Assembly (NCBI GenBank): GCA_014860745.1
Contig: JACZJC010000039.1
Location: forward strand, 1-64,000
DNA: 64,000 nucleotides
Origin: Anaerolineales bacterium
GTDB lineage: Bacteria > Chloroflexota > Anaerolineae > Anaerolineales > Villigracilaceae
Direction of reading: 5' to 3'
The translations under genes and the position numbers were made by a program. The notes below the pieces were generated by a model, which ran no database searches, was not told the origin of the DNA, and saw only the letters and a program-made list of their open reading frames with translations. This document shows, one piece after another, positions 1-64,000 of this stretch; the first letter of the stretch is position 1, and every line of letters begins with the position of its first letter.

Positions 1-516
1 AACCCCGCCCACCTGGCGCTGGCAAAGTTGGAGGAAGAGGGGAAAATAAAATCCATCATCACCCAAAATATAGACATGCTGCATCAGAAGGCGGGGTCGA
101 AATCTGTAATTGAAATGCACGGCACCATGCAAACTTTAACCTGTTCCCAGTGTTATCATCAGGTGCAGGCGGAGACCTGCCTTGCCTCATTTGTGGATAC
201 GGGAGAACTGCCGCATTGTCCAAAGTGCGGCCAGCTCCTTAAACCGGATGTGATTCTGTTTGGAGAGCAGCTGCCACAAATGGCATGGCAAAAGGCCCTG
301 CGGGAATCGCGTCAATGCGACCTGATGCTGGTGGCGGGTTCCTCCCTGGAGGTTTTGCCGGTGGCCGGCCTGCCCATGCAGGCGCTGGACCGCGGCGCAC
401 ACCTGATCATCATCAATAACACGCCCACCTACTTGAACGTCCGTGCAGATGTGGCGATCCTTGAGGATGTGGCGATGATCATCCCGGCAATCATGGAAAG
501 AGTGTTACATGGCTGA
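1..516 (+). CDS. Sir2-family NAD-dependent protein deacylase (5' end cut)
   Basis: This is the C-terminal 171 residues of a sirtuin; the start lies before the window. Sirtuins remove acyl groups from lysines using NAD+. Visible motifs are TQNIDMLHQKAG (NAD pocket), EMHG with the presumed catalytic His (H40 of the visible part), a four-Cys zinc site (C48, C51, C73, C76), PDVILFGEQLP and VAGSSLEVLPVAGLP, and IINNTPT near the end, all in family order. The Rossmann start (GAGIS region) is not in the window. The stop overlaps the next gene by 8 nt, so the two are probably co-translated. The family is clear; the preferred acyl group is not. Confidence 0.93.
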   Translation, partial: NPAHLALAKLEEEGKIKSIITQNIDMLHQKAGSKSVIEMHGTMQTLTCSQCYHQVQAETCLASFVDTGELPHCPKCGQLLKPDVILFGEQLPQMAWQKALRESRQCDLMLVAGSSLEVLPVAGLPMQALDRGAHLIIINNTPTYLNVRADVAILEDVAMIIPAIMERVLHG

Positions 517-1759
517 AATAAAAACCGAGCGACTGGACGGCTACCGCCGATTAATCGATATTGCCCGAGACCTCGCCTCGACCCTGGACCTGGACATCCT
601 GCTCTCGCGCATCGTGCATGCCGCAGCGGAGATCAGCGGCGCGGAAGCGGCATCCATCCTCCTGTATGACGATACCTCCCGCCAGTTGTATTTTCAGGTT
701 TCCACAAATCTGGATGAATCCACACGGCGCGGAATTGTTGTCCCTTTGGAAGGAAGTATTGCCGGCTGGATCGTAAACAACCGCAAGCCGGTACGCATTA
801 CGAACGCTCACGACGACCCGCGTTTCTTTTCCAATGTGGAGGCCGCGACTGGCTTCCCAACCGAATCCCTGCTCGGGATTCCGCTGGTCACGAAGAATAA
901 AATCGTCGGGGTGCTGGAAGCGCTGAACAAGCACAAGGGCAAATTCACAGATGCGGACGAATCCATGCTGCTGGTGCTGGGCGCGCAGGCGGCTGTTGCC
1001 ATTGAAAATGCCCGTTTATTCCAGCAGTCCGATCTAATCTCCGAATTTGTCCACGAACTGCGTACGCCGCTTTCATCGCTTAGCACCGCCACCTATTTGC
1101 TGTTACGACCGGAAATGTCCCAAGAGCAGCGCGACCAGATCATCAACAACATCCATAATGAGACCATGCGCCTTAATGCGCTCGCTTCCTCTTTCCTCGA
1201 CCTGGCAAGGCTCGAATCCGGCCGCGTGCAATTCCGAAAAACCGTCTTCAGCATCGCGGACCTGATGTACGAGTGCAAAGACGTCATGTCGTCCAAGGCC
1301 ATCGAAGACAACATTCAACTCCGCGTGGAATCACCTGAAAATCTGCCCCTGCTCGAAGCGGACCGCGATAAGATCAAACAGGTTTTGTTGAACTTATTGA
1401 GCAATGCCATTAAATATAACCGCCCCAATGGGACCATCATGCTGCGCGCGGAATCACAGGATACCGAGCTCGCGATCTACATTCAGGATACAGGCGTCGG
1501 CATCCCCGACGAATCGCTCCCCCATTTATTCGAAAAATTCTACCGTGTGCGCGAACATGAATCGCGTGCTTCCGGCACGGGGCTTGGACTCTCCATCTGC
1601 AAGCAGATCATCTACGGACACGGCGGACGCATCGAAGTGAAAAGCAAGATCGGCGTAGGGACGGTGTTCATGATCTTCCTGCCAAAAGGCGGCAGCCTGA
1701 CCCAGCCTCGAAATGAAGAATCAAAAGAAACGGTAAAGAAACCTGGTAAAAAAGGGTGA
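509..1759 (+). CDS. GAF-domain sensor histidine kinase, soluble
   Basis: A 416-residue protein with no signal peptide or membrane segment, so a cytoplasmic sensor. Residues about 20-170 form a GAF domain (ligand unknown). The dimerisation/phosphoacceptor motif FVHELRTPLSS follows with H182. The kinase ATPase domain shows an N box (NLLSNAIKYN), G1 (DTGVGIPD) and G2 (GTGLGLSI). The tail is lysine-rich. The gene starts inside the end of the sirtuin gene. No response regulator is adjacent, so its partner is unknown. A terminator is absent before the FHA gene, but that gene has its own promoter. Confidence 0.93.
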   Translation: MAEIKTERLDGYRRLIDIARDLASTLDLDILLSRIVHAAAEISGAEAASILLYDDTSRQLYFQVSTNLDESTRRGIVVPLEGSIAGWIVNNRKPVRITNAHDDPRFFSNVEAATGFPTESLLGIPLVTKNKIVGVLEALNKHKGKFTDADESMLLVLGAQAAVAIENARLFQQSDLISEFVHELRTPLSSLSTATYLLLRPEMSQEQRDQIINNIHNETMRLNALASSFLDLARLESGRVQFRKTVFSIADLMYECKDVMSSKAIEDNIQLRVESPENLPLLEADRDKIKQVLLNLLSNAIKYNRPNGTIMLRAESQDTELAIYIQDTGVGIPDESLPHLFEKFYRVREHESRASGTGLGLSICKQIIYGHGGRIEVKSKIGVGTVFMIFLPKGGSLTQPRNEESKETVKKPGKKG

Positions 1760-1760
1760 T

Positions 1761-1789
1761 TTGACTTTTTCGCCCGAAAATTGTACACT
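1761..1789 (+). promoter_or_regulatory. sigma70-type promoter for the FHA gene
   Basis: TTGACT at 1761-1766 and TACACT at 1784-1789 are separated by exactly 17 bp, directly after the kinase stop codon. The expected start point is about 1796, giving a leader of about 30 nt that contains CTGGAGGAAGAAG before the ATG at 1828. Confidence 0.7.
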
Positions 1790-1827
1790 TGGCAAAATCA
1801 TATTGAAGTTGTTCCTGGAGGAAGAAG

Positions 1828-2391
1828 ATGGCACAGTTCCAATTCGTTATGAGGTCGGGCCCAACCCCGGGCGTTACATTCCCTTTGGATGGGGATCAAC
1901 TCACCATCGGGCGCGATTCGTCCAACGGCGTTGCGATCAATGACGCTGAAGTTTCACGCAAACATTCACGTCTTTCATTCCAGGGCGGCAAATTTGTCAT
2001 CGAAGACCTCGGCTCCACCAACGGTACTTTTGTCAACGGGCAGCGCCTCGCGGGACCCGTCGTTCTGAAAGCGGGCGATGTGGTTTCCCTCGGCGAACAA
2101 ATCGTCCTGATGTACGATGCCATCAACATGGATCCCGGCGCCACCATGGCCGCCCCCCGCAGGTCTGCCCGCGTGGAGCCGCCTCCGATGCAGCAACCCG
2201 CGCCTGTCTATGCTTCTAACCCCGCACCTGCGTATGCACCACCTCCAACCGCCGCCAAAAGGACCAACATGACCCCGATCTTCATCGGTGGCGGCGTGTT
2301 CCTCTTCATCTGCCTTTGTGCCAGTTTCTTCTGGTGGGTGGATGCGACCTTCCGCTGGTGTGTCTTCTTCCCATTCCTGTCTGGTTGCTAA
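1828..2391 (+). CDS. FHA-domain protein with C-terminal membrane anchor
   Basis: 187 residues. Residues about 1-95 are a forkhead-associated domain, a phosphothreonine-binding module, with the core motifs GRDSSNGVAI, SRKHSRL and GSTNGTFVNG. A proline-rich linker (about 100-150) leads to one hydrophobic segment (IFIGGGVFLFICLCASFFWW) and a short tail. The FHA domain should therefore face the cytoplasm from a tail anchor and recruit phosphoproteins to the membrane. The start is fixed by the strong ribosome site GGAGGAAG. No Ser/Thr kinase gene lies nearby. A terminator follows. Confidence 0.85.
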   Translation: MAQFQFVMRSGPTPGVTFPLDGDQLTIGRDSSNGVAINDAEVSRKHSRLSFQGGKFVIEDLGSTNGTFVNGQRLAGPVVLKAGDVVSLGEQIVLMYDAINMDPGATMAAPRRSARVEPPPMQQPAPVYASNPAPAYAPPPTAAKRTNMTPIFIGGGVFLFICLCASFFWWVDATFRWCVFFPFLSGC

Positions 2392-2406
2392 TCCTTGTCT
2401 GATATT

Positions 2407-2440
2407 ACACCCCGCGAGCCGTCTCGCGGGGTGTTTTTTT
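2407..2440 (+). terminator. Rho-independent terminator after FHA gene
   Basis: ACACCCCGCGAG, loop CCGT, CTCGCGGGGTGT: a perfect 12-bp stem followed by a run of T. Confidence 0.92.
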
Positions 2441-2467
2441 ATCCGATCTGCGCTCACCCCGTTAATG

Positions 2468-2495
2468 TTGTAAAATCGCTCTTCTTTGATAAAAT
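2468..2495 (+). promoter_or_regulatory. possible promoter for the AI-2E-type exporter
   Basis: TTGTAA at 2468-2473 and TAAAAT at 2490-2495 with a 16-bp spacer, about 50 nt before the start codon at 2552. Confidence 0.5.
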
Positions 2496-2551
2496 GAATT
2501 CAACTCAATTCCCACCCTTCATGATCGAATAACCAGCATGGACTAAACAAG

Positions 2552-3766
2552 ATGACACAAACACAGACCCCAACATCCCCCTCCTGGGGCACAAACACAA
2601 AACTCGTCGTCGCCCTCACCATTGTCGTTATCATTGGCGCCTTGCTCGTTAAATTCCAGTTCATCATCGGACCCCTGCTGATCGCCCTCGTGCTGGCTTA
2701 CTTATTCCATCCTGTTGCCGATTTCTTCCAGCGGAAATTGCACTTCTCGTGGAATGCCTCCGTTGCTGTCATCTACGTTTTTATTATCATCCTTTTCCTC
2801 AGCCTTCTCACGCTCGGTGGTGTGGGCCTGGTTCAGCAGATCCAGAGCCTGGTCATCATCCTGCAGGATGCGCTCCGGACCCTCCCGCAACTCATCGAAA
2901 ATATTTCCGGGCAGGTGTATCAATTCGGCCCCTTCAAACTGGATTTCAGCGCTCTGGACTTGAACGACCTCAGCAGCCAGGTACTCGGCATGGTGCAGCC
3001 GTTATTAAGCCGCACTGGCACATTGGTAGGAACATTGGCCGGCAGTGCTGCCAATTTCCTTGGCTGGACGTTATTCGTCATCCTCGTCTCCTACTTTGTG
3101 CTTGCCGAAAGCGGCGGCCTGCGTGACCGTATTATCACCGTCGACGTTCCCGGATACTCACAGGATCTAGCCCGCCTCAGCCGCGAACTCGGGCGCATCT
3201 GGAACGCGTTTCTTCGCGGTCAAATCATCATCTTCTTCCTTACCGTCCTCGTCTACTCCATCGTGCTGAGCATCCTCGGAGTACATTACGCCATCAGCCT
3301 TGCCTTCCTGGCGGGGCTCGCGCGATTCGTTCCCTATGTCGGTCCAGCCGTAAACTGGGTTGTCCTTGTTCTTGTTTCTTATTTTCAAGTTTATAAATTA
3401 TTCGGGCTTTCGCCTTTTTATTACTCCCTGGTTGTCCTCATTATCGCACTCATCATCGATCAGATCTTTGATAACATCGTTTCACCACGCATCCTGTCCG
3501 ATGCGTTAAAAGTCCATCCCGCAGCTGTTCTGGTAGCCGCCATCGTAGCGGCAAACCTGCTCGGCATTTTAGGTGTGGTCGTTGCCGCCCCCATCCTTGC
3601 CACCGCCGCTTTATTATGGAAATACACCATGCGGAAAATGCTGGATGTGAATCCCTGGCCCGAGCAGGAACAGCACCAACCACCCCGTCCCATCGGGTCG
3701 CGTTTTCTCGTTCCGCTGCGGCGCTTCTTGCGGACCCTCAGCCTGAAACGAAAAAACGGAAAATGA
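2552..3766 (+). CDS. AI-2E family transporter (PerM/TqsA-like)
   Basis: 404 residues with the layout of the AI-2E/UPF0118 exporter family: two N-terminal membrane helices (about 20-70), a third near 80-105, an amphipathic soluble stretch (about 110-150), then several C-terminal helices. The family signature is seen in LAFLAGLARFVPYVGPAVNW and DQIFDNIVSPRILSDALKVHP, with a closing GVVVAAPILAT helix. Members export autoinducer-2 or other small solutes, or act as ion antiporters; the substrate here cannot be told. The start has only a weak ribosome site. A small conserved-looking gene follows 49 nt later. Confidence 0.9.
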   Translation: MTQTQTPTSPSWGTNTKLVVALTIVVIIGALLVKFQFIIGPLLIALVLAYLFHPVADFFQRKLHFSWNASVAVIYVFIIILFLSLLTLGGVGLVQQIQSLVIILQDALRTLPQLIENISGQVYQFGPFKLDFSALDLNDLSSQVLGMVQPLLSRTGTLVGTLAGSAANFLGWTLFVILVSYFVLAESGGLRDRIITVDVPGYSQDLARLSRELGRIWNAFLRGQIIIFFLTVLVYSIVLSILGVHYAISLAFLAGLARFVPYVGPAVNWVVLVLVSYFQVYKLFGLSPFYYSLVVLIIALIIDQIFDNIVSPRILSDALKVHPAAVLVAAIVAANLLGILGVVVAAPILATAALLWKYTMRKMLDVNPWPEQEQHQPPRPIGSRFLVPLRRFLRTLSLKRKNGK

Positions 3767-3815
3767 ATCCACCCGAATCATTGTTTAATAGACCAAACCC
3801 ACCAAGGAGAATATC

Positions 3816-3998
3816 ATGAGTAACAATAAAAACGAACCCCGCACCGGCACCCTCGCAGAGACCGAAAATTTCCTCGCCTGGAAAGCCGAGGAACCCGATG
3901 GCGAAGTCACGTATCACATTGAGATGAACAACGTCACCGTCCACTTCTTTGAGGAGGAATGGACAGAGTTTTTGCAATTGGTCCGGGAAATAAAATAA
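3816..3998 (+). CDS. small acidic protein, unknown function
   Basis: 60 residues, soluble, rich in Glu, Trp and Asn, with the core EVTYHIEMNNVTVHFFEEEW. AAGGAGAATATC lies 6 nt before the ATG, a strong ribosome site, which supports real translation. The periodic pattern suggests a small beta-rich fold. I do not recognise the family. It may be co-transcribed with the exporter upstream; a hairpin follows. Confidence 0.6.
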   Translation: MSNNKNEPRTGTLAETENFLAWKAEEPDGEVTYHIEMNNVTVHFFEEEWTEFLQLVREIK

Positions 3999-4015
3999 TC
4001 GTCTGCGCCAATCGT

Positions 4016-4041
4016 GGAATCCGACCTGCTGATCGGATTCC
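4016..4041 (+). terminator. hairpin after the small gene, weak terminator
   Basis: GGAATCCGA and TCGGATTCC (9-bp perfect stem, 8-nt loop) begin 17 nt after the stop. No T run follows, so intrinsic termination is uncertain. Confidence 0.45.
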
Positions 4042-4055
4042 ATTTCCCGGCTGGT

Positions 4056-4096
4056 TATAAATATTGAGTCCATCAACTCACTGGCCGATATTTATA
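4056..4096. repeat. nested inverted repeat in intergenic region
   Basis: TATAAATAT at 4056-4064 pairs with ATATTTATA at 4088-4096. Inside, TGAGT (4065-4069) pairs with ACTCA (4076-4080). Together they make an AT-rich hairpin with a 7-nt bulge, about 75 bp before the next gene. It could be an operator or a structured RNA end; function is unknown. Confidence 0.4.
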
Positions 4097-4168
4097 TCGT
4101 CAACCTTTCCGTATCCCTGTTTAAAGCCCCGCTGAACTCATTCCAGAAATTGGTATAAAGCATCGAGA

Positions 4169-6202
4169 ATGACAAAAACCATTTCATCAAAGATGTGGCA
4201 ATTTTTTATCAGCATTCTCGTCGGGATTTCCGCGTCCCACGCACTCGTTTCAAATTTTCTAAAAGATGACAACTCATCAGCCATAGACCAGTTCTTTCTT
4301 CATGCCGTACCAGCAATTTCGGCAGCCATTTGCATCTATTCCGCCCTCCCATTTCTTACAAAAATATTCCATCAAACCTCCACTTCAACAAAAGCAATCC
4401 TGTTTTTCCTGGCCTTGCTTGCGGATTTGTTTATCCTCGCGCCAGATTTCAAGACCGGGGGCTTGCCATTCATCTCCGCCTTTGTCGCGTTACTGGCGCT
4501 CTTTTTTGCGGCGACCATCCCCGCATCCCCTTTCCTTCAAAAATTCATTGGCACAAAAGACATTCCCTATCTGTATTTGGGCTGGGCAGTTTCAACCACG
4601 ATCATATTTTTTACCGCAGGGTTTTTGGACAATTTTTACAACAAGTTTGTAGAATTCGCCTGCATCATCACGGTTTTACAGGTTACAGCCGGTTCAACAG
4701 GCTACTTTCTCGTCAAGCGGCTTGGGAATTTTGCAAGGCAACAAACTGTCGATTTTGTCATATTTCTTTTATTGTTCCTTGTCCTTTTTTGTTTTACCGG
4801 AATCATGTTTCAATTCGGCAAACAAACCCCGGCTCTCTTCAACCCCGCATATTTTCTGGTGGAGAAAAGTTTGCTCCCCGTTTTCGGGGTGGCCAGCCTG
4901 CTTTCTCTACCCTGGCAAGCCTGGGTATTGACCCGGCTCGAATCCACCGGCATACGCGAAAAATTCAAAAGAACAAAAGCTTATGCATTTATCAATGAAA
5001 ACCTGGCAGGGTTGGCGCTAGCCCTGACCTTCTTTGCGAGCTACCTTCTGATCGCAACCGCCCTAAACCATTCCCGCTTCGATGTGGATGATATTTTTTT
5101 CGACGCAGACATTTTCAACTGGCGGCTCCGCCTCACCACAGACAACTGGCAGGATTATTATCTGAGGTCTGTCCATCCGTTTGTGTTATTGCTCCTCAAA
5201 CCGCCTATTGACCTTGCCGCCATGTTCCTGCACGGCGACAAATTGTTCGGCGCGTATATCGTGGTTGCATTGGGCGGGGGATTGTGCGTCTTCCTTGCAT
5301 GGAAATTCATAAAGGTCGTTACGGGAAAGCCTTTGTATGCGGCATTGACCGCATCCATCCTCGGATTGTCTGCCTCCCACCTGGTCTTTGGGTCACTGAT
5401 CGAAACTTATATTTTTCTGGCCGCGGGCTTGTTGTTGTTCTTCCTGCTCCTCCTTGAAAAGAGTCCCGTTTCGACATTGGTCTTGGCAAGTCTGCCGGTG
5501 GTCGGCATAACGTATTCGAATTTTGCCCAAAATACACTGGCTTTCTTTACAACAAAACCAAGTCTGAAGGCGGTCTTTCGTTTTGTTGCGTCCACGCTGG
5601 TGCTGCTTGTTTTGCTTGGCTTATTGAACAATCTCCTCTTTCCGGGCGCGCATCCGCTCTTCTTCATCCCTTCCTCATTGCTTGCCGAGGAGCAGAACAT
5701 TTTTCCGCTCAACCTGCTGCGGATGCAGGCGCTGACAAGGGCATTTCTGTTTCATAATGTGGTCGCGCCGACCCCCATCCTATTCACCGGTGACATCCCC
5801 TTTACCCAATTCCGATTCTTCAAGCCGGAGATCAACGAACTCAGCCGATATGATACGCCGCTTCAATCGTTCACTGCCTGGTTCTGGCTGGGACTGATCC
5901 TCCTGGCTGTTGCGGCTTTCCTGGGCAATTACAAAAGATATAACTCCAACCGCTTGTCGCTGGCTTTGCTGGGCTGCATGGCATTAAATGCCGGGCTTCA
6001 TCTTCGCTATGGGAAGGAATTATTCCTTTATTCCCCCAACTGGACCTATGCTCTCATCCTGCTGCTGGCGCTGGCCTGGCAGGGATTCGCGAAGCATAGG
6101 TGGTTTCAGGTAACTTTATTAATTTTCCTGGTTTTCCTCATGCTGAATAACAGCTTGTTGATGGAGATGATCTTCAACGAATTGGAGCCCTATCTCCATT
6201 AA
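4169..6202 (+). CDS. polytopic membrane protein, possible GT-C-type glycosyltransferase (paralog 1)
   Basis: 677 residues, mostly membrane helices (roughly 14-16). It is clearly related to the proteins at 7949-9598 and 9602-11248 but has an extra N-terminal block of about 120 residues. The shared signature is DDIFFDADIFNWRLRLTTDN followed by QDYYLRSVHP at about 310-340, then SLIETYIFL, and near the C-terminus HLRYGKELFLYSPNWTYA. An acidic pair after a membrane helix and an HP-x-LL motif recall the first loop of GT-C glycosyltransferases, and a GT39-like gene lies next door, but this assignment is inference. TGG-TATAAA at 4151-4159 lies just before the ATG and there is no ribosome site, so the mRNA may be nearly leaderless. 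Confidence 0.72.
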   Translation: MTKTISSKMWQFFISILVGISASHALVSNFLKDDNSSAIDQFFLHAVPAISAAICIYSALPFLTKIFHQTSTSTKAILFFLALLADLFILAPDFKTGGLPFISAFVALLALFFAATIPASPFLQKFIGTKDIPYLYLGWAVSTTIIFFTAGFLDNFYNKFVEFACIITVLQVTAGSTGYFLVKRLGNFARQQTVDFVIFLLLFLVLFCFTGIMFQFGKQTPALFNPAYFLVEKSLLPVFGVASLLSLPWQAWVLTRLESTGIREKFKRTKAYAFINENLAGLALALTFFASYLLIATALNHSRFDVDDIFFDADIFNWRLRLTTDNWQDYYLRSVHPFVLLLLKPPIDLAAMFLHGDKLFGAYIVVALGGGLCVFLAWKFIKVVTGKPLYAALTASILGLSASHLVFGSLIETYIFLAAGLLLFFLLLLEKSPVSTLVLASLPVVGITYSNFAQNTLAFFTTKPSLKAVFRFVASTLVLLVLLGLLNNLLFPGAHPLFFIPSSLLAEEQNIFPLNLLRMQALTRAFLFHNVVAPTPILFTGDIPFTQFRFFKPEINELSRYDTPLQSFTAWFWLGLILLAVAAFLGNYKRYNSNRLSLALLGCMALNAGLHLRYGKELFLYSPNWTYALILLLALAWQGFAKHRWFQVTLLIFLVFLMLNNSLLMEMIFNELEPYLH

Positions 6203-6208
6203 CGCATC

Positions 6209-7798
6209 CTATTTAGGGAGGAACACCAGAAATTTCCCGAACTTCTTCTCTTTGTATTCAATCTCAGAGGCCGGGGGCTCCTCTTTCAGCGTGAGAATGT
6301 AGATCGCATCCCGGTCACCAGCACAGTCGTTAAGTCGGAAGCGGTACTTCATCAACGCGCGCGGTGTGCGGGCGGGGTCGGCGGGGTCGAGCGGGTCAAG
6401 CCATTCGAGCTGGTCAAGATATTCCGATGGATGATATTTTTGGGTCAGCAGGACATAAATATAAAGGGAATATCTTTGCTCCGTAAAGCAGATTTGAGCG
6501 GCATCTTTTTCGGATGCAAACGTAATCGCCGGGATGATGCCTTCATTAAAGATCGCGCTTGCCCGTTTTCGATATTCTTCGCCATGATAGGCCTGGTTAA
6601 AAAAGAGAAACGCAACGGAGAGTACCAACACCGTAGCCGGCAGGACAAATGAATAGCGTTGATCCAGCTTCAGGAGAAGGAGCGCTATGCAAAGCAGGAT
6701 TGGCGTGAAAATCAAATTGATGCGTGTCAAATTTACCGGATGCAGGATCCCAATCACCAATGAAGCGGCAACCCAGGAAAACAAAAACCAGCGTTCGATC
6801 CAATTTTCGCGAAGTTTGATGAAAGGGAGGGTCAATAGAAAACCCGCCGCCGCAAGAGGCAGCGTGTATTTATAAAAATATCCAAAGGGGGCAACGAAGT
6901 TCCAGGGGAAGGCATCCTCCTGACTCCAGAGTGTCTTAACCATAATGGCCGCATTTTGATTGATCGCTGCCAACGGGTTTTCACCGAACACAGCCGTCAT
7001 GGTTTCATAACGGGCTTCGACAGGCAACCGCGGAATGGTGAGCAACCCCAGATGCAAAGTATCCATTTGCAGGGTATTGACTGCAACGAACAAAGCAATT
7101 GGAATGGCGATCAGAAAAAAAACCAGAAAGCCTGCAATCGCCTGCGAAACCGACAACTGCTTTGAATAGAAAAGGACCGGGGTAACCAACAGCAGAAAAA
7201 CCGGCACACCGACATAAGCCGTCCCATAGGCATACAGGCACAAGGCAAACAATGCCAACGCAGCGATAAACCATCCATTCTTTGGGCCCGACATCACCAG
7301 CGCCGTGAAGCCTGCCAGAAAGAAAAACGGCATGATGTTCGACTCGACCGCCCAGCGATTGTTGACAATATGCCATGGCGAGATCGCCAGGAAGAACATG
7401 GCAAGGAAGGCGTACTTCCGTCCGAACAGACGGTCACCAATCATAAAGACCAATGGAAGGGAAAGAATACCGGATAACAGCATAGGCAGGCGGACCGATA
7501 CTTCATTGATACCGCGCAACGCCACAAACGGGATCAACAGATAGGCATACAATGCGTTCTGCCCGCTTCCCCATGAAATCAAATGGACGGGATAGGACAT
7601 CCCGGAACGATCCATGCCGAACTTGTAAATGTAATAAGCCTCCACCCCTATGGAGGCTTCATCTGGATTCAAACCGGCCGGGAGCGAACCAAACTCCCAC
7701 ACCCGGGCAAAGATACCGAGTGTCAGAATGATGATAAATAATGCAACGGTTTTCCACATGGACGGAAGTTGAAGGAAATTATCGATGCGGGTTTTCAT
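6209..7798 (-). CDS. GT39-like (PMT/ArnT-type) membrane glycosyltransferase
   Basis: 529 residues with about 10-12 membrane helices. The first loop carries LPAGLNPDEASIGVEAYYI, the acidic motif of GT-C enzymes that use lipid-linked sugars. It is followed by EVSVRLPMLLSGILSLPLVF and a typical AISPWHIVNNRWAVESN segment, as in the dolichyl-phosphate-mannose-like and ArnT-like families. A hydrophilic domain sits at the C-terminus (about 420-529). Such enzymes act on the outer face of the membrane, glycosylating proteins or envelope polymers; donor and acceptor are unknown. It converges with the 4169 gene (6 bp apart) and is divergent from the 7949 gene. Confidence 0.85.
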   Translation of the reverse strand: MKTRIDNFLQLPSMWKTVALFIIILTLGIFARVWEFGSLPAGLNPDEASIGVEAYYIYKFGMDRSGMSYPVHLISWGSGQNALYAYLLIPFVALRGINEVSVRLPMLLSGILSLPLVFMIGDRLFGRKYAFLAMFFLAISPWHIVNNRWAVESNIMPFFFLAGFTALVMSGPKNGWFIAALALFALCLYAYGTAYVGVPVFLLLVTPVLFYSKQLSVSQAIAGFLVFFLIAIPIALFVAVNTLQMDTLHLGLLTIPRLPVEARYETMTAVFGENPLAAINQNAAIMVKTLWSQEDAFPWNFVAPFGYFYKYTLPLAAAGFLLTLPFIKLRENWIERWFLFSWVAASLVIGILHPVNLTRINLIFTPILLCIALLLLKLDQRYSFVLPATVLVLSVAFLFFNQAYHGEEYRKRASAIFNEGIIPAITFASEKDAAQICFTEQRYSLYIYVLLTQKYHPSEYLDQLEWLDPLDPADPARTPRALMKYRFRLNDCAGDRDAIYILTLKEEPPASEIEYKEKKFGKFLVFLPK

Positions 7799-7948
7799 GG
7801 TTTGTCTTGTCGATTGGATGTTGGATGAAAATATACCACATGCTGAAATCCGACAACCTCCACGTCACCAGCCGTCGCTTGCCAGAATAAAGCCTGTGGT
7901 AAACTCCAAACATTCCATCGCGGCATTCCGAAAAGGCTATTGAATTTT

Positions 7949-9598
7949 ATGCGCTCACCGACCAAATACTCCGTCCTCGCATGGCTGTTGGGGATACCGT
8001 TCAGCTATTTGACTCTCGGGTTTTTGAATAATTTTTATTCCTCCCTTTTTGAAATTCTCCTGCTTGCCATCCTGGTTCATTCCTTCACCAGCCTGTTCAT
8101 TCATTATCTCATCGGACGAGCAAGGTTGGATTTTCGATCCAACCCTGTCGAAGCATGGATCGCAATCGCTTTGTTCACTGGGATAGCGGTCTTCCTGGGG
8201 GTATTGGTCAATATGGCCAGCCGTTTTCCCACCCAATTCGATATGACATTTTACTCGGTGGAACAAAAAGCATTGATCTATTTTTTCGCCGGGCTGGCCG
8301 TATCATTTCCCGCCTCGCACTGGACCTTAGCCTGGATTCGGCAAAAGAATATTCGATCCACCCGTCTCTTTTCATTCGTGGATGGTCACCTGGGCGGTTT
8401 ATTGCTTGCCGCCCTTTTCTTCCTCGTTTATTTCCACCTTTCATCCATTTTCAACCAGCCAATCTTTAGATTCGATGACATTTTTTTCGACACCGACAGC
8501 GAGCTTTGGCGCTGGCGGTTCGCCACGGAATATTACCAGGATTATTATGAACGTACCGTGCATCCCTACGTGCTGATCATCGTCCGCCCATTGGTTTGGG
8601 TGATCTCCCTGTTCCTGAAAGGCAATACGCTTTACGCCACGTTCGCCCTTCTCGCGCTGACCGGCGCGCTCTGCGTTTATCTCGTCTGGTATTTTGTGAA
8701 GGAGACAACGAGGGGATGGTTATATGCCCTCCTGATCGCATCCCTGTTTGGCGCATCGACATCCCAACTCATGTTCGGGTCCTTAATCGAAACCTACGGT
8801 TTTTTGGGGGCGGCGGCATTGATCTTCATCGTCCTCCTGCTAAAGGACAAACCATTGTACGCGCTGGTGATTACAGGGCTGGCCGCGTTTGGCATTACTG
8901 TTTCGAACATTGCCCAAACCTTCATTGCACATCTTGTCGTCAAACGCGATATTAAACAACTGATCAAATACGGCTTGATCGTCGGTGCGCTGGTCGTCCC
9001 GCTCAACCTCTTGAGCGGCTATATTTACCCGGATACCCATCCGTATTTTTGGGACCTGTCCCCGCTGCAGTATGAGGAAAAAAACGTTTTCCCGATAAAC
9101 ATCCAACGCGCTAATTATCTGGCGCGGGTGGTGTTCCTTCACAGTGTGGTGGCCCCTGAGCCTCTTCTTTTGAAAGAGGATATTCCCTTCCTCAAAGTAT
9201 GGATGTTCCGCGCATCCATGAAAAAAGCCCCAATGCAAATCGCCAGCTATGAGACCTGGTTCGATTCGTCCGTCGCTTTCCTCTGGGTTGTGCTTATCCT
9301 TCTGGGAGCCGCGCTTTTCCTGAAAAACTTTTCAAAACAGGATCAGCGATTTTCCTTCGTTTTCATCCTCACCATCCTTTTCTATTTTGTACTGCACCTG
9401 CGCTACGGCAGGGATGTATTCCTTTATTCCTCCAACTGGACATATGCCATCATCCTCACCCTGGCACTTGCCTGGAGGGAGCTTTCAGAAAAAAGATGGT
9501 TCCAGATTTCCCTGCTGGCGTTTATCGTGCTTTTGCTGGCCAATAACTCGCGGTTGATCCTGATCATGCACACCGCGTCGTACCTGCCTTTAAGATAA
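7949..9598 (+). CDS. polytopic membrane protein, possible GT-C-type glycosyltransferase (paralog 2)
   Basis: 549 residues from the ATG at 7949, chosen because AAAAGG lies 12 nt upstream; a TTG at 7940 would add three residues. About 12-13 membrane helices are seen. It shares with its tandem neighbour DDIFFDTDSELWRWRFATE, YERTVHPYVL, the block LTGALCVYLVWYFVK, SLIETYGFL, and HLRYGRDVFLYSSNWTYA. The next paralog starts 3 nt after its stop, so the two are surely co-transcribed. No family name can be given with certainty; a role in envelope glycan assembly is inferred from the motifs and the GT39 gene upstream. Confidence 0.72.
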   Translation: MRSPTKYSVLAWLLGIPFSYLTLGFLNNFYSSLFEILLLAILVHSFTSLFIHYLIGRARLDFRSNPVEAWIAIALFTGIAVFLGVLVNMASRFPTQFDMTFYSVEQKALIYFFAGLAVSFPASHWTLAWIRQKNIRSTRLFSFVDGHLGGLLLAALFFLVYFHLSSIFNQPIFRFDDIFFDTDSELWRWRFATEYYQDYYERTVHPYVLIIVRPLVWVISLFLKGNTLYATFALLALTGALCVYLVWYFVKETTRGWLYALLIASLFGASTSQLMFGSLIETYGFLGAAALIFIVLLLKDKPLYALVITGLAAFGITVSNIAQTFIAHLVVKRDIKQLIKYGLIVGALVVPLNLLSGYIYPDTHPYFWDLSPLQYEEKNVFPINIQRANYLARVVFLHSVVAPEPLLLKEDIPFLKVWMFRASMKKAPMQIASYETWFDSSVAFLWVVLILLGAALFLKNFSKQDQRFSFVFILTILFYFVLHLRYGRDVFLYSSNWTYAIILTLALAWRELSEKRWFQISLLAFIVLLLANNSRLILIMHTASYLPLR

Positions 9599-9601
9599 TC
9601 C

Positions 9602-11248
9602 ATGGAAAAGACCAAACGCCTGATCCCCGCATGGCTGTTGGGCATTCCGCTCAGCTATTTGATGCTCGCTTTCCTGAGCAACTTTTATGCATCACCCATC
9701 GAAACCGGCATTTTAACTCTTTTAATCCATACCTTTGCCGCCCTGTTCATGGATTTACTGGTAGGCAGGGTAAAGCGGGATTTTCAATCCAAGCTTGTGG
9801 AAACCGGGATAGCCGCCACCCTTTTCATGGCGCTCACTGCCTTCGCGTGGATTCTCTTTCAGATGGCCGGGCAGTTTCCCCGTCTGTTCGACGCGGGTTT
9901 TTATCAGCTTGAAACGGGGAAGTTGATCTACTTCATCGTCTCCGTTATTTTTTCCCTGCCGCTGGCTGTGTGGATGAAATCCCTTGCCGGGAAAAACAAT
10001 TTTCAGCAAACAAAATTTTACATATTTTTGGATGAACATCTTGCCGGGCTGACACTCGCCGCGTTTTTCTTTTGGGTCTATTTGATGATCGCCACCATAT
10101 TCAACCAACCCGACTTCAACGCGGATGATATTTTTTTCGACGCAGACAGCAGGCTTTGGCGCTGGCGGTTCGCAACGGAGCAGGTCCGTGATTATTACTG
10201 GCGGCCGGTGCATCCGTTCGTGCTGCTTATCATCCGCCCGTTGGTTTCGGTGATAGCGTTCTTCCTTAAAGGCGACAGTTTGTATGCCGCCTTCACGCTC
10301 GTGGCTTTGACCGGCGCGCTGTGTGTTTATCTCGTCTGGTATTTTGTAAAGAAATCCGTCGGCAATAATTTATACGCGCTGCTCATCGCCGCGTTGTTCG
10401 GGGCCTCCACCGCGCAGCTCGTATTCAGTTCATTGATCGAGACGTATATTTTTCTCGGTGCTGTGGCATTGATCTTCCTCGTGCTTCTGCTTGAAAATAA
10501 GCCGCTTCCCGCGCTGTTGGCCGCGGGCCTGGCCGCCTTTGGCATCACCATCTCGAACTTCGGGCAAACGGTTCTCGCGCACATTCTCATCAAACGCGAC
10601 ATCAAAGAGTGGATTCGATACGGGTTGATTGTGGCCGCGCTTGTGATTCCATTAACCCTCCTGAATAATTTTATCTATCCCGATTCACAGCCTTATTTTT
10701 TCGACCTCTCCTCCTACGACCGCGAGGGGCACAATTCCTTTCCGCCTACGCTTCAACGCGCAAATTATCTGGGACGGGTCATGTTCCTGCACAGTTTTGT
10801 TGCGCCTGAGCCGCTGACCTTTAAGGAGGAGATTCCCTTTCTGAAAGTCTGGATGTTCCGGGCCTCCATTAAAAAAGAACCGATGCGCATCGGCCAGTAT
10901 GAAACCTGGTTTGGCACATCGACGGCTTTCCTCTGGCTGGGGTTTATGGTGTTGGGCGGGATTTTATTTCTGAAAAACCTGCGAAGACAGGATAACCGCT
11001 TCTTCCTGACCCTCGGCCTGATCCTGCTCTTCAACTTTACGCTTCACCTGCAATACGGCAAGGATGTATTTCTCTACGCCGTCAACTGGACCTATGCCAT
11101 TGTCATTTTTCTTGCGCTGGCATGGAAGGAACTTGCCGAAAAAAGATGGTTTCAAATTTCGCTGCTTGTGTTCATCGGTTTGCTGCTCGTCAATAATTCA
11201 CAGTTGATCGAAACGATGCTGAATGCATCGGGATTGTATATTAAATAA
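9602..11248 (+). CDS. polytopic membrane protein, possible GT-C-type glycosyltransferase (paralog 3)
   Basis: 548 residues, tandem duplicate of the preceding gene with long identical stretches such as LTGALCVYLVWYFVK and PFLKVWMFRASIKKEPM. Signature motifs are DDIFFDADSRLWRWRFATE, YYWRPVHPFVL, SLIETYIFL and LQYGKDVFLYAVNWTYA. There is no own ribosome site and only 3 nt after the upstream stop, so translation is likely coupled. The closeness of paralogs 2 and 3 points to a duplication more recent than the split from the 4169 gene. A bidirectional terminator follows. Confidence 0.72.
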   Translation: MEKTKRLIPAWLLGIPLSYLMLAFLSNFYASPIETGILTLLIHTFAALFMDLLVGRVKRDFQSKLVETGIAATLFMALTAFAWILFQMAGQFPRLFDAGFYQLETGKLIYFIVSVIFSLPLAVWMKSLAGKNNFQQTKFYIFLDEHLAGLTLAAFFFWVYLMIATIFNQPDFNADDIFFDADSRLWRWRFATEQVRDYYWRPVHPFVLLIIRPLVSVIAFFLKGDSLYAAFTLVALTGALCVYLVWYFVKKSVGNNLYALLIAALFGASTAQLVFSSLIETYIFLGAVALIFLVLLLENKPLPALLAAGLAAFGITISNFGQTVLAHILIKRDIKEWIRYGLIVAALVIPLTLLNNFIYPDSQPYFFDLSSYDREGHNSFPPTLQRANYLGRVMFLHSFVAPEPLTFKEEIPFLKVWMFRASIKKEPMRIGQYETWFGTSTAFLWLGFMVLGGILFLKNLRRQDNRFFLTLGLILLFNFTLHLQYGKDVFLYAVNWTYAIVIFLALAWKELAEKRWFQISLLVFIGLLLVNNSQLIETMLNASGLYIK

Positions 11249-11380
11249 CGCAGGGTGCGCCCGCATCCTTTAGATTGCTTTAAAGGAGATACCTGACCCA
11301 AAGCCATTTACTGCTCTCACCTTTGTATCTTTGCATTAAATCTTATTCACGTTTTACATGGGGCAGCCTGAGTTTAATAA

Positions 11381-11414
11381 AAAATTGTGACCGTTAATCG
11401 GTCACAATTTTTTT
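11381..11414. terminator. bidirectional terminator between convergent genes
   Basis: AAATTGTGACCG and CGGTCACAATTT pair around TTAAT, flanked by A and T runs, so it can stop transcription from both sides (genes ending at 11248 and 11426). Confidence 0.92.
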
Positions 11415-11425
11415 ATATGTTGAAT

Positions 11426-11800
11426 TTATTTCTTACCTTTTAACTCGTCACGCAGGATCAGGCTCATGAAAATACTGACGAGGCTGATGACGATGCTGCC
11501 AAGCAGGGCCTGCCAGAAACCGTCCACAGTAAAACTGATCCCAAAGGACTGGCCGATGTTGCTGGTAAGCATCAGCAGGACGGTGTTGATCACGAAAGTG
11601 AAGAGCCCCAGGGTGAGAATGATGAGCGGGCAGGTGAGGAATTTTAACAGGGGGCGCACCAAGGCGTTGAGCAAACCGAAGATGAGCGCCAGCCAGAGAA
11701 TGCCCGTCCATTCACCGATGTAATCGATGCCCGGCACCACCAGCACTGCCACATACAAGGCAACGGCGTTGATGGCCCAGCGAATCAGAAATTTTGTCAT
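11426..11800 (-). CDS. phage-holin-family / YvlD-like small membrane protein
   Basis: 124 residues with four predicted membrane helices and the family features AINAVALYVAVLVVPGI, FGLLNALVRPLLKFLTCPL and a last helix ending in a charged tail. It matches the widespread 'phage holin family 4'/YvlD group of chromosomal membrane proteins, whose role is unknown and which are not necessarily phage-derived. AAGGAGTACGA before the ATG is a strong ribosome site. No phage gene is nearby. Confidence 0.85.
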   Translation of the reverse strand: MTKFLIRWAINAVALYVAVLVVPGIDYIGEWTGILWLALIFGLLNALVRPLLKFLTCPLIILTLGLFTFVINTVLLMLTSNIGQSFGISFTVDGFWQALLGSIVISLVSIFMSLILRDELKGKK

Positions 11801-11877
11801 TCGTACTCCTTTTTAATGTTTATGTCATTGCAATGCAATGTGCGTCCGCAATGACATACATTAATACGAAAAAACTT

Positions 11878-12852
11878 CTAGGAAGTTGCCTGCATCCAAA
11901 TCAATGTGCGGAGCGGTTTGAAGCCTGCGGCGAGGATGGCGTCGTCGAATGGGCTGGTGGGAAAGTCCAGGGCAATGTTTGGATACAGATGATAGACCTC
12001 GCGGCGCGCGTGGATGAGTAATGCGGTCAACGCATCAGGGTCGGACCGTTCGCCTGCCGCTGCAAAGAGGCTTTCCCCACGCCCGGTGGGAATCCACGAA
12101 AGGGTGGCTTGTAATTGGTACTTCCGTACAGCCGCCCATTGACGGATGTTCATATCCACGAAAAGCAGGTAGAGCCAGTTCCACAGACCCGGCCGAAGGG
12201 AGTTGAAATTCCAGTCGCGGTGCCAGCCTAACAGGTCGGGGTAGAGGCGCGAAAGCCAGTTGAGTTGAGTCGGCCAGAAGGTTGGATGTCGGCTTGTTAT
12301 GGCAATGTCAGTTTCCAATCTCTGGGCATGAAGGTCAGAGGAGGCCTGCCATGAGGTGCGGCGGGCGCGTTCGATAAAACCGAGCCTGGTGTAAAGTTCG
12401 ATGGCTGCAGGGTTATCGTGGCGGACGTGAAGCCAGACATTGCTTACTTTTTTTTCACGGGCGTGCTGCATGGCGCGTTCGGTGAGAGCACGGGCGATTC
12501 CCTTGCGGCGATGGTCAGGATGTACTGCGACGTTGGCGATGAGATAGATACGTTGTTTTTGATATCGAAACGGGACGAGGCTGGTGTTGGCGATGATGCA
12601 CCCGTTCTCCTCCCAAATGTATCCAGTCAACGGCAGGGAAGTGGTTTCGGCGGCACGGTTGGCCCATTTAATGAAAGAGTTATCACTGCCCGCGCGGCGC
12701 ATATCCTGCACATAGCGTTTGCCTTCGCTGTCCATGGTGTCGGAGAAGCATAGTTCAATGAGGTCTGCCACGGCGGGCAGGTCCCGCAATATGCTGAGCG
12801 GGCGCAGGTGGGGGCGCTGGGCTCCCTGCGCGGGTATGGTGATGGAGGACAT
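11878..12852 (-). CDS. GNAT-family N-acetyltransferase with extra C-terminal half
   Basis: 324 residues. Residues about 15-175 form a GNAT fold that moves an acetyl group from acetyl-CoA; the CoA loop is seen in VHPDHRRKGIARALTERAM, followed by HDNPAAIELYTRLGFIE. The C-terminal 130 residues resemble a degenerate second GNAT half, with ALTALLIHARREVYHLYPN and a closing AGFKPLRTLIWMQ. The substrate is unknown. TATAAT (12864-12859 on this strand) is exactly 6 nt before the ATG, so the transcript is probably leaderless. Confidence 0.85.
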   Translation of the reverse strand: MSSITIPAQGAQRPHLRPLSILRDLPAVADLIELCFSDTMDSEGKRYVQDMRRAGSDNSFIKWANRAAETTSLPLTGYIWEENGCIIANTSLVPFRYQKQRIYLIANVAVHPDHRRKGIARALTERAMQHAREKKVSNVWLHVRHDNPAAIELYTRLGFIERARRTSWQASSDLHAQRLETDIAITSRHPTFWPTQLNWLSRLYPDLLGWHRDWNFNSLRPGLWNWLYLLFVDMNIRQWAAVRKYQLQATLSWIPTGRGESLFAAAGERSDPDALTALLIHARREVYHLYPNIALDFPTSPFDDAILAAGFKPLRTLIWMQATS

Positions 12853-12858
12853 GAGGAT

Positions 12859-12864
12859 ATTATA
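12859..12864 (-). promoter_or_regulatory. -10 box six nt from the start codon (leaderless)
   Basis: TATAAT-N6-ATG on the minus strand. The start point would coincide with the start codon of the GNAT gene. Confidence 0.6.
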
Positions 12865-13003
12865 GTCTCGTTGGGAAGATTTTTTGAAGGAGCGGGGCGT
12901 ATATTCTTTTCATACTGCAGACTGGGCATCTATCCACTGTACTGCAAGAACCATTCTCGGGCGCTTGCAGCAAGAAATCCTCATTAAAAAGGATAACCCT
13001 GAA

Positions 13004-13540
13004 ATGACTGCAAATGATGTAATTGAGTTTCTTAAACTCCTCAACGATAGCGGTATCGACGCATGTGTAGATGGCGGGTGGGGAGTTGATGCCTTGTTAG
13101 GTAGGCAAACCCGTCCTCACGCCGATCTAGATATTGCAGTCCAGCACAAAGACGTACCCCAAATTCGAGCCTTGCTTGAAGCGAGAGGCTATAAGGATGT
13201 GATTCGGGATGATACCCGAGATTGTAATTTTGTTTTAGGAGATGATAGGGGGCATCTAATTGATGTTCATTCTTATACCTTCGATGCTGAAGGAAGTATT
13301 GTGTTTGGCGTTGAATACCCGTACGATTCACTTACAGGAACGGGCTCGATCAACGGGTTGCCAATAAAATGCATCACTCCGGAATGGATGGTGAAATTCC
13401 ATTCCGGGTACAAACTTGACGATAATGATTACCATGACGTTAAATTGCTATGCCAAAAATTCGGGTTTGAATTACCTTTGGAATATGCAGAATTTGAATT
13501 GAAGGAAAACAAACATTCTTCAAACAGGCAAAGTGAATAA
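13004..13540 (+). CDS. lincosamide/aminoglycoside-type nucleotidyltransferase
   Basis: 178 residues. The fold and motifs fit the small LnuA/LinA and ANT(2'')-like nucleotidyltransferases that adenylylate antibiotics: CVDGGWGVDALLGRQTR, then HADLDIAV with the metal-binding aspartates, LIDVHSYTF, and WMVKFHSGYKLDDNDYHD as in Lnu proteins. The start at 13004 is chosen because AAGGA lies 10 nt before it. The true substrate could be an antibiotic or another small molecule. It is isolated, divergent from the GNAT gene, and its codon use looks more AT-rich than its neighbours, which may mean later acquisition. Confidence 0.8.
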   Translation: MTANDVIEFLKLLNDSGIDACVDGGWGVDALLGRQTRPHADLDIAVQHKDVPQIRALLEARGYKDVIRDDTRDCNFVLGDDRGHLIDVHSYTFDAEGSIVFGVEYPYDSLTGTGSINGLPIKCITPEWMVKFHSGYKLDDNDYHDVKLLCQKFGFELPLEYAEFELKENKHSSNRQSE

Positions 13541-13926
13541 TCCATGCGCGGCACAACCTGCGTCGGAAGGAAGGGATGCTTAAGGTGCGGCATTCACAAG
13601 GATTCACTACCTGGCCTACGGATGGAGGGCAGGCAGGCTTCGTTTTTTTCCAATCCTGAATCATTCTTGCAGGAGGTCCGGAGAGGGTCGAAGTCAACGG
13701 AGAAAAATCCTGAACATAAAAATCCACATTCTGACGATGGTGAGTGAGCAATTTACCCCTGGCTCCATCGACATCACCTTGCGTTAATTCTCCCGGCTTC
13801 ATACTACCATCATCAAGAACATGATGAAAAATTGCTCGCCTGGAAGAACGGGAACGGAAACCCTTAGCCTGCCCCAAAATCTAACACATCTCTTACGCCC
13901 TATTGATAATTCGTCCATGCGGCTTT
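13541..13926. other. gene-free stretch, nothing firmly recognised
   Basis: About 390 bp between the nucleotidyltransferase and the clpC promoter. Short open frames exist on both strands, but none has a ribosome site or a familiar motif, and they overlap the nucleotidyltransferase end or stop early. It may hold remains of a decayed gene. Confidence 0.4.
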
Positions 13927-13935
13927 TGTTATAAT
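13927..13935 (+). promoter_or_regulatory. extended -10 promoter of clpC
   Basis: TGT-TATAAT at 13927-13935 is a consensus -10 with a TG extension. No good -35 stands at 17 bp, which fits an extended -10 promoter. The start point would be near 13942, so the palindrome below lies in the leader. Confidence 0.65.
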
Positions 13936-13948
13936 GCCCCCATTGGCT

Positions 13949-13979
13949 GACGATGGACCACAATCATTGGACCATCGTC
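13949..13979 (+). promoter_or_regulatory. inverted repeat in the clpC leader, candidate operator
   Basis: GACGATGG (13949-13956) and CCATCGTC (13972-13979) are perfect arms; after one mismatch the inner CCA/TGG also match, giving 31-bp dyad symmetry. It sits just after the predicted start point and before GGAGGT. It is not the CIRCE sequence bound by HrcA, nor the CtsR direct repeat. It could be a repressor site or a hairpin that affects translation. Confidence 0.55.
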
Positions 13980-13998
13980 CCAACGGAGGTACCACCCT

Positions 13999-16476
13999 AT
14001 GATGAGATTTGACAGATTTACCGAGAGAGCACAGGAAGCCGCCCAGCGCGCGGCTGAAATTATCCAACGCTATGGCCACAACCAGATTGACACCGAGCAC
14101 ATCCTGCTGGCGTTGATCGAACAGCCCGGCGGCGTGATTCCCCAAATCCTCGAAAAATTAAGCGTCAGTGCCGAAGCGTTAACGGAGCGGCTCGATGCGA
14201 CTCTGCGTGCCAGCCCGAAGGCAAATATCTTCGGCGGCGGCGCAGGACAGATATTTATTACGCCTCGCGTCAAGCGGATCATTGATCTGGCAAACGAAGA
14301 GGCGAATCGTCTGAAAGATGAATACATTTCCACAGAGCACATCTTTTTGGCCATTCTCACCGAGCGCAACACACCCGCCGCCCGCATTTTAGAGTCTGCC
14401 GGGCTGTCGCGTGACCGCGTCTACGACGCCATTCAAGACCTGCGCGGCGGACAACGAGTCACCGACCCGCAAGCCGAAACCAAATACCGCACGCTTGAAA
14501 AATATTCGCGCGACTTAACTCAACTCGCACGCGAAGGCAAGCTCGATCCGGTCATCGGCCGCGACAAGGAAATTTTACGGCTCATCCAAATCCTGTCCCG
14601 CCGCACCAAGAACAACCCGGTATTGATCGGTGAAGCAGGCGTGGGCAAAACTGCCATTGCCGAAGGTCTCGCGCAAAAGATTGCCACCAACGACATTCCT
14701 GAAATTCTTTCCGGAAAACGGGTGGTTGCCCTGGATCTGGGCGCGATGATCGCAGGTTCCCGCTTCCGCGGCGAATTCGAAGAACGTCTCAAAGCCGTCA
14801 TGGACGAAGTGCAGCGCGCGAAGGGCGATGTCATTTTGATGATCGACGAGTTGCATACAGTCATCGGAGCAGGAGCAGCCCAGGGCGCGATGGATGCGAG
14901 TAACATGCTCAAGCCCGCGCTGGCCCGCGGCGAGCTCCAATGCATTGGCGCGACCACGCTGGACGAATTCCATAAACATATCGAAAAAGATGCCGCGCTC
15001 GAACGCCGCTTCGCCCCCATTTATGTGGACGAGCCAAGCGTGGAAGATACGATCAAGATGCTGCACGGATTGCGTGACCGCTATGAAGCACATCACAAAG
15101 TCCACTTTGCGGACGATGCCCTTGAAGCCGCCGCCCGGCTTGCAGACCGCTACGTGACCGACCGTCACCTGCCCGATAAAGCCATCGACCTGATGGACGA
15201 AGCCGCGGCAAAATTGCGCGTAGCGCTTTATTCCATGCCGCCCGATCTTAAGGCAATGAAAACCGATATCGATAAAATGCATGCGGAAGAGGAACAGGCC
15301 GGCCTAGAACGCGATTACGAACGCGCCGCGCAAAAGAAAGCCGAACGCCTGCGCCTCGAACAGGAATATAACGCCAAGCGCGATAAATGGGAATCGGAGC
15401 ATCAGCTCGACGAGGTGGTGGATGTGGATGATATTGCATCCGTTGTCCACCAGTGGACGGGCATCCCATTGACGCAGATGATGGAAACCGAATCGGAAAA
15501 ACTGCTGCACATGGAAGCGCGTTTGCACGAACGCATTATTGGGCAGGAGGAAGCTATTCACGCCATCTCCGATGCCATCCGCCGCGCACGCTCCGGTTTG
15601 AAAGATCCCGCAAGACCGATTGGTTCATTCATTTTTATTGGGCCTTCGGGTGTTGGGAAGACCGAACTTGCAAAAGCCCTCGCATGGTTCATGTTCGATG
15701 ATGAAGAGGCGCTGGTCCGCATTGACATGTCGGAGTATCGTGAACAGCACACGGTCAGCCGCCTGTTCGGTGCGCCGCCCGGATACGTGGGGTACGAGGA
15801 AGGCGGTCAACTCACTGAAGCGGTTCGACGCAGACCCTATCGGGTTCTGCTTTTCGATGAAATCGAAAAGGCTCATCCCGAGGTCTGGAATGCGCTGCTC
15901 CAAATACTGGATGACGGACGCATGACAGACGGCCAGGGCAATGTGGTTGATTTCCGCAATACGGTTCTCATCATGACCTCGAACCTGGGCACGGAATACG
16001 TAAAGAAGAGCGGCACATTGGGCTTCCTCCCGCATAAATCAGGCGACGAAGATCGGGAAGCACACAACAAGATCGAGAAGGCTCTCAAAGATGCATTCCG
16101 CCCCGAGTTCCTGAACCGCATTGACGAGATCATCATGTTCTCGCCGCTTTCACTCGAGCAAATGGAAGAGATCGTGGTGCTGCAAATGAAGGAAGTGCAG
16201 GACCGCCTTAACGAGCACAATATTACCGTGCAGATGACCGACTCCGCCCGCGCCTGGCTGGCAAAGGAGGGCTACGATCCTGCCTTTGGAGCGCGTCCGT
16301 TACGGCGGGCAATCCAAAAATATGTCGAGAGTCCGCTTTCGGTGGAACTGCTCGGCGGAAAGTTCAAGGATGGAGCCGTGGTGATCGTGGATGTGAACGA
16401 GAAGGAAAACAAGATCATATTCCATACCGAAGCCCCATCCCATTCCAAAAAGACAAAAGAGAAGGTGGAAGCCTGA
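13999..16476 (+). CDS. clpC: ATP-dependent Clp protease ATPase subunit ClpC
   Basis: 825 residues, a normal ClpC length. It unfolds proteins and feeds them to ClpP in the cytoplasm. The order is: double Clp N-domain (1-150, starting [15 protein letters not shown]), first AAA+ module with GEAGVGKT at about 211, a short middle domain containing a UVR-like motif ([19 protein letters not shown]), second AAA+ module with [15 protein letters not shown] at about 548, and the [19 protein letters not shown]-terminal domain. The short middle domain separates it from ClpB. GGAGGT before the double ATG fixes the start. No clpP lies in the window. A heat- or stress-responsive control is suggested by the leader palindrome. 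Confidence 0.95.
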
Positions 16477-16482
16477 TGAACC

Positions 16483-16515
16483 CAGCGCGGGGCTGCAGCC
16501 CCGCGCTGTTCTTTT
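16483..16515 (+). terminator. Rho-independent terminator after clpC
   Basis: CAGCGCGGGGCT-GC-AGCCCCGCGCTG, a perfect 26-nt palindrome, then TTCTTTT. Confidence 0.93.
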
Positions 16516-16586
16516 AACCCGAATGTCCTAATCCGTTTTTCAGTATCAAGGGGTATTATCCATTATCTATTTTAGCCTGAGGAAAA

Positions 16587-18587
16587 ATGACAGAAAACAA
16601 AACCAGTACAACCGTAATTGTGGCGGGCATCGTCGCCTTATCCCTGTGTGTCTGTGTTCTTGCGGGCGGGATCGCCGCCTACGGTTATTCCACATTGAAA
16701 CAGGCTGTGCCAGTCACAGAAAACCTTGACGTATTCCCAAACAACGATACGCCCGTAGAGGAACCCGAAATTGTACGGCCTCCCGCAGACTCGGTCTCAT
16801 CGGAGACATTGGAAACGCTGGAAACCACCAATGTCCCATCCAACAATCCCAGGGACCTTGCCTGCCGCCTGGATGGCAAATGTGACATTCCCGAAGTGAT
16901 GGCAACCTCTGCCGCACCGCGCACCGTGGGAGACAGTGATACCTTCTGGGTGCATAACCTCGATACCAATGTCAATGCAGAAGTGCAGGCCACCCTGCAA
17001 TACGCAACTCCGCACGTCTATTTTTGGGTGCAAGATGGCGTCTCCTTCGATAAGGCGGAAATGAAGGCGCTGGTGGATGAATTCGAGAACAAGATCTACC
17101 CCACCAACCGCGAGTTCTTCGGCAGCGAATGGTCGCCCGGCATCGATGGCGACGAGCACATCTACATTCTCTATTCCCGCGGACTCGGCTCCTCGATTGC
17201 CGGGTATTTCTCATCGTCCGATTCTGTGCACCCGCTGGTACAGGAGTATTCCAACGCCCACGAGATGTTCCTTTTCAACGCGGATAACACCTATCTCGGC
17301 GACAACTTCACCTACGGCGTTCTGGCGCACGAATTCCAGCACATGATCCATTGGAATTCGGATGGCAATGAAACTTCCTGGCTGAATGAAGGTTCCTCCG
17401 AGCTGGCCGCCTTCCTCAATGGGTTCGATCCCGGCGGCTTTGACTGGTTGTATATCAATGACCCGGACCTGCAATTGAACGACTGGCCCAACGATCAGGG
17501 TGCAACCTCGCCCCACTACGGCGCCGGTTTCCTTTTCATGAATTACTTTTTGAACCGCTTTGGTGAAGACGCGACCAAGCTGCTGGTAAAAGACCCGGCC
17601 AATGGATTGGATAGTGTGGAGGATGTGCTGCGTGAGATCAATGCCACCGACCCGCTTACGGGAAATCCCATCACTACTGATGATTTTTTTATGGATTGGG
17701 CAGTGACTAATTTTGTGCTGGACAAATCCATCGGCGACGGCCGTTACGTCTACGATAATTATCCCGCTGCGCATCGTGCTTCCGCTACAGAGACGATCTA
17801 CTCCTGCCCGCAGGCGGCATTGAAGCGTGACGTGCATCAATACGGCGTGGATTACATCGCCATCGAATGCGCAGGCGACTACACACTTTCGTTCACAGGG
17901 TCCACCATCACAAGGTTGCTGCCAGCCAGCCCTTATTCCGGTCAATATGCGTTCTGGTCGAACAAGGGCGATGAATCGAATATGACGTTGACCCGCGAGT
18001 TCGACTTCACCAATATAAGCGCCCCCATCGAGTTATCCTTCCGCACCTGGTATGACATCGAAACCGATTGGGATTATGTCTATGTTGAAGTTTCAGAAAA
18101 CGGCGAAAACTGGCAAATCCTCACCACCCCATCCGGCACTGGCACAGACCCTTCTGGCAATTCCTACGGCTGGGGATACACCGGCATCACGAATGACTGG
18201 ATCGAGGAGAAGGTGAATCTTTCGGAGTATGCGGGTAAAAAGATCTTCCTCCGTTTCGAATACATCACCGATGCAGCGGTCAATGGGGAAGGCTTTCTGG
18301 TGGACGATGTCAAAGTGGACGCGGCAGGTTACAGGTCCGATTTTGAGGCGGACAATGGAGGCTGGCAGGCCGAGGGATTCGTACGAGTCCAAAACGTTCT
18401 TCCCCAGACCTTTGGCCTGGCACTCATCAAGACGGGTGATTCCAGCGTGACCATGATCCCGCTCAACGCGGACCAGACCGCCGAGATCCCGCTGTCGCTG
18501 AAGTCCGGCGAAAAGGCATACCTGGTTGTTTCGGGCACAACCCGCTTCACCCGCGAACTTGGTGCATACCAAATCGAAATTCGATAG
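16587..18587 (+). CDS. membrane-anchored metalloprotease, immune inhibitor A-like
   Basis: 666 residues. An N-terminal helix (about 10-35) anchors or exports the protein. The catalytic part carries AHEFQHMIHW with the zinc motif HEFQH at about 248-252, followed by SWLNEGSSELAAF, where the NE-G-SE supplies the next ligand; this fits the M6/M30 group of secreted zinc proteases. From about 440 on there are beta-sandwich modules like those after the catalytic domain of InhA: ELSFRTWYDIETDWDYVYVE and LRFEYITDAAVNGEGFLVDD. Substrates are probably extracellular proteins. It stands alone between two terminators. Confidence 0.82.
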   Translation: MTENKTSTTVIVAGIVALSLCVCVLAGGIAAYGYSTLKQAVPVTENLDVFPNNDTPVEEPEIVRPPADSVSSETLETLETTNVPSNNPRDLACRLDGKCDIPEVMATSAAPRTVGDSDTFWVHNLDTNVNAEVQATLQYATPHVYFWVQDGVSFDKAEMKALVDEFENKIYPTNREFFGSEWSPGIDGDEHIYILYSRGLGSSIAGYFSSSDSVHPLVQEYSNAHEMFLFNADNTYLGDNFTYGVLAHEFQHMIHWNSDGNETSWLNEGSSELAAFLNGFDPGGFDWLYINDPDLQLNDWPNDQGATSPHYGAGFLFMNYFLNRFGEDATKLLVKDPANGLDSVEDVLREINATDPLTGNPITTDDFFMDWAVTNFVLDKSIGDGRYVYDNYPAAHRASATETIYSCPQAALKRDVHQYGVDYIAIECAGDYTLSFTGSTITRLLPASPYSGQYAFWSNKGDESNMTLTREFDFTNISAPIELSFRTWYDIETDWDYVYVEVSENGENWQILTTPSGTGTDPSGNSYGWGYTGITNDWIEEKVNLSEYAGKKIFLRFEYITDAAVNGEGFLVDDVKVDAAGYRSDFEADNGGWQAEGFVRVQNVLPQTFGLALIKTGDSSVTMIPLNADQTAEIPLSLKSGEKAYLVVSGTTRFTRELGAYQIEIR

Positions 18588-18602
18588 CGCCATGAATTAC
18601 AG

Positions 18603-18634
18603 CCCGCAGACAAGGTTGTCTGCGGGTTATTTGT
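18603..18634 (+). terminator. Rho-independent terminator after the metalloprotease
   Basis: CCCGCAGACAA and TTGTCTGCGGG pair tightly, followed by TTATTTGTT. Confidence 0.85.
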
Positions 18635-18690
18635 TCGGCAACGGCAATCCATATTTCAAAATTGATAATTACAATATACATATCCTGCCT

Positions 18691-18696
18691 TATAAT
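18691..18696 (+). promoter_or_regulatory. -10 box close to the start of the sensor kinase gene
   Basis: TATAAT ends 14 nt before the ATG at 18711, giving a leader of about 8 nt with no ribosome site. Confidence 0.5.
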
Positions 18697-18710
18697 TTTG
18701 ACAGCATCCT

Positions 18711-21700
18711 ATGACGATCCTAAGACAACCTACCGGTGAACGAAAGACGATTGCCGTGCTTGGGGCTCAACTGACCCGCACCTGGGGGGCTGAGTTCATG
18801 GCCGGTGTGCTGGATTCTGCCAAAGCACAAAATGCGAACGTGGTTTATTTCGTAGGCGGGAAGCCGGCCGCCATTGCCGCGCCAACGCATTCGGGGCGCT
18901 CCTATGGCTTATATGACCTGATCAAACCCGAAAAATTTGATGGGATTCTGCTTTCCGCAGATATGGGGCACGGGCCTTCCGCCGAGGAACTTAAGAATTT
19001 TTGCCTTTCATTCGCCCCCACGCCAATCGTTTCCTTTGCAGTGCCTGCGGAGGGGATCACTTCCTTCATGGCGGATAACGATAGCGGGATGCGCGCGGTC
19101 ATCCGCCACCTGATCGAGATGCATGGCTATAAACGCATCGCCTTTATTCGTGGAATTCCCGGGCAGTTGGAGGCGAACCAGCGCTTCAATGCCTACAAAG
19201 AGGAATTAAAAGCCCACAACATCCGTTTTGAAGAAAGCCTTGTGTTGGAGGGAGATTACACCCCGGAGAGCGGACGCACTGCGGCGCGCATCCTGCTGGA
19301 TGAACGCGGTATTCAGGTGCAGGCCATCGCCGCATCCAATGACCGCATGGCCTTCGGTGTGCTGGAAGTTCTGCAGCAGCGCGGCATTCGCGTGCCGGAT
19401 ACAATTGCAGTGACTGGATTCGATGATGTCAGCGATGCCCAGTCCATTGGCGCGCCATTAACCACAGTCCGCCAGTCGTTTTATGAAGCGGGTCAGCGGG
19501 CATTCGAGGCATTGCTCAAACGTATGAACGGCGAGCAGTTGGAGGCGGTCAATATCCTGCCCTCGCAATTAATCGTGCGCTGGTCATGCGGTTGTTTACC
19601 GGAGAGCATTCAACGAGCTGTGGTGCTTCCAAAAGAAGTGGCTCATACCGGCCGGTTGGAAAACAAGCGGGAAGCCGCCATCCGTGCCTTGTTTAGCGCA
19701 GCGGGCATCCCGGAAAACGATCCGTCGAAAGAACAGTATATTGATGTCTTTGGCCGCACCTGGAACGTGTTCCTCGCCAGCCTGCGCGTAGCGGACAGAA
19801 GCGACGCCTTCCTGAAAATGACCCAGGCCATGGTGGAAGTTCTGCAAAAGAACGGATATGAATTCACCGTCTGGCACAACGTTTTATCCACATTCAGAAG
19901 GTATGCATTGGGCGGCATTACCAGCAATACCACCATGCTGCAGGCTGAAAACCTGTTTCAGCAGGCGCGCATATTGATGGGCGAACTATCGCAAAGAGCA
20001 CAGGCCTACCGCCGTATGCAGTTCGAACAAAAAGAGGAAATCCTCAGCAACTTCAGCTTTTCGATGGCTCCTGCCATGACTCTGGAAGGGATTGGCGAAG
20101 CGATCGCAAAGCATTTCCCAGCGCTGGGGCTGCACCGCTGGTATGTGATGTTCTATAGCGATGTCAGCGCGCCCGGCCTGGTCTCCTCACCCCCGCCGGA
20201 AAGTTACCGCCTGATTCTACAGTACGAGGATGGTAAATTCCAGATACCGCAGGAAAAGACCTCGCTCGGTACCGGGCGGTTGGCGCCGCGCGGAAAAACC
20301 CCAACAGATCATCGATATGATGCGGTGGTCATGCCGCTCTCCCTCGCCAGCAACCGCTTCGGGTTTATGTGGGTGGAAATGGGTCCGGACGACTGGGACA
20401 TTTATGTCCGCTTGAAAAACCTGCTCTCCAGCGCGCTTTTGCGAACCATGCTCGTGCAGCAACGCGAACAGGCACAAAGGGAAGTGGAACGTCTATTGGG
20501 TGACGCGCGTGAACGGGCCGTGGAACTTGCCCGGGCGCGGGATGTGGCGGAAAAAGCCGCAGCCCAAAACGCAAAACTATTCGAGTCCGAGCAGGAGCGG
20601 CGTCGGGCTGCCGAAGCGCTGGCACGTTCATCCCGACAGTTATCTTCATTGACAACCATCGAAAAATTACCACAGCAGATCCTTGAACAATTGAAGCAGG
20701 TTCTGCCATATGACCGCAGCATTCTTTTCATGGAGGATGTCAATGGTCTGCCGCACATCCGCGCACACCACGGGATGCCGGAAAACGCGAATCTTCAGGA
20801 ATTCCAATTAAAGATCAGGGGTTTGGATTTCTATAAAACGGTTGCGCGGAAGGGCGAGACCCTGCTTGTCAGCGATACCGACAAAACCGAAGGATGGAGT
20901 CAACCCGCCTGGCTGCCGCGCGATCGTTCCTGGCTGGGTGTGCCGCTCTATTCAAAAGATAATGTGGTCGGCCTGCTGGTTTTGGGCCGTTCCAAACAAT
21001 CCTTCAACGAAGATGACAGCCTGCTGGCCACAACCTTTGCCATGCAGGCAACCGTCGCACTCGAGAATGCGCGCTTGTACGACGAAGTAACAGGCATCAA
21101 CCAGGTGATGGAACGCATGGTTGCACAGCGTGTAGAGGAATTAAACATCGCTTATAACACGCTCGCAAAACACGATAAAAATAAATCATCGTTCATTCAA
21201 GTGGCAGCCCACGAGCTCCGCACACCGCTAACCGTGATCAAGGGTTATCTTGGCATGTTGAAGGGAGACTCATTGATACAGGGCAATCCCGCACTTCTTC
21301 AGGCCATCGAAGGCGTTTTACAAGGCACGAACCGCCTGCACCAGATCGTGAACAGCATGTTGGATGTGGCCCGCCTCGACAGCCAAGTCATTAATCCGCA
21401 TGTGGAACCGGTCAGCCTTGATTTGATCCTGAAACTCATCCACAAGGATTATGTAAAAGATCTCGCGCTTCGCAACCTGACCTTTCATATGGATGAGACC
21501 ATCAAGGATATTCCACCACTGTTGGCAGATCCTGAACTGCTCAAAAAGGCGCTCGACCATGTCATCGTGAATGCGATCAAATTCACACCGGATGGCGGCT
21601 CGATCACCGTCTCGGCCAGGGTGGTGGACGATCCACGCCGCATCGGCCCAACGTCTATTCAGGGGGGAAAAATGGCCGAGGTGAGCGTGAAGGATACCGG

Positions 21701-21938
21701 CATTGGCATCGACCCGGAGCATCACAAGATCATCTTTGAAAAGTTATATCAATTGGGAAAGGTGGAATTACATTCCTCCAGCCGCACGAATTACAAAGGC
21801 GGTGGGGCTGGGCTTGGGCTGGCCATCTCCGCCGGCATCCTCAAGGCCTTGCAAGGCAGTATTTGGGTGGAAAGCGCAGGCCACAATGAGGAGAAATTCC
21901 CCGGCAGCACCTTTTTCATCCGCCTGCCGCTTGCATAG
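18711..21938 (+). CDS. LacI-type sensor / GAF / histidine kinase fusion
   Basis: 1075 residues with no signal peptide or membrane helix. Residues about 14-300 match the sugar-binding half of LacI/GalR regulators (TIAVLGAQL, HLIEMHGYKRIAFIRG, AIAASNDRMAFGVLEVLQQR, IAVTGFDDVSDA) but the usual DNA-binding head is missing. A linker of unknown fold (about 300-640) follows, with a long helical stretch (about 580-640). Then come a GAF domain (about 645-790), the phosphoacceptor motif AAHELRTPLTVIKGYLGML with H834, and an ATPase domain with NAIKFTPDGG, DTGIGIDPEH and GAGLGLAIS. The fusion suggests that a small intracellular ligand, perhaps a sugar, sets kinase activity. No regulator gene is adjacent. 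Confidence 0.9.
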   Translation: MTILRQPTGERKTIAVLGAQLTRTWGAEFMAGVLDSAKAQNANVVYFVGGKPAAIAAPTHSGRSYGLYDLIKPEKFDGILLSADMGHGPSAEELKNFCLSFAPTPIVSFAVPAEGITSFMADNDSGMRAVIRHLIEMHGYKRIAFIRGIPGQLEANQRFNAYKEELKAHNIRFEESLVLEGDYTPESGRTAARILLDERGIQVQAIAASNDRMAFGVLEVLQQRGIRVPDTIAVTGFDDVSDAQSIGAPLTTVRQSFYEAGQRAFEALLKRMNGEQLEAVNILPSQLIVRWSCGCLPESIQRAVVLPKEVAHTGRLENKREAAIRALFSAAGIPENDPSKEQYIDVFGRTWNVFLASLRVADRSDAFLKMTQAMVEVLQKNGYEFTVWHNVLSTFRRYALGGITSNTTMLQAENLFQQARILMGELSQRAQAYRRMQFEQKEEILSNFSFSMAPAMTLEGIGEAIAKHFPALGLHRWYVMFYSDVSAPGLVSSPPPESYRLILQYEDGKFQIPQEKTSLGTGRLAPRGKTPTDHRYDAVVMPLSLASNRFGFMWVEMGPDDWDIYVRLKNLLSSALLRTMLVQQREQAQREVERLLGDARERAVELARARDVAEKAAAQNAKLFESEQERRRAAEALARSSRQLSSLTTIEKLPQQILEQLKQVLPYDRSILFMEDVNGLPHIRAHHGMPENANLQEFQLKIRGLDFYKTVARKGETLLVSDTDKTEGWSQPAWLPRDRSWLGVPLYSKDNVVGLLVLGRSKQSFNEDDSLLATTFAMQATVALENARLYDEVTGINQVMERMVAQRVEELNIAYNTLAKHDKNKSSFIQVAAHELRTPLTVIKGYLGMLKGDSLIQGNPALLQAIEGVLQGTNRLHQIVNSMLDVARLDSQVINPHVEPVSLDLILKLIHKDYVKDLALRNLTFHMDETIKDIPPLLADPELLKKALDHVIVNAIKFTPDGGSITVSARVVDDPRRIGPTSIQGGKMAEVSVKDTGIGIDPEHHKIIFEKLYQLGKVELHSSSRTNYKGGGAGLGLAISAGILKALQGSIWVESAGHNEEKFPGSTFFIRLPLA

Positions 21939-21956
21939 GCATAATGAGCGGGGCAA

Positions 21957-22694
21957 TCACCTTACCCCATTCCCATTGTAATTTGATATTTCATTCTCCG
22001 AAAATATTTCATTGATCCAATCACGCAGCGGGGAAAGGATGCCGATATGCATCAACATCAGGGCCGAGAGCGAGATCATCACGAAGAATATAGCAAAATC
22101 CCCGAACAGTTTCCAACCGTTTGCGTCGGCGGTAAAGACGTAGCGATACACGATCACAAACAACTGCAGCACGCTGATGATGAGCAGGGGTATGGCGAAG
22201 GGCCGCAGGTCATGTCCTTCCACCAGCAGGTGCAGGCAGATCAACACGAATAATCCGCCCAGCAGCATCACCAAATATGCCCAGAAGTGAAGACCATCAT
22301 AGGCCTGCATGTACAGTTTTTGGATGACCTTTATATAAAGAAAGCCTACAGCGGCGAGGCAGGTCCATGCATACAACTTGATGACCATCGGATAGACAAG
22401 ATTCCCAAATCCGCGGATACTGACCAGACCAATCCCCCAACCGAAAAAGAATGCAAGCCCCAGCACAACCACTTTTACAAGGATGCCACCCAAACTGCTG
22501 GCAAGGCCGTCATCGAACACATCGACCACCAGTTTCGCAGCCCCAAGCATGGACACGGTCAGCGCCCCCAAGCTGACGAGCATGGTGACGACACTCAGCA
22601 TTCCCCGCGTATCCACACCGTTCCTGCGCGGCGGTTGTGTTTTTCGTTCTACAAAGGGCGGAACATGGGGCAGCGGTTTTCTTGATTCCGTCAT
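21957..22694 (-). CDS. integral membrane protein, unknown function
   Basis: 245 residues. A polar N-terminus of about 30 residues is followed by six predicted membrane helices and a polar tail ending in NGNGVR. GGGAG lies about 10 nt before the ATG. No catalytic motif is visible and I do not recognise the family. It lies 32 nt downstream of the methyltransferase gene on the same strand's far side, so the two could be expressed separately. Confidence 0.65.
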   Translation of the reverse strand: MTESRKPLPHVPPFVERKTQPPRRNGVDTRGMLSVVTMLVSLGALTVSMLGAAKLVVDVFDDGLASSLGGILVKVVVLGLAFFFGWGIGLVSIRGFGNLVYPMVIKLYAWTCLAAVGFLYIKVIQKLYMQAYDGLHFWAYLVMLLGGLFVLICLHLLVEGHDLRPFAIPLLIISVLQLFVIVYRYVFTADANGWKLFGDFAIFFVMISLSALMLMHIGILSPLRDWINEIFSENEISNYNGNGVR

Positions 22695-22726
22695 AATCTC
22701 AACTCCCAGCCTGCATAATACTATTG

Positions 22727-23632
22727 TTACTTCATTTTTTCACGGAAATCGTAAATGCCATCATGGACTGCCCAACGCGCATGACAGGTTGGGCAAAGCA
22801 GATGATCGTTCTTCTCCTGCAAATTTCCGCCGCCACATTCGGGGCATTTGAACAAGCCAGTCACATTCATGGAAACCTCCCCGGTTTGAGATTCAACATT
22901 TACTCTTGCCTTCATAAATACACTGGGTGTGAACTGCCAAAGCGCACCTAGTGGCTGGAAGAGACCATCCATTGCGGCGAGCAGCCCGGCTGGGACAATA
23001 CGCTTCAACCAGCCGATGCGGAAATGCGAAACAGCCAGCGTCTTTTCAATCGAAAAGCCAAGTTCGCCAAGCCAGCTGCGGATGGCCTTTGGGTGAAAGT
23101 CAAAATTCAATTTGACGAATTCCACAGGCTCCAACGTAAACGGATTCCAATCCTGTCTGCTGAGCCAGTACCTAAAAATGGATTTGAGATTTACTTTGTT
23201 CGCAAACTCAAGAATAAAGACGGCGCGCGGCTGCAAAACGTTCCGCACCTGGCTTAAGGCTTTCGGCGCATCGGCCATGTGGTGCAGGGCGCGGATCATC
23301 GTGGCAGAATCAAACGAACGGTCCAAGAATGGGAGGCAGTAAATATCCGCGGCGACGTATATGTATCTGTCGGAGCGTCCCAGTTTTTGCTGGGCCTGAG
23401 CCAGTTGTGTAGTCGAATAATCTAAAAGGACAACGCGCTCGAAACCTTCGTAGCGCGGAGTGTTGCGCCCGGCTCCTGCGCCAAGTTCGAGCATGAGTTT
23501 TCCACTTGTGGGGAGCATCTTTTTCAGGGCGATGGCTTCAGCGCGGTCTTCGTAGTCGCGTCCACCCTGCTCCCAAAATGCTTGCTGATAGTCTGAACCT
23601 TCGTAATTGCATACGGGGGGAGTGTTGTTCAT
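22727..23632 (-). CDS. SAM-dependent methyltransferase with C-terminal zinc ribbon
   Basis: 301 residues. The class I methyltransferase fold is shown by motif I (LMLELGAGAGRNTPRY), an acidic end of strand 2 (VVLLDYS), and SFDSATMIRALHHMADAPKA. At the C-terminus a Trm112-like zinc ribbon (CPECGGGNL, CPTCHARW) is fused. Small-molecule or envelope-lipid methylation is possible; the substrate cannot be told. It follows the UDP-glucose dehydrogenase gene but a terminator-like hairpin separates them. Confidence 0.85.
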   Translation of the reverse strand: MNNTPPVCNYEGSDYQQAFWEQGGRDYEDRAEAIALKKMLPTSGKLMLELGAGAGRNTPRYEGFERVVLLDYSTTQLAQAQQKLGRSDRYIYVAADIYCLPFLDRSFDSATMIRALHHMADAPKALSQVRNVLQPRAVFILEFANKVNLKSIFRYWLSRQDWNPFTLEPVEFVKLNFDFHPKAIRSWLGELGFSIEKTLAVSHFRIGWLKRIVPAGLLAAMDGLFQPLGALWQFTPSVFMKARVNVESQTGEVSMNVTGLFKCPECGGGNLQEKNDHLLCPTCHARWAVHDGIYDFREKMK

Positions 23633-23677
23633 AGGCTGAATAGTTTAGTGGTTTTTCAGTTTTTGGTCAAACAATCA

Positions 23678-23710
23678 AATAGCCGAACAGCCTACGGCTG
23701 TCCGACTATT
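23678..23710 (-). terminator. terminator after the UDP-glucose dehydrogenase gene
   Basis: Arms 23678-23692 and 23696-23710 form a 15-bp stem with two G-T pairs, then a T-rich stretch on the minus strand. Confidence 0.65.
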
Positions 23711-23738
23711 AAAATGCGAACTTGACGAAATCGCCTTG

Positions 23739-25034
23739 TTATCGGCCGATGGCGCGGTAGGTAAAGCCCATTTCTTTCATTAGACCCGGGTCGTAAATAT
23801 TTCGGCCATCGTAAATGACAGGGGACTTGAGGAGGCTTTTTATCTTCTCAAGATCCAACTGCTTGAACTCATTCCATTCCGTCACCACAATGAGGGCGTC
23901 GCAATCCTTCGCCATTTTATATGGTTCATCGAAGAAATCCACAGCAGGCAAAAGCGGACGAGCGACTTCCATAGCCACCGGGTCATAACCGCGGACTTTC
24001 GCGCCCGCCTTGACCAGTTCTTCGGCAATATCGATTGAAGGCGCATCGCGCATGTCGTCAGTGTTCGGCTTGAAGGCCAGCCCGAGCAGGCCGACGGTCT
24101 TGCCTCTTAAACTTCCGCCAAGCATTTTTTGGAGGTTTACGACGGCGTTTTTGCGGCGGTCATAATTGACTTCCATGACATCGTTCAAAATACGCGGATT
24201 GAGTCCTTTTTCTTTTGCCATGAACGCCAGCGCTTCCACATCCTTGGGGAAGCATGATCCGCCCCAGCCGAGGCCTGCATCCAAAAAGTGACGTCCGATG
24301 CGCGCATCGTAGCCCATGCCAGCGGCCACTTCCTTCACATCCGCGCCGACAAGTTCGCACAGGTCAGCCAGTTCGTTCATGAAGGAAATCTTTGTAGCAA
24401 GGAAAGCGTTGCTGGCATACTTGATCATTTCCGCCGTACGTAAATCTGTAATGACAATAGGCGCGCGCAGCGGTAAATGCAGGTGCGCCACTTTGTTGGC
24501 GGCATCCTTGTCCAATGAACCGATCACCGTGCGGTGTGGATTCATAAAGTCGACTATGGCGGAACCCTCGCGCAAAAATTCGGGGCAGGATACTACCGAG
24601 AAGCCGATCGGCTTGGGCTGCGCGCCCTTCACAATGTCCGCCACCCAGTCTCCCGTCCCGATTGGAACCGTGGATTTGTTGATGATGACCAACGGCGCAG
24701 TCATATTTTCCGCAATGGATTTAGCGGCCGCGGCCACATACTGCAAATCCGCGGCGCCGTCCGAATCGGACGGGGTTCCCACCGCGATGAAGGCGTACTC
24801 CGCATTTTTCAAGGCATCCTTGTAGGAGGTGGTAAATGAGATGCGCCCCGCATTCACATTGCGTTTGACTAGTTCATCCAGTCCCGGTTCGTAAATCGGC
24901 ATGATGCCTTTTTTGAGATTCTCCACCCGTTGCTCGTTCACATCCAGCGCGGTGACCCGGTTGCCGAGGTCGGCAAAGCACGCGGCGGTAACCAGGCCGA
25001 CGTATCCTACGCCGACGACACAAATTTGTTTCAT
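23739..25034 (-). CDS. ugd: UDP-glucose 6-dehydrogenase
   Basis: 431 residues, the usual length. It oxidises UDP-glucose to UDP-glucuronate with two NAD+, supplying precursors for exopolysaccharide or other glycans. The N-terminal Rossmann motif is [19 protein letters not shown]; the active-site cysteine is in [12 protein letters not shown]; the C-terminal domain has [27 protein letters not shown] precedes the ATG. It lies in a neighbourhood with a glycosyltransferase and a methyltransferase, consistent with surface polysaccharide synthesis. Confidence 0.96.
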
Positions 25035-25079
25035 AAGTTTTCCTTTTTATTGAAAAGATTTTTGAAATAAACCACCTTA

Positions 25080-25454
25080 TTACATCCTGCTCATCCAGCT
25101 ATCAACAGATTCAACGAGATCAAGCAGGTCCATGGGTTTGGTGATGTAATCATCGCATCCCGAATCTATGGCCCGCTGGCGGTCGCCTGGCAGGACGTGC
25201 GCAGTCAGCGCGATCAACGGAATGGAGCCGGTCCGCGCGTCGCTTTTGATCAGCCGCGTGGCAGTCCAGCCGTCCATTTCAGGCAAGGCAAGGTCCATGA
25301 TGATCAGATCGGGCATCTGCTTGCTGGCTGCGTCCACCCCATCGCGTCCATTCACCGCAAGAAAAGTGTCGTACCCGTTCTTTTCAAGGATGAATCGGAC
25401 AAGCTCATAGGTATCCATATTATCTTCGACAACGAGGATACGGCCTTTGCTCAT
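25080..25454 (-). CDS. single-domain response regulator (CheY-like)
   Basis: 124 residues, receiver domain only: VVEDNMDTYELV at the start, the phosphorylation site in IIMDLALPEMDGW, the switch Thr in LIALTAHV, and the Lys in ITKPMDL. It has no output domain, so it would act through protein contacts, for example with one of the orphan kinases. The start at 25454 is preferred over longer frames because TATATT lies 7 nt before it and no ribosome site exists, as in other leaderless genes of this window. Confidence 0.9.
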   Translation of the reverse strand: MSKGRILVVEDNMDTYELVRFILEKNGYDTFLAVNGRDGVDAASKQMPDLIIMDLALPEMDGWTATRLIKSDARTGSIPLIALTAHVLPGDRQRAIDSGCDDYITKPMDLLDLVESVDSWMSRM

Positions 25455-25543
25455 GGGCTTAAATATACTACGTCTCATAAATGCGGGCAATGTGTAGATG
25501 CCGCCCGAATGGGTATGTAATGCCCGAAGGGTATAATCACAGG

Positions 25544-26713
25544 ATGCGATTGCTTTTCGTAACCGACATCCGCTCCCCCATTTCTCAAAACTGGATCCGT
25601 TATTTCGCCGAACGCGGCGACGAAGTCTACATCGCCACCACATTTCAATCTGCAGAGATGGATTTCCCCGTTAAGCGGCTGGAGTTTACGCCCGTGGCTT
25701 TTAGCGCCGCCAAAAAGCGGACATCCCGCCCCGGCTCCGCCTCTTCCCGGACCCTGGGCCTGCGTACGCTCTTCAGACAGTGGGTCGGCCCCCTCACCAT
25801 TCCCCGCTCCGCCGCTCTGCGAAAATTACGCGCCTTTATTCAGGAAGTTCAACCAGATATTATCCACGCGATGCGTATTCCCTTCGAGGGTATGTTAACA
25901 GCTTACGCCTTGAACAGCCTCGTTACTCGTCCCTCATTTCTTGTCTCCATCTGGGGCAATGACTTTACCCTGCACGCGCCGTCCACGCCGCTGATGGGAT
26001 GGTACACGCGGAGGACGATGAGCATGGTCGATGCTTTGCACGCGGATGCGGAACGTGATGTGCGCCTGGCGCGGAAGTGGGGCTTCAGCGGGGAAAAAGC
26101 CACTTTGGTGGTACCCGGCAACGGCGGAGTCCGAAGCGATGTTTTTTATCCGCCTAAAGAATCGACGAAGAATCCCATCATCATCAACCCGCGCGGGATT
26201 CGCCCCTACGTCCGCAATGATGTTTTTTTTAAGTCCATTCCGCTTGTGCTGGCAAAACGAAGCGACGCGCGTTTTATTTGCACGTCCATGCAGGGCGAGG
26301 CGCAGGTGATGGGGTGGATTCGGGAATTAAGAATAGAACATGCGGTGGAACTGCTTCCGTTGATTCCGCACCATGAAATGGGAGCGGTCTTTCGCGGCGC
26401 GCAAATTGTGGTGTCTCCGAGCATCCACGACGGCACCCCGAATTCACTGATCGAAGGGATGGCCTGCGGATGCTTCCCGATTGCGGGCGATTTGGATTCC
26501 ATCCGCGAGTGGATTACGCATACGCAGAATGGACTGCTCGTCAACCCGAACGATCCTCAATCCATTGCGGATGCGATCCTGCTTGGACTGGAAAGAGAAG
26601 ACCTGCGGCGCGAGGCTGCAGGCCTGAATGCAAAAATCATCTCCACGAAAGCGGATTACCAGGAGAATATGGAGAGGGTGGTGGAGTTTTATAAATCCGT
26701 AATTCGTGGATGA
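25544..26713 (+). CDS. GT4-family glycosyltransferase
   Basis: 389 residues. A GT-B fold glycosyltransferase: N-terminal MRLLFVTDIRSPISQNWIRY and VSIWGNDFTLHAPS; C-terminal donor-binding half with VVPGNGGV, VVSPSIHDGTPNSLIEGMAC and GLLVNPNDPQSIADAI. It would add a sugar to a lipid or glycan acceptor in the cytoplasm. The start at 25544 is chosen because TATAAT (25532-25537) ends exactly 6 nt before the ATG. The transcript is probably leaderless and divergent from the response regulator gene. Confidence 0.9.
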   Translation: MRLLFVTDIRSPISQNWIRYFAERGDEVYIATTFQSAEMDFPVKRLEFTPVAFSAAKKRTSRPGSASSRTLGLRTLFRQWVGPLTIPRSAALRKLRAFIQEVQPDIIHAMRIPFEGMLTAYALNSLVTRPSFLVSIWGNDFTLHAPSTPLMGWYTRRTMSMVDALHADAERDVRLARKWGFSGEKATLVVPGNGGVRSDVFYPPKESTKNPIIINPRGIRPYVRNDVFFKSIPLVLAKRSDARFICTSMQGEAQVMGWIRELRIEHAVELLPLIPHHEMGAVFRGAQIVVSPSIHDGTPNSLIEGMACGCFPIAGDLDSIREWITHTQNGLLVNPNDPQSIADAILLGLEREDLRREAAGLNAKIISTKADYQENMERVVEFYKSVIRG

Positions 26714-26737
26714 GATACTCTACCACCTGAATGAAAT

Positions 26738-26956
26738 TTACATTTCCCGCGGACTTCGCAATGAATCCAGCCGATGGCGCAATTCGATGCGGCGTGAATT
26801 CGCCGAATGACGAACGTCGTTGAGGAAGTTTTGCCCGCGGTCACGGATTTGGTTGCGGAGGTTTTCACCGGACTCGGGGGCGAGCAGTAAAGCCATGATG
26901 CCGCCAACCAACCCGCCGACAAAAATCCCCATCAAAAAGCCAAACATTCTACGCAT
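26738..26956 (-). CDS. YtxH-domain small membrane protein
   Basis: 72 residues: one membrane helix (FLMGIFVGGLVGGIMALLLA) followed by APESGENLRNQIRDRGQNF and a basic helical tail, the typical YtxH layout. AAGGAGAATTTCAC before the ATG fixes the start, shorter than the open frame allows. YtxH proteins are linked to stress or the envelope in other bacteria, without a settled role. It converges with the glycosyltransferase gene. Confidence 0.85.
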   Translation of the reverse strand: MRRMFGFLMGIFVGGLVGGIMALLLAPESGENLRNQIRDRGQNFLNDVRHSANSRRIELRHRLDSLRSPREM

Positions 26957-27005
26957 GTGAAATTCTCCTTCACGGAAATTTGATCGTTTCTGAGACGAAG
27001 TTCTG

Positions 27006-27038
27006 ACAAATTTATTATAGGCGAAAAAACAAATTTGT
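27006..27038. promoter_or_regulatory. repeated ACAAATTT boxes in a divergent promoter region
   Basis: ACAAATTTAT (27006-27015) and the palindrome ACAAATTTGT (27029-27038) lie 23 bp apart between the divergent YtxH and panB genes. They could be a regulator's binding sites. Confidence 0.35.
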
Positions 27039-27161
27039 GGAATAATGTACCTATCGCACGTATCCAAACGAACGTGACGGCGTTAATCTTGTAAACCGAA
27101 ATCGCGTGCACATCAGGGACGCCAGCACGCAAAGCGGACTCTACCTTTATCGGAGGGTACC

Positions 27162-28043
27162 ATGTCAACTGTAACACCAGTCTCAACCAACACGTCACAA
27201 CGCAAGAAGGTGACCACGCTTACGTTCCGCCAGAAAAAGGAACGCGGCGAGGTGATCACCATGCTCACCGCCTACGACTATCCCACCGCCATGGCAATAG
27301 ACAAGGCAGGTATTGATTCCATTCTCGTGGGTGATTCACTCGCAATGGTGGTACTCGGCTATGAAAACACCCTGCCCGTCACCATGGAAGAGATGCTTCA
27401 CCACGCGCGCGCCGTGGCACGCGGAGCAAAGTCCGCGATGCTGATCGGCGATATGCCTTTTATGTCGTATCAAGTCTCTGTGGAGGATGCCGTGCGAAAT
27501 GCGGGGCGTTTTTTACAGCAAGGCGGCATGGACGCGGTCAAACTCGAAGGCGGGCGCGAACGGGCGGACGCTGTCCGCGCGATTGTGGGAACGGGCATCC
27601 CCGTCATGGGCCATCTCGGACTCACGCCGCAATCTGTACATCAGCTTGGCGGGTTCCGTGCCCAGGGAAAAACGGCAACTGCGGCGAAACGCCTGCTGGA
27701 AGACGCGAAAATTCTCGAAGAAGCAGGCGCGTTCAGCCTCGTGCTTGAATCAGTGCCTGCGCGGCTGGCGGAATTTATCTCCAAACAAATTTCAATCCCC
27801 ACGATTGGCATTGGCGCGGGCGGGGGCTGCGACGGTCAGGTTTTGGTCACGCATGACCTGCTTGGTCTGTTCGACCGTTTCACACCCAGGTTCGTCAAGC
27901 AGTATGCGAACTTCCATGCCGAGATGAACAAGGCTTTCGCCGATTACATCGATGACGTGGAGAGCAAACGCTTCCCCGCTGTTGAACATACCGTTGAGAT
28001 GAGCGACGAAGAATGGGATGCGTTTCAAAAGGAAATAAAATGA
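27162..28043 (+). CDS. panB: 3-methyl-2-oxobutanoate hydroxymethyltransferase
   Basis: 293 residues. It makes ketopantoate from alpha-ketoisovalerate and methylene-tetrahydrofolate, the first step to pantothenate and coenzyme A. Visible motifs are MLTAYDYPTAMAIDKAGID, LVGDSLAMVVLGY, MLIGDMPFMSYQ, VKLEGG, MGHLGLTPQSVHQLGG and IGIGAGGGCDGQVLV. CGGAGGGT precedes the ATG. The reductase gene starts in an ATGA overlap with its stop, so the two steps are translationally coupled. Confidence 0.97.
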   Translation: MSTVTPVSTNTSQRKKVTTLTFRQKKERGEVITMLTAYDYPTAMAIDKAGIDSILVGDSLAMVVLGYENTLPVTMEEMLHHARAVARGAKSAMLIGDMPFMSYQVSVEDAVRNAGRFLQQGGMDAVKLEGGRERADAVRAIVGTGIPVMGHLGLTPQSVHQLGGFRAQGKTATAAKRLLEDAKILEEAGAFSLVLESVPARLAEFISKQISIPTIGIGAGGGCDGQVLVTHDLLGLFDRFTPRFVKQYANFHAEMNKAFADYIDDVESKRFPAVEHTVEMSDEEWDAFQKEIK

Positions 28044-28954
28044 AACAGGATATTTTATTGGTTGGCACAGGCGCATTAGCTACCTTATTCGCGGCTCGAT
28101 TAAGCGAAGCGGGTCATTCCGTCCACATGCTTGGGACGTGGAAGAACGGGTTGAAGGCATTGCAAGAAAACGGCGCACGCATCGTCGATGCAAACGGAAA
28201 CGAACGCGCTTACAAAGTCCATGCCACGGATGACCTGCGCGAAGTAAGCGGCGCAAAGCACGCGCTGGTTCTTGTCAAATCCTGGCAGACGGAACGCGCA
28301 GCGAATCAGTTGAAGGAATTACTGGTCAGCGACGGACTCGCGATCACATTGCAAAACGGGATGGGGAACAAGGAAACGCTCATCCGGGACCTGGGAACTG
28401 GCCGGGTTTCATTGGGCATTACAACCACTGGGGCAACGTTACTAGGGCCGGGACTCGTAAAAATGGGCGGGGAAGGAGTCATCTCATTGGAACAGAATCA
28501 GGCGCTCGGTCCGCTTGAGGCGGCGTTACGTTCATCCAACTTCAATGTGCAAGTTGTAGACGACGCCCAGTCGCTCATCTGGGGCAAGCTGGTTATCAAC
28601 GCGGCCATCAATCCATTGACAGCCCTGCTGCAAGTGCCGAACGGAGAATTATTGTCGCGGCCCAAAGCCCGCAAAATGATGGGTGCGCTCGCGCGCGAAA
28701 CCGCGGAAGTGGCGATGGCGGAGCGGGTGCATTTGCCATTCAGCAACCCGGTGGATGCGGCCGAGGATGTGGCGCGCAAAACGGCCTCAAATCTTTCATC
28801 CATGTTCCAGGATATGCGGCGCGGCGCCCCGACGGAGATCGACGCCATCTGCGGCGCAGTAGCCCGGCGCGGCGAGAAGCATGGCATTAAAACTCCGTAC
28901 AACAAAGCCTGCTGGACGATGGTGCGAGCTTCGGTGAGTCGCGCTCTGGCGTGA
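28040..28954 (+). CDS. panE: 2-dehydropantoate 2-reductase
   Basis: 304 residues. It reduces ketopantoate to pantoate with NADPH. The Rossmann start is LLVGTGALATLFAARLSEAG; LVLVKSWQTERAANQL and ITLQNGMGNKETL follow; the catalytic Lys region is WGKLVINAAINPLTAL; and the C-terminal domain has TEIDAICGAVARRGEKHG. The start is the ATG in the ATGA overlap with panB, with AAAAGGA upstream. Confidence 0.95.
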   Translation: MKQDILLVGTGALATLFAARLSEAGHSVHMLGTWKNGLKALQENGARIVDANGNERAYKVHATDDLREVSGAKHALVLVKSWQTERAANQLKELLVSDGLAITLQNGMGNKETLIRDLGTGRVSLGITTTGATLLGPGLVKMGGEGVISLEQNQALGPLEAALRSSNFNVQVVDDAQSLIWGKLVINAAINPLTALLQVPNGELLSRPKARKMMGALARETAEVAMAERVHLPFSNPVDAAEDVARKTASNLSSMFQDMRRGAPTEIDAICGAVARRGEKHGIKTPYNKACWTMVRASVSRALA

Positions 28955-28974
28955 TTTTTTCGGATGCGTTATCG

Positions 28975-29030
28975 AAGGACTTCACAGAACCTTTTCTGGA
29001 ATTTTTCAAGGGGATTTCTGTGAAGTCCTT
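28975..29030. repeat. perfect 15-bp inverted repeat
   Basis: AAGGACTTCACAGAA at 28975-28989 and its exact complement at 29016-29030 enclose 26 bp. No T run follows, so a plain terminator is less likely; it may be a remnant of a small mobile or REP-like element. Confidence 0.55.
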
Positions 29031-29103
29031 GTACAAAAAGGGTGACATTTATCCGCAATACTCCGTGACATCGTTTCTGCCCTTCCAAAAAACCACATGG
29101 TAA

Positions 29104-29121
29104 GATAAAGAAAACTTTATC
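29104..29121 (+). promoter_or_regulatory. small hairpin before the ribosome site
   Basis: GATAAAG-AAAA-CTTTATC forms a 7-bp stem-loop just before GGAGG of the following gene and may protect or modulate its mRNA. Confidence 0.35.
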
Positions 29122-29136
29122 GTTGGAGGCAAATCC

Positions 29137-30039
29137 ATGCGTAAATTGAGTCTTATATTATTGCTGGGGATGATGTTCGCATTCCCGTCCCTGGCATCCG
29201 CTCAAACCGATACGACCATTTCCAAAATGACCGTACAGCTTTGGCCGGAATACGACCAACCCAGCATGCTGGTCATTGCGGATTTTCAGCTGAGTGATGC
29301 AACGCCCCTGCCAGTGGATTTGACCTTTCGAATCCCGCTGGAAGCAAACCTGATCGCGGTGGCATCCCTCAATGGGGATGGTAGTTTCCTGAATGCCCTA
29401 TTCGATGGACCAAAACAGGATGGCGAATGGCAGTCCTTTACCGTCACGATCAGCCAGACTTCCGTATACCGCTTCGAATATTATCAGCCGCTCACCTTCA
29501 ACGGAAACCAGCGCCTCTTTTCCTATTTGTGGGACGGGGCATATGCCGTGGATGCGTTCAACCTGCTTGTGCTGGAGCCAAAGGATGTAACCGCTTTTTC
29601 GATGGCTCCGGAATACAAGTCCATTGCGCAGGAAAATGGAAGCAATTATTACGACAGCGGAGCGGTAAAACTTGCTGCCGGTGAACAGTTCGCCCTGAAT
29701 GTCGAATATGAAAAGACAACCAATGTTCTCGCTGCCCCGCCCCAGGGAGTGCAGCCATCCGCGCCAGTAGATGAAAATACCCCGGGTCGTGTTTCGCTCA
29801 ACAACTCCCTGCCATATATCATTGGCGGGCTGGGGTTCGTGATGATCGTTGGCGGGATTGCCTATTACTGGCAGGCGGGCAGAAAGCCCGGCGGCAAATC
29901 CCGGCACAGGTCTCGTGCCAGCTTGGAAAGTGATGAAAGCGGCGAGGAGGCTTATTGTCCGCAATGCGGCACGCGCGCGAAGCCCGGTGACCGTTTCTGC
30001 CGTACCTGCGGCGCACGCTTGAGGCATCAGGAAGAGTGA
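29137..30039 (+). CDS. exported-domain / membrane helix / zinc-ribbon protein
   Basis: 300 residues. A signal peptide (MRKLSLILLLGMMFAFPSLA) is followed by an extracytoplasmic beta-rich domain of about 190 residues, a membrane helix at about 227-248 (IIGGLGFVMIVGGIAYYW), a basic/serine stretch, and a cytoplasmic zinc ribbon (CPQCGTRAKPGDRFCRTCGARL-like four-Cys motif, split here by its spacer). It lies just upstream of the respiratory regulators, but its function is unknown. Confidence 0.72.
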   Translation: MRKLSLILLLGMMFAFPSLASAQTDTTISKMTVQLWPEYDQPSMLVIADFQLSDATPLPVDLTFRIPLEANLIAVASLNGDGSFLNALFDGPKQDGEWQSFTVTISQTSVYRFEYYQPLTFNGNQRLFSYLWDGAYAVDAFNLLVLEPKDVTAFSMAPEYKSIAQENGSNYYDSGAVKLAAGEQFALNVEYEKTTNVLAAPPQGVQPSAPVDENTPGRVSLNNSLPYIIGGLGFVMIVGGIAYYWQAGRKPGGKSRHRSRASLESDESGEEAYCPQCGTRAKPGDRFCRTCGARLRHQEE

Positions 30040-30050
30040 CGTATGAGAAA

Positions 30051-30092
30051 CCCTAAAGTGTCTTTCACTTCTTTAGGGACTTGTAAGTGAAA
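30051..30092 (+). promoter_or_regulatory. two mutually exclusive hairpins before the kinase gene
   Basis: CCCTAAAG (30051-30058) can pair with CTTTAGGG (30071-30078), while TTTCACTT (30063-30070) can pair with AAGTGAAA (30085-30092). The two stems cannot both form fully nested, and the second covers the weak ribosome region of the gene at 30097. This is compatible with an attenuator-like switch or overlapping protein sites. Confidence 0.4.
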
Positions 30093-30096
30093 CCGA

Positions 30097-31560
30097 ATGA
30101 ACGAAACCTCTTTGATTGTCATCTACTTTTTTTACGGCCTGGCATTTTTCAGCATGGGCTTGCTGGTGGCAATGGAGGGGGGCCGTTCCACCGATGCGCG
30201 GCTGCGGATGGCTTTGCGTCCGCTGGCAGGCTTTGGGCTTGTCCATGCTGCCCATGAATGGCTGGAAATGTTCAGGATAATGGGGCATTTGACCGAGATG
30301 GATTCTGCCCTGTTTCCCGCGGTCTCATTATCGATCCTCGCATTTTCATTCCTCTCGCTGGCCGCGTTTGGTTCCTATCTTGTGCTGGGCACCGAATCCA
30401 CCTGGCGGGTGAGTCTCATCATCCCGCTGGCGCTCGAAGCCGTTTGGGTTTACGGGCTGCTGACCTTCAAAGGCCGCTATCCGCTCGACGATATTTACGC
30501 GATTGCCGATGTGTGGACACGCTATTCCATTGCCATTCCCGCCGGCCTGCTCGCAGCGGCCGGGCTTGTGGTGCAGCAGCGTGCCTTCCGCCGTGCGGGG
30601 CTGGTCAGTTTTGGGCGGGATAGTTTATGGGCCTCGGTTTCCTTCGGATGGTACAGCCTTGTGGGGCAGATCTTCACCGCGCCAAGCCGCCTGCCCCCGT
30701 CCACTTTTTTGAACTCCGAATTTTTCTTCGATACCTTCGGTTTTCCAATTCAACTCCTGCGGGCGGTTACCGCCATTTTCGCATCCATATTTGTCATTCG
30801 GTTCCTGCGAGCCTTTCAAGTGGAAAGCGACCACAAGATCGCGGAATTGCAGGAGGCGCGCCTGCACGAATCACGCGAACGTGAAAACCTGCGCGCCGAA
30901 TTATTTCGAAAGGTTGTTGCCGCACAGGAAGCGGAACGCCAGCGCATTGCCCGCGACCTGCATGATGAAACCGGCCAATCCCTCACCGCCATTGGCATGG
31001 GTCTGCGCGGGCTTGCGGATGAAAATAAAAAAAGGCGGGCACCGACAGACACCTTGAGACAGTTACAAAGCCTCACATCAGACGCCCTAAGGGAATTACA
31101 GCGCATCATATCGGACCTGCGGCCTGCCCACCTCGACGATCTGGGTTTATCCGCCACGTTGAGGTGGTACACAAGCCGCTTGCAGGAGATCACGCATCTC
31201 ACCATCAAAGTGGATGTGAACGGCGAGGAACACGCCCTTGATGAAACCGTGAAGATCGCCATCTTCCGCATCATCCAGGAGGCGTTGAACAACATTATTA
31301 AACATTCACGCGCCAGCAGTGTGCGGGTAAGCCTGGAATACAAGGAAAAATCCGCGCTTATTCTGGTGCGCGATAACGGCATCGGCTTCGACATGGACAC
31401 CGTCCAGAACCGCATCGGGCGCGTATCGCTTGGGCTGGCAGGCATGGCGGAACGCGCCGCCCTTCTGGGCGGGACGGTGGAAGTACACTCACGGCCAAAT
31501 TACGGCACGGAAGTGGAAGCGGTAATCCCGTATGCAGTGCTCCGAAAAGAGGCAGAATGA
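30097..31560 (+). CDS. membrane sensor histidine kinase of the NarX/DegS (HisKA_3) type
   Basis: 487 residues. Seven or so membrane helices occupy about 1-240 with no large extracytoplasmic loop, so it likely senses within or near the membrane. A coiled segment leads to the phosphoacceptor helix RQRIARDLHDETGQSLTAIG, the HisKA_3 signature. The ATPase part has IQEALNNIIKHS, RDNGIGFDMD and GLAGMAERAALLGG. Its regulator starts in an ATGA overlap. The membrane part and the adjacent cytochrome genes suggest sensing of respiratory state, by inference. Confidence 0.92.
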   Translation: MNETSLIVIYFFYGLAFFSMGLLVAMEGGRSTDARLRMALRPLAGFGLVHAAHEWLEMFRIMGHLTEMDSALFPAVSLSILAFSFLSLAAFGSYLVLGTESTWRVSLIIPLALEAVWVYGLLTFKGRYPLDDIYAIADVWTRYSIAIPAGLLAAAGLVVQQRAFRRAGLVSFGRDSLWASVSFGWYSLVGQIFTAPSRLPPSTFLNSEFFFDTFGFPIQLLRAVTAIFASIFVIRFLRAFQVESDHKIAELQEARLHESRERENLRAELFRKVVAAQEAERQRIARDLHDETGQSLTAIGMGLRGLADENKKRRAPTDTLRQLQSLTSDALRELQRIISDLRPAHLDDLGLSATLRWYTSRLQEITHLTIKVDVNGEEHALDETVKIAIFRIIQEALNNIIKHSRASSVRVSLEYKEKSALILVRDNGIGFDMDTVQNRIGRVSLGLAGMAERAALLGGTVEVHSRPNYGTEVEAVIPYAVLRKEAE

Positions 31561-32207
31561 CAATACGCTTGCTGTTGGTGGATGACCATGCGGTTGTCCG
31601 TTCGGGATTGAAGATGCTCCTCAGCGGGCAGAAAGATATGGAGATTGTAGGCGAGGCCGCTTCTGCGGCGGAAGCCCTCTCAGAGACCGAGCGTGTGCAA
31701 CCCACCGTCGTTTTGATGGATATCGGCCTGCCCGATCAAACGGGCATCGAAGCCACCCGTGCCATCAAAATTAAATTTCCCGATGTGAAGATCGTGGCAT
31801 TGACCATCCACGAGGACGAGGAATATTTCTTTCAAATGCTGAATGCGGGCGCATCGGGCTATGTACCCAAGCGTGCCGCGCCCGAGGAATTGATCACGGC
31901 CATTAAAGCGGCCGCGATCGGTGAAGTGTATCTGTACCCGTCCCTGGCAAAATTTTTAGTGCGTGATTTTCTCAGCACAGAACAACCTGCCGGGGAAAAG
32001 GTCAATTTGGATGGGTTGACGGAACGTGAACACGAAGTCCTCACTCATCTCGCCGAAGGCGCCAGCAATGTGGAGATCGCCTCATCGCTGGTCATCAGCC
32101 CGAAGACGGTGGAACGCCACCGCGAGAATATCATGCGGAAGTTGAATCTACATTCACGCTCAGATCTGGTGCGGTATGCCATACGAAAGGGGATAATCAA
32201 AGCGTAA
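31557..32207 (+). CDS. NarL/FixJ-type response regulator
   Basis: 216 residues: receiver domain (LLVDDHAVVRSGLKMLL, phosphorylation site in VVLMDIGLPD) and LuxR-type DNA-binding domain (LTEREHEVLTHLAEGASNVE, ISPKTVERHRENIMRKLNL). It is translationally coupled to the kinase before it and ends at a terminator about 250 bp before the cytochrome operon, which is its most obvious target. Confidence 0.94.
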   Translation: MTIRLLLVDDHAVVRSGLKMLLSGQKDMEIVGEAASAAEALSETERVQPTVVLMDIGLPDQTGIEATRAIKIKFPDVKIVALTIHEDEEYFFQMLNAGASGYVPKRAAPEELITAIKAAAIGEVYLYPSLAKFLVRDFLSTEQPAGEKVNLDGLTEREHEVLTHLAEGASNVEIASSLVISPKTVERHRENIMRKLNLHSRSDLVRYAIRKGIIKA

Positions 32208-32263
32208 AACGTATCGCAAAACGCGCAATCTGTGATGCTTGATTTGTAAGGTGTAATTTGGGG

Positions 32264-32297
32264 AACTCCTGTCGTGTTTGACAGGAGTTTTTCTTTT
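32264..32297 (+). terminator. terminator after the two-component genes
   Basis: AACTCCTGTC-GTGTTT-GACAGGAGTT followed by TTTCTTTT. Confidence 0.92.
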
Positions 32298-32303
32298 GGG
32301 GAG

Positions 32304-32338
32304 TACACCCCATCCGTGCGAGAAATGCATGGGGTGTA
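32304..32338 (+). promoter_or_regulatory. 10-bp inverted repeat upstream of the cytochrome operon
   Basis: TACACCCCAT (32304-32313) and ATGGGGTGTA (32329-32338) are perfect arms 15 bp apart, about 65 bp upstream of the predicted -35 box: a candidate activator site, perhaps for the NarL-type regulator encoded just before. Confidence 0.45.
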
Positions 32339-32401
32339 TCCCGCAGGCCGGGGCGTGGAAAGATGCGGGTGTCCTTCATTCAGGATGGGGAGCGAGCCGA
32401 A

Positions 32402-32442
32402 TTTACTTTCCTTTAAGGAAGTCGTATCCTTTAGGCAGGATA
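32402..32442 (+). promoter_or_regulatory. promoter of the octaheme/FeS/NrfD operon with overlapping dyads
   Basis: TTTACT (32402-32407) and TATCCT (32425-32430) are 17 bp apart. The -10 is the left arm of TATCCT-N6-AGGATA (ending 32442), and the spacer carries the small dyad TCCTT-T-AAGGA. The ATG of the first small gene is at 32459 after AAGGAGACTGAC. Confidence 0.5.
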
Positions 32443-32458
32443 AAGAAAGGAGACTGAC

Positions 32459-32581
32459 ATGAACGGTTCTGAAATCATCTTAACGCTCTTCCTGGCCCGT
32501 CTCGTTATTCCGTTCGGATTGCTCCTGCTCGTCGGCGAATGGGTTCGCCGCCGGGATGTTAATTACTGGCTGAAATCGTGA
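32459..32581 (+). CDS. 40-residue single-pass membrane peptide
   Basis: A very short gene with a strong ribosome site (AAAGGAGACTGAC). The product has a short start, one hydrophobic helix (ARLVIPFGLLLLVGEW) and a basic C-terminal end RRRDVNYWLKS. It opens the cytochrome operon and is followed 7 nt later by a second small protein with a similar helix (IRLIVPLGLTALVVFLLRKL), so the two look like paralogs. A role as a small structural or assembly subunit of the redox complex is inferred. Standard length cut-offs would miss it. Confidence 0.72.
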   Translation: MNGSEIILTLFLARLVIPFGLLLLVGEWVRRRDVNYWLKS

Positions 32582-32588
32582 GGATACC

Positions 32589-32936
32589 ATGGAAACATTG
32601 ACTTCAATACTTGTCCTTCTGACAGGCATTTTAATCCGCCTGATTGTGCCCCTGGGGTTGACCGCGCTGGTGGTCTTTCTGCTTCGCAAGTTGGATGCGC
32701 GCTGGCAGGCGGAAGCCGAGATGGAAAAGAACTTGCTTATAAAAGACGAAATACCCTGCTGGCTGGAACAGGGTCTTTCGGTGGATCGGGTTCTGCAAAT
32801 GTCTACCGAGAGCGGGAAACCCTGCTGGCAGGTCAAGCGCCAACCCAATGGTTATTTGCGAGAGGAATGCCTGAATTGTGAGGTGTTCCTTTCTGCTCCG
32901 CTCCCGCAGCCAAAACACACGGAAGCCCACGCATAA
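32589..32936 (+). CDS. small membrane protein with soluble Cys-containing tail
   Basis: 115 residues. One membrane helix (about 10-35, with IRLIVPLGLTALVVFLLRKL) is followed by a soluble part of about 75 residues containing IPCWLEQG, GKPCWQVK and LREECLNCEVFL: four cysteines, the last pair spaced like a metal or redox site but without a histidine for heme. GAGGATACC precedes the ATG. It lies between the 40-residue peptide and the octaheme cytochrome. I do not recognise the family. Confidence 0.75.
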   Translation: METLTSILVLLTGILIRLIVPLGLTALVVFLLRKLDARWQAEAEMEKNLLIKDEIPCWLEQGLSVDRVLQMSTESGKPCWQVKRQPNGYLREECLNCEVFLSAPLPQPKHTEAHA

Positions 32937-32950
32937 TAAGGAGAATGGAT

Positions 32951-33923
32951 ATGAATTCGCGTTTTGAAAAAGTTTTGATTGCCTTGATGTTCGCCCTGTT
33001 GTTCGCGGGCGTAACGCTCGTCGCCGTTTCTGCGCAGGATGAAAACCCACCGCCCACGCCGAAAGGAAGCGATACCTGCGCCGAGTGCCATGAAGATTCG
33101 CAAATGAGCTGGCAGAACGGCCCGCATGGAAATGCCAAAGACGACCCGATCTTTGTAAAAGCGTGGACGGACCAGGGCAAGCCCGCCGCCTGCCTGGCCT
33201 GCCATGTGACCGGGTTCGATGAGGCGACCGGCTCCTGGAAGGAAGACGGCGTGACCTGCGCCGCCTGCCACATCGATGAAGGCGGGGATCACCCAAAGAC
33301 ACACATGAGTGTGGACCCGACCTCCAATACCTGCGGCACATGCCATACCGATACGCGCTTTGTGGCGCAGGAATCCTGGGAGGGCAGCGCACATTTTCAG
33401 AAGGGCATGGATTGCGCTTCCTGCCATGATCCGCACAATGCCTCCCTGAAGATCACGCTAAACTTGAAAGACCCCAGCACCAAGGACGCCTCCCGTTTGT
33501 GCATCAGCTGCCACGAGGAAGCCAGCATGAACTTCCCCTATTCCTCGCACAGCAAGCAGGGCGTCACCTGTATCGATTGCCACCTTGAACATTTGGAGAA
33601 TCCCAACAGGGAGACCCATTCCATTGCTGATCATTCCTTCAAGGCCAGTATTAAGACCTGCACAACCTGCCACGCCGAACAAATGCACACGGATGGCGAG
33701 GCGGTTTCAACAAAGGAAGTCGCGGACGCCTCCACCACGAACCCCGTCAACCAACCTACCCCTGAAAGGGAAATGTCCTCCATCGTGCCTGAGCCGACCC
33801 CGGTTTCACCGCTTGGATACGCCGGACTTGCCGCCCTGATCGGCCTCGCCGCGGGTATGGTGCTGGCTCCCTGGCTGGAGCGCTGGTATCGACTTGTTTT
33901 GAAGAAATCCGAGGAGGTTCATC

Positions 33924-33937
<14 letters not shown>
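32951..33937 (+). CDS. octaheme cytochrome c, membrane-anchored at both ends
   Basis: 328 residues from the ATG at 32951, which has AAGGAG 7 nt upstream. An N-terminal export helix (FEKVLIALMFALLFAGVTLV) is followed by eight CxxCH heme sites (CAECH, CLACH, CAACH, CGTCH, CASCH, CISCH, CIDCH, CTTCH), and a C-terminal helix at about 280-300 (YAGLAALIGLAAGMVLAPW). The heme domain faces outward. It would take electrons from the FeS/NrfD module encoded directly after. The overlap of 14 nt with the FeS gene supports a complex. Confidence 0.92.
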
Positions 33938-34697
<760 letters not shown>

Positions 34698-34698
34698 C

Positions 34699-35961
34699 AT
34701 GAAAACCATCCTAAAAACCATCCGTGAGAACATCGCAACTCCCTGGGGCATGTGGCTCGCCTTCTTGGGAACTCTTTTGACAATCGCGCTGGTGGCCGGT
34801 CTTTCCGTCTTCTGGTTCGGCCTTTCCATCACCAACCTCACCGACCTGGTTCCCTGGGGCTTGTGGATCACCATCGACCTCTCTGCCATTGCACTGAGCG
34901 CGGGCGCTTTCAGCCTGTGTGCGGGTGTATACCTCTTCGGCCTTAAACGCTATGAACCGATCGCGCGCACGGCTACCTTCGTCGGCCTGATCGGTTACAC
35001 AATGGCCATGCTGGCCCTTCTTCTCGATATCGGCCGCCCCGACCGCTTTTGGAAGGCGCTTGTATTCTGGAACACACATTCCCTTTTATGGGAAGTGACC
35101 ATGTGCGTAATGCTCTACCTCACCGTGCTGGTCTTTGAAGCCATGCCCATCTTTGCATCCTTCGAGTGGGTACGCGGCAAATACCCGCGTCTAGCCGAAA
35201 AAATGGAACGCGTTCATCACTACGCGCCTGTGCTGGCCATCGTCGGTCTCGGGCTTTCCAGCCTGCATCAATCCTCGCTCGGCGCGGTCTATGGCGTCAT
35301 CAAAGCGCGGCCCATCTGGTACAAACCTGAAATGGCTGTCCTGTTCATGTTCTCCGCCATCATTGGCGGCATAGCGCTCACCTTGTTTGCATCCATGCTT
35401 TCAGCAAGGTTGACCCCCAAAGCCAAAGTCAATGACATTCTTGTCGAGCGCGCTGCACAATTCCTCGGCTATCTGATGATCGGTTACCTATACATCCGCT
35501 TCTGGGATTGGCTGGCCCAAACCTACACCTACGAACCGGGGCGCACCGAAGCGTTTGAAATCCTCACAAAAGGAACACTCTCCTTCAACTTCTGGTTCGG
35601 TGAGATGATCTTTGGCGCGCTTCTTCCGACTTTCATCCTGCTCTACCGACCCACGCGTTTATCTCCCTTCTGGCGGATGCTCGGCCTGGCGATGATCGTG
35701 GGCGGTGTGGTGGCCTTCCGCTTCGATACGAATATCGTCGGCTTCCTCGCAGTCATCTCCTATCTGCCAGGCGAAGCAATGATTTCCTACACGTCCTACA
35801 CCCCATCTCTTGTGGAATGGGCAGCCGGGCTGGGAATCATTGCCTACGGTTTCCTGGCCTTTTCGCTCGGCGTGAAATATCTGCGGGTGGTGGATCACCG
35901 CCTCACCAGCGAAGCGCATGAGACCGTGCATGTAACCAGCAACGAAACAGTGAATGCCTAA
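34699..35961 (+). CDS. NrfD/PsrC-family quinone-interacting membrane subunit
   Basis: 420 residues with about 9-10 membrane helices, the NrfD/polysulfide reductase membrane subunit layout; LTDLVPWGLWITIDLSAIAL, LLLDIGRPDRFWKAL and LSSLHQSSLGAVYGVI are typical. It has no heme and exchanges electrons between menaquinol and the FeS subunit. The start at 34699 follows GGAGGG by 5 nt and the FeS stop by 1 nt. There is no molybdopterin subunit, so the module resembles quinone:cytochrome oxidoreductases rather than a substrate reductase. A strong terminator follows. Confidence 0.93.
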   Translation: MKTILKTIRENIATPWGMWLAFLGTLLTIALVAGLSVFWFGLSITNLTDLVPWGLWITIDLSAIALSAGAFSLCAGVYLFGLKRYEPIARTATFVGLIGYTMAMLALLLDIGRPDRFWKALVFWNTHSLLWEVTMCVMLYLTVLVFEAMPIFASFEWVRGKYPRLAEKMERVHHYAPVLAIVGLGLSSLHQSSLGAVYGVIKARPIWYKPEMAVLFMFSAIIGGIALTLFASMLSARLTPKAKVNDILVERAAQFLGYLMIGYLYIRFWDWLAQTYTYEPGRTEAFEILTKGTLSFNFWFGEMIFGALLPTFILLYRPTRLSPFWRMLGLAMIVGGVVAFRFDTNIVGFLAVISYLPGEAMISYTSYTPSLVEWAAGLGIIAYGFLAFSLGVKYLRVVDHRLTSEAHETVHVTSNETVNA

Positions 35962-36001
35962 CCGTGCTGCGCCGCACCTGATATACACATTGAATCCTAA
36001 T

Positions 36002-36037
36002 AAAAAGCGGGCCGTCCTGGTTGACGGCCCGCTTTTT
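36002..36037. terminator. bidirectional terminator between the two cytochrome operons
   Basis: AAAAAGCGGGCCGTC and GACGGCCCGCTTTTT, 15-bp perfect stem, loop CTGGTT, with A and T runs on the two sides. Confidence 0.95.
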
Positions 36038-36073
36038 ATTCATGTGTTACTTTGATCTCATATCTGTCTGCCT

Positions 36074-37768
36074 CTATTTTTCCGGCACGCCATTATCAAT
36101 CCACTTAATCACGTTATTCAGTTCTTCATTCGTGAAATTGACGAAATGGTCGCCCAACTGAACTTGAATCAAAAGACTATCCGTTGAATTGCCGGAGAGG
36201 ATGATCGCGCCGTTTTCACCGCCTTTGAGAATCGCTTCATACGTGGAGAGATCGAGTCCTTCCGGTGCAGATTCACCTTCAGTGTGGCAGCCGGTGCATT
36301 TGATCGTAAACAATGCTCCGATGTAATTCTCATAGGTTGGGTCACCGGCTAGTGTGGGCACTTCAGGAGCGGGTTCCGGGGGAGGCAATTGGTTTTTGAT
36401 AATTTCACGCAGGGTGGGCGCGTCAAAACCCGCAAAGGTGAATACGCTCCCATGGCAGGCGCTGTTGGAACAAAATGATGTATTGCTCGTGCCGCCGGGA
36501 TCCTTCGTATCGTGACAGTTCGAGCAAGATGGGCCAATGGCCTGGTTGTGCATGCTGATCCAGTTCGGGTTGAGATGCGTCTCTGGTTCCGGACCGTTGC
36601 TGATCTCGATATTTGTAATGAAATCATCGGCAGCCGCTACAACCGGGATGGCATGACAAATATTGCACTCAAGACGCACAGCCTCATCTTTCTCATTCAA
36701 ATGCTTGCCGTCATGGCAGCGGAAACAGCCCGGCGAGTTGATATGGCCCAGGTTGTTTGGGTATGTGGTCCAGTCTATCTTCTGGTCGTGGAACACGGTG
36801 CGGTCGTAGATGGCTTGAATCTCAGCAACCGCTTTTTTAACCTTTTCCCCATTCTGGCTGTAATAATCGAACAGGTTGTTTTTATAATCCTCTTCGATAC
36901 CGGCAATCGCCTGCATGGCCTCTTTGCGCGACGCATATTCCGCCGTGAGCACATTCACCGCTTTTGCATGGATAAGCGGAATGGACGGATCGATCAGGCC
37001 GTTCGCCATGGATGCATCCACTGAGTTTACGGGGATGTCAAAGGTATGCGTTACGCGGTTATGGCAGGTGATGCAGTCCATTTGTTTGAGCTGGCTTTCG
37101 TCCAGCGTGGATGGGTCGAAGCCTGACTCGATGTCGGTATATTCGGTGTATGTGCCGTCTTCGTTGTATACACGCACATAGGGAATATCCTGGCTTAATT
37201 CATCAGTTGAGTAATAAAGGACCTTGCTGGCAATATGCCAGTGAATCCCGCGCGCATTGCCGCTGCGGGCATCCCCGCCGCCGGTCTTCATGATGAGATA
37301 AATGCTCGAAGAAGTGTTTTCAAGATCATCGGCATAATGAAAAATTCGCCTCAGGCTGTCATCGGAGAAGGTTTCTGGACGATGGCATTTTTCACAGGTT
37401 TGCAGCGAAGGGCGCAATGCTTTTGCACGGATGGGGTATTCGTAGAGGTTGAAAATCTCGTAATAGGCCTCCTTGATGCCCTGGGTCTTGCGCATGGCCT
37501 GGTCGGTAAAGGAAGCGCGGCCGATGTGGCATTCCTCACAGGTGACGTTCGAGTGCGGGGACTCGTGGAAGGCGGTGCTCTGCGGCGGCATGGTATGGCA
37601 GACCGTGCCGCAGAATTGGTTTGAATTGGTGTATTCCCAGGTGTGAATGCCGCCAAATCCAATGGCAGCCGCCAGGACGATCAATGTAATGTAGGGCAGT
37701 AATAGAACCCAGCGGGGAGAATCAGGCGCAGGGAAAAGGAACTTGTTTAACTTTTCACGAAATTTCAT
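36074..37768 (-). CDS. nine-heme cytochrome c with N-terminal anchor
   Basis: 564 residues; the ATG at 37768 follows CTGGAGGCCGTA. One membrane helix (WVLLLPYITLIVLAAAIGF) precedes the heme part. Seven ordinary CxxCH sites are present (CEECH, CEKCH, CITCH, CFRCH, CNICH, CSNCH, CTGCH) plus CGTVCH (CxxxCH) at the start of the heme region and CSNSACH (Cx4CH) near 480. The first part resembles NapC/NrfH-type quinol dehydrogenases (CHTMPPQ, CHIGRASF). The last about 100 residues form a monoheme cytochrome c domain. It is the last gene of an operon with a cytochrome b and another multiheme cytochrome. Confidence 0.88.
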   Translation of the reverse strand: MKFREKLNKFLFPAPDSPRWVLLLPYITLIVLAAAIGFGGIHTWEYTNSNQFCGTVCHTMPPQSTAFHESPHSNVTCEECHIGRASFTDQAMRKTQGIKEAYYEIFNLYEYPIRAKALRPSLQTCEKCHRPETFSDDSLRRIFHYADDLENTSSSIYLIMKTGGGDARSGNARGIHWHIASKVLYYSTDELSQDIPYVRVYNEDGTYTEYTDIESGFDPSTLDESQLKQMDCITCHNRVTHTFDIPVNSVDASMANGLIDPSIPLIHAKAVNVLTAEYASRKEAMQAIAGIEEDYKNNLFDYYSQNGEKVKKAVAEIQAIYDRTVFHDQKIDWTTYPNNLGHINSPGCFRCHDGKHLNEKDEAVRLECNICHAIPVVAAADDFITNIEISNGPEPETHLNPNWISMHNQAIGPSCSNCHDTKDPGGTSNTSFCSNSACHGSVFTFAGFDAPTLREIIKNQLPPPEPAPEVPTLAGDPTYENYIGALFTIKCTGCHTEGESAPEGLDLSTYEAILKGGENGAIILSGNSTDSLLIQVQLGDHFVNFTNEELNNVIKWIDNGVPEK

Positions 37769-37853
37769 TACGGCCTCCAGGGTTGCATTGTTGAAATCAA
37801 TTAAAAAATAACCGGATGCATCCTTTCGATTTGGACGAATCCGGCTTTGAGGG

Positions 37854-38708
37854 TTACGGGGTGTTGCCTGTATCTTGCGGCGGCACGGATTGAGTGGCGG
37901 GGGGTACCGTGGTAAGAGCGGTTTCTTCAGCGTTGATAAAGCCATAGATTCCGCCGAGCATGGCAACGGTCAGGAGGGCGGCGATGGGGTAATAGATCAT
38001 CTGGCGCTTGCGAATGGTCGCCGCATCAGGCCTGCGGTCTGCGATCCCGGCTTTGATATCCGCCAGCTCGAGTGGATGTTCGTGCAGCATTTCATCTTCA
38101 GTGATCCGGCCATTGAACATGGCTTTATTGAAGCGTTTGATGTGCACGCCGTACATATGCCAGACGATGATGGCCAGCACAGCCAATACCGCCTCACCGC
38201 CATGAGCAGCCTTGGCGGCAGGGACAAATTCTCCGGGCAGGTATTGGGTGGCAGTGATCGGGTTCCACATGAGGAAGCCGGTCAGGCCCATCACAATTGC
38301 ACCCCAAACAAAAGCCCAGTATTCCATTTTTTCTTCGAAGGTATAGCGCCCCATTTGGGGATAGGACTTTGCGAAGCCGAGGTTGTATAACAGGGCTTGA
38401 ATCCCGTCTTTGGCATCTTGCAGGGAGGGCAGCATGGACATTTTGTCCCGCAGGACGAAGACGCTGTACCCCATCACAAGGATGTGCCAGGCGGTTCCGA
38501 ACATCATGACAATGGCAGCGGTGTGGTGGATGGTACGCAGGGTTTCGATACCGCCAAGCCCGCGTATGATCGCCAGGGAAATATTTGAATCGGCGAATTT
38601 TTGCGGAACACCTGTCAGACCGAGGGTCACAAAGGAGAGCATCATGATCCAGTGCTCAATGCGCCGGGCCAGCGGGAAACGGAGATAGGCTTGCGTTACC
38701 TTGTTCAT
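37854..38708 (-). CDS. cytochrome b subunit, formate-dehydrogenase-gamma-like
   Basis: 284 residues with four main membrane helices plus a C-terminal one. Heme-ligand histidines fit the di-heme b family: RRIEHWIMM, TIHHTAAIVMMFGTAWHI, and IIVWHMYGVHIKRFNKAMF. It would carry electrons across the membrane between quinone and the outward-facing cytochromes made from the genes on both sides. The start overlaps the stop of the upstream cytochrome gene (ATGA). The gap to the next gene is 85 nt. Confidence 0.9.
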   Translation of the reverse strand: MNKVTQAYLRFPLARRIEHWIMMLSFVTLGLTGVPQKFADSNISLAIIRGLGGIETLRTIHHTAAIVMMFGTAWHILVMGYSVFVLRDKMSMLPSLQDAKDGIQALLYNLGFAKSYPQMGRYTFEEKMEYWAFVWGAIVMGLTGFLMWNPITATQYLPGEFVPAAKAAHGGEAVLAVLAIIVWHMYGVHIKRFNKAMFNGRITEDEMLHEHPLELADIKAGIADRRPDAATIRKRQMIYYPIAALLTVAMLGGIYGFINAEETALTTVPPATQSVPPQDTGNTP

Positions 38709-39865
38709 GCGTGCTTAGTTCCTTTCGCGCGGTTGACGATGCGCCGGTAAATATCTGTGAGGACGAAGAAGATCATGCCGCCTAGCACCGTGGGGATGAA
38801 TATCTTATAAAAGAGGTTGACGTAATATACGATGGGATAATGTTCGGGGCTGGGTTCGTAGTGGCTCATCCACGCAGCGGGAAAATTGGCGGTGGCGTCG
38901 GGATGGCAGCGCTGGCATTTGATGAGCAGGTTTTCCTGCATGGCAATGCCGGCTTCGGGGTTGTTCACTTTAGCAATATCGTGAACGCCATGGCAGTCGG
39001 TGCAGACCGGTTTGTTGGTGGGCTGGCCGGGGAATTGTTCTTCAAAGAGTTTGACCGTGGCGCCGTGGAAGTCCGATACGTAGGAGTTGACCACGTTGGT
39101 GGAGATTCCGTATTTATCCATGATGGCTGCGTCGGTGTGGCATTTGGCGCACAGGAAGGGCGTGCTGTTGCGAAAGGTGATCGTGGTTGGGTCTTGAATA
39201 TTGTGCACGCCGTGACAGTCGATACAGGTGGGGACGTCGGTATTATTTTCCTGCGTCAGCGCGTTGCCGTGCACGCTGGTTTTGTAGGTATCATAGATTT
39301 CGGTATGGCATTGGGCACAGGTGGTGGGGATATGCAGGCGCGCGGAGGGTGTGAGTTGGCCGCTGGTTTTGCCTGTCAGGCGGGTTTGGGTATGCGGATT
39401 GTGACAGTCCATGCAGACGGCGGCATTCTTATTACCTTCGTCGAATGCGCGTTGGTGTACGCTGTTATGGACATTTGTGTATTGTTCTTCGTGGCATTCT
39501 TTGCAAGTTTCCAGAAAGGTCAAGGTGAAGTCGCGTGTGTTTTTTACTTTTACATCGGGATGGGGATAATCGCTGATGTCGGTATGGCAGTCGACACAGG
39601 CGATTCCTTCCTCGCCGTGAACGGACATCCCAAATTCGGTCGGGTTGATGGTGACGGGCAGGGATTCGCTGCCCAGAGTTTTATCGATCCCCTCCTCCTG
39701 ATGGCAGGCCAGACAAAAATCGTTGGAGGGTTTATCCTCCTGAATTGAGGGTGAAGCCTGAACCGGTGAAGCAAGAGCGGCGAGGGCGAAGATTAAAAGC
39801 CCCAGTCCGAGGAGCAGGCTCACGGTCCAGATGTGAGGCGGGCGGGATATTGTTCTGTGGTGCAT
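38705..39865 (-). CDS. nine-heme cytochrome c with C-terminal anchor
   Basis: 386 residues from the ATG at 39865 (GAAGGAGAA upstream; a GTG one codon earlier is possible). A signal peptide (TVSLLLGLGLLIFALAALA) is followed by nine CxxCH sites (CLACH, CVDCH, CKECH, CMDCH, CAQCH, CIDCH, CAKCH, CTDCH, CQRCH) and a C-terminal helix (IFIPTVLGGMIFFVLTDIY) with a basic tail. Motifs such as CIDCHGVH and CTDCHGVH are usual in cytochromes that partner with cytochrome b. First gene of the operon, translationally coupled to the cytochrome b. Confidence 0.92.
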   Translation of the reverse strand: MHHRTISRPPHIWTVSLLLGLGLLIFALAALASPVQASPSIQEDKPSNDFCLACHQEEGIDKTLGSESLPVTINPTEFGMSVHGEEGIACVDCHTDISDYPHPDVKVKNTRDFTLTFLETCKECHEEQYTNVHNSVHQRAFDEGNKNAAVCMDCHNPHTQTRLTGKTSGQLTPSARLHIPTTCAQCHTEIYDTYKTSVHGNALTQENNTDVPTCIDCHGVHNIQDPTTITFRNSTPFLCAKCHTDAAIMDKYGISTNVVNSYVSDFHGATVKLFEEQFPGQPTNKPVCTDCHGVHDIAKVNNPEAGIAMQENLLIKCQRCHPDATANFPAAWMSHYEPSPEHYPIVYYVNLFYKIFIPTVLGGMIFFVLTDIYRRIVNRAKGTKHA

Positions 39866-39903
39866 CACATTCTCCTTCTTATTAAAATTCAGATAATTCC
39901 TAT

Positions 39904-39940
39904 ATTATATTCCGAAATAATGTCATGGGGCAATTGCCCC
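39904..39940 (-). promoter_or_regulatory. promoter with a 14-bp palindrome over its -35 box
   Basis: On the minus strand TTGCCC (39933-39928) and TATAAT (39909-39904) have an 18-bp spacer. GGGGCAATTGCCCC at 39927-39940 is a perfect palindrome covering the -35 box, as a repressor site might. Confidence 0.55.
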
Positions 39941-39968
39941 AATTCTACGTGGGGTCGGTATGATGACC

Positions 39969-39986
39969 CAGTGCTGAATATCACTG
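39969..39986 (-). promoter_or_regulatory. imperfect CRP/FNR-like dyad
   Basis: CAGTG-N8-CACTG, which contains GTGA-N6-GCAC on the minus strand, one base from the perfect GTGA-N6-TCAC site upstream of the decaheme gene. Its centre is about 80 bp upstream of the predicted start point. Confidence 0.35.
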
Positions 39987-40010
39987 ATTTGGTGTGATTA
40001 AAAAAAGACA

Positions 40011-40046
40011 AAAAAGATGGCGGACAGAAATGTCCGCCATCTTTTT
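40011..40046 (-). terminator. terminator of the decaheme gene
   Basis: AAAAAGATGGCGGACA-GAAA-TGTCCGCCATCTTTTT, a 16-bp perfect stem with a GAAA tetraloop, located just after the stop on the minus strand. Confidence 0.95.
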
Positions 40047-40062
40047 ATTTACGGGGTATTGC

Positions 40063-42243
40063 TTACGGGCGAGTGTATCCGCTCACATTGCCGCCCAGGT
40101 CTTCGATCGAGTCGATCAGGATCTGGATGACGTATTTCGGATTGTGGACGAATGCGCCAGTGTCCTTCAGTACGTATTGATAGTTGAAGGCAGCCTTGAC
40201 TGAACGGGGAGTCCAGGTGGCGTAGCCCTTGCCATCCGCGCCAAAGAAGTATGGGTAGGCAGCAGGGTCATAGGAAACCACGCCGCCATTTGCGGTGGTG
40301 TAGGCCTGGAGTTCGGCATAGAGGGCTTCTGCGAGTGTATCCACTTCGCCCTTGATGCCTTCGGTCACGTCGCCGTCGCCGTCATAGTCCACATCGCTTT
40401 CGCGAATTGCTGTCGGGTCGGTGGTGTCGTGGCAGGTTTCGCAGGATTCAACCTTGGGTTCGAGCGCATGGACATCGTGGCAGTCTGCGCATTTGTTCAA
40501 CTTGCCTGCTTCGTCTGCGTGCATGTTCTGACCCACATACTCCTTGCCCTCGTATTGATAGGCGCCGAGCACGTCGCCGCCAAAGATGGTGGCTCCAGCA
40601 GCAAAGTAGTGGATGTTCTTGAAGCGGACACCCGGGTCCACTGCATCAAGGTCTTTGCCGCGCAGGGCATTGTTCATGCTGGTGGTGGATTCGCGGCCCT
40701 GGTGGCATTGCAAACAAAGATTGGAGTCGTCGGCAACAAACTTGCCGTCGGCATCCTTACCGCCAAAGCTGACGGTCTTACCGCTGGGGAAGATAACAGA
40801 AGCGGTAACATAGCGTTCGGGCCAGGCTTCTTCGTTATGGCAGGTGGAGCACAGCAAACCATTGCTGGCAGGCATGGGGCTCAAGCCGGTGATCGCAGTG
40901 GAACCGCTGCCGGTTACCACGGTGGTGCCGCCATCCTGGATGTAGGTAGGCAGGCCCGTGGCGGTGTGGCATTTCACACAGCCGAACGGAACGATGCCAT
41001 TGCCTTCTTCTTCACCATCCCAATGACGGAATGCTTCAGTGTTTCCTGCAAAGTGACCGGCATCCTCGCGGGCGAGTTTGCTGGTGTCACCGCCAAGATC
41101 GGCAACAGAGTCGACAAGCAATTGAACGATGTACTTGTTGCCGTGGGCAAACGCACCGGGATCCTTGAGGGAGACCTGGTAGTTGTAGGCGGCTTTGAGC
41201 AGGCGGGGAGTCCATGCAGAATAGGCATTCGGGAAGACCGCTTCGCCTTCATCCACTGCGCCGTTAGTGTTGGTGTCCACGAAGAAATAGGGATAGGCCG
41301 CGGAGTCGTACACGAGCGCTGCACCGGCCTTATCGGCAGCATACTTCTGGATCTCGGCATACAGAACTGTCTGCAGGCCTTCGATCTCATAGAACATACC
41401 TTCCTCTACATCGCCATCGCCGTCGTAGTCGTTGGCGGAGGAGATCATGCGAATGTCCTTGAGGTCTTCGACCGCGGCAACATCTTCATGGCAGAAAGCA
41501 CATTGTTCCACTTTGACTTCGAGGGTATGAGGATCGTGACAACCCGTGCAGGAATCATATCCTTCAACATGGGTGTTCTTGGCATCGTAGGTCATGCCTT
41601 CGTATTGATACCCGCCCTGAGTCAAGCCGCCGTAAAGCGTGGCAGCTGCGGCGTAATAGTGAACATTGCGGAAACCAAAGAAGACATCATTCCCCTGGTC
41701 ATCTTTGATGGGAGCGACAACGGCATCCACATCGGTTGCGCCAAACTTTTCGATCTGCGCATCGACGGAGACCTTGGACTCGCGTCCCTGGTGACATTCC
41801 ATACAACGGACGTCATCACCAGCTGTGATGGTAACGCCGGAGGGGAAGGTTACAGTTGTCTTGGAAATGGTGCCGACATTATGGCACGCAGCGCACTGCA
41901 CGCCCTGGGCATCGGCGGCGGCGACAGCGGCATCCACTTTACCGGCCTCAGAGCCGTCCACACCGAGGAAGTCCTGGTAACCGGCGGTGCTGTGGCACTT
42001 GGCGCAGAAGGTGGGTACTTCGGCGGGATCTTCACCATCCCAATGGCGGAAAGGTTCGCTGGCTACGTCAGCGTGGCCGGAACCTTGCCATTCAGCCAGA
42101 TAAGGGGTATCGGGAACAGGAGCAACAGGGGCTTCTGTCACTGCTGTGGCTGGCTCGGTCGTCTGATTGCCGCCGCAGGCCGCTAAAACCGCGCCAACAA
42201 CAATCAACAAACCGATCAAAATAAGCATTTTCTTGAAATTCAT
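40063..42243 (-). CDS. decaheme cytochrome c lipoprotein with internal duplication
   Basis: 726 residues. A lipoprotein signal ends in VLAACGGN, so the mature protein is lipid-anchored on the outer face. Two halves (about 50-385 and 390-726) repeat the same order: FRHWDGE, heme, heme, CHQGRES-type heme, an aromatic HYYAAAATLYGG / HYFAAGATIFGG stretch, GGYQYEGMTY / GAYQYEGKEY, two hemes, DYDGDGDV-EEG or -TEG, and AWTPRLLKAAYNYQ / TWTPRSVKAAFNYQ. Heme sites: CAKCH, CAACH, CMECH, CTGCH, CAFCH, then CVKCH, CSTCH, CLQCH, CADCH, CETCH. The DYDGDGD loops look calcium-binding. It has its own promoter and may be the outermost electron carrier of the island. Confidence 0.93.
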   Translation of the reverse strand: MNFKKMLILIGLLIVVGAVLAACGGNQTTEPATAVTEAPVAPVPDTPYLAEWQGSGHADVASEPFRHWDGEDPAEVPTFCAKCHSTAGYQDFLGVDGSEAGKVDAAVAAADAQGVQCAACHNVGTISKTTVTFPSGVTITAGDDVRCMECHQGRESKVSVDAQIEKFGATDVDAVVAPIKDDQGNDVFFGFRNVHYYAAAATLYGGLTQGGYQYEGMTYDAKNTHVEGYDSCTGCHDPHTLEVKVEQCAFCHEDVAAVEDLKDIRMISSANDYDGDGDVEEGMFYEIEGLQTVLYAEIQKYAADKAGAALVYDSAAYPYFFVDTNTNGAVDEGEAVFPNAYSAWTPRLLKAAYNYQVSLKDPGAFAHGNKYIVQLLVDSVADLGGDTSKLAREDAGHFAGNTEAFRHWDGEEEGNGIVPFGCVKCHTATGLPTYIQDGGTTVVTGSGSTAITGLSPMPASNGLLCSTCHNEEAWPERYVTASVIFPSGKTVSFGGKDADGKFVADDSNLCLQCHQGRESTTSMNNALRGKDLDAVDPGVRFKNIHYFAAGATIFGGDVLGAYQYEGKEYVGQNMHADEAGKLNKCADCHDVHALEPKVESCETCHDTTDPTAIRESDVDYDGDGDVTEGIKGEVDTLAEALYAELQAYTTANGGVVSYDPAAYPYFFGADGKGYATWTPRSVKAAFNYQYVLKDTGAFVHNPKYVIQILIDSIEDLGGNVSGYTRP

Positions 42244-42355
42244 TTTTGCATTCTCCTTTTTATTAATGTGGAAACAAAGCCGATTTATCTCTGATCTTAA
42301 AAACCTCCTTTTCAGGGGATTTCACTCTTTCGCTTTTACGAGCAATTACCTCAGA

Positions 42356-42384
42356 ATTCTAAACATTTGCAAGATTAATAACAA
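42356..42384 (-). promoter_or_regulatory. promoter of the decaheme gene
   Basis: TTGTTA (42384-42379) and TAGAAT (42361-42356) on the minus strand with a 17-bp spacer. The start point is expected near 42349, giving a leader of about 106 nt with AAGGAG before the ATG. The rest of the 300-bp gap up to 42545 holds only the operator below and AT-rich sequence. Confidence 0.6.
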
Positions 42385-42405
42385 GTTAATATGCGCTATA
42401 AGGTA

Positions 42406-42421
42406 CGTGACAAAAGTCACG
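42406..42421 (-). promoter_or_regulatory. CRP/FNR-superfamily-type operator
   Basis: CGTGAC-AAAA-GTCACG is a perfect dyad that contains GTGA-N6-TCAC, the half-site core of CRP-type sites. Its centre is about 64 bp upstream of the predicted start point, near the class I activation distance. Confidence 0.6.
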
Positions 42422-42545
42422 ATAATTTTGGTAAAACCAGGCGGATTTCATGGTTTCTGCACTGATAATTCATATAAATCCAATTCTTTCAAGATTGGAT
42501 ACTGAGAATTATTAAGGTTTATTTTTTCAGTGTGTTGGGAATGAA

Positions 42546-42926
42546 TTAATCATCAGGAGAGCCATCGGCTCCAAGATCGGGCAGGGCTGATTCGATTTCC
42601 TCAGGGCTTTGGCCTGCTTCCAGACGGTCCACTACTTCGTCAAATTCCGGGGGCAGGTCTTCGCCGGTTTCGCTGCCCAGCTTCCGCATCATCTGCCCGA
42701 GCGCTTTTGGGTCTTCGTCGAGACCGTCCAAACCGGGGAAGCCATTTGCCATGGATTCGAGGCGGCTCTCTTCCGATTTTGCAATGCGGACTTTGGTCAT
42801 GCGGCGGCGGACGTTGTCACTGCCGCAGCGCGTGCAATGCACGGGCTTATTCCCGTATTCACTGAAGGTCATGAACACATCAAAGCGGGATTCGCAGGCG
42901 TTGCAGACAAAGTCGTAGGTGGGCAT
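42546..42926 (-). CDS. FmdB-type zinc-ribbon protein
   Basis: 126 residues. The N-terminal 40 residues are the FmdB-type zinc ribbon (MPTYDFVCNACESRFDVF, HCTRCGSDNV); the rest is acidic and rich in Gly, Pro and Glu. FmdB was first proposed as a regulator of formamidase genes, but the domain is widespread and its role is unsettled. TAAAAT (42938-42933) is exactly 6 nt before the ATG, so it is probably leaderless and divergent from gmk. Confidence 0.85.
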   Translation of the reverse strand: MPTYDFVCNACESRFDVFMTFSEYGNKPVHCTRCGSDNVRRRMTKVRIAKSEESRLESMANGFPGLDGLDEDPKALGQMMRKLGSETGEDLPPEFDEVVDRLEAGQSPEEIESALPDLGADGSPDD

Positions 42927-42994
42927 AAGCTTATTTTAACCGAATCAGGCCGGGGGTGGGAAGAGGCGGAGAGTCTCTTTGGTAAAATACATCA

Positions 42995-43612
42995 ATGTCC
43001 AAACCCTTCGAACTACGTAAACCCGACCCGCTGTTGATCGTCATTTCAGGCCCATCCGGCGTGGGCAAGGATTCCATTGTGCAGCGCATGATCGAGCGCG
43101 GCTTTCCCTTTCATTTCGTCGTCACGGCCACCACGCGCGAAAAACGCGAGAACGAAATCCATGGCAGCGATTATTGGTTCGTTTCAAAGGATGAGTTCGC
43201 GCGCATGATCGAGCAGAATGAATTGATCGAATATGCAATTGTGTATGGCGATTACAAGGGCATTCCAAAGGCGCAGGTGCGCGAGGCGCTGGAAAGCGGC
43301 AAGGATGTCATCATGCGGCTGGATGTGCAGGGCGCGGAAACCGTCCGCAAACTTGCCCCCGAGGCCTTGCTGATCTTCATCACCTGTGAAAGCGAAGGGG
43401 AACTGGAACGCCGTTTACGCGAACGCAAAACCGAGACGGCCGATTCGTTGTCCCTGCGCATTGCCACGGCCCGCAAGGAATTTCAACGCCTGGAGGCTTT
43501 TGATTACGTGATCGTCAACCAGGATTTTCATTTGGATGATACGGTGGACAAGGTTCGCGCAATCATCGCTGCGGAACATTTACGCGTGCATCATCGCAAG
43601 GTGACCTTATGA
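42995..43612 (+). CDS. gmk: guanylate kinase
   Basis: 205 residues, the normal length. It phosphorylates GMP to GDP with ATP. The P-loop is ISGPSGVGKDSIVQRM, with Asp after the Lys instead of Ser/Thr; GMP-binding motifs are TTREKRENEIHGSDYWFV and IEYAIVYGDYKGIP; LRLD-type strand VIMRLDVQGAETVRKL and FITCESEGELERRLRER follow. TGG-TAAAAT (42980-42988) is exactly 6 nt from the ATG with no ribosome site, so the mRNA should be leaderless. The rhomboid gene starts in an ATGA overlap. Confidence 0.95.
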   Translation: MSKPFELRKPDPLLIVISGPSGVGKDSIVQRMIERGFPFHFVVTATTREKRENEIHGSDYWFVSKDEFARMIEQNELIEYAIVYGDYKGIPKAQVREALESGKDVIMRLDVQGAETVRKLAPEALLIFITCESEGELERRLRERKTETADSLSLRIATARKEFQRLEAFDYVIVNQDFHLDDTVDKVRAIIAAEHLRVHHRKVTL

Positions 43613-44388
43613 TCGAACCTTCGCCTCTTTCCCCGCTGGAGCCTGCCCCTCCATCCCAAACAGTTCGCGTCGCCCTGCCATCCCTTGCCCCTTCGGTGAC
43701 CTATGCCATCATCGGCATTACGGTGGCTGTTTATCTGTTGCAAAAATTAAGCGTCCTGCTTTTCGGTTACGCCATTTATGAAATCGACTGGCTGGAATAT
43801 TTTTTTGCGCGGTTCAATTCCGCCATCCGCGCGGGGGAGTTGTGGCGATTCATCACGCCGGTCTTTCTGCATGGTTCCATCCCGCACATCTTCTTCAATA
43901 TGTATGCCCTCTTATCCATCGGCACGTTTATGGAAAGGCAGTTTGGGCACGGCAGATTTGCCCTGTTGTATTTCCTGAGCGGGTTCGCGGGGAATGTGTT
44001 TTCCTTCCGTTTCACCGGGGAGAACGGATTTTCAGTGGGCGCATCCACGGCGGTGTTTGGATTGATCGGCGCGGAGGTGATCTTCTTCTACCAGAACCGC
44101 GAACTTTTCGGCGCCTATGCAAAACAATCCATTGGCAATGTTGTCTTCATCATCGCCATCAACCTGTTCATCGGCCTTTCGCCCGGCATCGACAACTGGG
44201 GACATGTCGGCGGCCTGCTGGGCGGCATGATCTTCGCCTGGTTCGCCGGTGTGCGCTGGATGGTGACCGGCATTCCGCCCGGACTGAAATTGGTCGATCA
44301 GCGCGAAGTGCGCGAGGTGATCACCGGCGGCGCCCTGGTTGTGCTCATCTTTAGTACCCTGGCAGCTTGGGGATTTTTCTCTAAATAG
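43609..44388 (+). CDS. rhomboid-family intramembrane serine protease
   Basis: 259 residues with six to seven membrane helices. It cleaves membrane proteins within the bilayer. The catalytic pair is seen in GASTAVFGLIGAE (Ser) and WGHVGGLLGGMIFAWF (His); HGSIPHIFFNMYALLSIGTF and WRFITPVFLH are typical of the N-terminal core. Thr follows the catalytic Ser where Gly is more usual, a common variant. Substrates are unknown. It is translationally coupled to gmk, an arrangement that only reflects operon structure. Confidence 0.92.
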   Translation: MIEPSPLSPLEPAPPSQTVRVALPSLAPSVTYAIIGITVAVYLLQKLSVLLFGYAIYEIDWLEYFFARFNSAIRAGELWRFITPVFLHGSIPHIFFNMYALLSIGTFMERQFGHGRFALLYFLSGFAGNVFSFRFTGENGFSVGASTAVFGLIGAEVIFFYQNRELFGAYAKQSIGNVVFIIAINLFIGLSPGIDNWGHVGGLLGGMIFAWFAGVRWMVTGIPPGLKLVDQREVREVITGGALVVLIFSTLAAWGFFSK

Positions 44389-44427
44389 CAAAACGCCCGT
44401 CCATTCGAATGGACGGGCGTTTTGCTA
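44386..44427. terminator. 42-nt perfect palindrome, bidirectional terminator
   Basis: The sequence from TAGCAAAACGCC to GGCGTTTTGCTA is perfectly self-complementary around TTCGAA and includes the rhomboid stop codon. It separates convergent transcripts. Confidence 0.93.
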
Positions 44428-44439
44428 TGAATTTAAAGA

Positions 44440-45399
44440 TTACAAATGGCGGGAACTGCGCGGGTCGAAGGCATCGCGCAAACCGTCGCCCACCAGGTTA
44501 ATGCTCAAGATCGTGAACACGATGAACAAGCTGGGGAAAACCCACATCCACCACGAGCCCCGTTGAATGAACTGCTGAGCCTGGGTTAACATATTGCCCC
44601 ATGAAGCCGTTGGGGGCTGCACACCAAGACCAAGGAATGATACATACGCTTCGGAAAGGATCGCGCCTGCCAGGCCGAGCGTTGAGGCGACGATGATTGC
44701 GCCCATGGTATTTGGAATGAGATGCCGGAAAAAAATCTGAGTGTTGTTCGCGCCCAACGCCTTTGAGGCAGAAATGTAATCCATTTCCTTCAAAGACAGG
44801 ACATTGGCGCGCACAATTCTCGCAAGGACCATCCACGAAGTCAACCCGATGACCAGGATTACAATCGCAACGCTTCCGCTGAACGTCCTGCCAAATATTT
44901 CAATCGATTGCACATCCTTTCCAAAATATTTTCCAAGCACGATCAACAAGAAGAGCGATGGAATGGACAGCATAGCTTCGGTGAACCGCATCAGGATCGA
45001 GTCCACCCACCCGCCGTAAAATGCAGCGACGCCGCCAATGACCGTCCCAGCGCTAACAGAAAGAATCACAGCCAATATCCCAACAAGCAGGGAAATTTGT
45101 CCACCATGAATAATACGCGCAAAGAGATCGCGTCCTGTACTATCCGTCCCCATCCAATGTTCTGCAGAAGGCGGACTTAGACGTCCAGCCGGGTCAACCA
45201 CATTTGCCTTCTCCTCGGTAACAAGAACAGATCCAATCACAATAAAGATGAGAAGCAGGATAAAACCGATCATGCCAAGCATCGCCATGCGGTGTTTTCG
45301 GAATCGTCTCCAAATCAATTCCCGAGGTGTCAGAGCAACACTTGTTGTTTCTCGCTCGAGAATTGGAACATCGGATGTAGTAGCTGTTTGTGTGACCAT
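44440..45399 (-). CDS. peptide-type ABC transporter permease (DppC/OppC)
   Basis: 319 residues with six membrane helices. The N-terminal signature of this subfamily is seen (WRRFRKHRMAMLGMIGFILL), then LMGTDSTGRDLFARIIHGGQ-like sequence (HWMGTDSTGRDLFARII) and the EAA-type loop ASKALGANNTQIFFRHLIPN that contacts the ATPase. The end INLVGDGLRDAFDPR is typical. Partner of the DppB-type permease 25 nt upstream. No ATPase gene is next to it. Confidence 0.94.
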   Translation of the reverse strand: MVTQTATTSDVPILERETTSVALTPRELIWRRFRKHRMAMLGMIGFILLLIFIVIGSVLVTEEKANVVDPAGRLSPPSAEHWMGTDSTGRDLFARIIHGGQISLLVGILAVILSVSAGTVIGGVAAFYGGWVDSILMRFTEAMLSIPSLFLLIVLGKYFGKDVQSIEIFGRTFSGSVAIVILVIGLTSWMVLARIVRANVLSLKEMDYISASKALGANNTQIFFRHLIPNTMGAIIVASTLGLAGAILSEAYVSFLGLGVQPPTASWGNMLTQAQQFIQRGSWWMWVFPSLFIVFTILSINLVGDGLRDAFDPRSSRHL

Positions 45400-45424
45400 A
45401 TGTATTTACTCCACCGGAAAATTA

Positions 45425-46384
45425 TCAACTAAGCCGAATGCGGGGATCTACAAATGTATAGACGATATCCGTAATAATTGTGAATATTACAACAGCGGTA
45501 GAGATGATGAGCAAAATACCAAGTACTACCGGGAAGTCGCCGCGCTGTGCATATTCCCAGAAAAGGCGGCCCATCCCCGGCCAGGCGTATACCTGTTCAG
45601 TCACAAGCGCACCTCCGAGCAAAAAGGGAATATCCAACCCGATGATCGTAACAAGAGGCAAAGCAGCGTTGCGCAGGGCATGTTTGAACAGTACCGCCCG
45701 GCTGGTCAAACCTTTTGCGCGGGCAGTGCGGACATAATCCAAACCCAGCACTTCGAGCATACTTGCACGAATATAGCGCGCATATCCGGCGGTAAGAATG
45801 ATAACAAGGGCGGAAACCGGCAGGATCAGATGTTGAATAAGTTCGACAGGATCCTTTTTATCCCAAATATCTGCGCCGGTCGGTAGATAAGGCAATCCCC
45901 ATGCCTTGAACTGAACCGAAAAGATCAGCATCAAACCTAAGGCGATAAAAAAGATGGGCATTGAAAACCCGATAAACGACAAAGTAGTAATAACATTGTC
46001 CACAACTGAATATTGCTTGACAGCTGAGAGAATACCCAACACAAGTGCAAGGGAAACAGTAATGATCTCCGCAGTTACCATGAGAATAAGCGTATTCGGA
46101 AGGCGCTGGGAAATCATCAACGAGACAGGCTGTTTTGAAAAGAAGGAGTTACCAAGTTCACCCTGAAGTGCGAGACCGAGCCATTTGAAATACTGGACTG
46201 GCAAAGGGTCATTCAAACCAAGTCGTTCGCGCAATGCTTCCCGATCTTCTGTGGTCATACGTGCGCTGGTCGCATACTGTGCCATGGGGTCCGCTGACAG
46301 GCGCGTGAGGATAAAGCATAATACCGTAATAATCAGAAGAGTAAAAATCGCTTGAATCATTCGCCGAAAAAGATAGGACCACAT
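45425..46384 (-). CDS. peptide-type ABC transporter permease (DppB/OppB)
   Basis: 319 residues: MWSYLFRRMIQAIFTLLIIT at the start, RLGLNDPLPVQYFKWLGLAL, PNTLILMVTAEIITVSLALV, and the EAA-type loop TARAKGLTSRAVLFKHALRN. The closing DIVYTFVDPRIRLS is family-typical. It lies between the binding protein gene and the DppC-type permease; a hairpin stands between it and the binding protein gene, which usually lets the binding protein be made in excess. Confidence 0.94.
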   Translation of the reverse strand: MWSYLFRRMIQAIFTLLIITVLCFILTRLSADPMAQYATSARMTTEDREALRERLGLNDPLPVQYFKWLGLALQGELGNSFFSKQPVSLMISQRLPNTLILMVTAEIITVSLALVLGILSAVKQYSVVDNVITTLSFIGFSMPIFFIALGLMLIFSVQFKAWGLPYLPTGADIWDKKDPVELIQHLILPVSALVIILTAGYARYIRASMLEVLGLDYVRTARAKGLTSRAVLFKHALRNAALPLVTIIGLDIPFLLGGALVTEQVYAWPGMGRLFWEYAQRGDFPVVLGILLIISTAVVIFTIITDIVYTFVDPRIRLS

Positions 46385-46466
46385 GGAAACCTCCGTGTTG
46401 GGCTTTTCATACCAATATGGAATTCCTCTGTCTGGATTGGTATAAAATGCACGATGCGGGATATTG

Positions 46467-46498
46467 AACGAGGGGCAGAATTAATTCTGCCCCTCGTT
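46467..46498 (-). terminator. hairpin between binding protein and permease genes
   Basis: AACGAGGGGCAGAATT and AATTCTGCCCCTCGTT form a perfect palindrome. The T run on the minus strand is short, so partial termination or 3'-end protection is likely. Confidence 0.7.
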
Positions 46499-46520
46499 TT
46501 TCAACTATGGAACGATTTTA

Positions 46521-48314
46521 CTATTTTACATCCCAGGCTTCAGAGTTCCAGTTCAGGTTACTGAAGAAGCCGAAGGGGGCGGGGACAAAACGGTCGGTGT
46601 GACCGTATACATTGGCGCGGGCATACATCATGACAACGTAGTAATTATCATAGATGTACTTCTGCAATTCATCAATCGCGGTCTTGCGGGCAGCAGGATC
46701 GGCAGTTGCATTCGCGGCAGCCAGCAGATCATCCAAAGCGGGATCACAGATGAGATAATTGTTAGCGCCAGAGGGGGAAGCCGCATTCGGCACGTTCGCA
46801 CAAGAATAGCTATCCAACACACCAGTCATCGGATCAGGATAGAAACCAGTAGTGTATCCAGCCATGTTGTAGTTGCCAGTCGGCATTACACCACTATCCG
46901 CATAGCTTCCGAAGAAGGTGCCTGCAGGTGTGTGGATCGGTTTGAATTCAACGCCGATCTTGGCAAGGTCAGACTGCACGATAGTGGCAATGTCGATGCG
47001 AATCTGTGAAGTGGTGGTCTCGAAGTTGAAGGAGAGTTTCACGGTCTCGCCATTGCACTCGCCTGCGCGAATGCCATCAGCGCCGAGGGTGTAGCCGGCT
47101 GTGTCAAGCAAAGCGGCTGCTTCATCGGGATTATAGGCATCCGGGGTCAGGGAGCTGTTTGTCCAGGAAGAGTTCGGCCATTGGGTGGAAGGAACAGTGG
47201 TCTTGCCTTCGAGGAGTGTATCTACAATGGCCTGGCGATTAATACCAAGGGTAATGGCCTTGCGGACGTTAACATCCTTGAATGGGCAGAAGCCGTCTTG
47301 ATCAGCGGCACCCTTGCCATCAACGCCGGTAGTTGTGCCGAGATTGAAGAAATAATGTTCGAAATCAGCGCCAGGAACCACAATCAGGTGAACATCAGGT
47401 TCGAGCGCGCCAACAGTGGAGATTTCAGCTTCGCTGAAGTTCGGGAACCAGTCCACATCGCCGGTCTGCAGGGCAGCCAAAGCAGTGGCAGGATCGGGAA
47501 TGAAGCGGATCTGAACCTGGTCAAGTTTTGGCCGTCCACCATGGAAATTCGGGTTGGGAAGCAAAGTCATGTAATCGCCCGGAATCCATTCGGTAATGAC
47601 CCAGGGGCCGGAACCAACGGTGGGCTGGTGAATGAAATCATTGCTTTCCAGAGCAGACTGTCCTTCAAGAATGTGCATGGGCAGAATTGCACCGGAGTTA
47701 TTGGGGCCTTGTGTGAAGAGGGTCTGCCAGCCGGGATACAGTTCGCTGAAAGTAATGACAACTGTAGTTTCATCGGGGGTATCAATACTGGCGATCTTCT
47801 CATAACCACTGCGGCTCAACACAGCATTACCAGGATCCATAACGGCTTCCCAGGTGAACTTAACATCCGAAGAGGTAAGGGGTTCGCCATCCGACCAGAA
47901 AAGGCATTCGCGCAGTTTCCAAGTGATGGTCAAGCCATCGGCGGAAACGCCACCATTTTCGGCAGAGGGAACTTCTGCGGCCAGTTCAGCCACAAAGTTA
48001 CCATCAGCATCCCACTCGCCCAAACCAGCCAAGGTCAACTGAGTGATCCAGATCGCATAAGACATCTGACTGAAGTAAGGAACAATGCTATCGGGTTCCT
48101 GATCCCAGGCGCCAGTAACTGTCTTGCCGCCATCAGGGAATGCAATCGGCTCGGTGCCAGCAGGCTCACAAGCTGCCGCTTCAGATGCCGAAGGGGCTTC
48201 CGTCACCGAAGGGGCTTCCGTTGCAGGTGCCTCTGTGGGAGTGCCTCCACATGCCGCAAGGACAACACTCGCGAGTACCAGCAACGAAAGTAGAACAGAA
48301 AGTTTTCGTTTCAC
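46521..48314 (-). CDS. family-5 peptide/oligosaccharide-binding lipoprotein, canonical order
   Basis: 597 residues starting with GTG after GGAGGAGAAAC. A lipobox (VVLAACGG) and an Ala/Thr/Pro linker precede the binding domain, which has the ordinary order of SBP_bac_5: TGAWDQEPDSIVPYFSQMSY, then ADGLTITWKLRECLFWSDGE with SSDVKFTWEAV, then TPDETTVVITFSELYPGW, PTVGSGPWVITEWIPGDY, NVRKAITLGINRQAIVDTLL, and a C-terminal domain ending in MMYARANVYGHTDRF. The ligand may be a peptide or another small molecule. It is a useful reference for the permuted relative at 50834-52576. Confidence 0.93.
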   Translation of the reverse strand: MKRKLSVLLSLLVLASVVLAACGGTPTEAPATEAPSVTEAPSASEAAACEPAGTEPIAFPDGGKTVTGAWDQEPDSIVPYFSQMSYAIWITQLTLAGLGEWDADGNFVAELAAEVPSAENGGVSADGLTITWKLRECLFWSDGEPLTSSDVKFTWEAVMDPGNAVLSRSGYEKIASIDTPDETTVVITFSELYPGWQTLFTQGPNNSGAILPMHILEGQSALESNDFIHQPTVGSGPWVITEWIPGDYMTLLPNPNFHGGRPKLDQVQIRFIPDPATALAALQTGDVDWFPNFSEAEISTVGALEPDVHLIVVPGADFEHYFFNLGTTTGVDGKGAADQDGFCPFKDVNVRKAITLGINRQAIVDTLLEGKTTVPSTQWPNSSWTNSSLTPDAYNPDEAAALLDTAGYTLGADGIRAGECNGETVKLSFNFETTTSQIRIDIATIVQSDLAKIGVEFKPIHTPAGTFFGSYADSGVMPTGNYNMAGYTTGFYPDPMTGVLDSYSCANVPNAASPSGANNYLICDPALDDLLAAANATADPAARKTAIDELQKYIYDNYYVVMMYARANVYGHTDRFVPAPFGFFSNLNWNSEAWDVK

Positions 48315-48650
48315 GTTTCTCCTCCTTAGAGAAATTGTTTAAATGGAGATTAGAGGGGGAAAGTACTCTCTCCTCATGCCTCCCGACGGTTTAAATTATA
48401 CAGCAATAATCAAATCTACCATATAGGAGTGGAGGATCCAATGCCCTAGCACCCTACTTCAGGAGGGTTTTTTATTGCCAGTTTGCCGGCCCAACCCAAT
48501 GTACCCGATCCCTCTAATCCAATTCGCAGGGAAGGCATTCCGCTTCCTTCCCCGCTGACAACTGATACCATCACATTGGAAATCCCCTCCCCCCAACCGG
48601 ACAAAGCCCACAAAGCACGAAATTCAACATCCACTCACAATCCCAAAATA
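48315..48650. other. gene-free stretch upstream of the first binding-protein gene
   Basis: About 335 bp. TATAAT on the minus strand at 48400-48395 may be the -10 box for the gene starting at 48314, with a leader of about 74 nt. Short open frames on either strand have neither ribosome sites nor known motifs. I see no other feature. Confidence 0.4.
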
Positions 48651-48679
48651 AAAAAACGACCTGGTTGCCAGGTCGTTTT
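48651..48679 (-). terminator. terminator of the second ABC operon
   Basis: AAAACGACCTGG-TTG-CCAGGTCGTTTT with an A run that becomes a T run on the minus strand, downstream of the permease gene ending at 48697. Confidence 0.9.
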
Positions 48680-48696
48680 AAAGGCTGAAGAATCTC

Positions 48697-49659
48697 TCAC
48701 GAACTCGCATGCACCAATCGCGGATCAAGCGCATCGCGCAAACCATCGCCTACCAGATTGAAGGCGAGCACGGTGAGCATGATCGCAAAACCCGGATAGA
48801 ACACAAGATGCGGGGCAGTGAACACCTGGTTGCGTTCCGCGCCCAGCATGGAACCCCATTCCGGTGTGGGGGGCTGCGCGCCGAGGCCAATAAAGGAAAG
48901 CGCGGCTGCATCCAAAATCGCGGAAGCGATGCCGAGAGTCCCTTGCACAATGAGCGGGGTCAAAGCGTTTGGCAGGATACATTTGAAAAGAATATCGTAG
49001 GTATTTCCGCCAAGCGAGCGTGTGGCAGAAACAAAATCCATTTCGCGGACGGTCAGCACAGACGCCCGCATGACCCGCGCATAAGCCGGGATGGAGACGA
49101 TCCCAATTGCAAGCAGGGCATTGATAAGCCCCGGACCAAGAACCGTGACGATGGCGATGGCCAGCAAAAGCGAAGGAAATGCCAGGAGCACATCCATCAC
49201 ACGCATAATGACATTATCCAGCCAGCCGCCAAAGTAGCCTGCCATCGCGCCCAGTACGGTCCCGATAATGATGGCAAAAGTGACCGTGGAAAAACCCACC
49301 ATCAGGCTTAAACGCGAACCATAGATCAAGCGGCTGTACTGATCGCGCAAATTTCCGTCCACTCCTGCAATATGCTGAGGCTGGTCTTCAGGGCAGCCTA
49401 GCAGGTGGATGCATGGCGCGGAACGCGCCTTTATTTTTTGCGGCGGGTCGGCATCCAGCATCGAAATTGTCGGGTCGTACGGGGCAAGCATCGGGGCGGC
49501 AAGAGCGATGAAGATCAACGTGCCAAGGATGACAAGTCCCACCATGGCAGAGCGGCGGCGGAATAATCTGCGCCAGGTAATCTGCCATAAATTAACCGAA
49601 CGAAGGGTTAAACCCTCTGTGTCAAGTTTGGCGATGGTGTCGGTGGTTTCGGTTGTCAT
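48697..49659 (-). CDS. peptide-type ABC transporter permease (DppC/OppC)
   Basis: 320 residues with six membrane helices. LWQITWRRLFRRRSAMVGLV marks the start; a soluble insertion with the cysteines of CIHLLGCPEDQPQHIAG lies between helices 1 and 2, as in many Chloroflexota DppC proteins; the EAA-type loop is ATRSLGGNTYDILFKCILPN, and NLVGDGLRDALDPR closes. It lies 10 nt after the DppB-type gene. There is no ATPase gene in the operon. Confidence 0.94.
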   Translation of the reverse strand: MTTETTDTIAKLDTEGLTLRSVNLWQITWRRLFRRRSAMVGLVILGTLIFIALAAPMLAPYDPTISMLDADPPQKIKARSAPCIHLLGCPEDQPQHIAGVDGNLRDQYSRLIYGSRLSLMVGFSTVTFAIIIGTVLGAMAGYFGGWLDNVIMRVMDVLLAFPSLLLAIAIVTVLGPGLINALLAIGIVSIPAYARVMRASVLTVREMDFVSATRSLGGNTYDILFKCILPNALTPLIVQGTLGIASAILDAAALSFIGLGAQPPTPEWGSMLGAERNQVFTAPHLVFYPGFAIMLTVLAFNLVGDGLRDALDPRLVHASS

Positions 49660-49669
49660 TTCAAAGTTC

Positions 49670-50749
49670 CTAACTAATGCGGATGCGCGGGTCGAGGTAG
49701 GCGTACGAAATATCCACCAGCAGGTTGATCGCTACATAGAAAATCGCGATCACCAGAGTAAATGCCTGCACGATCACATAATCACGAGCTGTAATTGCCT
49801 CATATAACGTGCGGCCAAGGCCGGAGAGTCCGAAAATAGTTTCGGTCAATACCGCGCCGCCCAGCAAACCTCCCAATGATAGGCCGATAACCGTGACAAG
49901 CGGAAGGAGGGAATTTCGGAATGCGTGCTTTAAAACCACTGCGGTCTTCCCCAATCCCTTTGCACGAGCTGTACGAATATAATCCTGCCCCAATACGTCC
50001 AGCATGGCGGAACGGGTCATGCGCGCGATCAACGCCATGGGAATCGTACCAAGCGCAACTGCTGGAAGAATAAGATGTTTTATAGCATCCTTGAGTAAAT
50101 CCCAGTTTGCGGTAAGAATCGCGTTTAGGATGTTCAACCGGCTGAGGAATACAAGCAGGGACGACCACAAACCGCTTTCAGGAAGCACCCATCCCCAAAC
50201 CTCATAGAATGGATCATTCGACATACCCGCACTGATGCGGCCGGATGGGGGCAGCCAAAACGGCGTATCTTTTAATAGAAGGGAAAATACATAAGCCAGC
50301 ATCAAACCCAGCCAGAAGACCGGCATGGAGACACCCGTATTCGCCCACATCATCGTAAGTACATCGATCCATGAATTATGTTTTACAGCGGAGATCACTC
50401 CCAAAGGAATGCCGACCACGATGCTAATGAGCAATGCCGCGAAACTCAGCTCAACTGTGGTAGGCAGGCGCTCCACCAGCAGACGGGTAACGGGCAGGCT
50501 TAGACGTATCGAATTGCCGAAATCACCCCGAAAGACTTCACCGATGTAAATAAAAAGTTGAGTATAAATGGGCCGATCCAGGCCTTTTTCATGGATGAAA
50601 CGTTCGCAAACTGCTGCGGTTGCCTTTTCACCAAGGATGGACCGGCATGGATCACCGGGAATAACACGAGCAATAATAAAAGTAACAATGAGAATTCCAA
50701 ACAAGACCGGAATGGAAGCGAACACCCTGCGCAAAAAGTATTGAATCAT
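49670..50749 (-). CDS. peptide-type ABC transporter permease (DppB/OppB)
   Basis: 359 residues: MIQYFLRRVFASIPVLFGIL, VIPGDPCRSILGEKATAAVC, PTTVELSFAALLISIVVGIP, EAA-type loop TARAKGLGKTAVVLKHAFRN, and the end DISYAYLDPRIRIS. It is longer than the paralog at 45425-46384 because of an extra loop around 165-215. A hairpin separates it from the binding protein gene upstream. Confidence 0.94.
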   Translation of the reverse strand: MIQYFLRRVFASIPVLFGILIVTFIIARVIPGDPCRSILGEKATAAVCERFIHEKGLDRPIYTQLFIYIGEVFRGDFGNSIRLSLPVTRLLVERLPTTVELSFAALLISIVVGIPLGVISAVKHNSWIDVLTMMWANTGVSMPVFWLGLMLAYVFSLLLKDTPFWLPPSGRISAGMSNDPFYEVWGWVLPESGLWSSLLVFLSRLNILNAILTANWDLLKDAIKHLILPAVALGTIPMALIARMTRSAMLDVLGQDYIRTARAKGLGKTAVVLKHAFRNSLLPLVTVIGLSLGGLLGGAVLTETIFGLSGLGRTLYEAITARDYVIVQAFTLVIAIFYVAINLLVDISYAYLDPRIRIS

Positions 50750-50771
50750 GTGTAATTTGACCTCCTTCGCG

Positions 50772-50807
50772 AATATGGGATGGCGGGTTACCCCGCCATC
50801 CCATATT
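50772..50807 (-). terminator. hairpin between binding protein and permease genes
   Basis: AATATGGGATGGCGGG-TTAC-CCCGCCATCCCATATT, a 16-bp perfect stem, in the same position as the hairpin of the sister operon. Confidence 0.75.
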
Positions 50808-50833
50808 TATTACCGACATATCGTGGAGGATGA

Positions 50834-52576
50834 TTATCCGCCGGGTTTCTTCATCAAGCCCCAGAGGTAATCATAGTAGAAGAAGGTACCTGTGTTGCCT
50901 TTGTGGGTCGGGGATGCAATATTGAGACCCATGTTGAAGGTCGCAACCACATCGGCTGCATCGAAGGCAGACCCGTCAGAGAAGGTGACACCCTGGCGCA
51001 AGGCGCAGGTCCAAACGGTCAGGTCATCGTTCGGCGTGCAGGATTCAGCAAGAGCAGGAACGGTATCCGTGCCGTTGACTACGTAGGAGTAGAGAGCTTC
51101 TGTAACCTGTTCGCAAGCGCGGAGGGATTCACCATCGGACTCATCCGCACAGAACATACTGATCGGTTCGGCGTTCTGCATCCAGACGAAGACATCACGG
51201 CCACCGGGATCGGAGACGGCAAAGTATTCATTGGTGAGCGGGCTGGCTTGCTGGTTGGTCACGTCAGCGCGATAGGCTGTGGCGGAACCACCATGGGCAA
51301 CAGGGATCATCGGAACGAATTCGCGAATGGCGTTGTTTGCTTCCACGTAAATGGATTCTGCATCCGCGGGGATGCCGATCTGAGCGCCCTGGACAAGCAG
51401 ATCAGTATAGGTGTCAGATTGATTTCCGAACTGCGGGTTGGCAGCACCGAAGTGATAGTCCAGGAAGTTGGTGATATGAGGATAATCCGCACCCCAACCG
51501 AGCAGGTACAAACCATCCAAAGAGCCGGTGCCGGAGGCATCGATGAAAGCACCGGATTCCATGACAACGATCTCAGCATCGATGTTCAGATTTTCCTTCA
51601 ATTGAGCCTGAATATCTTGGGCAACAGTGCTGACATTCGGGAGGTAACCGCGTACCACGTCACGATAGTACAACTTGGTCTTGAAACCATCAGGGAAGCC
51701 GGCTTCAGCCAGCTTGGCTTTCGCGGCTGTAGCGTCAAATTCATACCAGGCATCGCCCACACAACCGTTGGGGATGGCACAGGGAGTGAAGTGGGAGGCA
51801 ACTTCCGAGCCGGCAGGATAGAAGTTATCCACAATGCGCTGGCGGTCGATGCCCATGGCAATGGCCTGGCGGACGCCCTGATTATCAAACGGAGCGAAGG
51901 TGTTGGTCATGCCGACATAGAACACATTCAAAGCCGGGCGTTCAACGAGGGAGAGGTTTGAATCGCCGCGGACAGTATCGAAATCCTCAGGTCCAACATT
52001 GTCCATGCCGTCAATCGTGCCGGACTGCAGTTCAAGCAGGCGGGCAGCAGATTCTGAAGACCAGCGGAAGACTATCGTCTCAGCTTCGGGTGCATCGCCC
52101 CAATGGGTAGGATTGGCGGTAAAGGTAATGCTCTCACCGCGATTCCATTCGCTGACTACATAAGCGCCGGTACCAATTGGCTTCTCGAGAAGATCAGTGG
52201 TGGAAGCCGATTCAAGCCACTCAGATGGATAGATCGAGAATGGGCTGAAGGCAATCTTCGAGAGGAAGGCTGGATCCGGACGGCACAGCGTGAAGGTAAC
52301 GGTATTGGCATCCGTCGCAACTACAGATTGGACAGCGCCAATATAATCACCGTTACACTCCTCGGCGGGCACAGAGAGTGAAGTGCCGTCAAAGGTGGCA
52401 ATTGAAACATCGGGGATCGGCGCCTCAGTGGCAGCTACCTCAGTAGCAACAGGGGCTTCGGTGGCAGCAGGGGCATCAGTGGCAGCAGGGGCTTCAGTAG
52501 CAGCACCGCCGCAGGCCGCAAGCAATACGCTTGCAAGCACTACCAACGAAAGTAGAACAGAAAGGTTTTTTTTCAC
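50834..52576 (-). CDS. family-5 ABC binding lipoprotein with circularly permuted domain
   Basis: 580 residues, GTG start after GGAGGAGAAAC, lipobox with Cys22 (VLLAACGG), Ala/Thr/Pro repeats to about 52. The binding domain then starts in the middle of the usual order: AVQSVVATDANTVTFTLCRP (81-100), KPIGTGAYVVSEWNRGES, NQGVRQAIAMGIDRQRIVDN, and the C-lobe up to about 450. What normally opens the domain comes last (462-580): VFVWMQNAEPISMFCADESD, VTEALYSYV, VPALAESC, CALRQGVTFSDGSAFDAADV, THKGNTGTFFYYDYLWGLM. One open frame covers all, with its own signal and stop. The fold should still close since both ends of the family lie in the same lobe. Ligand unknown. Confidence 0.88.
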   Translation of the reverse strand: MKKNLSVLLSLVVLASVLLAACGGAATEAPAATDAPAATEAPVATEVAATEAPIPDVSIATFDGTSLSVPAEECNGDYIGAVQSVVATDANTVTFTLCRPDPAFLSKIAFSPFSIYPSEWLESASTTDLLEKPIGTGAYVVSEWNRGESITFTANPTHWGDAPEAETIVFRWSSESAARLLELQSGTIDGMDNVGPEDFDTVRGDSNLSLVERPALNVFYVGMTNTFAPFDNQGVRQAIAMGIDRQRIVDNFYPAGSEVASHFTPCAIPNGCVGDAWYEFDATAAKAKLAEAGFPDGFKTKLYYRDVVRGYLPNVSTVAQDIQAQLKENLNIDAEIVVMESGAFIDASGTGSLDGLYLLGWGADYPHITNFLDYHFGAANPQFGNQSDTYTDLLVQGAQIGIPADAESIYVEANNAIREFVPMIPVAHGGSATAYRADVTNQQASPLTNEYFAVSDPGGRDVFVWMQNAEPISMFCADESDGESLRACEQVTEALYSYVVNGTDTVPALAESCTPNDDLTVWTCALRQGVTFSDGSAFDAADVVATFNMGLNIASPTHKGNTGTFFYYDYLWGLMKKPGG

Positions 52577-52686
52577 GTTTCTCCTCCATAGAGAAATAAG
52601 GGGGTGGATTTTTCATTCGGAAAACAAGGATTGGTAATTGATGCGGAGCACCTCCTTCCAAAATGAGCACCAAAATTATACCCGTA

Positions 52687-53796
52687 TTACAATTTTAATA
52701 TGTGACCAATTCCATTTAACCCTACTGTAGTGGGGTCTCGAGGCCATAAACCTCCTATTTTTTCACCACATTTCGGGCATTTTCCATCCGCTGTAATGTT
52801 ATATTCGCGGATGACATAGCCCCGCCTCTTTATCAGCCGATAATTGCAAGCCGGGCAAAGAGTATCTTCATACTCCCCGACATAGCCCGGCAAATTCCCC
52901 GCATACACGTACCTCAGCCCGGCCTCACGCCCGATCTCCGCCGCGCGGATCAACGTCATCGCGTCGGTATTGTCCGGCTCGGTCATCTTGTAGTCCTTAT
53001 GAAAAGCCGTCACATGCCAGGGAATATCCACAGATTGTTCCACGAGGAAACGCGCCGCCTCCCACAACTCTTCATTCGAATCGTTGAAGCCGGGGATCAC
53101 CAAAGTCACCACCTCCACCCATAGACCCGCCTCCCGCGCCCGCTTGATTCCATCCAGGGTATGCTGCAGCGTGCCGCCCAGCTTGCGGTAATTTTTATCG
53201 TTCATGCACTTCAAATCGACTTTATATGCGTCCAGATACGGCGCAATATATTTGATGACTTCCGTCGTATTGTTTCCATTTGAAACATAGGCACACATCA
53301 GGCCATTGGCTTTGGCCTCCTTGAAAATTTCAACTGCCCATTCGCTGGTAATCAACGGCTCGTTATAAGAAGACACCACCACCGAAGCATCCATGCTCCG
53401 GGCATATTCCACTATCCTTTGCGGAGTCATTTTGCGGATGAATTGAGCGGAAACTTCCGAAGCGGGGTCGCGCATGGCCTGCGAGGTGACCCAGTTTTGG
53501 CAGTACGGACAGTGGTAATCACAGCCCAACATGCCAAAGGTCAATGCATTGGCGCCCGGCAGCACATGCGAAAAAGGTTTCTTCTCGATGGGGTCGTTTT
53601 GCAGGGCAGCCACATAGCCGTGAGGCACGAACAATTTTCCACCCCTATTAAATCTCACCTGACAAATCCCCCGCTTCCCTTCGCGAATGAGGCAGCGATG
53701 CCCGCATGCGAAGCAGCGCAGCGAGCCGCCATCAAGCGTTTCGTATAACTCGCCCTCGATCGTCAAACTGTCCAGGATATTTGCCAGTGAACTCAT
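52687..53796 (-). CDS. amrS: AmmeMemoRadiSam-system radical SAM protein
   Basis: 369 residues. The radical SAM cluster motif is CDYHCPYCQNW; an N-terminal Cys motif CFACGHRCLIREGKRGICQV and EKKPFSHVLPG are typical of AmrS (TIGR04337-like) proteins. WHVTAFHKDYKMTEPDNT and the C-terminal rubredoxin-like pairs (CPACNYR, CPKCGEKIGG) complete the family pattern. The reaction is not settled. The usual partners with AMMECR1 and MEMO1 domains are not in the window. Its start codon is 12 nt from that of the divergent mobA. Confidence 0.9.
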   Translation of the reverse strand: MSSLANILDSLTIEGELYETLDGGSLRCFACGHRCLIREGKRGICQVRFNRGGKLFVPHGYVAALQNDPIEKKPFSHVLPGANALTFGMLGCDYHCPYCQNWVTSQAMRDPASEVSAQFIRKMTPQRIVEYARSMDASVVVSSYNEPLITSEWAVEIFKEAKANGLMCAYVSNGNNTTEVIKYIAPYLDAYKVDLKCMNDKNYRKLGGTLQHTLDGIKRAREAGLWVEVVTLVIPGFNDSNEELWEAARFLVEQSVDIPWHVTAFHKDYKMTEPDNTDAMTLIRAAEIGREAGLRYVYAGNLPGYVGEYEDTLCPACNYRLIKRRGYVIREYNITADGKCPKCGEKIGGLWPRDPTTVGLNGIGHILKL

Positions 53797-53802
53797 TATA
53801 AT
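53797..53802 (+). promoter_or_regulatory. -10 box six nt from the mobA start codon (leaderless)
   Basis: TATAAT-N6-ATG, lying in the 12-bp gap between amrS and mobA, so the -35 region of mobA lies within amrS. Confidence 0.6.
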
Positions 53803-53808
53803 AAGCCA

Positions 53809-54408
53809 ATGTTAACTGTTGTCATTCAAGCAGGCGGGCAATCCTCGCGCATGGGCGAGGATAAGGCGCTCAAACCGTTTTTGGGGCGGCCGCTCATTCA
53901 CCGCGTCATGGAGAGACTAGCACAAATCGCGGATGAAATGATTGTAACGACGAATCGTCCCGCCGACTATGCTTTCCTTAATCAACGCCTCGTTGCGGAC
54001 CTGAAGCCTGGGCGCGGCGCACTCGGCGGACTCTACACTGCGGTCGCTTCGGCTTCGCATCCCTTCGTGGCAGTGGCCGCCTGCGATATGCCCTTCGCGA
54101 GTCAAATGTTCTTTGAAAGCGCACGCAGGCTCATGGTCGAGGAGGAGGCGGATGTGGTCATCGCCAAAACGGACGAAGGCTATGAACCGCTCCACGCCTT
54201 GTATCGCCGCGAGACCTGTCTTCCTGCCATTGAAGCCGCAATCGACGCAGACCAATGGAAGGTTATCGCCTGGTTTCCGCAAGTTAAAGTGAGAGTATTA
54301 TCGCCTGATGAAGTCAAAGCCTTCGATCCCTCGGGTTTATGTTTTTGGAATCTCAATACTCCCGAAGAATTTGCAGAAGCGGAAAAGATGTTGAACATTC
54401 AGGGTTGA
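53809..54408 (+). CDS. mobA: molybdenum cofactor guanylyltransferase
   Basis: 199 residues. It transfers GMP from GTP to molybdopterin to make the guanine dinucleotide cofactor. The nucleotide-binding motif is VVIQAGGQSSRMGEDKALKP; RPLIHRVMERL, GALGGLYTAVA and VAACDMPFAS are family motifs. The product could serve molybdoenzymes encoded elsewhere. The transcript is probably leaderless. It converges closely with the stress protein gene (4 bp apart). Confidence 0.9.
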   Translation: MLTVVIQAGGQSSRMGEDKALKPFLGRPLIHRVMERLAQIADEMIVTTNRPADYAFLNQRLVADLKPGRGALGGLYTAVASASHPFVAVAACDMPFASQMFFESARRLMVEEEADVVIAKTDEGYEPLHALYRRETCLPAIEAAIDADQWKVIAWFPQVKVRVLSPDEVKAFDPSGLCFWNLNTPEEFAEAEKMLNIQG

Positions 54409-54412
54409 ACAT

Positions 54413-54835
54413 TCAACGGACGATCAGCACCGGGCAGGGCGCATGCGCCACCACTTTTTGGCTGGTGCTTCCCAGCAGCAGGCCAGCCAGCCTGCCCAGG
54501 CCGCGCGAACCCATCACAATAAGATCGCACTGGCTGGTATTTGCAACTTCAAGGATCGCCTCGGCAGGGTTGCCCTCCAAAATCCCGCTATGGATATTAC
54601 ACGGCACTTCACCCACTTCCGTGATGGCGGTTTCGAGAATTTTCTCGGCGTCGCCCTTGCGGCTTGTGATGGCGATCTGCATATTCGGTTCACCAAGGTA
54701 GATGGGGATGGGCTCGTACGCGACCACAACGTGTATTTCACTGGGCTTTATACTGCGCGCCAGTTCGGCGGCTTGCTTCGCGGCGCGAAGCGCGTGATCG
54801 GAACCATCCACTGCCAATAGAATTTTGTCGAACAT
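54413..54835 (-). CDS. universal stress protein (UspA family)
   Basis: 140 residues. Start MFDKILLAVDGSDHALRAAK, then IHVVVAYEPIP, and the ATP-binding signature IVMGSRGLGRLAGLLLGSTS followed by HAPCPVLIVR. The G-x2-G-x9-G(S/T) motif suggests an ATP-binding member. AAAAGGAGGTAAT before the ATG fixes the start although the frame stays open upstream. Cytoplasmic, of unknown exact role. Confidence 0.94.
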   Translation of the reverse strand: MFDKILLAVDGSDHALRAAKQAAELARSIKPSEIHVVVAYEPIPIYLGEPNMQIAITSRKGDAEKILETAITEVGEVPCNIHSGILEGNPAEAILEVANTSQCDLIVMGSRGLGRLAGLLLGSTSQKVVAHAPCPVLIVR

Positions 54836-54908
54836 ATTACCTCCTTTTCTGTGGGGTACAATCTCAGTATACAATTCCAATATTTGAAATTCATTAAAGG
54901 AGTCTTGC

Positions 54909-56168
54909 ATGTCTCTTGATCTAGATTTGATCCGTCGGCAATTTCCTTCCTTGAACCGCCCCGCTATCTTCTTCGACAATCCGGGTGGAACGCAGATCAC
55001 AAAACAAAGCCTCGATCGCATAAATAAATATTTGGTGGAGAACAACGCCAACCATGAGGGCATGTTCGAGACCAGCCGCAAATCGGATGAGACATTGCAC
55101 GAGGCGCACGCTGCCATGGCGGATTTCCTTAACGCCTCGCGCCCCGAGGAAATCATTTTTGGAAATAACATGACCACGCTCTCCCTGCATTTCTCGCGCA
55201 CCCTGGCGCGGAATTTGAATGCCGGTGATGAGATCGTTGTAACCCGCCTTGACCACGACGCGAACATTTCCCCGTGGCTGCTCGTAGCCGAGGATAAAGG
55301 CTGTAAGATCACGTGGGTCGATTTTGATGTGGAGGACGGCACGCTCAAACTGGATGAGTTCGCCAAAGCCATGGAACGCAAGCCGAAGATCGCGGCTTTT
55401 GGTTACGCCTCGAACGCGCTGGGGACGATCAACCCGGTCCGCAAGCTGACGAGGCTGGCGAAGGAGGCCGGGGCCCTGGTGTATATCGACGCGGTGCAAT
55501 ACGCGCCGCATGGTCCCATCGATGTGCAGGATCTGGGTTGTGATTTTTTAGTTTGCAGTAGTTATAAATTCTTCGGTCCGCATGCGGGCGCGCTGTATGG
55601 AAAATATGACTTATTAAATGAATTAAAAGCATACAAAGTCCGCCCTGCGACGAATGAACTGCCAGGCAAATTTGAAACAGGCACGCAGAACCACGAAGGT
55701 ATTGCTGGGGTGCTGGGCACGTTGGAATATTTCGAGTGGATCGGAAATCAGTTCGGGCAGAGTCAGGCCGGGGTGTGGAAAGAGGCGGGCTTCACAGGCC
55801 GCAAACTCGTCTTCAAGCAGGCCATGTCCGCTTTGAAGGCGTATGAGTTCGAGTTATCCCGCGCGTTGATTCAAGCGATTCAATCCGTGCCAGGCACACG
55901 CATTTACGGCCTCACGGATATGAAGCGCCTGGATGAAAGAGTGTCAACGGTGTCGTTTACGTTGGAAGGCAAACATCCCAATGATGTGGCAAAGAAATTG
56001 GGCGATGCAGGCATTTATGTTTGGGATGGGCATTATTATGCATTGGCCGTTGTTGAAAGATTAGGGTTGTTGGATTCGGGCGGCATGGTGCGCGTGGGCG
56101 CGGCTCATTACAACACACTGGATGAAGTCGCGAGGTTTGGGGAAGCATTGAAGAAGATCGCTCAATAA
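54909..56168 (+). CDS. cysteine desulfurase-like class V aminotransferase
   Basis: 419 residues, PLP-dependent. FDNPGGTQITKQSLDRINKY opens the family pattern, FGNNMTTLSLHFSRTLARNL and VVTRLDHDANISPWLLVAED follow, and the PLP lysine is in FLVCSSYKFFGPHAGALYG. This subgroup ('cysteine desulfurase-like protein') is related to SufS/CsdA, but I see no clear catalytic Cys loop, so the substrate may differ. AAAGGAGTCTTGC precedes the ATG. The dipeptidase gene follows after 14 nt and is probably in the same operon. Confidence 0.9.
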   Translation: MSLDLDLIRRQFPSLNRPAIFFDNPGGTQITKQSLDRINKYLVENNANHEGMFETSRKSDETLHEAHAAMADFLNASRPEEIIFGNNMTTLSLHFSRTLARNLNAGDEIVVTRLDHDANISPWLLVAEDKGCKITWVDFDVEDGTLKLDEFAKAMERKPKIAAFGYASNALGTINPVRKLTRLAKEAGALVYIDAVQYAPHGPIDVQDLGCDFLVCSSYKFFGPHAGALYGKYDLLNELKAYKVRPATNELPGKFETGTQNHEGIAGVLGTLEYFEWIGNQFGQSQAGVWKEAGFTGRKLVFKQAMSALKAYEFELSRALIQAIQSVPGTRIYGLTDMKRLDERVSTVSFTLEGKHPNDVAKKLGDAGIYVWDGHYYALAVVERLGLLDSGGMVRVGAAHYNTLDEVARFGEALKKIAQ

Positions 56169-56182
56169 TTTCGAGGTGAATT

Positions 56183-57565
56183 ATGAACAATCAGGATGCA
56201 GTATTCAACCTGCAATCTGTTTTCGAGTACGTCGAGAAAAACCGTGAAAATTTCATAGACCGACTCTGCAATTATTTGCGAATGCCGAGCATCAGCGCGC
56301 ATGGTGAAGGAATCGCAGAGACTGGGCAATTCCTTTCCGAATGGCTGAAAGGGCTTGGGCTGGAAACAGAGCTCATCCCTACCGCAGGCTGGCCCGTGGT
56401 ATGCGGACGAAGGAAGGATGCGCCCGGAAAACCTACTGTCATTTTGTACGGCCATTATGACGTCCAACCACCCGACCCATTGGAAGCATGGATCTCGCCG
56501 CCCTTTGAACCGACGATCCGCAACGGACGTTTGTATGCGCGCGGCGTGGGCGACAATAAGGGACAACATTCCGCGCAGTTATTTGCCATCGAATCGCTTC
56601 TTGCTTGTTCAGGAAAACTTCCTTGCAACATCATCGTCCTGCTGGAAGGCGAAGAGGAAGTTGGCAGCCCGAACATGCCTGAGTTCGCCCGCACGCATAA
56701 AGACAAACTAGCCGCAGACCTCGTCATCATTTCCGATGGCCCCGTGGACGTGAGCGGCCGTTCCACACTTGAATTTGGTGTGCGCGGCGTTGTATCTTTT
56801 GAACTGCGAGCGCGCGGCGCGAATAAAGATCTGCATTCAGGCAATTGGGGTGGTGTGGCTCCCAACCCGCTATGGACGCTGGTGCATTTGCTTGCCAGCA
56901 TGAAGAATGATAAAGGCGAGATCACCATCGATGGGATCTACGACAACGTCCAGAAGCCAACCGAGCTTGAACATGAAGCGCTTGCCAACCTTCCAATCGA
57001 TATTGAAGCGGTCAAACGTAACCTTGGGTTGATTCATTTCGATCAGCCAATCGAACGCCCTTACTTTGACCGCCTCGCCTTGTGGCCGACTCTCACCATC
57101 AATGGCTTGCACGGGGGCTACGGCGGACAAGGCTCCAAGACCGTGCTGCCACATGAAGCCGTTGCCAAGTGTGACATTCGGCTTGTTGAAGCGCAATCTG
57201 TGGAAGAGATCTTCGCAAAGGTGGAAGCGCATGTAAAACGCGTTGCACCCGATGTGGAGTTCATTCGCCAGGGCGGCATGGATCCATCCAAGACGCCGCT
57301 TGACTCGCCGTTCACAAAACCGATCTTCGAAGCCATCGTCGAAGCGCAAGGCGAAGAACCGCAAATCGTCCCTGCCATGGGCGGCAGTTTGCCAAATTAT
57401 GTTTTCACCAAAACATTGGGGCTGCACACCTTCCTCGTCCCGTATGCCAATGCGGATGAAGCCAACCATGCGCCAAACGAAAATTTGGAAGTGGAAAGAT
57501 TCATCATGGGCATCAAGACGGGTGCGGCCATGCTGGTGCATGTAGGGAAATTCAAAAAAGATTGA
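56183..57565 (+). CDS. M20-family dipeptidase
   Basis: 460 residues. A zinc peptidase of the ArgE/DapE/CPG2 group: ILYGHYDVQPPDPLEAWISP with the first metal His and Asp, LYARGVGDNKGQHSAQLFA with the bridging Asp, and LLEGEEEVGSPN with the catalytic Glu pair. The dimerisation domain spans about 200-340. The end carries ANADEANHAPNENLEVERF, with the last metal His. It likely splits dipeptides or N-acyl amino acids in the cytoplasm. GAGGTGAATT precedes the ATG. Confidence 0.93.
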   Translation: MNNQDAVFNLQSVFEYVEKNRENFIDRLCNYLRMPSISAHGEGIAETGQFLSEWLKGLGLETELIPTAGWPVVCGRRKDAPGKPTVILYGHYDVQPPDPLEAWISPPFEPTIRNGRLYARGVGDNKGQHSAQLFAIESLLACSGKLPCNIIVLLEGEEEVGSPNMPEFARTHKDKLAADLVIISDGPVDVSGRSTLEFGVRGVVSFELRARGANKDLHSGNWGGVAPNPLWTLVHLLASMKNDKGEITIDGIYDNVQKPTELEHEALANLPIDIEAVKRNLGLIHFDQPIERPYFDRLALWPTLTINGLHGGYGGQGSKTVLPHEAVAKCDIRLVEAQSVEEIFAKVEAHVKRVAPDVEFIRQGGMDPSKTPLDSPFTKPIFEAIVEAQGEEPQIVPAMGGSLPNYVFTKTLGLHTFLVPYANADEANHAPNENLEVERFIMGIKTGAAMLVHVGKFKKD

Positions 57566-57574
57566 CCATCCAAC

Positions 57575-57612
57575 AAAACGTCCCGCCGATGAATTCATCG
57601 GCGGGACGTTTT
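57575..57612. terminator. bidirectional terminator
   Basis: AAAACGTCCCGCCGATGAA and its exact complement centred on GAATTC, followed by T and preceded by A runs, between convergent genes. Confidence 0.95.
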
Positions 57613-57631
57613 TATTTTCAATGAGTATCGG

Positions 57632-59599
57632 CTATCCAAACACGACAAAATCCAGCGGTTCAAGAGATAGATTTCTTTGCGGTGAGATCGAGCTTTGTCC
57701 ATGCAGGATATGTTTCTTCTGAACTGCATATTGCTCGATGATACGAGACGAAACTGTCTGTGGCTCTTCCGAAAAATTCGCAAAGATGATGGCGCGTTTG
57801 CCGGCGTGAATGCGGGTGAAGGCAAGGATATGCTCATTCTCTGTTGAAATGACTTCCATCTCGCCTCCTGCGAACGCTTCATTCTGTTTTCGGATTTCGA
57901 TCAACTTTTTCAACCCGTGAAAGACTCTTCCTTCAACCGTGTTGACATCGTTCCGTTTTTTGTATCTCTCCCAATCCGCGCGCGGACGATGCACCCAGCG
58001 GCTGTCTCGTTCGTGAGCGGGATCGTCTCGGTAGGTGTAATCGTTGAGCGTGGCGATTTCATCGCCAAGATAAATCAGGGGAATACCGCCAATGGTTAAG
58101 ATGACGCCATGAATTAAGAGAATGCGGCGGATGGCAAGTTCCACTTCTTTTTCGCCTTCTTCATGCAGGGCCTTTTCAAGACCCGCCAGCGAAGCGCAGG
58201 TGCCGCTGATGCGGCAATCGCCGGTTTGCGGATTTTCCTGAAAGGGAAGTCCGCGCGCGAAACTGCCTTCGAAACGTCCACGATAAAACTCGTTGAGAAA
58301 GTGGCGGTGATCGCTGCCGTTCACGCCAAGCTGGGCGGCATCCTCGTCTGAGAACGTCCAGCCGATGTCATCGTGCACGCGGACGTAATTGACCCAGGAC
58401 GTTTCAGGATGGATCTTGAACCGGGCTGAGAGCGAATGGGAAAGCAAACGTGTTTTGCGCGTGGCAAGCGAATTCCATAGCAGCGCCATCAGCAGGGGGT
58501 TGTAGGAAAGCTGGCACTCGTCTGGCGAAATATATTTCACAACATCATCGGGATGCACGATGGCTTCCGATTTGAATATCAACGCAGGCGAGGCAATGCG
58601 GGCAACGGCATTGAAGGCTTTTATCAATGTATGAGCTTGCGGGAGATTCTCACAGGGGGTGCCGAGTTGTTTCCATATAAACGCAACCGCGTCGAGACGC
58701 AGAACCTCCACGCCTTGATTGGCGAGGAAGAGCATTTCCCCGGCCATGCGGTTGAAAACAGCAGGGTTGGAGTAGTTCAAGTCCCATTGATAGGGGTGGA
58801 AGGTTGTCCATACCCAGGCCCTCACCCCGCGCTCCGCGCTCCCCTCTCCCAGAGGGAGAGGGGAAAACGCGCTGGGATGTTCTTCAGGAAATATTTCCCT
58901 GAGGTTCTGCTCATAGAGGTCGGGCATCTCGCGGCTGGGAAAGATGCGGTAGTAGTCCATGAATTCTTCGTCGCCAGCTTTGGCATATTCGGCCCAGGTG
59001 TGTTCATCCGAAGTGTGATTGAAAACCAGGTCGAGGACAAGGCTGATGTCTGCCTTTCGCAATTCGCGCGCAAACGCGGCGAGTTGTTCCATCGTGCCGA
59101 GCGGCGGGTGCACTTCGCGATAACTGCTGACGGCATAGCCGCCGTCGTTTTTATCGTTTGGCATTTTGAAGAGCGGCATGAGATGAAGGTAGGTGAGGCC
59201 GAGTTCCTTGAAATATGGAATTTTGGATTTCACATTTTCGAGATCGTCCGCAAACAGGTCTACATAGCAAACCCCGCCCAGCATTTGATTCGATTGAAAC
59301 CAGAGCGGATTTTTTTCGCGCGCTTCATCCAGTTCGCGCAGATCCAGCGGGCGATCAAACCACGAGGACGCGACGCTGACGAGCAGGTCTTCTAGATGAA
59401 AGAAGAAATCGTAACGGTCTCTGTAGATTTCAAGATACAAATTAAAGAGCGCGGGAAAGTTTTTATGCAGACGCGCGGTGAATTGTTCCCAGCCCTGCGG
59501 GTCTTTGGAGATGGTTTCCCCAAGCGTTTTTTCCAGACGCGGTAAAATACGCTTCAGCGATTTGCGCGCTTCACGTTCCAAAAAATCATCCTGCATCAT
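57632..59599 (-). CDS. amylosucrase (GH13) with in-frame repeat insert
   Basis: 655 residues. Amylosucrases turn sucrose into glucan plus fructose. The N-terminal helical domain (about 1-95) is followed by the GH13 barrel: GGYAVSSYREVHPPLGTMEQ, LVLDLVFNHTSDEHTW, nucleophile Asp in VEVLRLDAVAFIWK, acid/base Glu in FKSEAIVHPDDVVKY, and the third acid in VRVHDDIGWTF. Between DLYEQNLREIFPEEHP and WVWTTFHPYQWDLNY the residues about 246-261 (SPLPLGEGSAERGVRA) come from a palindromic repeat-like DNA insert. A two-residue overlap (ATGA) couples it to the fructokinase gene upstream; this is the last gene of the operon. Confidence 0.93.
   Translation of the reverse strand: MMQDDFLEREARKSLKRILPRLEKTLGETISKDPQGWEQFTARLHKNFPALFNLYLEIYRDRYDFFFHLEDLLVSVASSWFDRPLDLRELDEAREKNPLWFQSNQMLGGVCYVDLFADDLENVKSKIPYFKELGLTYLHLMPLFKMPNDKNDGGYAVSSYREVHPPLGTMEQLAAFARELRKADISLVLDLVFNHTSDEHTWAEYAKAGDEEFMDYYRIFPSREMPDLYEQNLREIFPEEHPSAFSPLPLGEGSAERGVRAWVWTTFHPYQWDLNYSNPAVFNRMAGEMLFLANQGVEVLRLDAVAFIWKQLGTPCENLPQAHTLIKAFNAVARIASPALIFKSEAIVHPDDVVKYISPDECQLSYNPLLMALLWNSLATRKTRLLSHSLSARFKIHPETSWVNYVRVHDDIGWTFSDEDAAQLGVNGSDHRHFLNEFYRGRFEGSFARGLPFQENPQTGDCRISGTCASLAGLEKALHEEGEKEVELAIRRILLIHGVILTIGGIPLIYLGDEIATLNDYTYRDDPAHERDSRWVHRPRADWERYKKRNDVNTVEGRVFHGLKKLIEIRKQNEAFAGGEMEVISTENEHILAFTRIHAGKRAIIFANFSEEPQTVSSRIIEQYAVQKKHILHGQSSISPQRNLSLEPLDFVVFG
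58819..58863 (-). repeat. REP-like palindromic element inside the amylosucrase gene
   Basis: It contains CCCCTCTCCC-AGA-GGGAGAGGGG (58841-58863), a perfect 10-bp stem, next to a GCGC-TCC-GCGC dyad. Such CCCTCTCCC-type elements are often intergenic in bacteria. Here it is 45 bp long and read without frameshift. Confidence 0.7.
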
Positions 59600-60507
59600 G
59601 ATCGCTGCAATGCCTGCTCCGCCAGCGCAATGGCGCCCAACATACCGGAGCGGTTTCCAAGTCCGGGCGAAACGATATATGATTTTATATTTTCAAGGAT
59701 GACCGGTGACTGGATGTAGCCGTTGATCCGTTCCTTCGTCCGCTGCTGTATCTTCGGCAGGAGATGCGGCAATGAGCCTACCCCGCCGCCGACGATGATC
59801 CGCTGCGGTGAAAGCATGAAGGAGTAGCTTGCCAATGCCTGCGCGATGTAATCGGCTTCGAGTTCCCAGGCAATGTGATCATTCGATAGCGTGCTGCCGC
59901 GCTGCCCCCAGCGTTTTTCGATGGCAACACCGGAGGCGAGCCCTTCAAAACAATCGCCGTGAAATGGACAGACTCCTTCGAACGGGTCAGCTTCAAAATC
60001 ATGCTTTACGGCAATGTGTCCCATTTCGGGGTGGATCAAGCCGTGCAGAAGTTTCCCTTCCACATAGGCGCCGCCGCCTACACCCGTGCCGACTGTCAGA
60101 TATATGAATGTGTCCAATCCCCGCGCCTTGCCCCAGCGCCACTCCCCCAACGCCGCGCCGTTGACATCGGTATCGAAGGCAATTGGGATATCAAATGAGT
60201 TTCGCAACATCCCAACTACATCTGCATTCGTCCAGCCGGGCTTTGGCGTCGGGAGAATCCGCCCATAGGTGGGCGAAACAGGGTTCGGGTCGAGCGGGCC
60301 GAAACATGCAAATCCAATGGCGGAGAGTCTGCCGAGGGCGGCTTCCTGCTGCTTGAAAAAATCCACAGCCTGAGCCATCGTCTCCTGCGGGGTGGTGGTT
60401 GAGAAACGAGCCTCCGCGCGGATGTTATCGGGGTCTACGCCGACGGCACAGACAAATTTCGTGCCGCCGCCTTCAATCCCGCCAAAGAGATGGTTGTTGT
60501 TTTTCAT
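59596..60507 (-). CDS. ROK-family fructokinase
   Basis: 303 residues from the ATG at 60507, in an ATGA overlap with the trehalose synthase stop. [16 protein letters not shown] is the phosphate-binding start; [18 protein letters not shown] and [19 protein letters not shown] follow; the ROK zinc motif is [12 protein letters not shown] with [14 protein letters not shown], the fructokinase-like variant. It phosphorylates a hexose, most likely the fructose set free by the amylosucrase encoded directly after it. No strong ribosome site is seen, so translational coupling is expected. Confidence 0.92.
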
Positions 60508-62102
60508 TTCAGCGCTTGCAGCCATAAATAGGAATAAGGTTGCAGAGAGAGCGTTTCGCTCAGTATGTGGGTGCGGTTCGCGAACAGATCCAAATAGGAT
60601 TTTCGATATTCTGGCGGGAGGTTCACAACCTCAGTGGAGGAACTCAGGTTGTTGAAAATCAACATGGTGTCATCCGTATACTGGCGGATGTAAACCGCAA
60701 CCGCGGGGTTGCCGGTTTCGACCCATTCCATGCTGCTGCTTCCAAACGCGGCGTGTTTTTTACGGAGGGCGATCATCTTTTTGATTGAATGGAACAACGA
60801 GTCGGGATCGTTGAATTGGCCTGCCACATTGACATGCTCATGGCTCAATACACCTTTGACGAGTTCCGAAAAGGGTTTGCCGGTGGAGAAGCCCGCATTC
60901 GGCGAATCATCCCATTGCATCGGGGTACGAAGGCCGTTGCGGTCGGGCAAGTCGATGTTATCACCCATGCCGATCTCATCGCCATAATAAATGATCGGCG
61001 AACCCGGCAGGGTGAACAACAGCGAATTGGCAAGTTCGATCTTGCGGCGGTCGTTATCGAGCAGGGGCGCGAGGCGGCGGCGAATGCCGAGGTTGATCTT
61101 CATGCGCGGTTCGGGGGCGTATTGTTCCCACATCCATTGACGCTCCCCGGGCGTGACCATTTCCAACGTGAGTTCGTCGTGATTGCGGAGAAAGGTGCAC
61201 CACTGGCAGTTCTCCGGGATGGGCGGCGTGCGACGCATGATCGCAGCCATGTCTTCGTAGCGTCCCTTTTTGAGCGCCATGTAGATGCGCGGCATGATCG
61301 GGAAGTGAAAACCCATGTGGAATTCATCGCCGTCCCCGAAATATGGACGCACATCTTCAGGATATTGATTTGCTTCGCAAAGCAGAATGCGGCCAGGGTA
61401 ACGCTCGTCCATGAAGGAACGTAATTTCTTCAAATAGGCATGTGTCTCGGGCAGGTTTTCACAGTTGGTGTTTTCGCGCTCAAACAGGTAGGGAACTGCG
61501 TCCGCTCGAAAGCCGTCGATCCCCAGGTCCAGCCAGAAGCGGGCTACGTTGAGCATTTCCTCCTGGACTTTGGGATTGTCGAAATTCAAATCCGGCTGGC
61601 TGGCATAAAAACGATGCCAGTAATATTGGCCTGTTTTTTCGTCCCATGTCCAGTTCGAAGGTTCGGTATCCACAAAGATGATGCGCGCGTCTTTGTATTT
61701 TTGGTCTGTGTCGCTCCAGACGTAATAATCACGATAAGGCGAATTGCGATCCGAGCGCGATGCCTGGAACCAGGGGTGTTCGTCGGATGTGTGATTCAGC
61801 ACCAGGTCCATGACGATGCGGATGTTTCGTTCGTGCGCGGCGGAGATTAATTCCTTGAGATCATCCAGTTTGCCAAATTCTGCAGATACGTTGCAGTAAT
61901 CCGCAATATCATACCCATCGTCGCGCAGGGGGGATGGATAGATGGGCATGATCCAGATGCAATCCACGCCGAGAGCTTGCAGGTAATCGAGTTTCGAGGT
62001 CACGCCGCGCAGGTCGCCATGACCGTCGCCGTTGCTGTCCTTGAAGGCGCGGACGGAGATTTGATAAAAAACAGCATCCTTGTACCAGAGTTCCTTGTTC
62101 AT
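60504..62102 (-). CDS. treS: trehalose synthase (maltose glucosyltransferase, GH13)
   Basis: 532 residues. TreS interconverts maltose and trehalose. Family motifs are [56 protein letters not shown], nucleophile Asp in [16 protein letters not shown], Glu in [19 protein letters not shown], and Asp in [13 protein letters not shown]. The C-terminal beta domain is short and no maltokinase domain is fused. The start at 62102 lies 2 nt after the beta-glucosidase stop; a longer frame is open upstream but overlaps that gene. Confidence 0.92.
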
Positions 62103-62104
62103 GT

Positions 62105-63454
62105 TTATATCGTCACCGCGTTTTGTTTTATGACCTTGCTGAACCAATGTGCGCTTTGTTTGGGAATACGTTCGAGGGTTTCGTAATTCACGCGCACCAG
62201 ACCAAAGCGCGGGCCATAGCCGCGTTCCCACTCGAAGTTATCGAAGATGCTCCAGACAAAATATCCCTGCACGTTCACGCCATCCTGCATGGCCTCGTGC
62301 AGGCTTTGGATGTGCGATTTGATGTAGTGAATGCGCCCCCAATCCGCGACGAATTCGTTTTCATCCGGCACATCGGGCATGGCGCATCCGTTTTCAGTTA
62401 CGTAGATTTTGGGATTGCCATAATTTTCCTTGATGTTCATCAATTCATTTTTCAATCCCGCAGGGTGGATGCCCCACTTCATGTCAGTCTGCCCCCAGCC
62501 CGCGGAACTGAACGGCGTAATGCGCGCCTTATTCAACCCGGCGAACACATCATACGAGACGATATCCGTATTGTAATAATTCAAACCCATATAATCCATC
62601 GGCTGGTGGATGAGTTCAACGTCTCCCGCCTTAACGTTGGGCTGGTGCGGCCCAATGAAATCGAACAACCTTTGGGGGTATTCCCCCTTAAAGACCGGGT
62701 CGAGGAACAGGGCATGGGTTTCGTCATGCATGCGCTGGGCCGCATCGATATCCGCCTGGCTGTTGCTGGCCGGGACGAGCCCGTTAAGATTCAGGATGAG
62801 GCCGATCTCTCCCTTGTAGCCGCCTTCGCGAAATAATCGAACGGTTTTGCCGTGCGCAAGCAATAAATGATGCGCGGCCTGATATGCCTGCGAATAATCA
62901 CAAATGCCGGGGGCATGGACTCCAGTGGCATAGCCGAGAAATGCCGCCACCCAGGGCTCGTTGTGAGTGCACCAAATTCGGACGCGATCCCCCAATCGGT
63001 CAAAGACGAAGCGGGCATATTCCGCAAAGCGGTCTGCGGTATCGCGGTTTGGCCATCCGCCTTTATCCTGTAAATATTGCGGCAGGTCCCAATGATACAA
63101 GGTCGTTTTTGGCTGAACGCCGGCTTTCAGTAATTCATCCACGAGGCGGTCGTAGAAATCAAGTCCCTTTTTATTGGCCTTACCCTCTCCTGTGGGGACC
63201 ACACGCGGCCATGAAACGGTAAAGCTATAAAAAGGAAATCCCAAATCCTTCATGAGCGCCACATCGTTCGGCATTCGATGGTAATGATCGCAGGCTCGAT
63301 CCCCATTCTCACCGGTTTGGATATGGTAAGGTGTATGAGTGAAGCGGTCCCAGATGCTTTCACCGCGCCCGTCTTCATTCCATGCGCCTTCGATTTGATA
63401 TGCCGATGCGGCCACGCCCCAGATAAAATCCTTCGGGAATTTCAGCGTTGTCAT
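62105..63454 (-). CDS. GH1 beta-glucosidase
   Basis: 449 residues. The enzyme hydrolyses beta-glucosides. Start [20 protein letters not shown] is the GH1 N-terminal signature; the acid/base Glu is in [15 protein letters not shown] and the nucleophile Glu in [33 protein letters not shown] closes. It has no signal peptide, so it acts on imported sugars, in keeping with the sugar permease gene upstream. The ATG follows directly after a terminator-like hairpin and its T run, with no visible ribosome site, which is odd for an operon gene. Confidence 0.94.
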
Positions 63455-63460
63455 AAATAA

Positions 63461-63488
63461 AAAATGGACTGGGTTGCCCAGTCCATTT
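63461..63488 (-). terminator. terminator/attenuator between permease and beta-glucosidase genes
   Basis: AAATGGACTGGG-TTG-CCCAGTCCATTT is a 12-bp stem; on the minus strand it is followed by a T-rich run that reaches to within a few nt of the GH1 start codon. Confidence 0.85.
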
Positions 63489-63494
63489 ATCTCC

Positions 63495-64000
63495 TTAACC
63501 TTTGACTGAGCCCGCAAGCAACCCGCGTACGAAGAAGCGTTGCAGGGCGAAGAATACTGCAAGCGGCAGCAGCATGCTCACGAAAGCACCGGACGTTAAT
63601 AGGTGCCAGTCCTGTCCCTTTTCACCGACAATGGAAGCCAGCGCATACGTGACCACGCGGTTTTTATCTCCCAAAAAGACAAGGGCAATCAGGTAATCGT
63701 TCCAAACCCACAGGAACTGGAATATGGCAAAGGAGGCCAATGCGGGGATGGAAAGCGGCAGGATCAGTTTTGTGAAGATCGTAAAATTGGAAGCCCCGTC
63801 CATGAAGGCCGCTTCGAGCAGGTCGCGCGGCAGGGTGCTCATATAGTTGAATAATAAATAGGTGGCCAGCGGCAGACCAAAGCCGGTGTGAGCCAGCCAA
63901 ATTCCCAGAAACGTCCCATTCAGATTCAACTTGGTGTAATCCTGGAGGATCGGCACAAGCGAAATCTGTAAAGGCACAACTAGAATCGCGACCACCATGG
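63495..64000 (-). CDS. carbohydrate ABC transporter permease (MalG-type), 5' end cut
   Basis: The C-terminal 167 residues of a sugar permease; the start lies beyond the window. Several membrane helices are seen. The EAA loop that docks the ATPase is LLEAAFMDGASNFTIFTKLI, followed by LPLSIPALASFAIFQFLWVW and NDYLIALVFLGDKN, typical of MalG/CUT1 systems. It probably imports a disaccharide or beta-glucoside used by the enzymes encoded downstream. Confidence 0.93.
   Translation of the reverse strand, partial: MVVAILVVPLQISLVPILQDYTKLNLNGTFLGIWLAHTGFGLPLATYLLFNYMSTLPRDLLEAAFMDGASNFTIFTKLILPLSIPALASFAIFQFLWVWNDYLIALVFLGDKNRVVTYALASIVGEKGQDWHLLTSGAFVSMLLPLAVFFALQRFFVRGLLAGSVKG

Follow-up and report, generated by a model that had tools for sequence, protein, structure and literature searches.

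The dipeptide-binding protein DppA of Escherichia coli belongs, with the other members of the DppA/GbpA/HbpA group, to the SBP_bac_5 family (cluster C) of ABC substrate-binding proteins. According to the available text of one source, Asp408 of DppA forms a salt bridge with the amino end of the bound dipeptide, and HbpA2, a protein of the same group, is without this residue (PMC3295651). The title of PDB entry 8z1z names a mutated pair, Arg383 and Asp436, which is read here as the precursor numbering of Arg355 and Asp408. For the related OppA, the available part of another source assigns residues 1–44, 189–269, and 487–517 to domain I, 45–188 to domain II, and 270–486 to domain III (PMC6305025). 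The protein described here, encoded in a window of 64,000 nucleotides from an Anaerolineales genome (contig JACZJC010000039.1), shares with DppA the homology over nearly the whole length, the Arg355/Asp408 pair, the predicted fold over 385 residues, and neighboring DppB and DppC genes. It differs from DppA in a swap of the chain between DppA residues 118 and 124, in a tether on domain II, and in two additional cysteines, Cys74 and Cys98.

Among tethered ABC substrate-binding proteins, natural circular permutation is already known from TpMglB-2 (Tp0684) of Treponema pallidum, a sugar-binding lipoprotein classified as "Type Ic / Cluster Bc" (PMC4990184, available text). As in the window protein, the N-terminal strands of TpMglB-2 have moved to the C-terminus. 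However, TpMglB-2 belongs to structural cluster B and binds another ligand, and its permutation requires a fourth hinge crossing, whereas the window protein keeps both of its crossings. Moreover, the moved part of TpMglB-2 shows poor sequence conservation, whereas that of the window protein is clearly homologous (PMC4990184 for TpMglB-2, available text).

In the literature searched, no description of a permuted cluster C (SBP_bac_5) binding protein was found. A reading of the DNA made from the sequence alone (the sequence-only reading) had likewise known of none; this stands for SBP_bac_5, although a permuted member of a different binding-protein cluster has been described, as PMC4990184 reports.

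Engineered circularly permuted binding-protein biosensors demonstrate that permuted binding-protein folds can work. These are laboratory-made, whereas the window protein is natural.

A binding-protein gene with swapped segments

The gene is a single open frame that begins with GTG, as the sequence-only reading had proposed, and lies on the minus strand. Its parts and the two permease genes are listed below; the DNA coordinates of the parts were converted from protein positions.

50834–52576, minus strand: gene for a circularly permuted SBP_bac_5 (DppA-type) lipoprotein, 580 amino acids, GTG start
52415–52576, minus strand: residues 1–54, lipoprotein signal (lipobox LLAAC with Cys22, read from the sequence) and linker rich in Ala, Thr, Pro, and Glu
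52346–52414, minus strand: residues 55–77, new N-terminal stretch with the permutation-specific Cys74 (29/29 sequences)
51212–52342, minus strand: residues 79–455, segment homologous to DppA 124–504
50849–51196, minus strand: residues 461–576, segment homologous to DppA 2–118 (the normal N-terminus, here C-terminal)
49670–50749, minus strand: DppB-type permease, Pfam BPD_transp_1; NCBIfam Opp2B 309 bits (cut-off 350) and DppB 299 bits (cut-off 590), both under the cut-off
48697–49659, minus strand: DppC-type permease, Pfam BPD_transp_1 and OppC_N; NCBIfam GsiD 290 bits (cut-off 484) and DppC 285 bits (cut-off 483), both under the cut-off

SBP_bac_5 (PF00496) was the sole Pfam family found in the protein, with 251 bits against a curated cut-off of 32.4. 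The match did not follow the profile from its start to its end along the chain: profile positions 64–365 aligned with residues 81–380, and positions 3–55 followed at residues 506–558 (DNA 50903–51061), the two swapped matches that the sequence-only reading had predicted for such a comparison. A phmmer search against the PDB gave the same picture with chain 3m8u, where query residues 475–569 matched chain positions 17–118 (i-E 2.1e-5) and residues 82–447 matched positions 126–497. When a profile of 29 sequences was compared with E. coli DppA (1dpp), positions 72–446 aligned with DppA 124–504 (235 bits) and positions 452–561 with DppA 2–118 (65 bits). DppA is thus covered in swapped order apart from residues 119–123 and the extreme ends, so that both segments are homologous to one protein, in exchanged positions and over nearly its full length. 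The paralog at 46521–48314 (minus strand) in the same window has the normal order, its residues 118–508 aligning with profile positions 7–366, also as previously read. The NCBIfam DppA equivalog model gave the permuted protein 162 bits, far below its cut-off of 1005. Among 60 of the 113 PDB chains listed, none had its best stretch past profile position 452, and hence no solved permuted member was found there.

Residues 79–455 comprise the rest of domain II, the core of domain I, the whole of domain III, and the end of domain I. The stretch preceding residue 79 varies in length across the permuted proteins and holds the invariant Cys74. Cys22 is invariant as well (29/29 aligned permuted sequences), and with its lipobox cysteine and permease neighbors the gene product has the features of an ABC importer lipoprotein.

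Relatives were gathered in a named collection, for which the best 80 of 473 relatives were kept, all titled Chloroflexota; the isolates Bellilinea caldifistulae GOMI-1 and Thermanaerothrix daxensis GNS-1 are among these 80 permuted loci. Alignment A1 contains the window protein and 28 of the 29 further loci, with L008 omitted; A2 combines the window protein with 66 of the 80 named loci, and A3 combines it with 53. A classifier based on two profiles assigned 154 open frames to the permuted order, 15 to the normal order, and 8 to the main part only, with none mixed; since the loci were fetched with permuted queries, these counts are not a population frequency. The frames repeat some genes (126 distinct sequences in the cysteine count below, 127 tips in the FastTree tree). 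The gap between the two profile matches was 4–14 residues in all 154 permuted frames (repeats included), and no more than 20 residues lay beyond the moved segment in 151 of them.

Ligand residues and transporter genes

Arg355 and Asp408 of DppA correspond to Arg309 and Asp364 of the window protein, which were invariant in 29/29 and 67/67 sequences. In a more diverse permuted set, Arg309 was kept in 23 and Asp364 in 25 of 28 sequences. The permuted protein would bind a dipeptide-like ligand in the usual flytrap manner and pass it to DppBC.

Genes resembling both dppB and dppC were present within 2.5 kb downstream in 69 of the 80 named loci; a further 7 loci had a single one of them, and 4 had none. 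At least two ATPase frames occurred within 5.5 kb in 16/80 of these loci. A motif scan detected no ATPase gene beside the window operon, and all eight oligo_HPY matches of the host genome are on other contigs; the window permease therefore probably borrows its ATPases. In the window itself, two sets of binding protein, permease, and permease, one permuted and one normal, adjoin at 44440–50749, with no ATPase gene found beside them. In another genome (L162, G403:C68), two tandem permuted binding-protein genes precede DppB-, DppC-, and ATPase-like genes. The genes downstream in locus L088, judged by their first residues, are presumably of CoaE type and other housekeeping genes, which give no clue to the substrate.

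Origin of the permutation and a second case in Clostridia

The permuted Chloroflexota proteins formed one group apart from the normal-order proteins, with a FastTree support of 0.974 (127 tips against 15 normal) and an IQ-TREE support of 100/100 (29 rows); the IQ-TREE tree was built from 54 rows chosen by hand to cover both orders, with four normal rows on very long branches. The nearest normal-order group depended on the tree: it was L154/L157/L170/L171 with FastTree, and with IQ-TREE L168/L169 stood nearby, as a possible sister group. The roots were set by the analyst or at the midpoint. The permuted order is taken as derived because the other relatives examined have the normal order, and not from a root. 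The permutation may have arisen when the gene was duplicated in tandem and in frame and the outer halves were subsequently lost.

Among plasmid records, none of the 88 with a match to the junction-spanning query from the window had at least 80% of the query covered. Four plasmid matches to the window protein were fetched, of which those from Deinococcus (L174 and L176) and Paracoccus (L177) had the normal order and the fourth, L175, was permuted. A viral source was also considered, and no relative was found in viral contigs (13 pattern matches, 0 confirmed).

L175 is a record of Subdoligranulum variabile (OY725879.1), in which positions 3333–5123 encode a permuted, OppA-like SBP_bac_5 lipoprotein as the last gene in the order oppC-D-F-A. 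It is cut in the same loop as the window protein, with Pfam positions 61–367 followed by 2–62 (64–365 followed by 3–55 in the window protein). In contrast to the latter, it belongs to the OppA subfamily, has a different gene order, and is without a Cys pair at the cut. The L175 protein grouped with normal OppA proteins at 100/100 (IQ-TREE), and forcing all permuted rows together was rejected in the AU test (p-AU 0.0005), which argues for a separate origin of the L175 permutation, resting on a single record. A junction query from L175 found 718 records with a place covering at least 80% of it; among the 15 rows listed, its own was the only one in one piece. The L175 protein carries a Ser/Ala-rich C-terminal tail that resembles a lipoprotein linker.

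Cysteine pairs and fusions at the new N-terminus

Cys74, just ahead of the first strand, and Cys98, past the first hairpin, occurred together in 125 of the 126 distinct permuted sequences, and none of 15 normal-order sequences had a cysteine in either window. The sole miss, L106, is a contig cut at its 5' end, and the cysteine that L106 shows before position 79 is a slicing artefact. Where the 5' end was present, a cysteine occurred within the 18 residues before position 79 in all 125 distinct permuted sequences. A disulfide between Cys74 and Cys98 would pin the new N-terminus to the first beta-hairpin. Further close cysteine pairs, 266/272, 476/488, and 513/524, were seen in 21, 26, and 21 of 28 permuted sequences, respectively, with a cysteine at each of these positions in at most 1 of 12 normal-order sequences; they are perhaps local disulfides.

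At eight loci, the permuted domain is placed behind a binding protein of a different type within one open frame:

SBP_bac_3 ahead of the permuted domain: L079, L110 (8074–10530), and L166 (3089–5530)
Peripla_BP_6 ahead of the permuted domain: L092, L100, and L142
SBP_bac_1 ahead of the permuted domain: L164 (3162–6032)
PnrA-like Bmp ahead of the permuted domain: L163

The Peripla_BP_6 score of L142 lies just under the cut-off because this protein was analysed with Pfam as a shortened sequence. A lipobox-like motif is present near the start of the frame in five fusions (L079, L092, L110, L164, and L166), and DppB- and DppC-like genes follow L100, L110, L164, and L166. The four fusions included in the tree (L092, L110, L163, and L164) are not adjacent, which suggests that such fusions arose several times. 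The L163 frame (4345–15885, G022:C1) encodes 3847 aa with a signal-like start, the PnrA-like Bmp domain, a C-terminal SBP5 half, a permuted SBP5, and an InlB-type repeat match. Such a frame may encode a giant surface protein, or it may be a hybrid created by assembly.

These features bear on whether the permutation matters to the protein. That a duplication and deletion became fixed a single time and left tethering and transport unaffected is a serious possibility, to which we give a little under an even chance: the predicted fold, the ligand residues, and the permease neighbors resemble those of an ordinary Dpp system, a normal-order paralog is encoded in the same window, and no obvious advantage is reported for the permuted MglB-2 either (PMC4990184, available text). 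Set against such a neutral history are the nearly invariant Cys pair at the new N-terminus, the second opening of the same loop in one Clostridia record, and the joining of other binding proteins to the new N-terminus at eight loci, although none of these shows an advantage.

Predicted fold, hinge and tether

The full chain was modelled by AlphaFold2 (67 sequences) with a mean pLDDT of 88.3 and a pTM of 0.85, in agreement with the single fold expected from the sequence-only reading. Apart from residues 21–49, no three consecutive residues had a pLDDT below 50. Confidence remained high through the join of the old ends, and from residue 461 onward the block means were 85–98 (87–98 for residues 461–570). 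Residues 55–77 were modelled at pLDDT 85–97 per block. The earlier assignment of the start of the mature part to AVQSVV does not hold, as this confidently modelled stretch with its invariant Cys74 precedes it.

The model superposed on 1dpp with Z 28.8 and 2.3 Å over 385 residues (model 58–458 on DppA 98–507), and it has the two-lobe cluster C fold, as a prediction and over an alignment without residues 461–576. Because the alignment covers approximately model residues 55–460, the packing of 461–576 rests on AlphaFold2 confidence and homology. The alignment pairs model residue 58 with DppA 98, and by sequence DppA 98–118 belongs to the C-terminal segment; in the model, the place of DppA 98–118 may be partly occupied by the new N-terminal stretch.

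The C-terminal segment might instead be swapped onto a neighboring molecule, as in a domain-swapped dimer, or act alone. We regard this as very unlikely. The model is a monomer whose structural alignment leaves residues 461–576 outside, which would leave room for such an arrangement, but residues 440–580 were poorly predicted alone (pLDDT 66.3, pTM 0.56) and confidently as part of the full chain, a contrast that argues against an independent domain, and the 4–14 residue gap joins ends that are both in domain I. The model of the 440–580 fragment gave weak matches (Z 4.7–5.7; Z 4.9 and 5.1 Å with 1dpp), and in all 50 rows listed these were, by name, to SBP_bac_5-type proteins near their N-terminal ends.

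With the OppA boundaries of PMC6305025 (available part), the cut site corresponds to OppA 118–125, inside domain II, and the lobe crossings at OppA 269/270 and 486/487 fall at residues 215/216 and 430/431. Both crossings are within the unbroken first 455 residues, and the hinge is hence as in DppA. The sequence-only reading had expected both the membrane tether and the hinge strands to change place. The first part agrees with the alignment, by which the lipid tether shifts from domain I to domain II; the second does not, given the position of the crossings. In the proposed arrangement, a linker of ~5 residues would connect the old termini, which are both in domain I, and the new termini would open in a domain II loop between DppA 118 and 124. 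Mechanically, the protein would be suspended from the membrane through domain II rather than domain I, and both hinge crossings would stay as they are.

Judged by the sequence profiles and the predicted model, the protein is a genuine, conserved, and natural circularly permuted member of the SBP_bac_5 superfamily, in line with the main claim of the sequence-only reading. With high confidence, we consider the gene to encode the substrate-binding lipoprotein of a Dpp-type ABC importer, predicted to be functional, and its chain to be a natural circular permutation of DppA.

Conservation across Chloroflexota

Homologs spanning the junction in a single open frame were found in 31 of the 61 genomes searched (its own included), in 13 families of one taxonomic order; a row was counted if its match began no later than residue 69 and extended to residue 570 or beyond. 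Across the phylum they were present in at least 56 of 400 genomes (matches that began no later than position 136 and extended to at least 563), a lower bound since at most three candidates were scored per genome, among the matches listed. Identity to the window protein was 49–92% in 28 relatives. Comparisons with six relatives over both segments gave dN/dS values of 0.02–0.16 in 11 of 12 cases and 0.30 in the other; with dS above 1 in 11/12, near saturation in most, these values are rough. The permuted gene is under purifying selection, as these computations show.

An assembly or frame artefact, in which a normal gene had been split and put together incorrectly in this bin, is practically negligible: the window does come from a draft genome of 82 contigs, but the same arrangement, uninterrupted in frame and complete with signal and stop codon, recurs in many independently assembled genomes, isolates included, and dN/dS is low on both segments. 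The doubt about misassembly raised in the sequence-only reading is removed by these independent genomes, which share the junction.

Implications

A permuted ABC binding protein had been described in another cluster, and for the permuted cluster C form no prior description was found. Tentatively, and with less than even confidence, the domain II loop of cluster C proteins may be a recurrent natural permutation point that was opened in Chloroflexota (in a DppA-like protein) and, independently of this, in Clostridia (in an OppA-like protein). The anchor would have moved from domain I to domain II and, in Chloroflexota, been pinned by a new disulfide. The free N-terminus would then serve as a docking site to which unrelated binding proteins (SBP_bac_3, Peripla_BP_6, SBP_bac_1, and PnrA-like) were attached on several occasions; the resulting fusions would be receptors for two ligands that supply a single Dpp permease.

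Annotation and structure searches that depend on chain order detect only part of a permuted protein. The domain II loop is suggested as a natural permissive site for the engineering of peptide-binding proteins. Natural circular permutations whose homologs still have the original order are useful test cases. Since the fold, the ligand residues, and the permease neighbors resemble those of normal-order relatives, one of them encoded in the same window, the effect of relocating the tether and the chain ends of a flytrap receptor would be directly measurable, with cultured isolates at hand.
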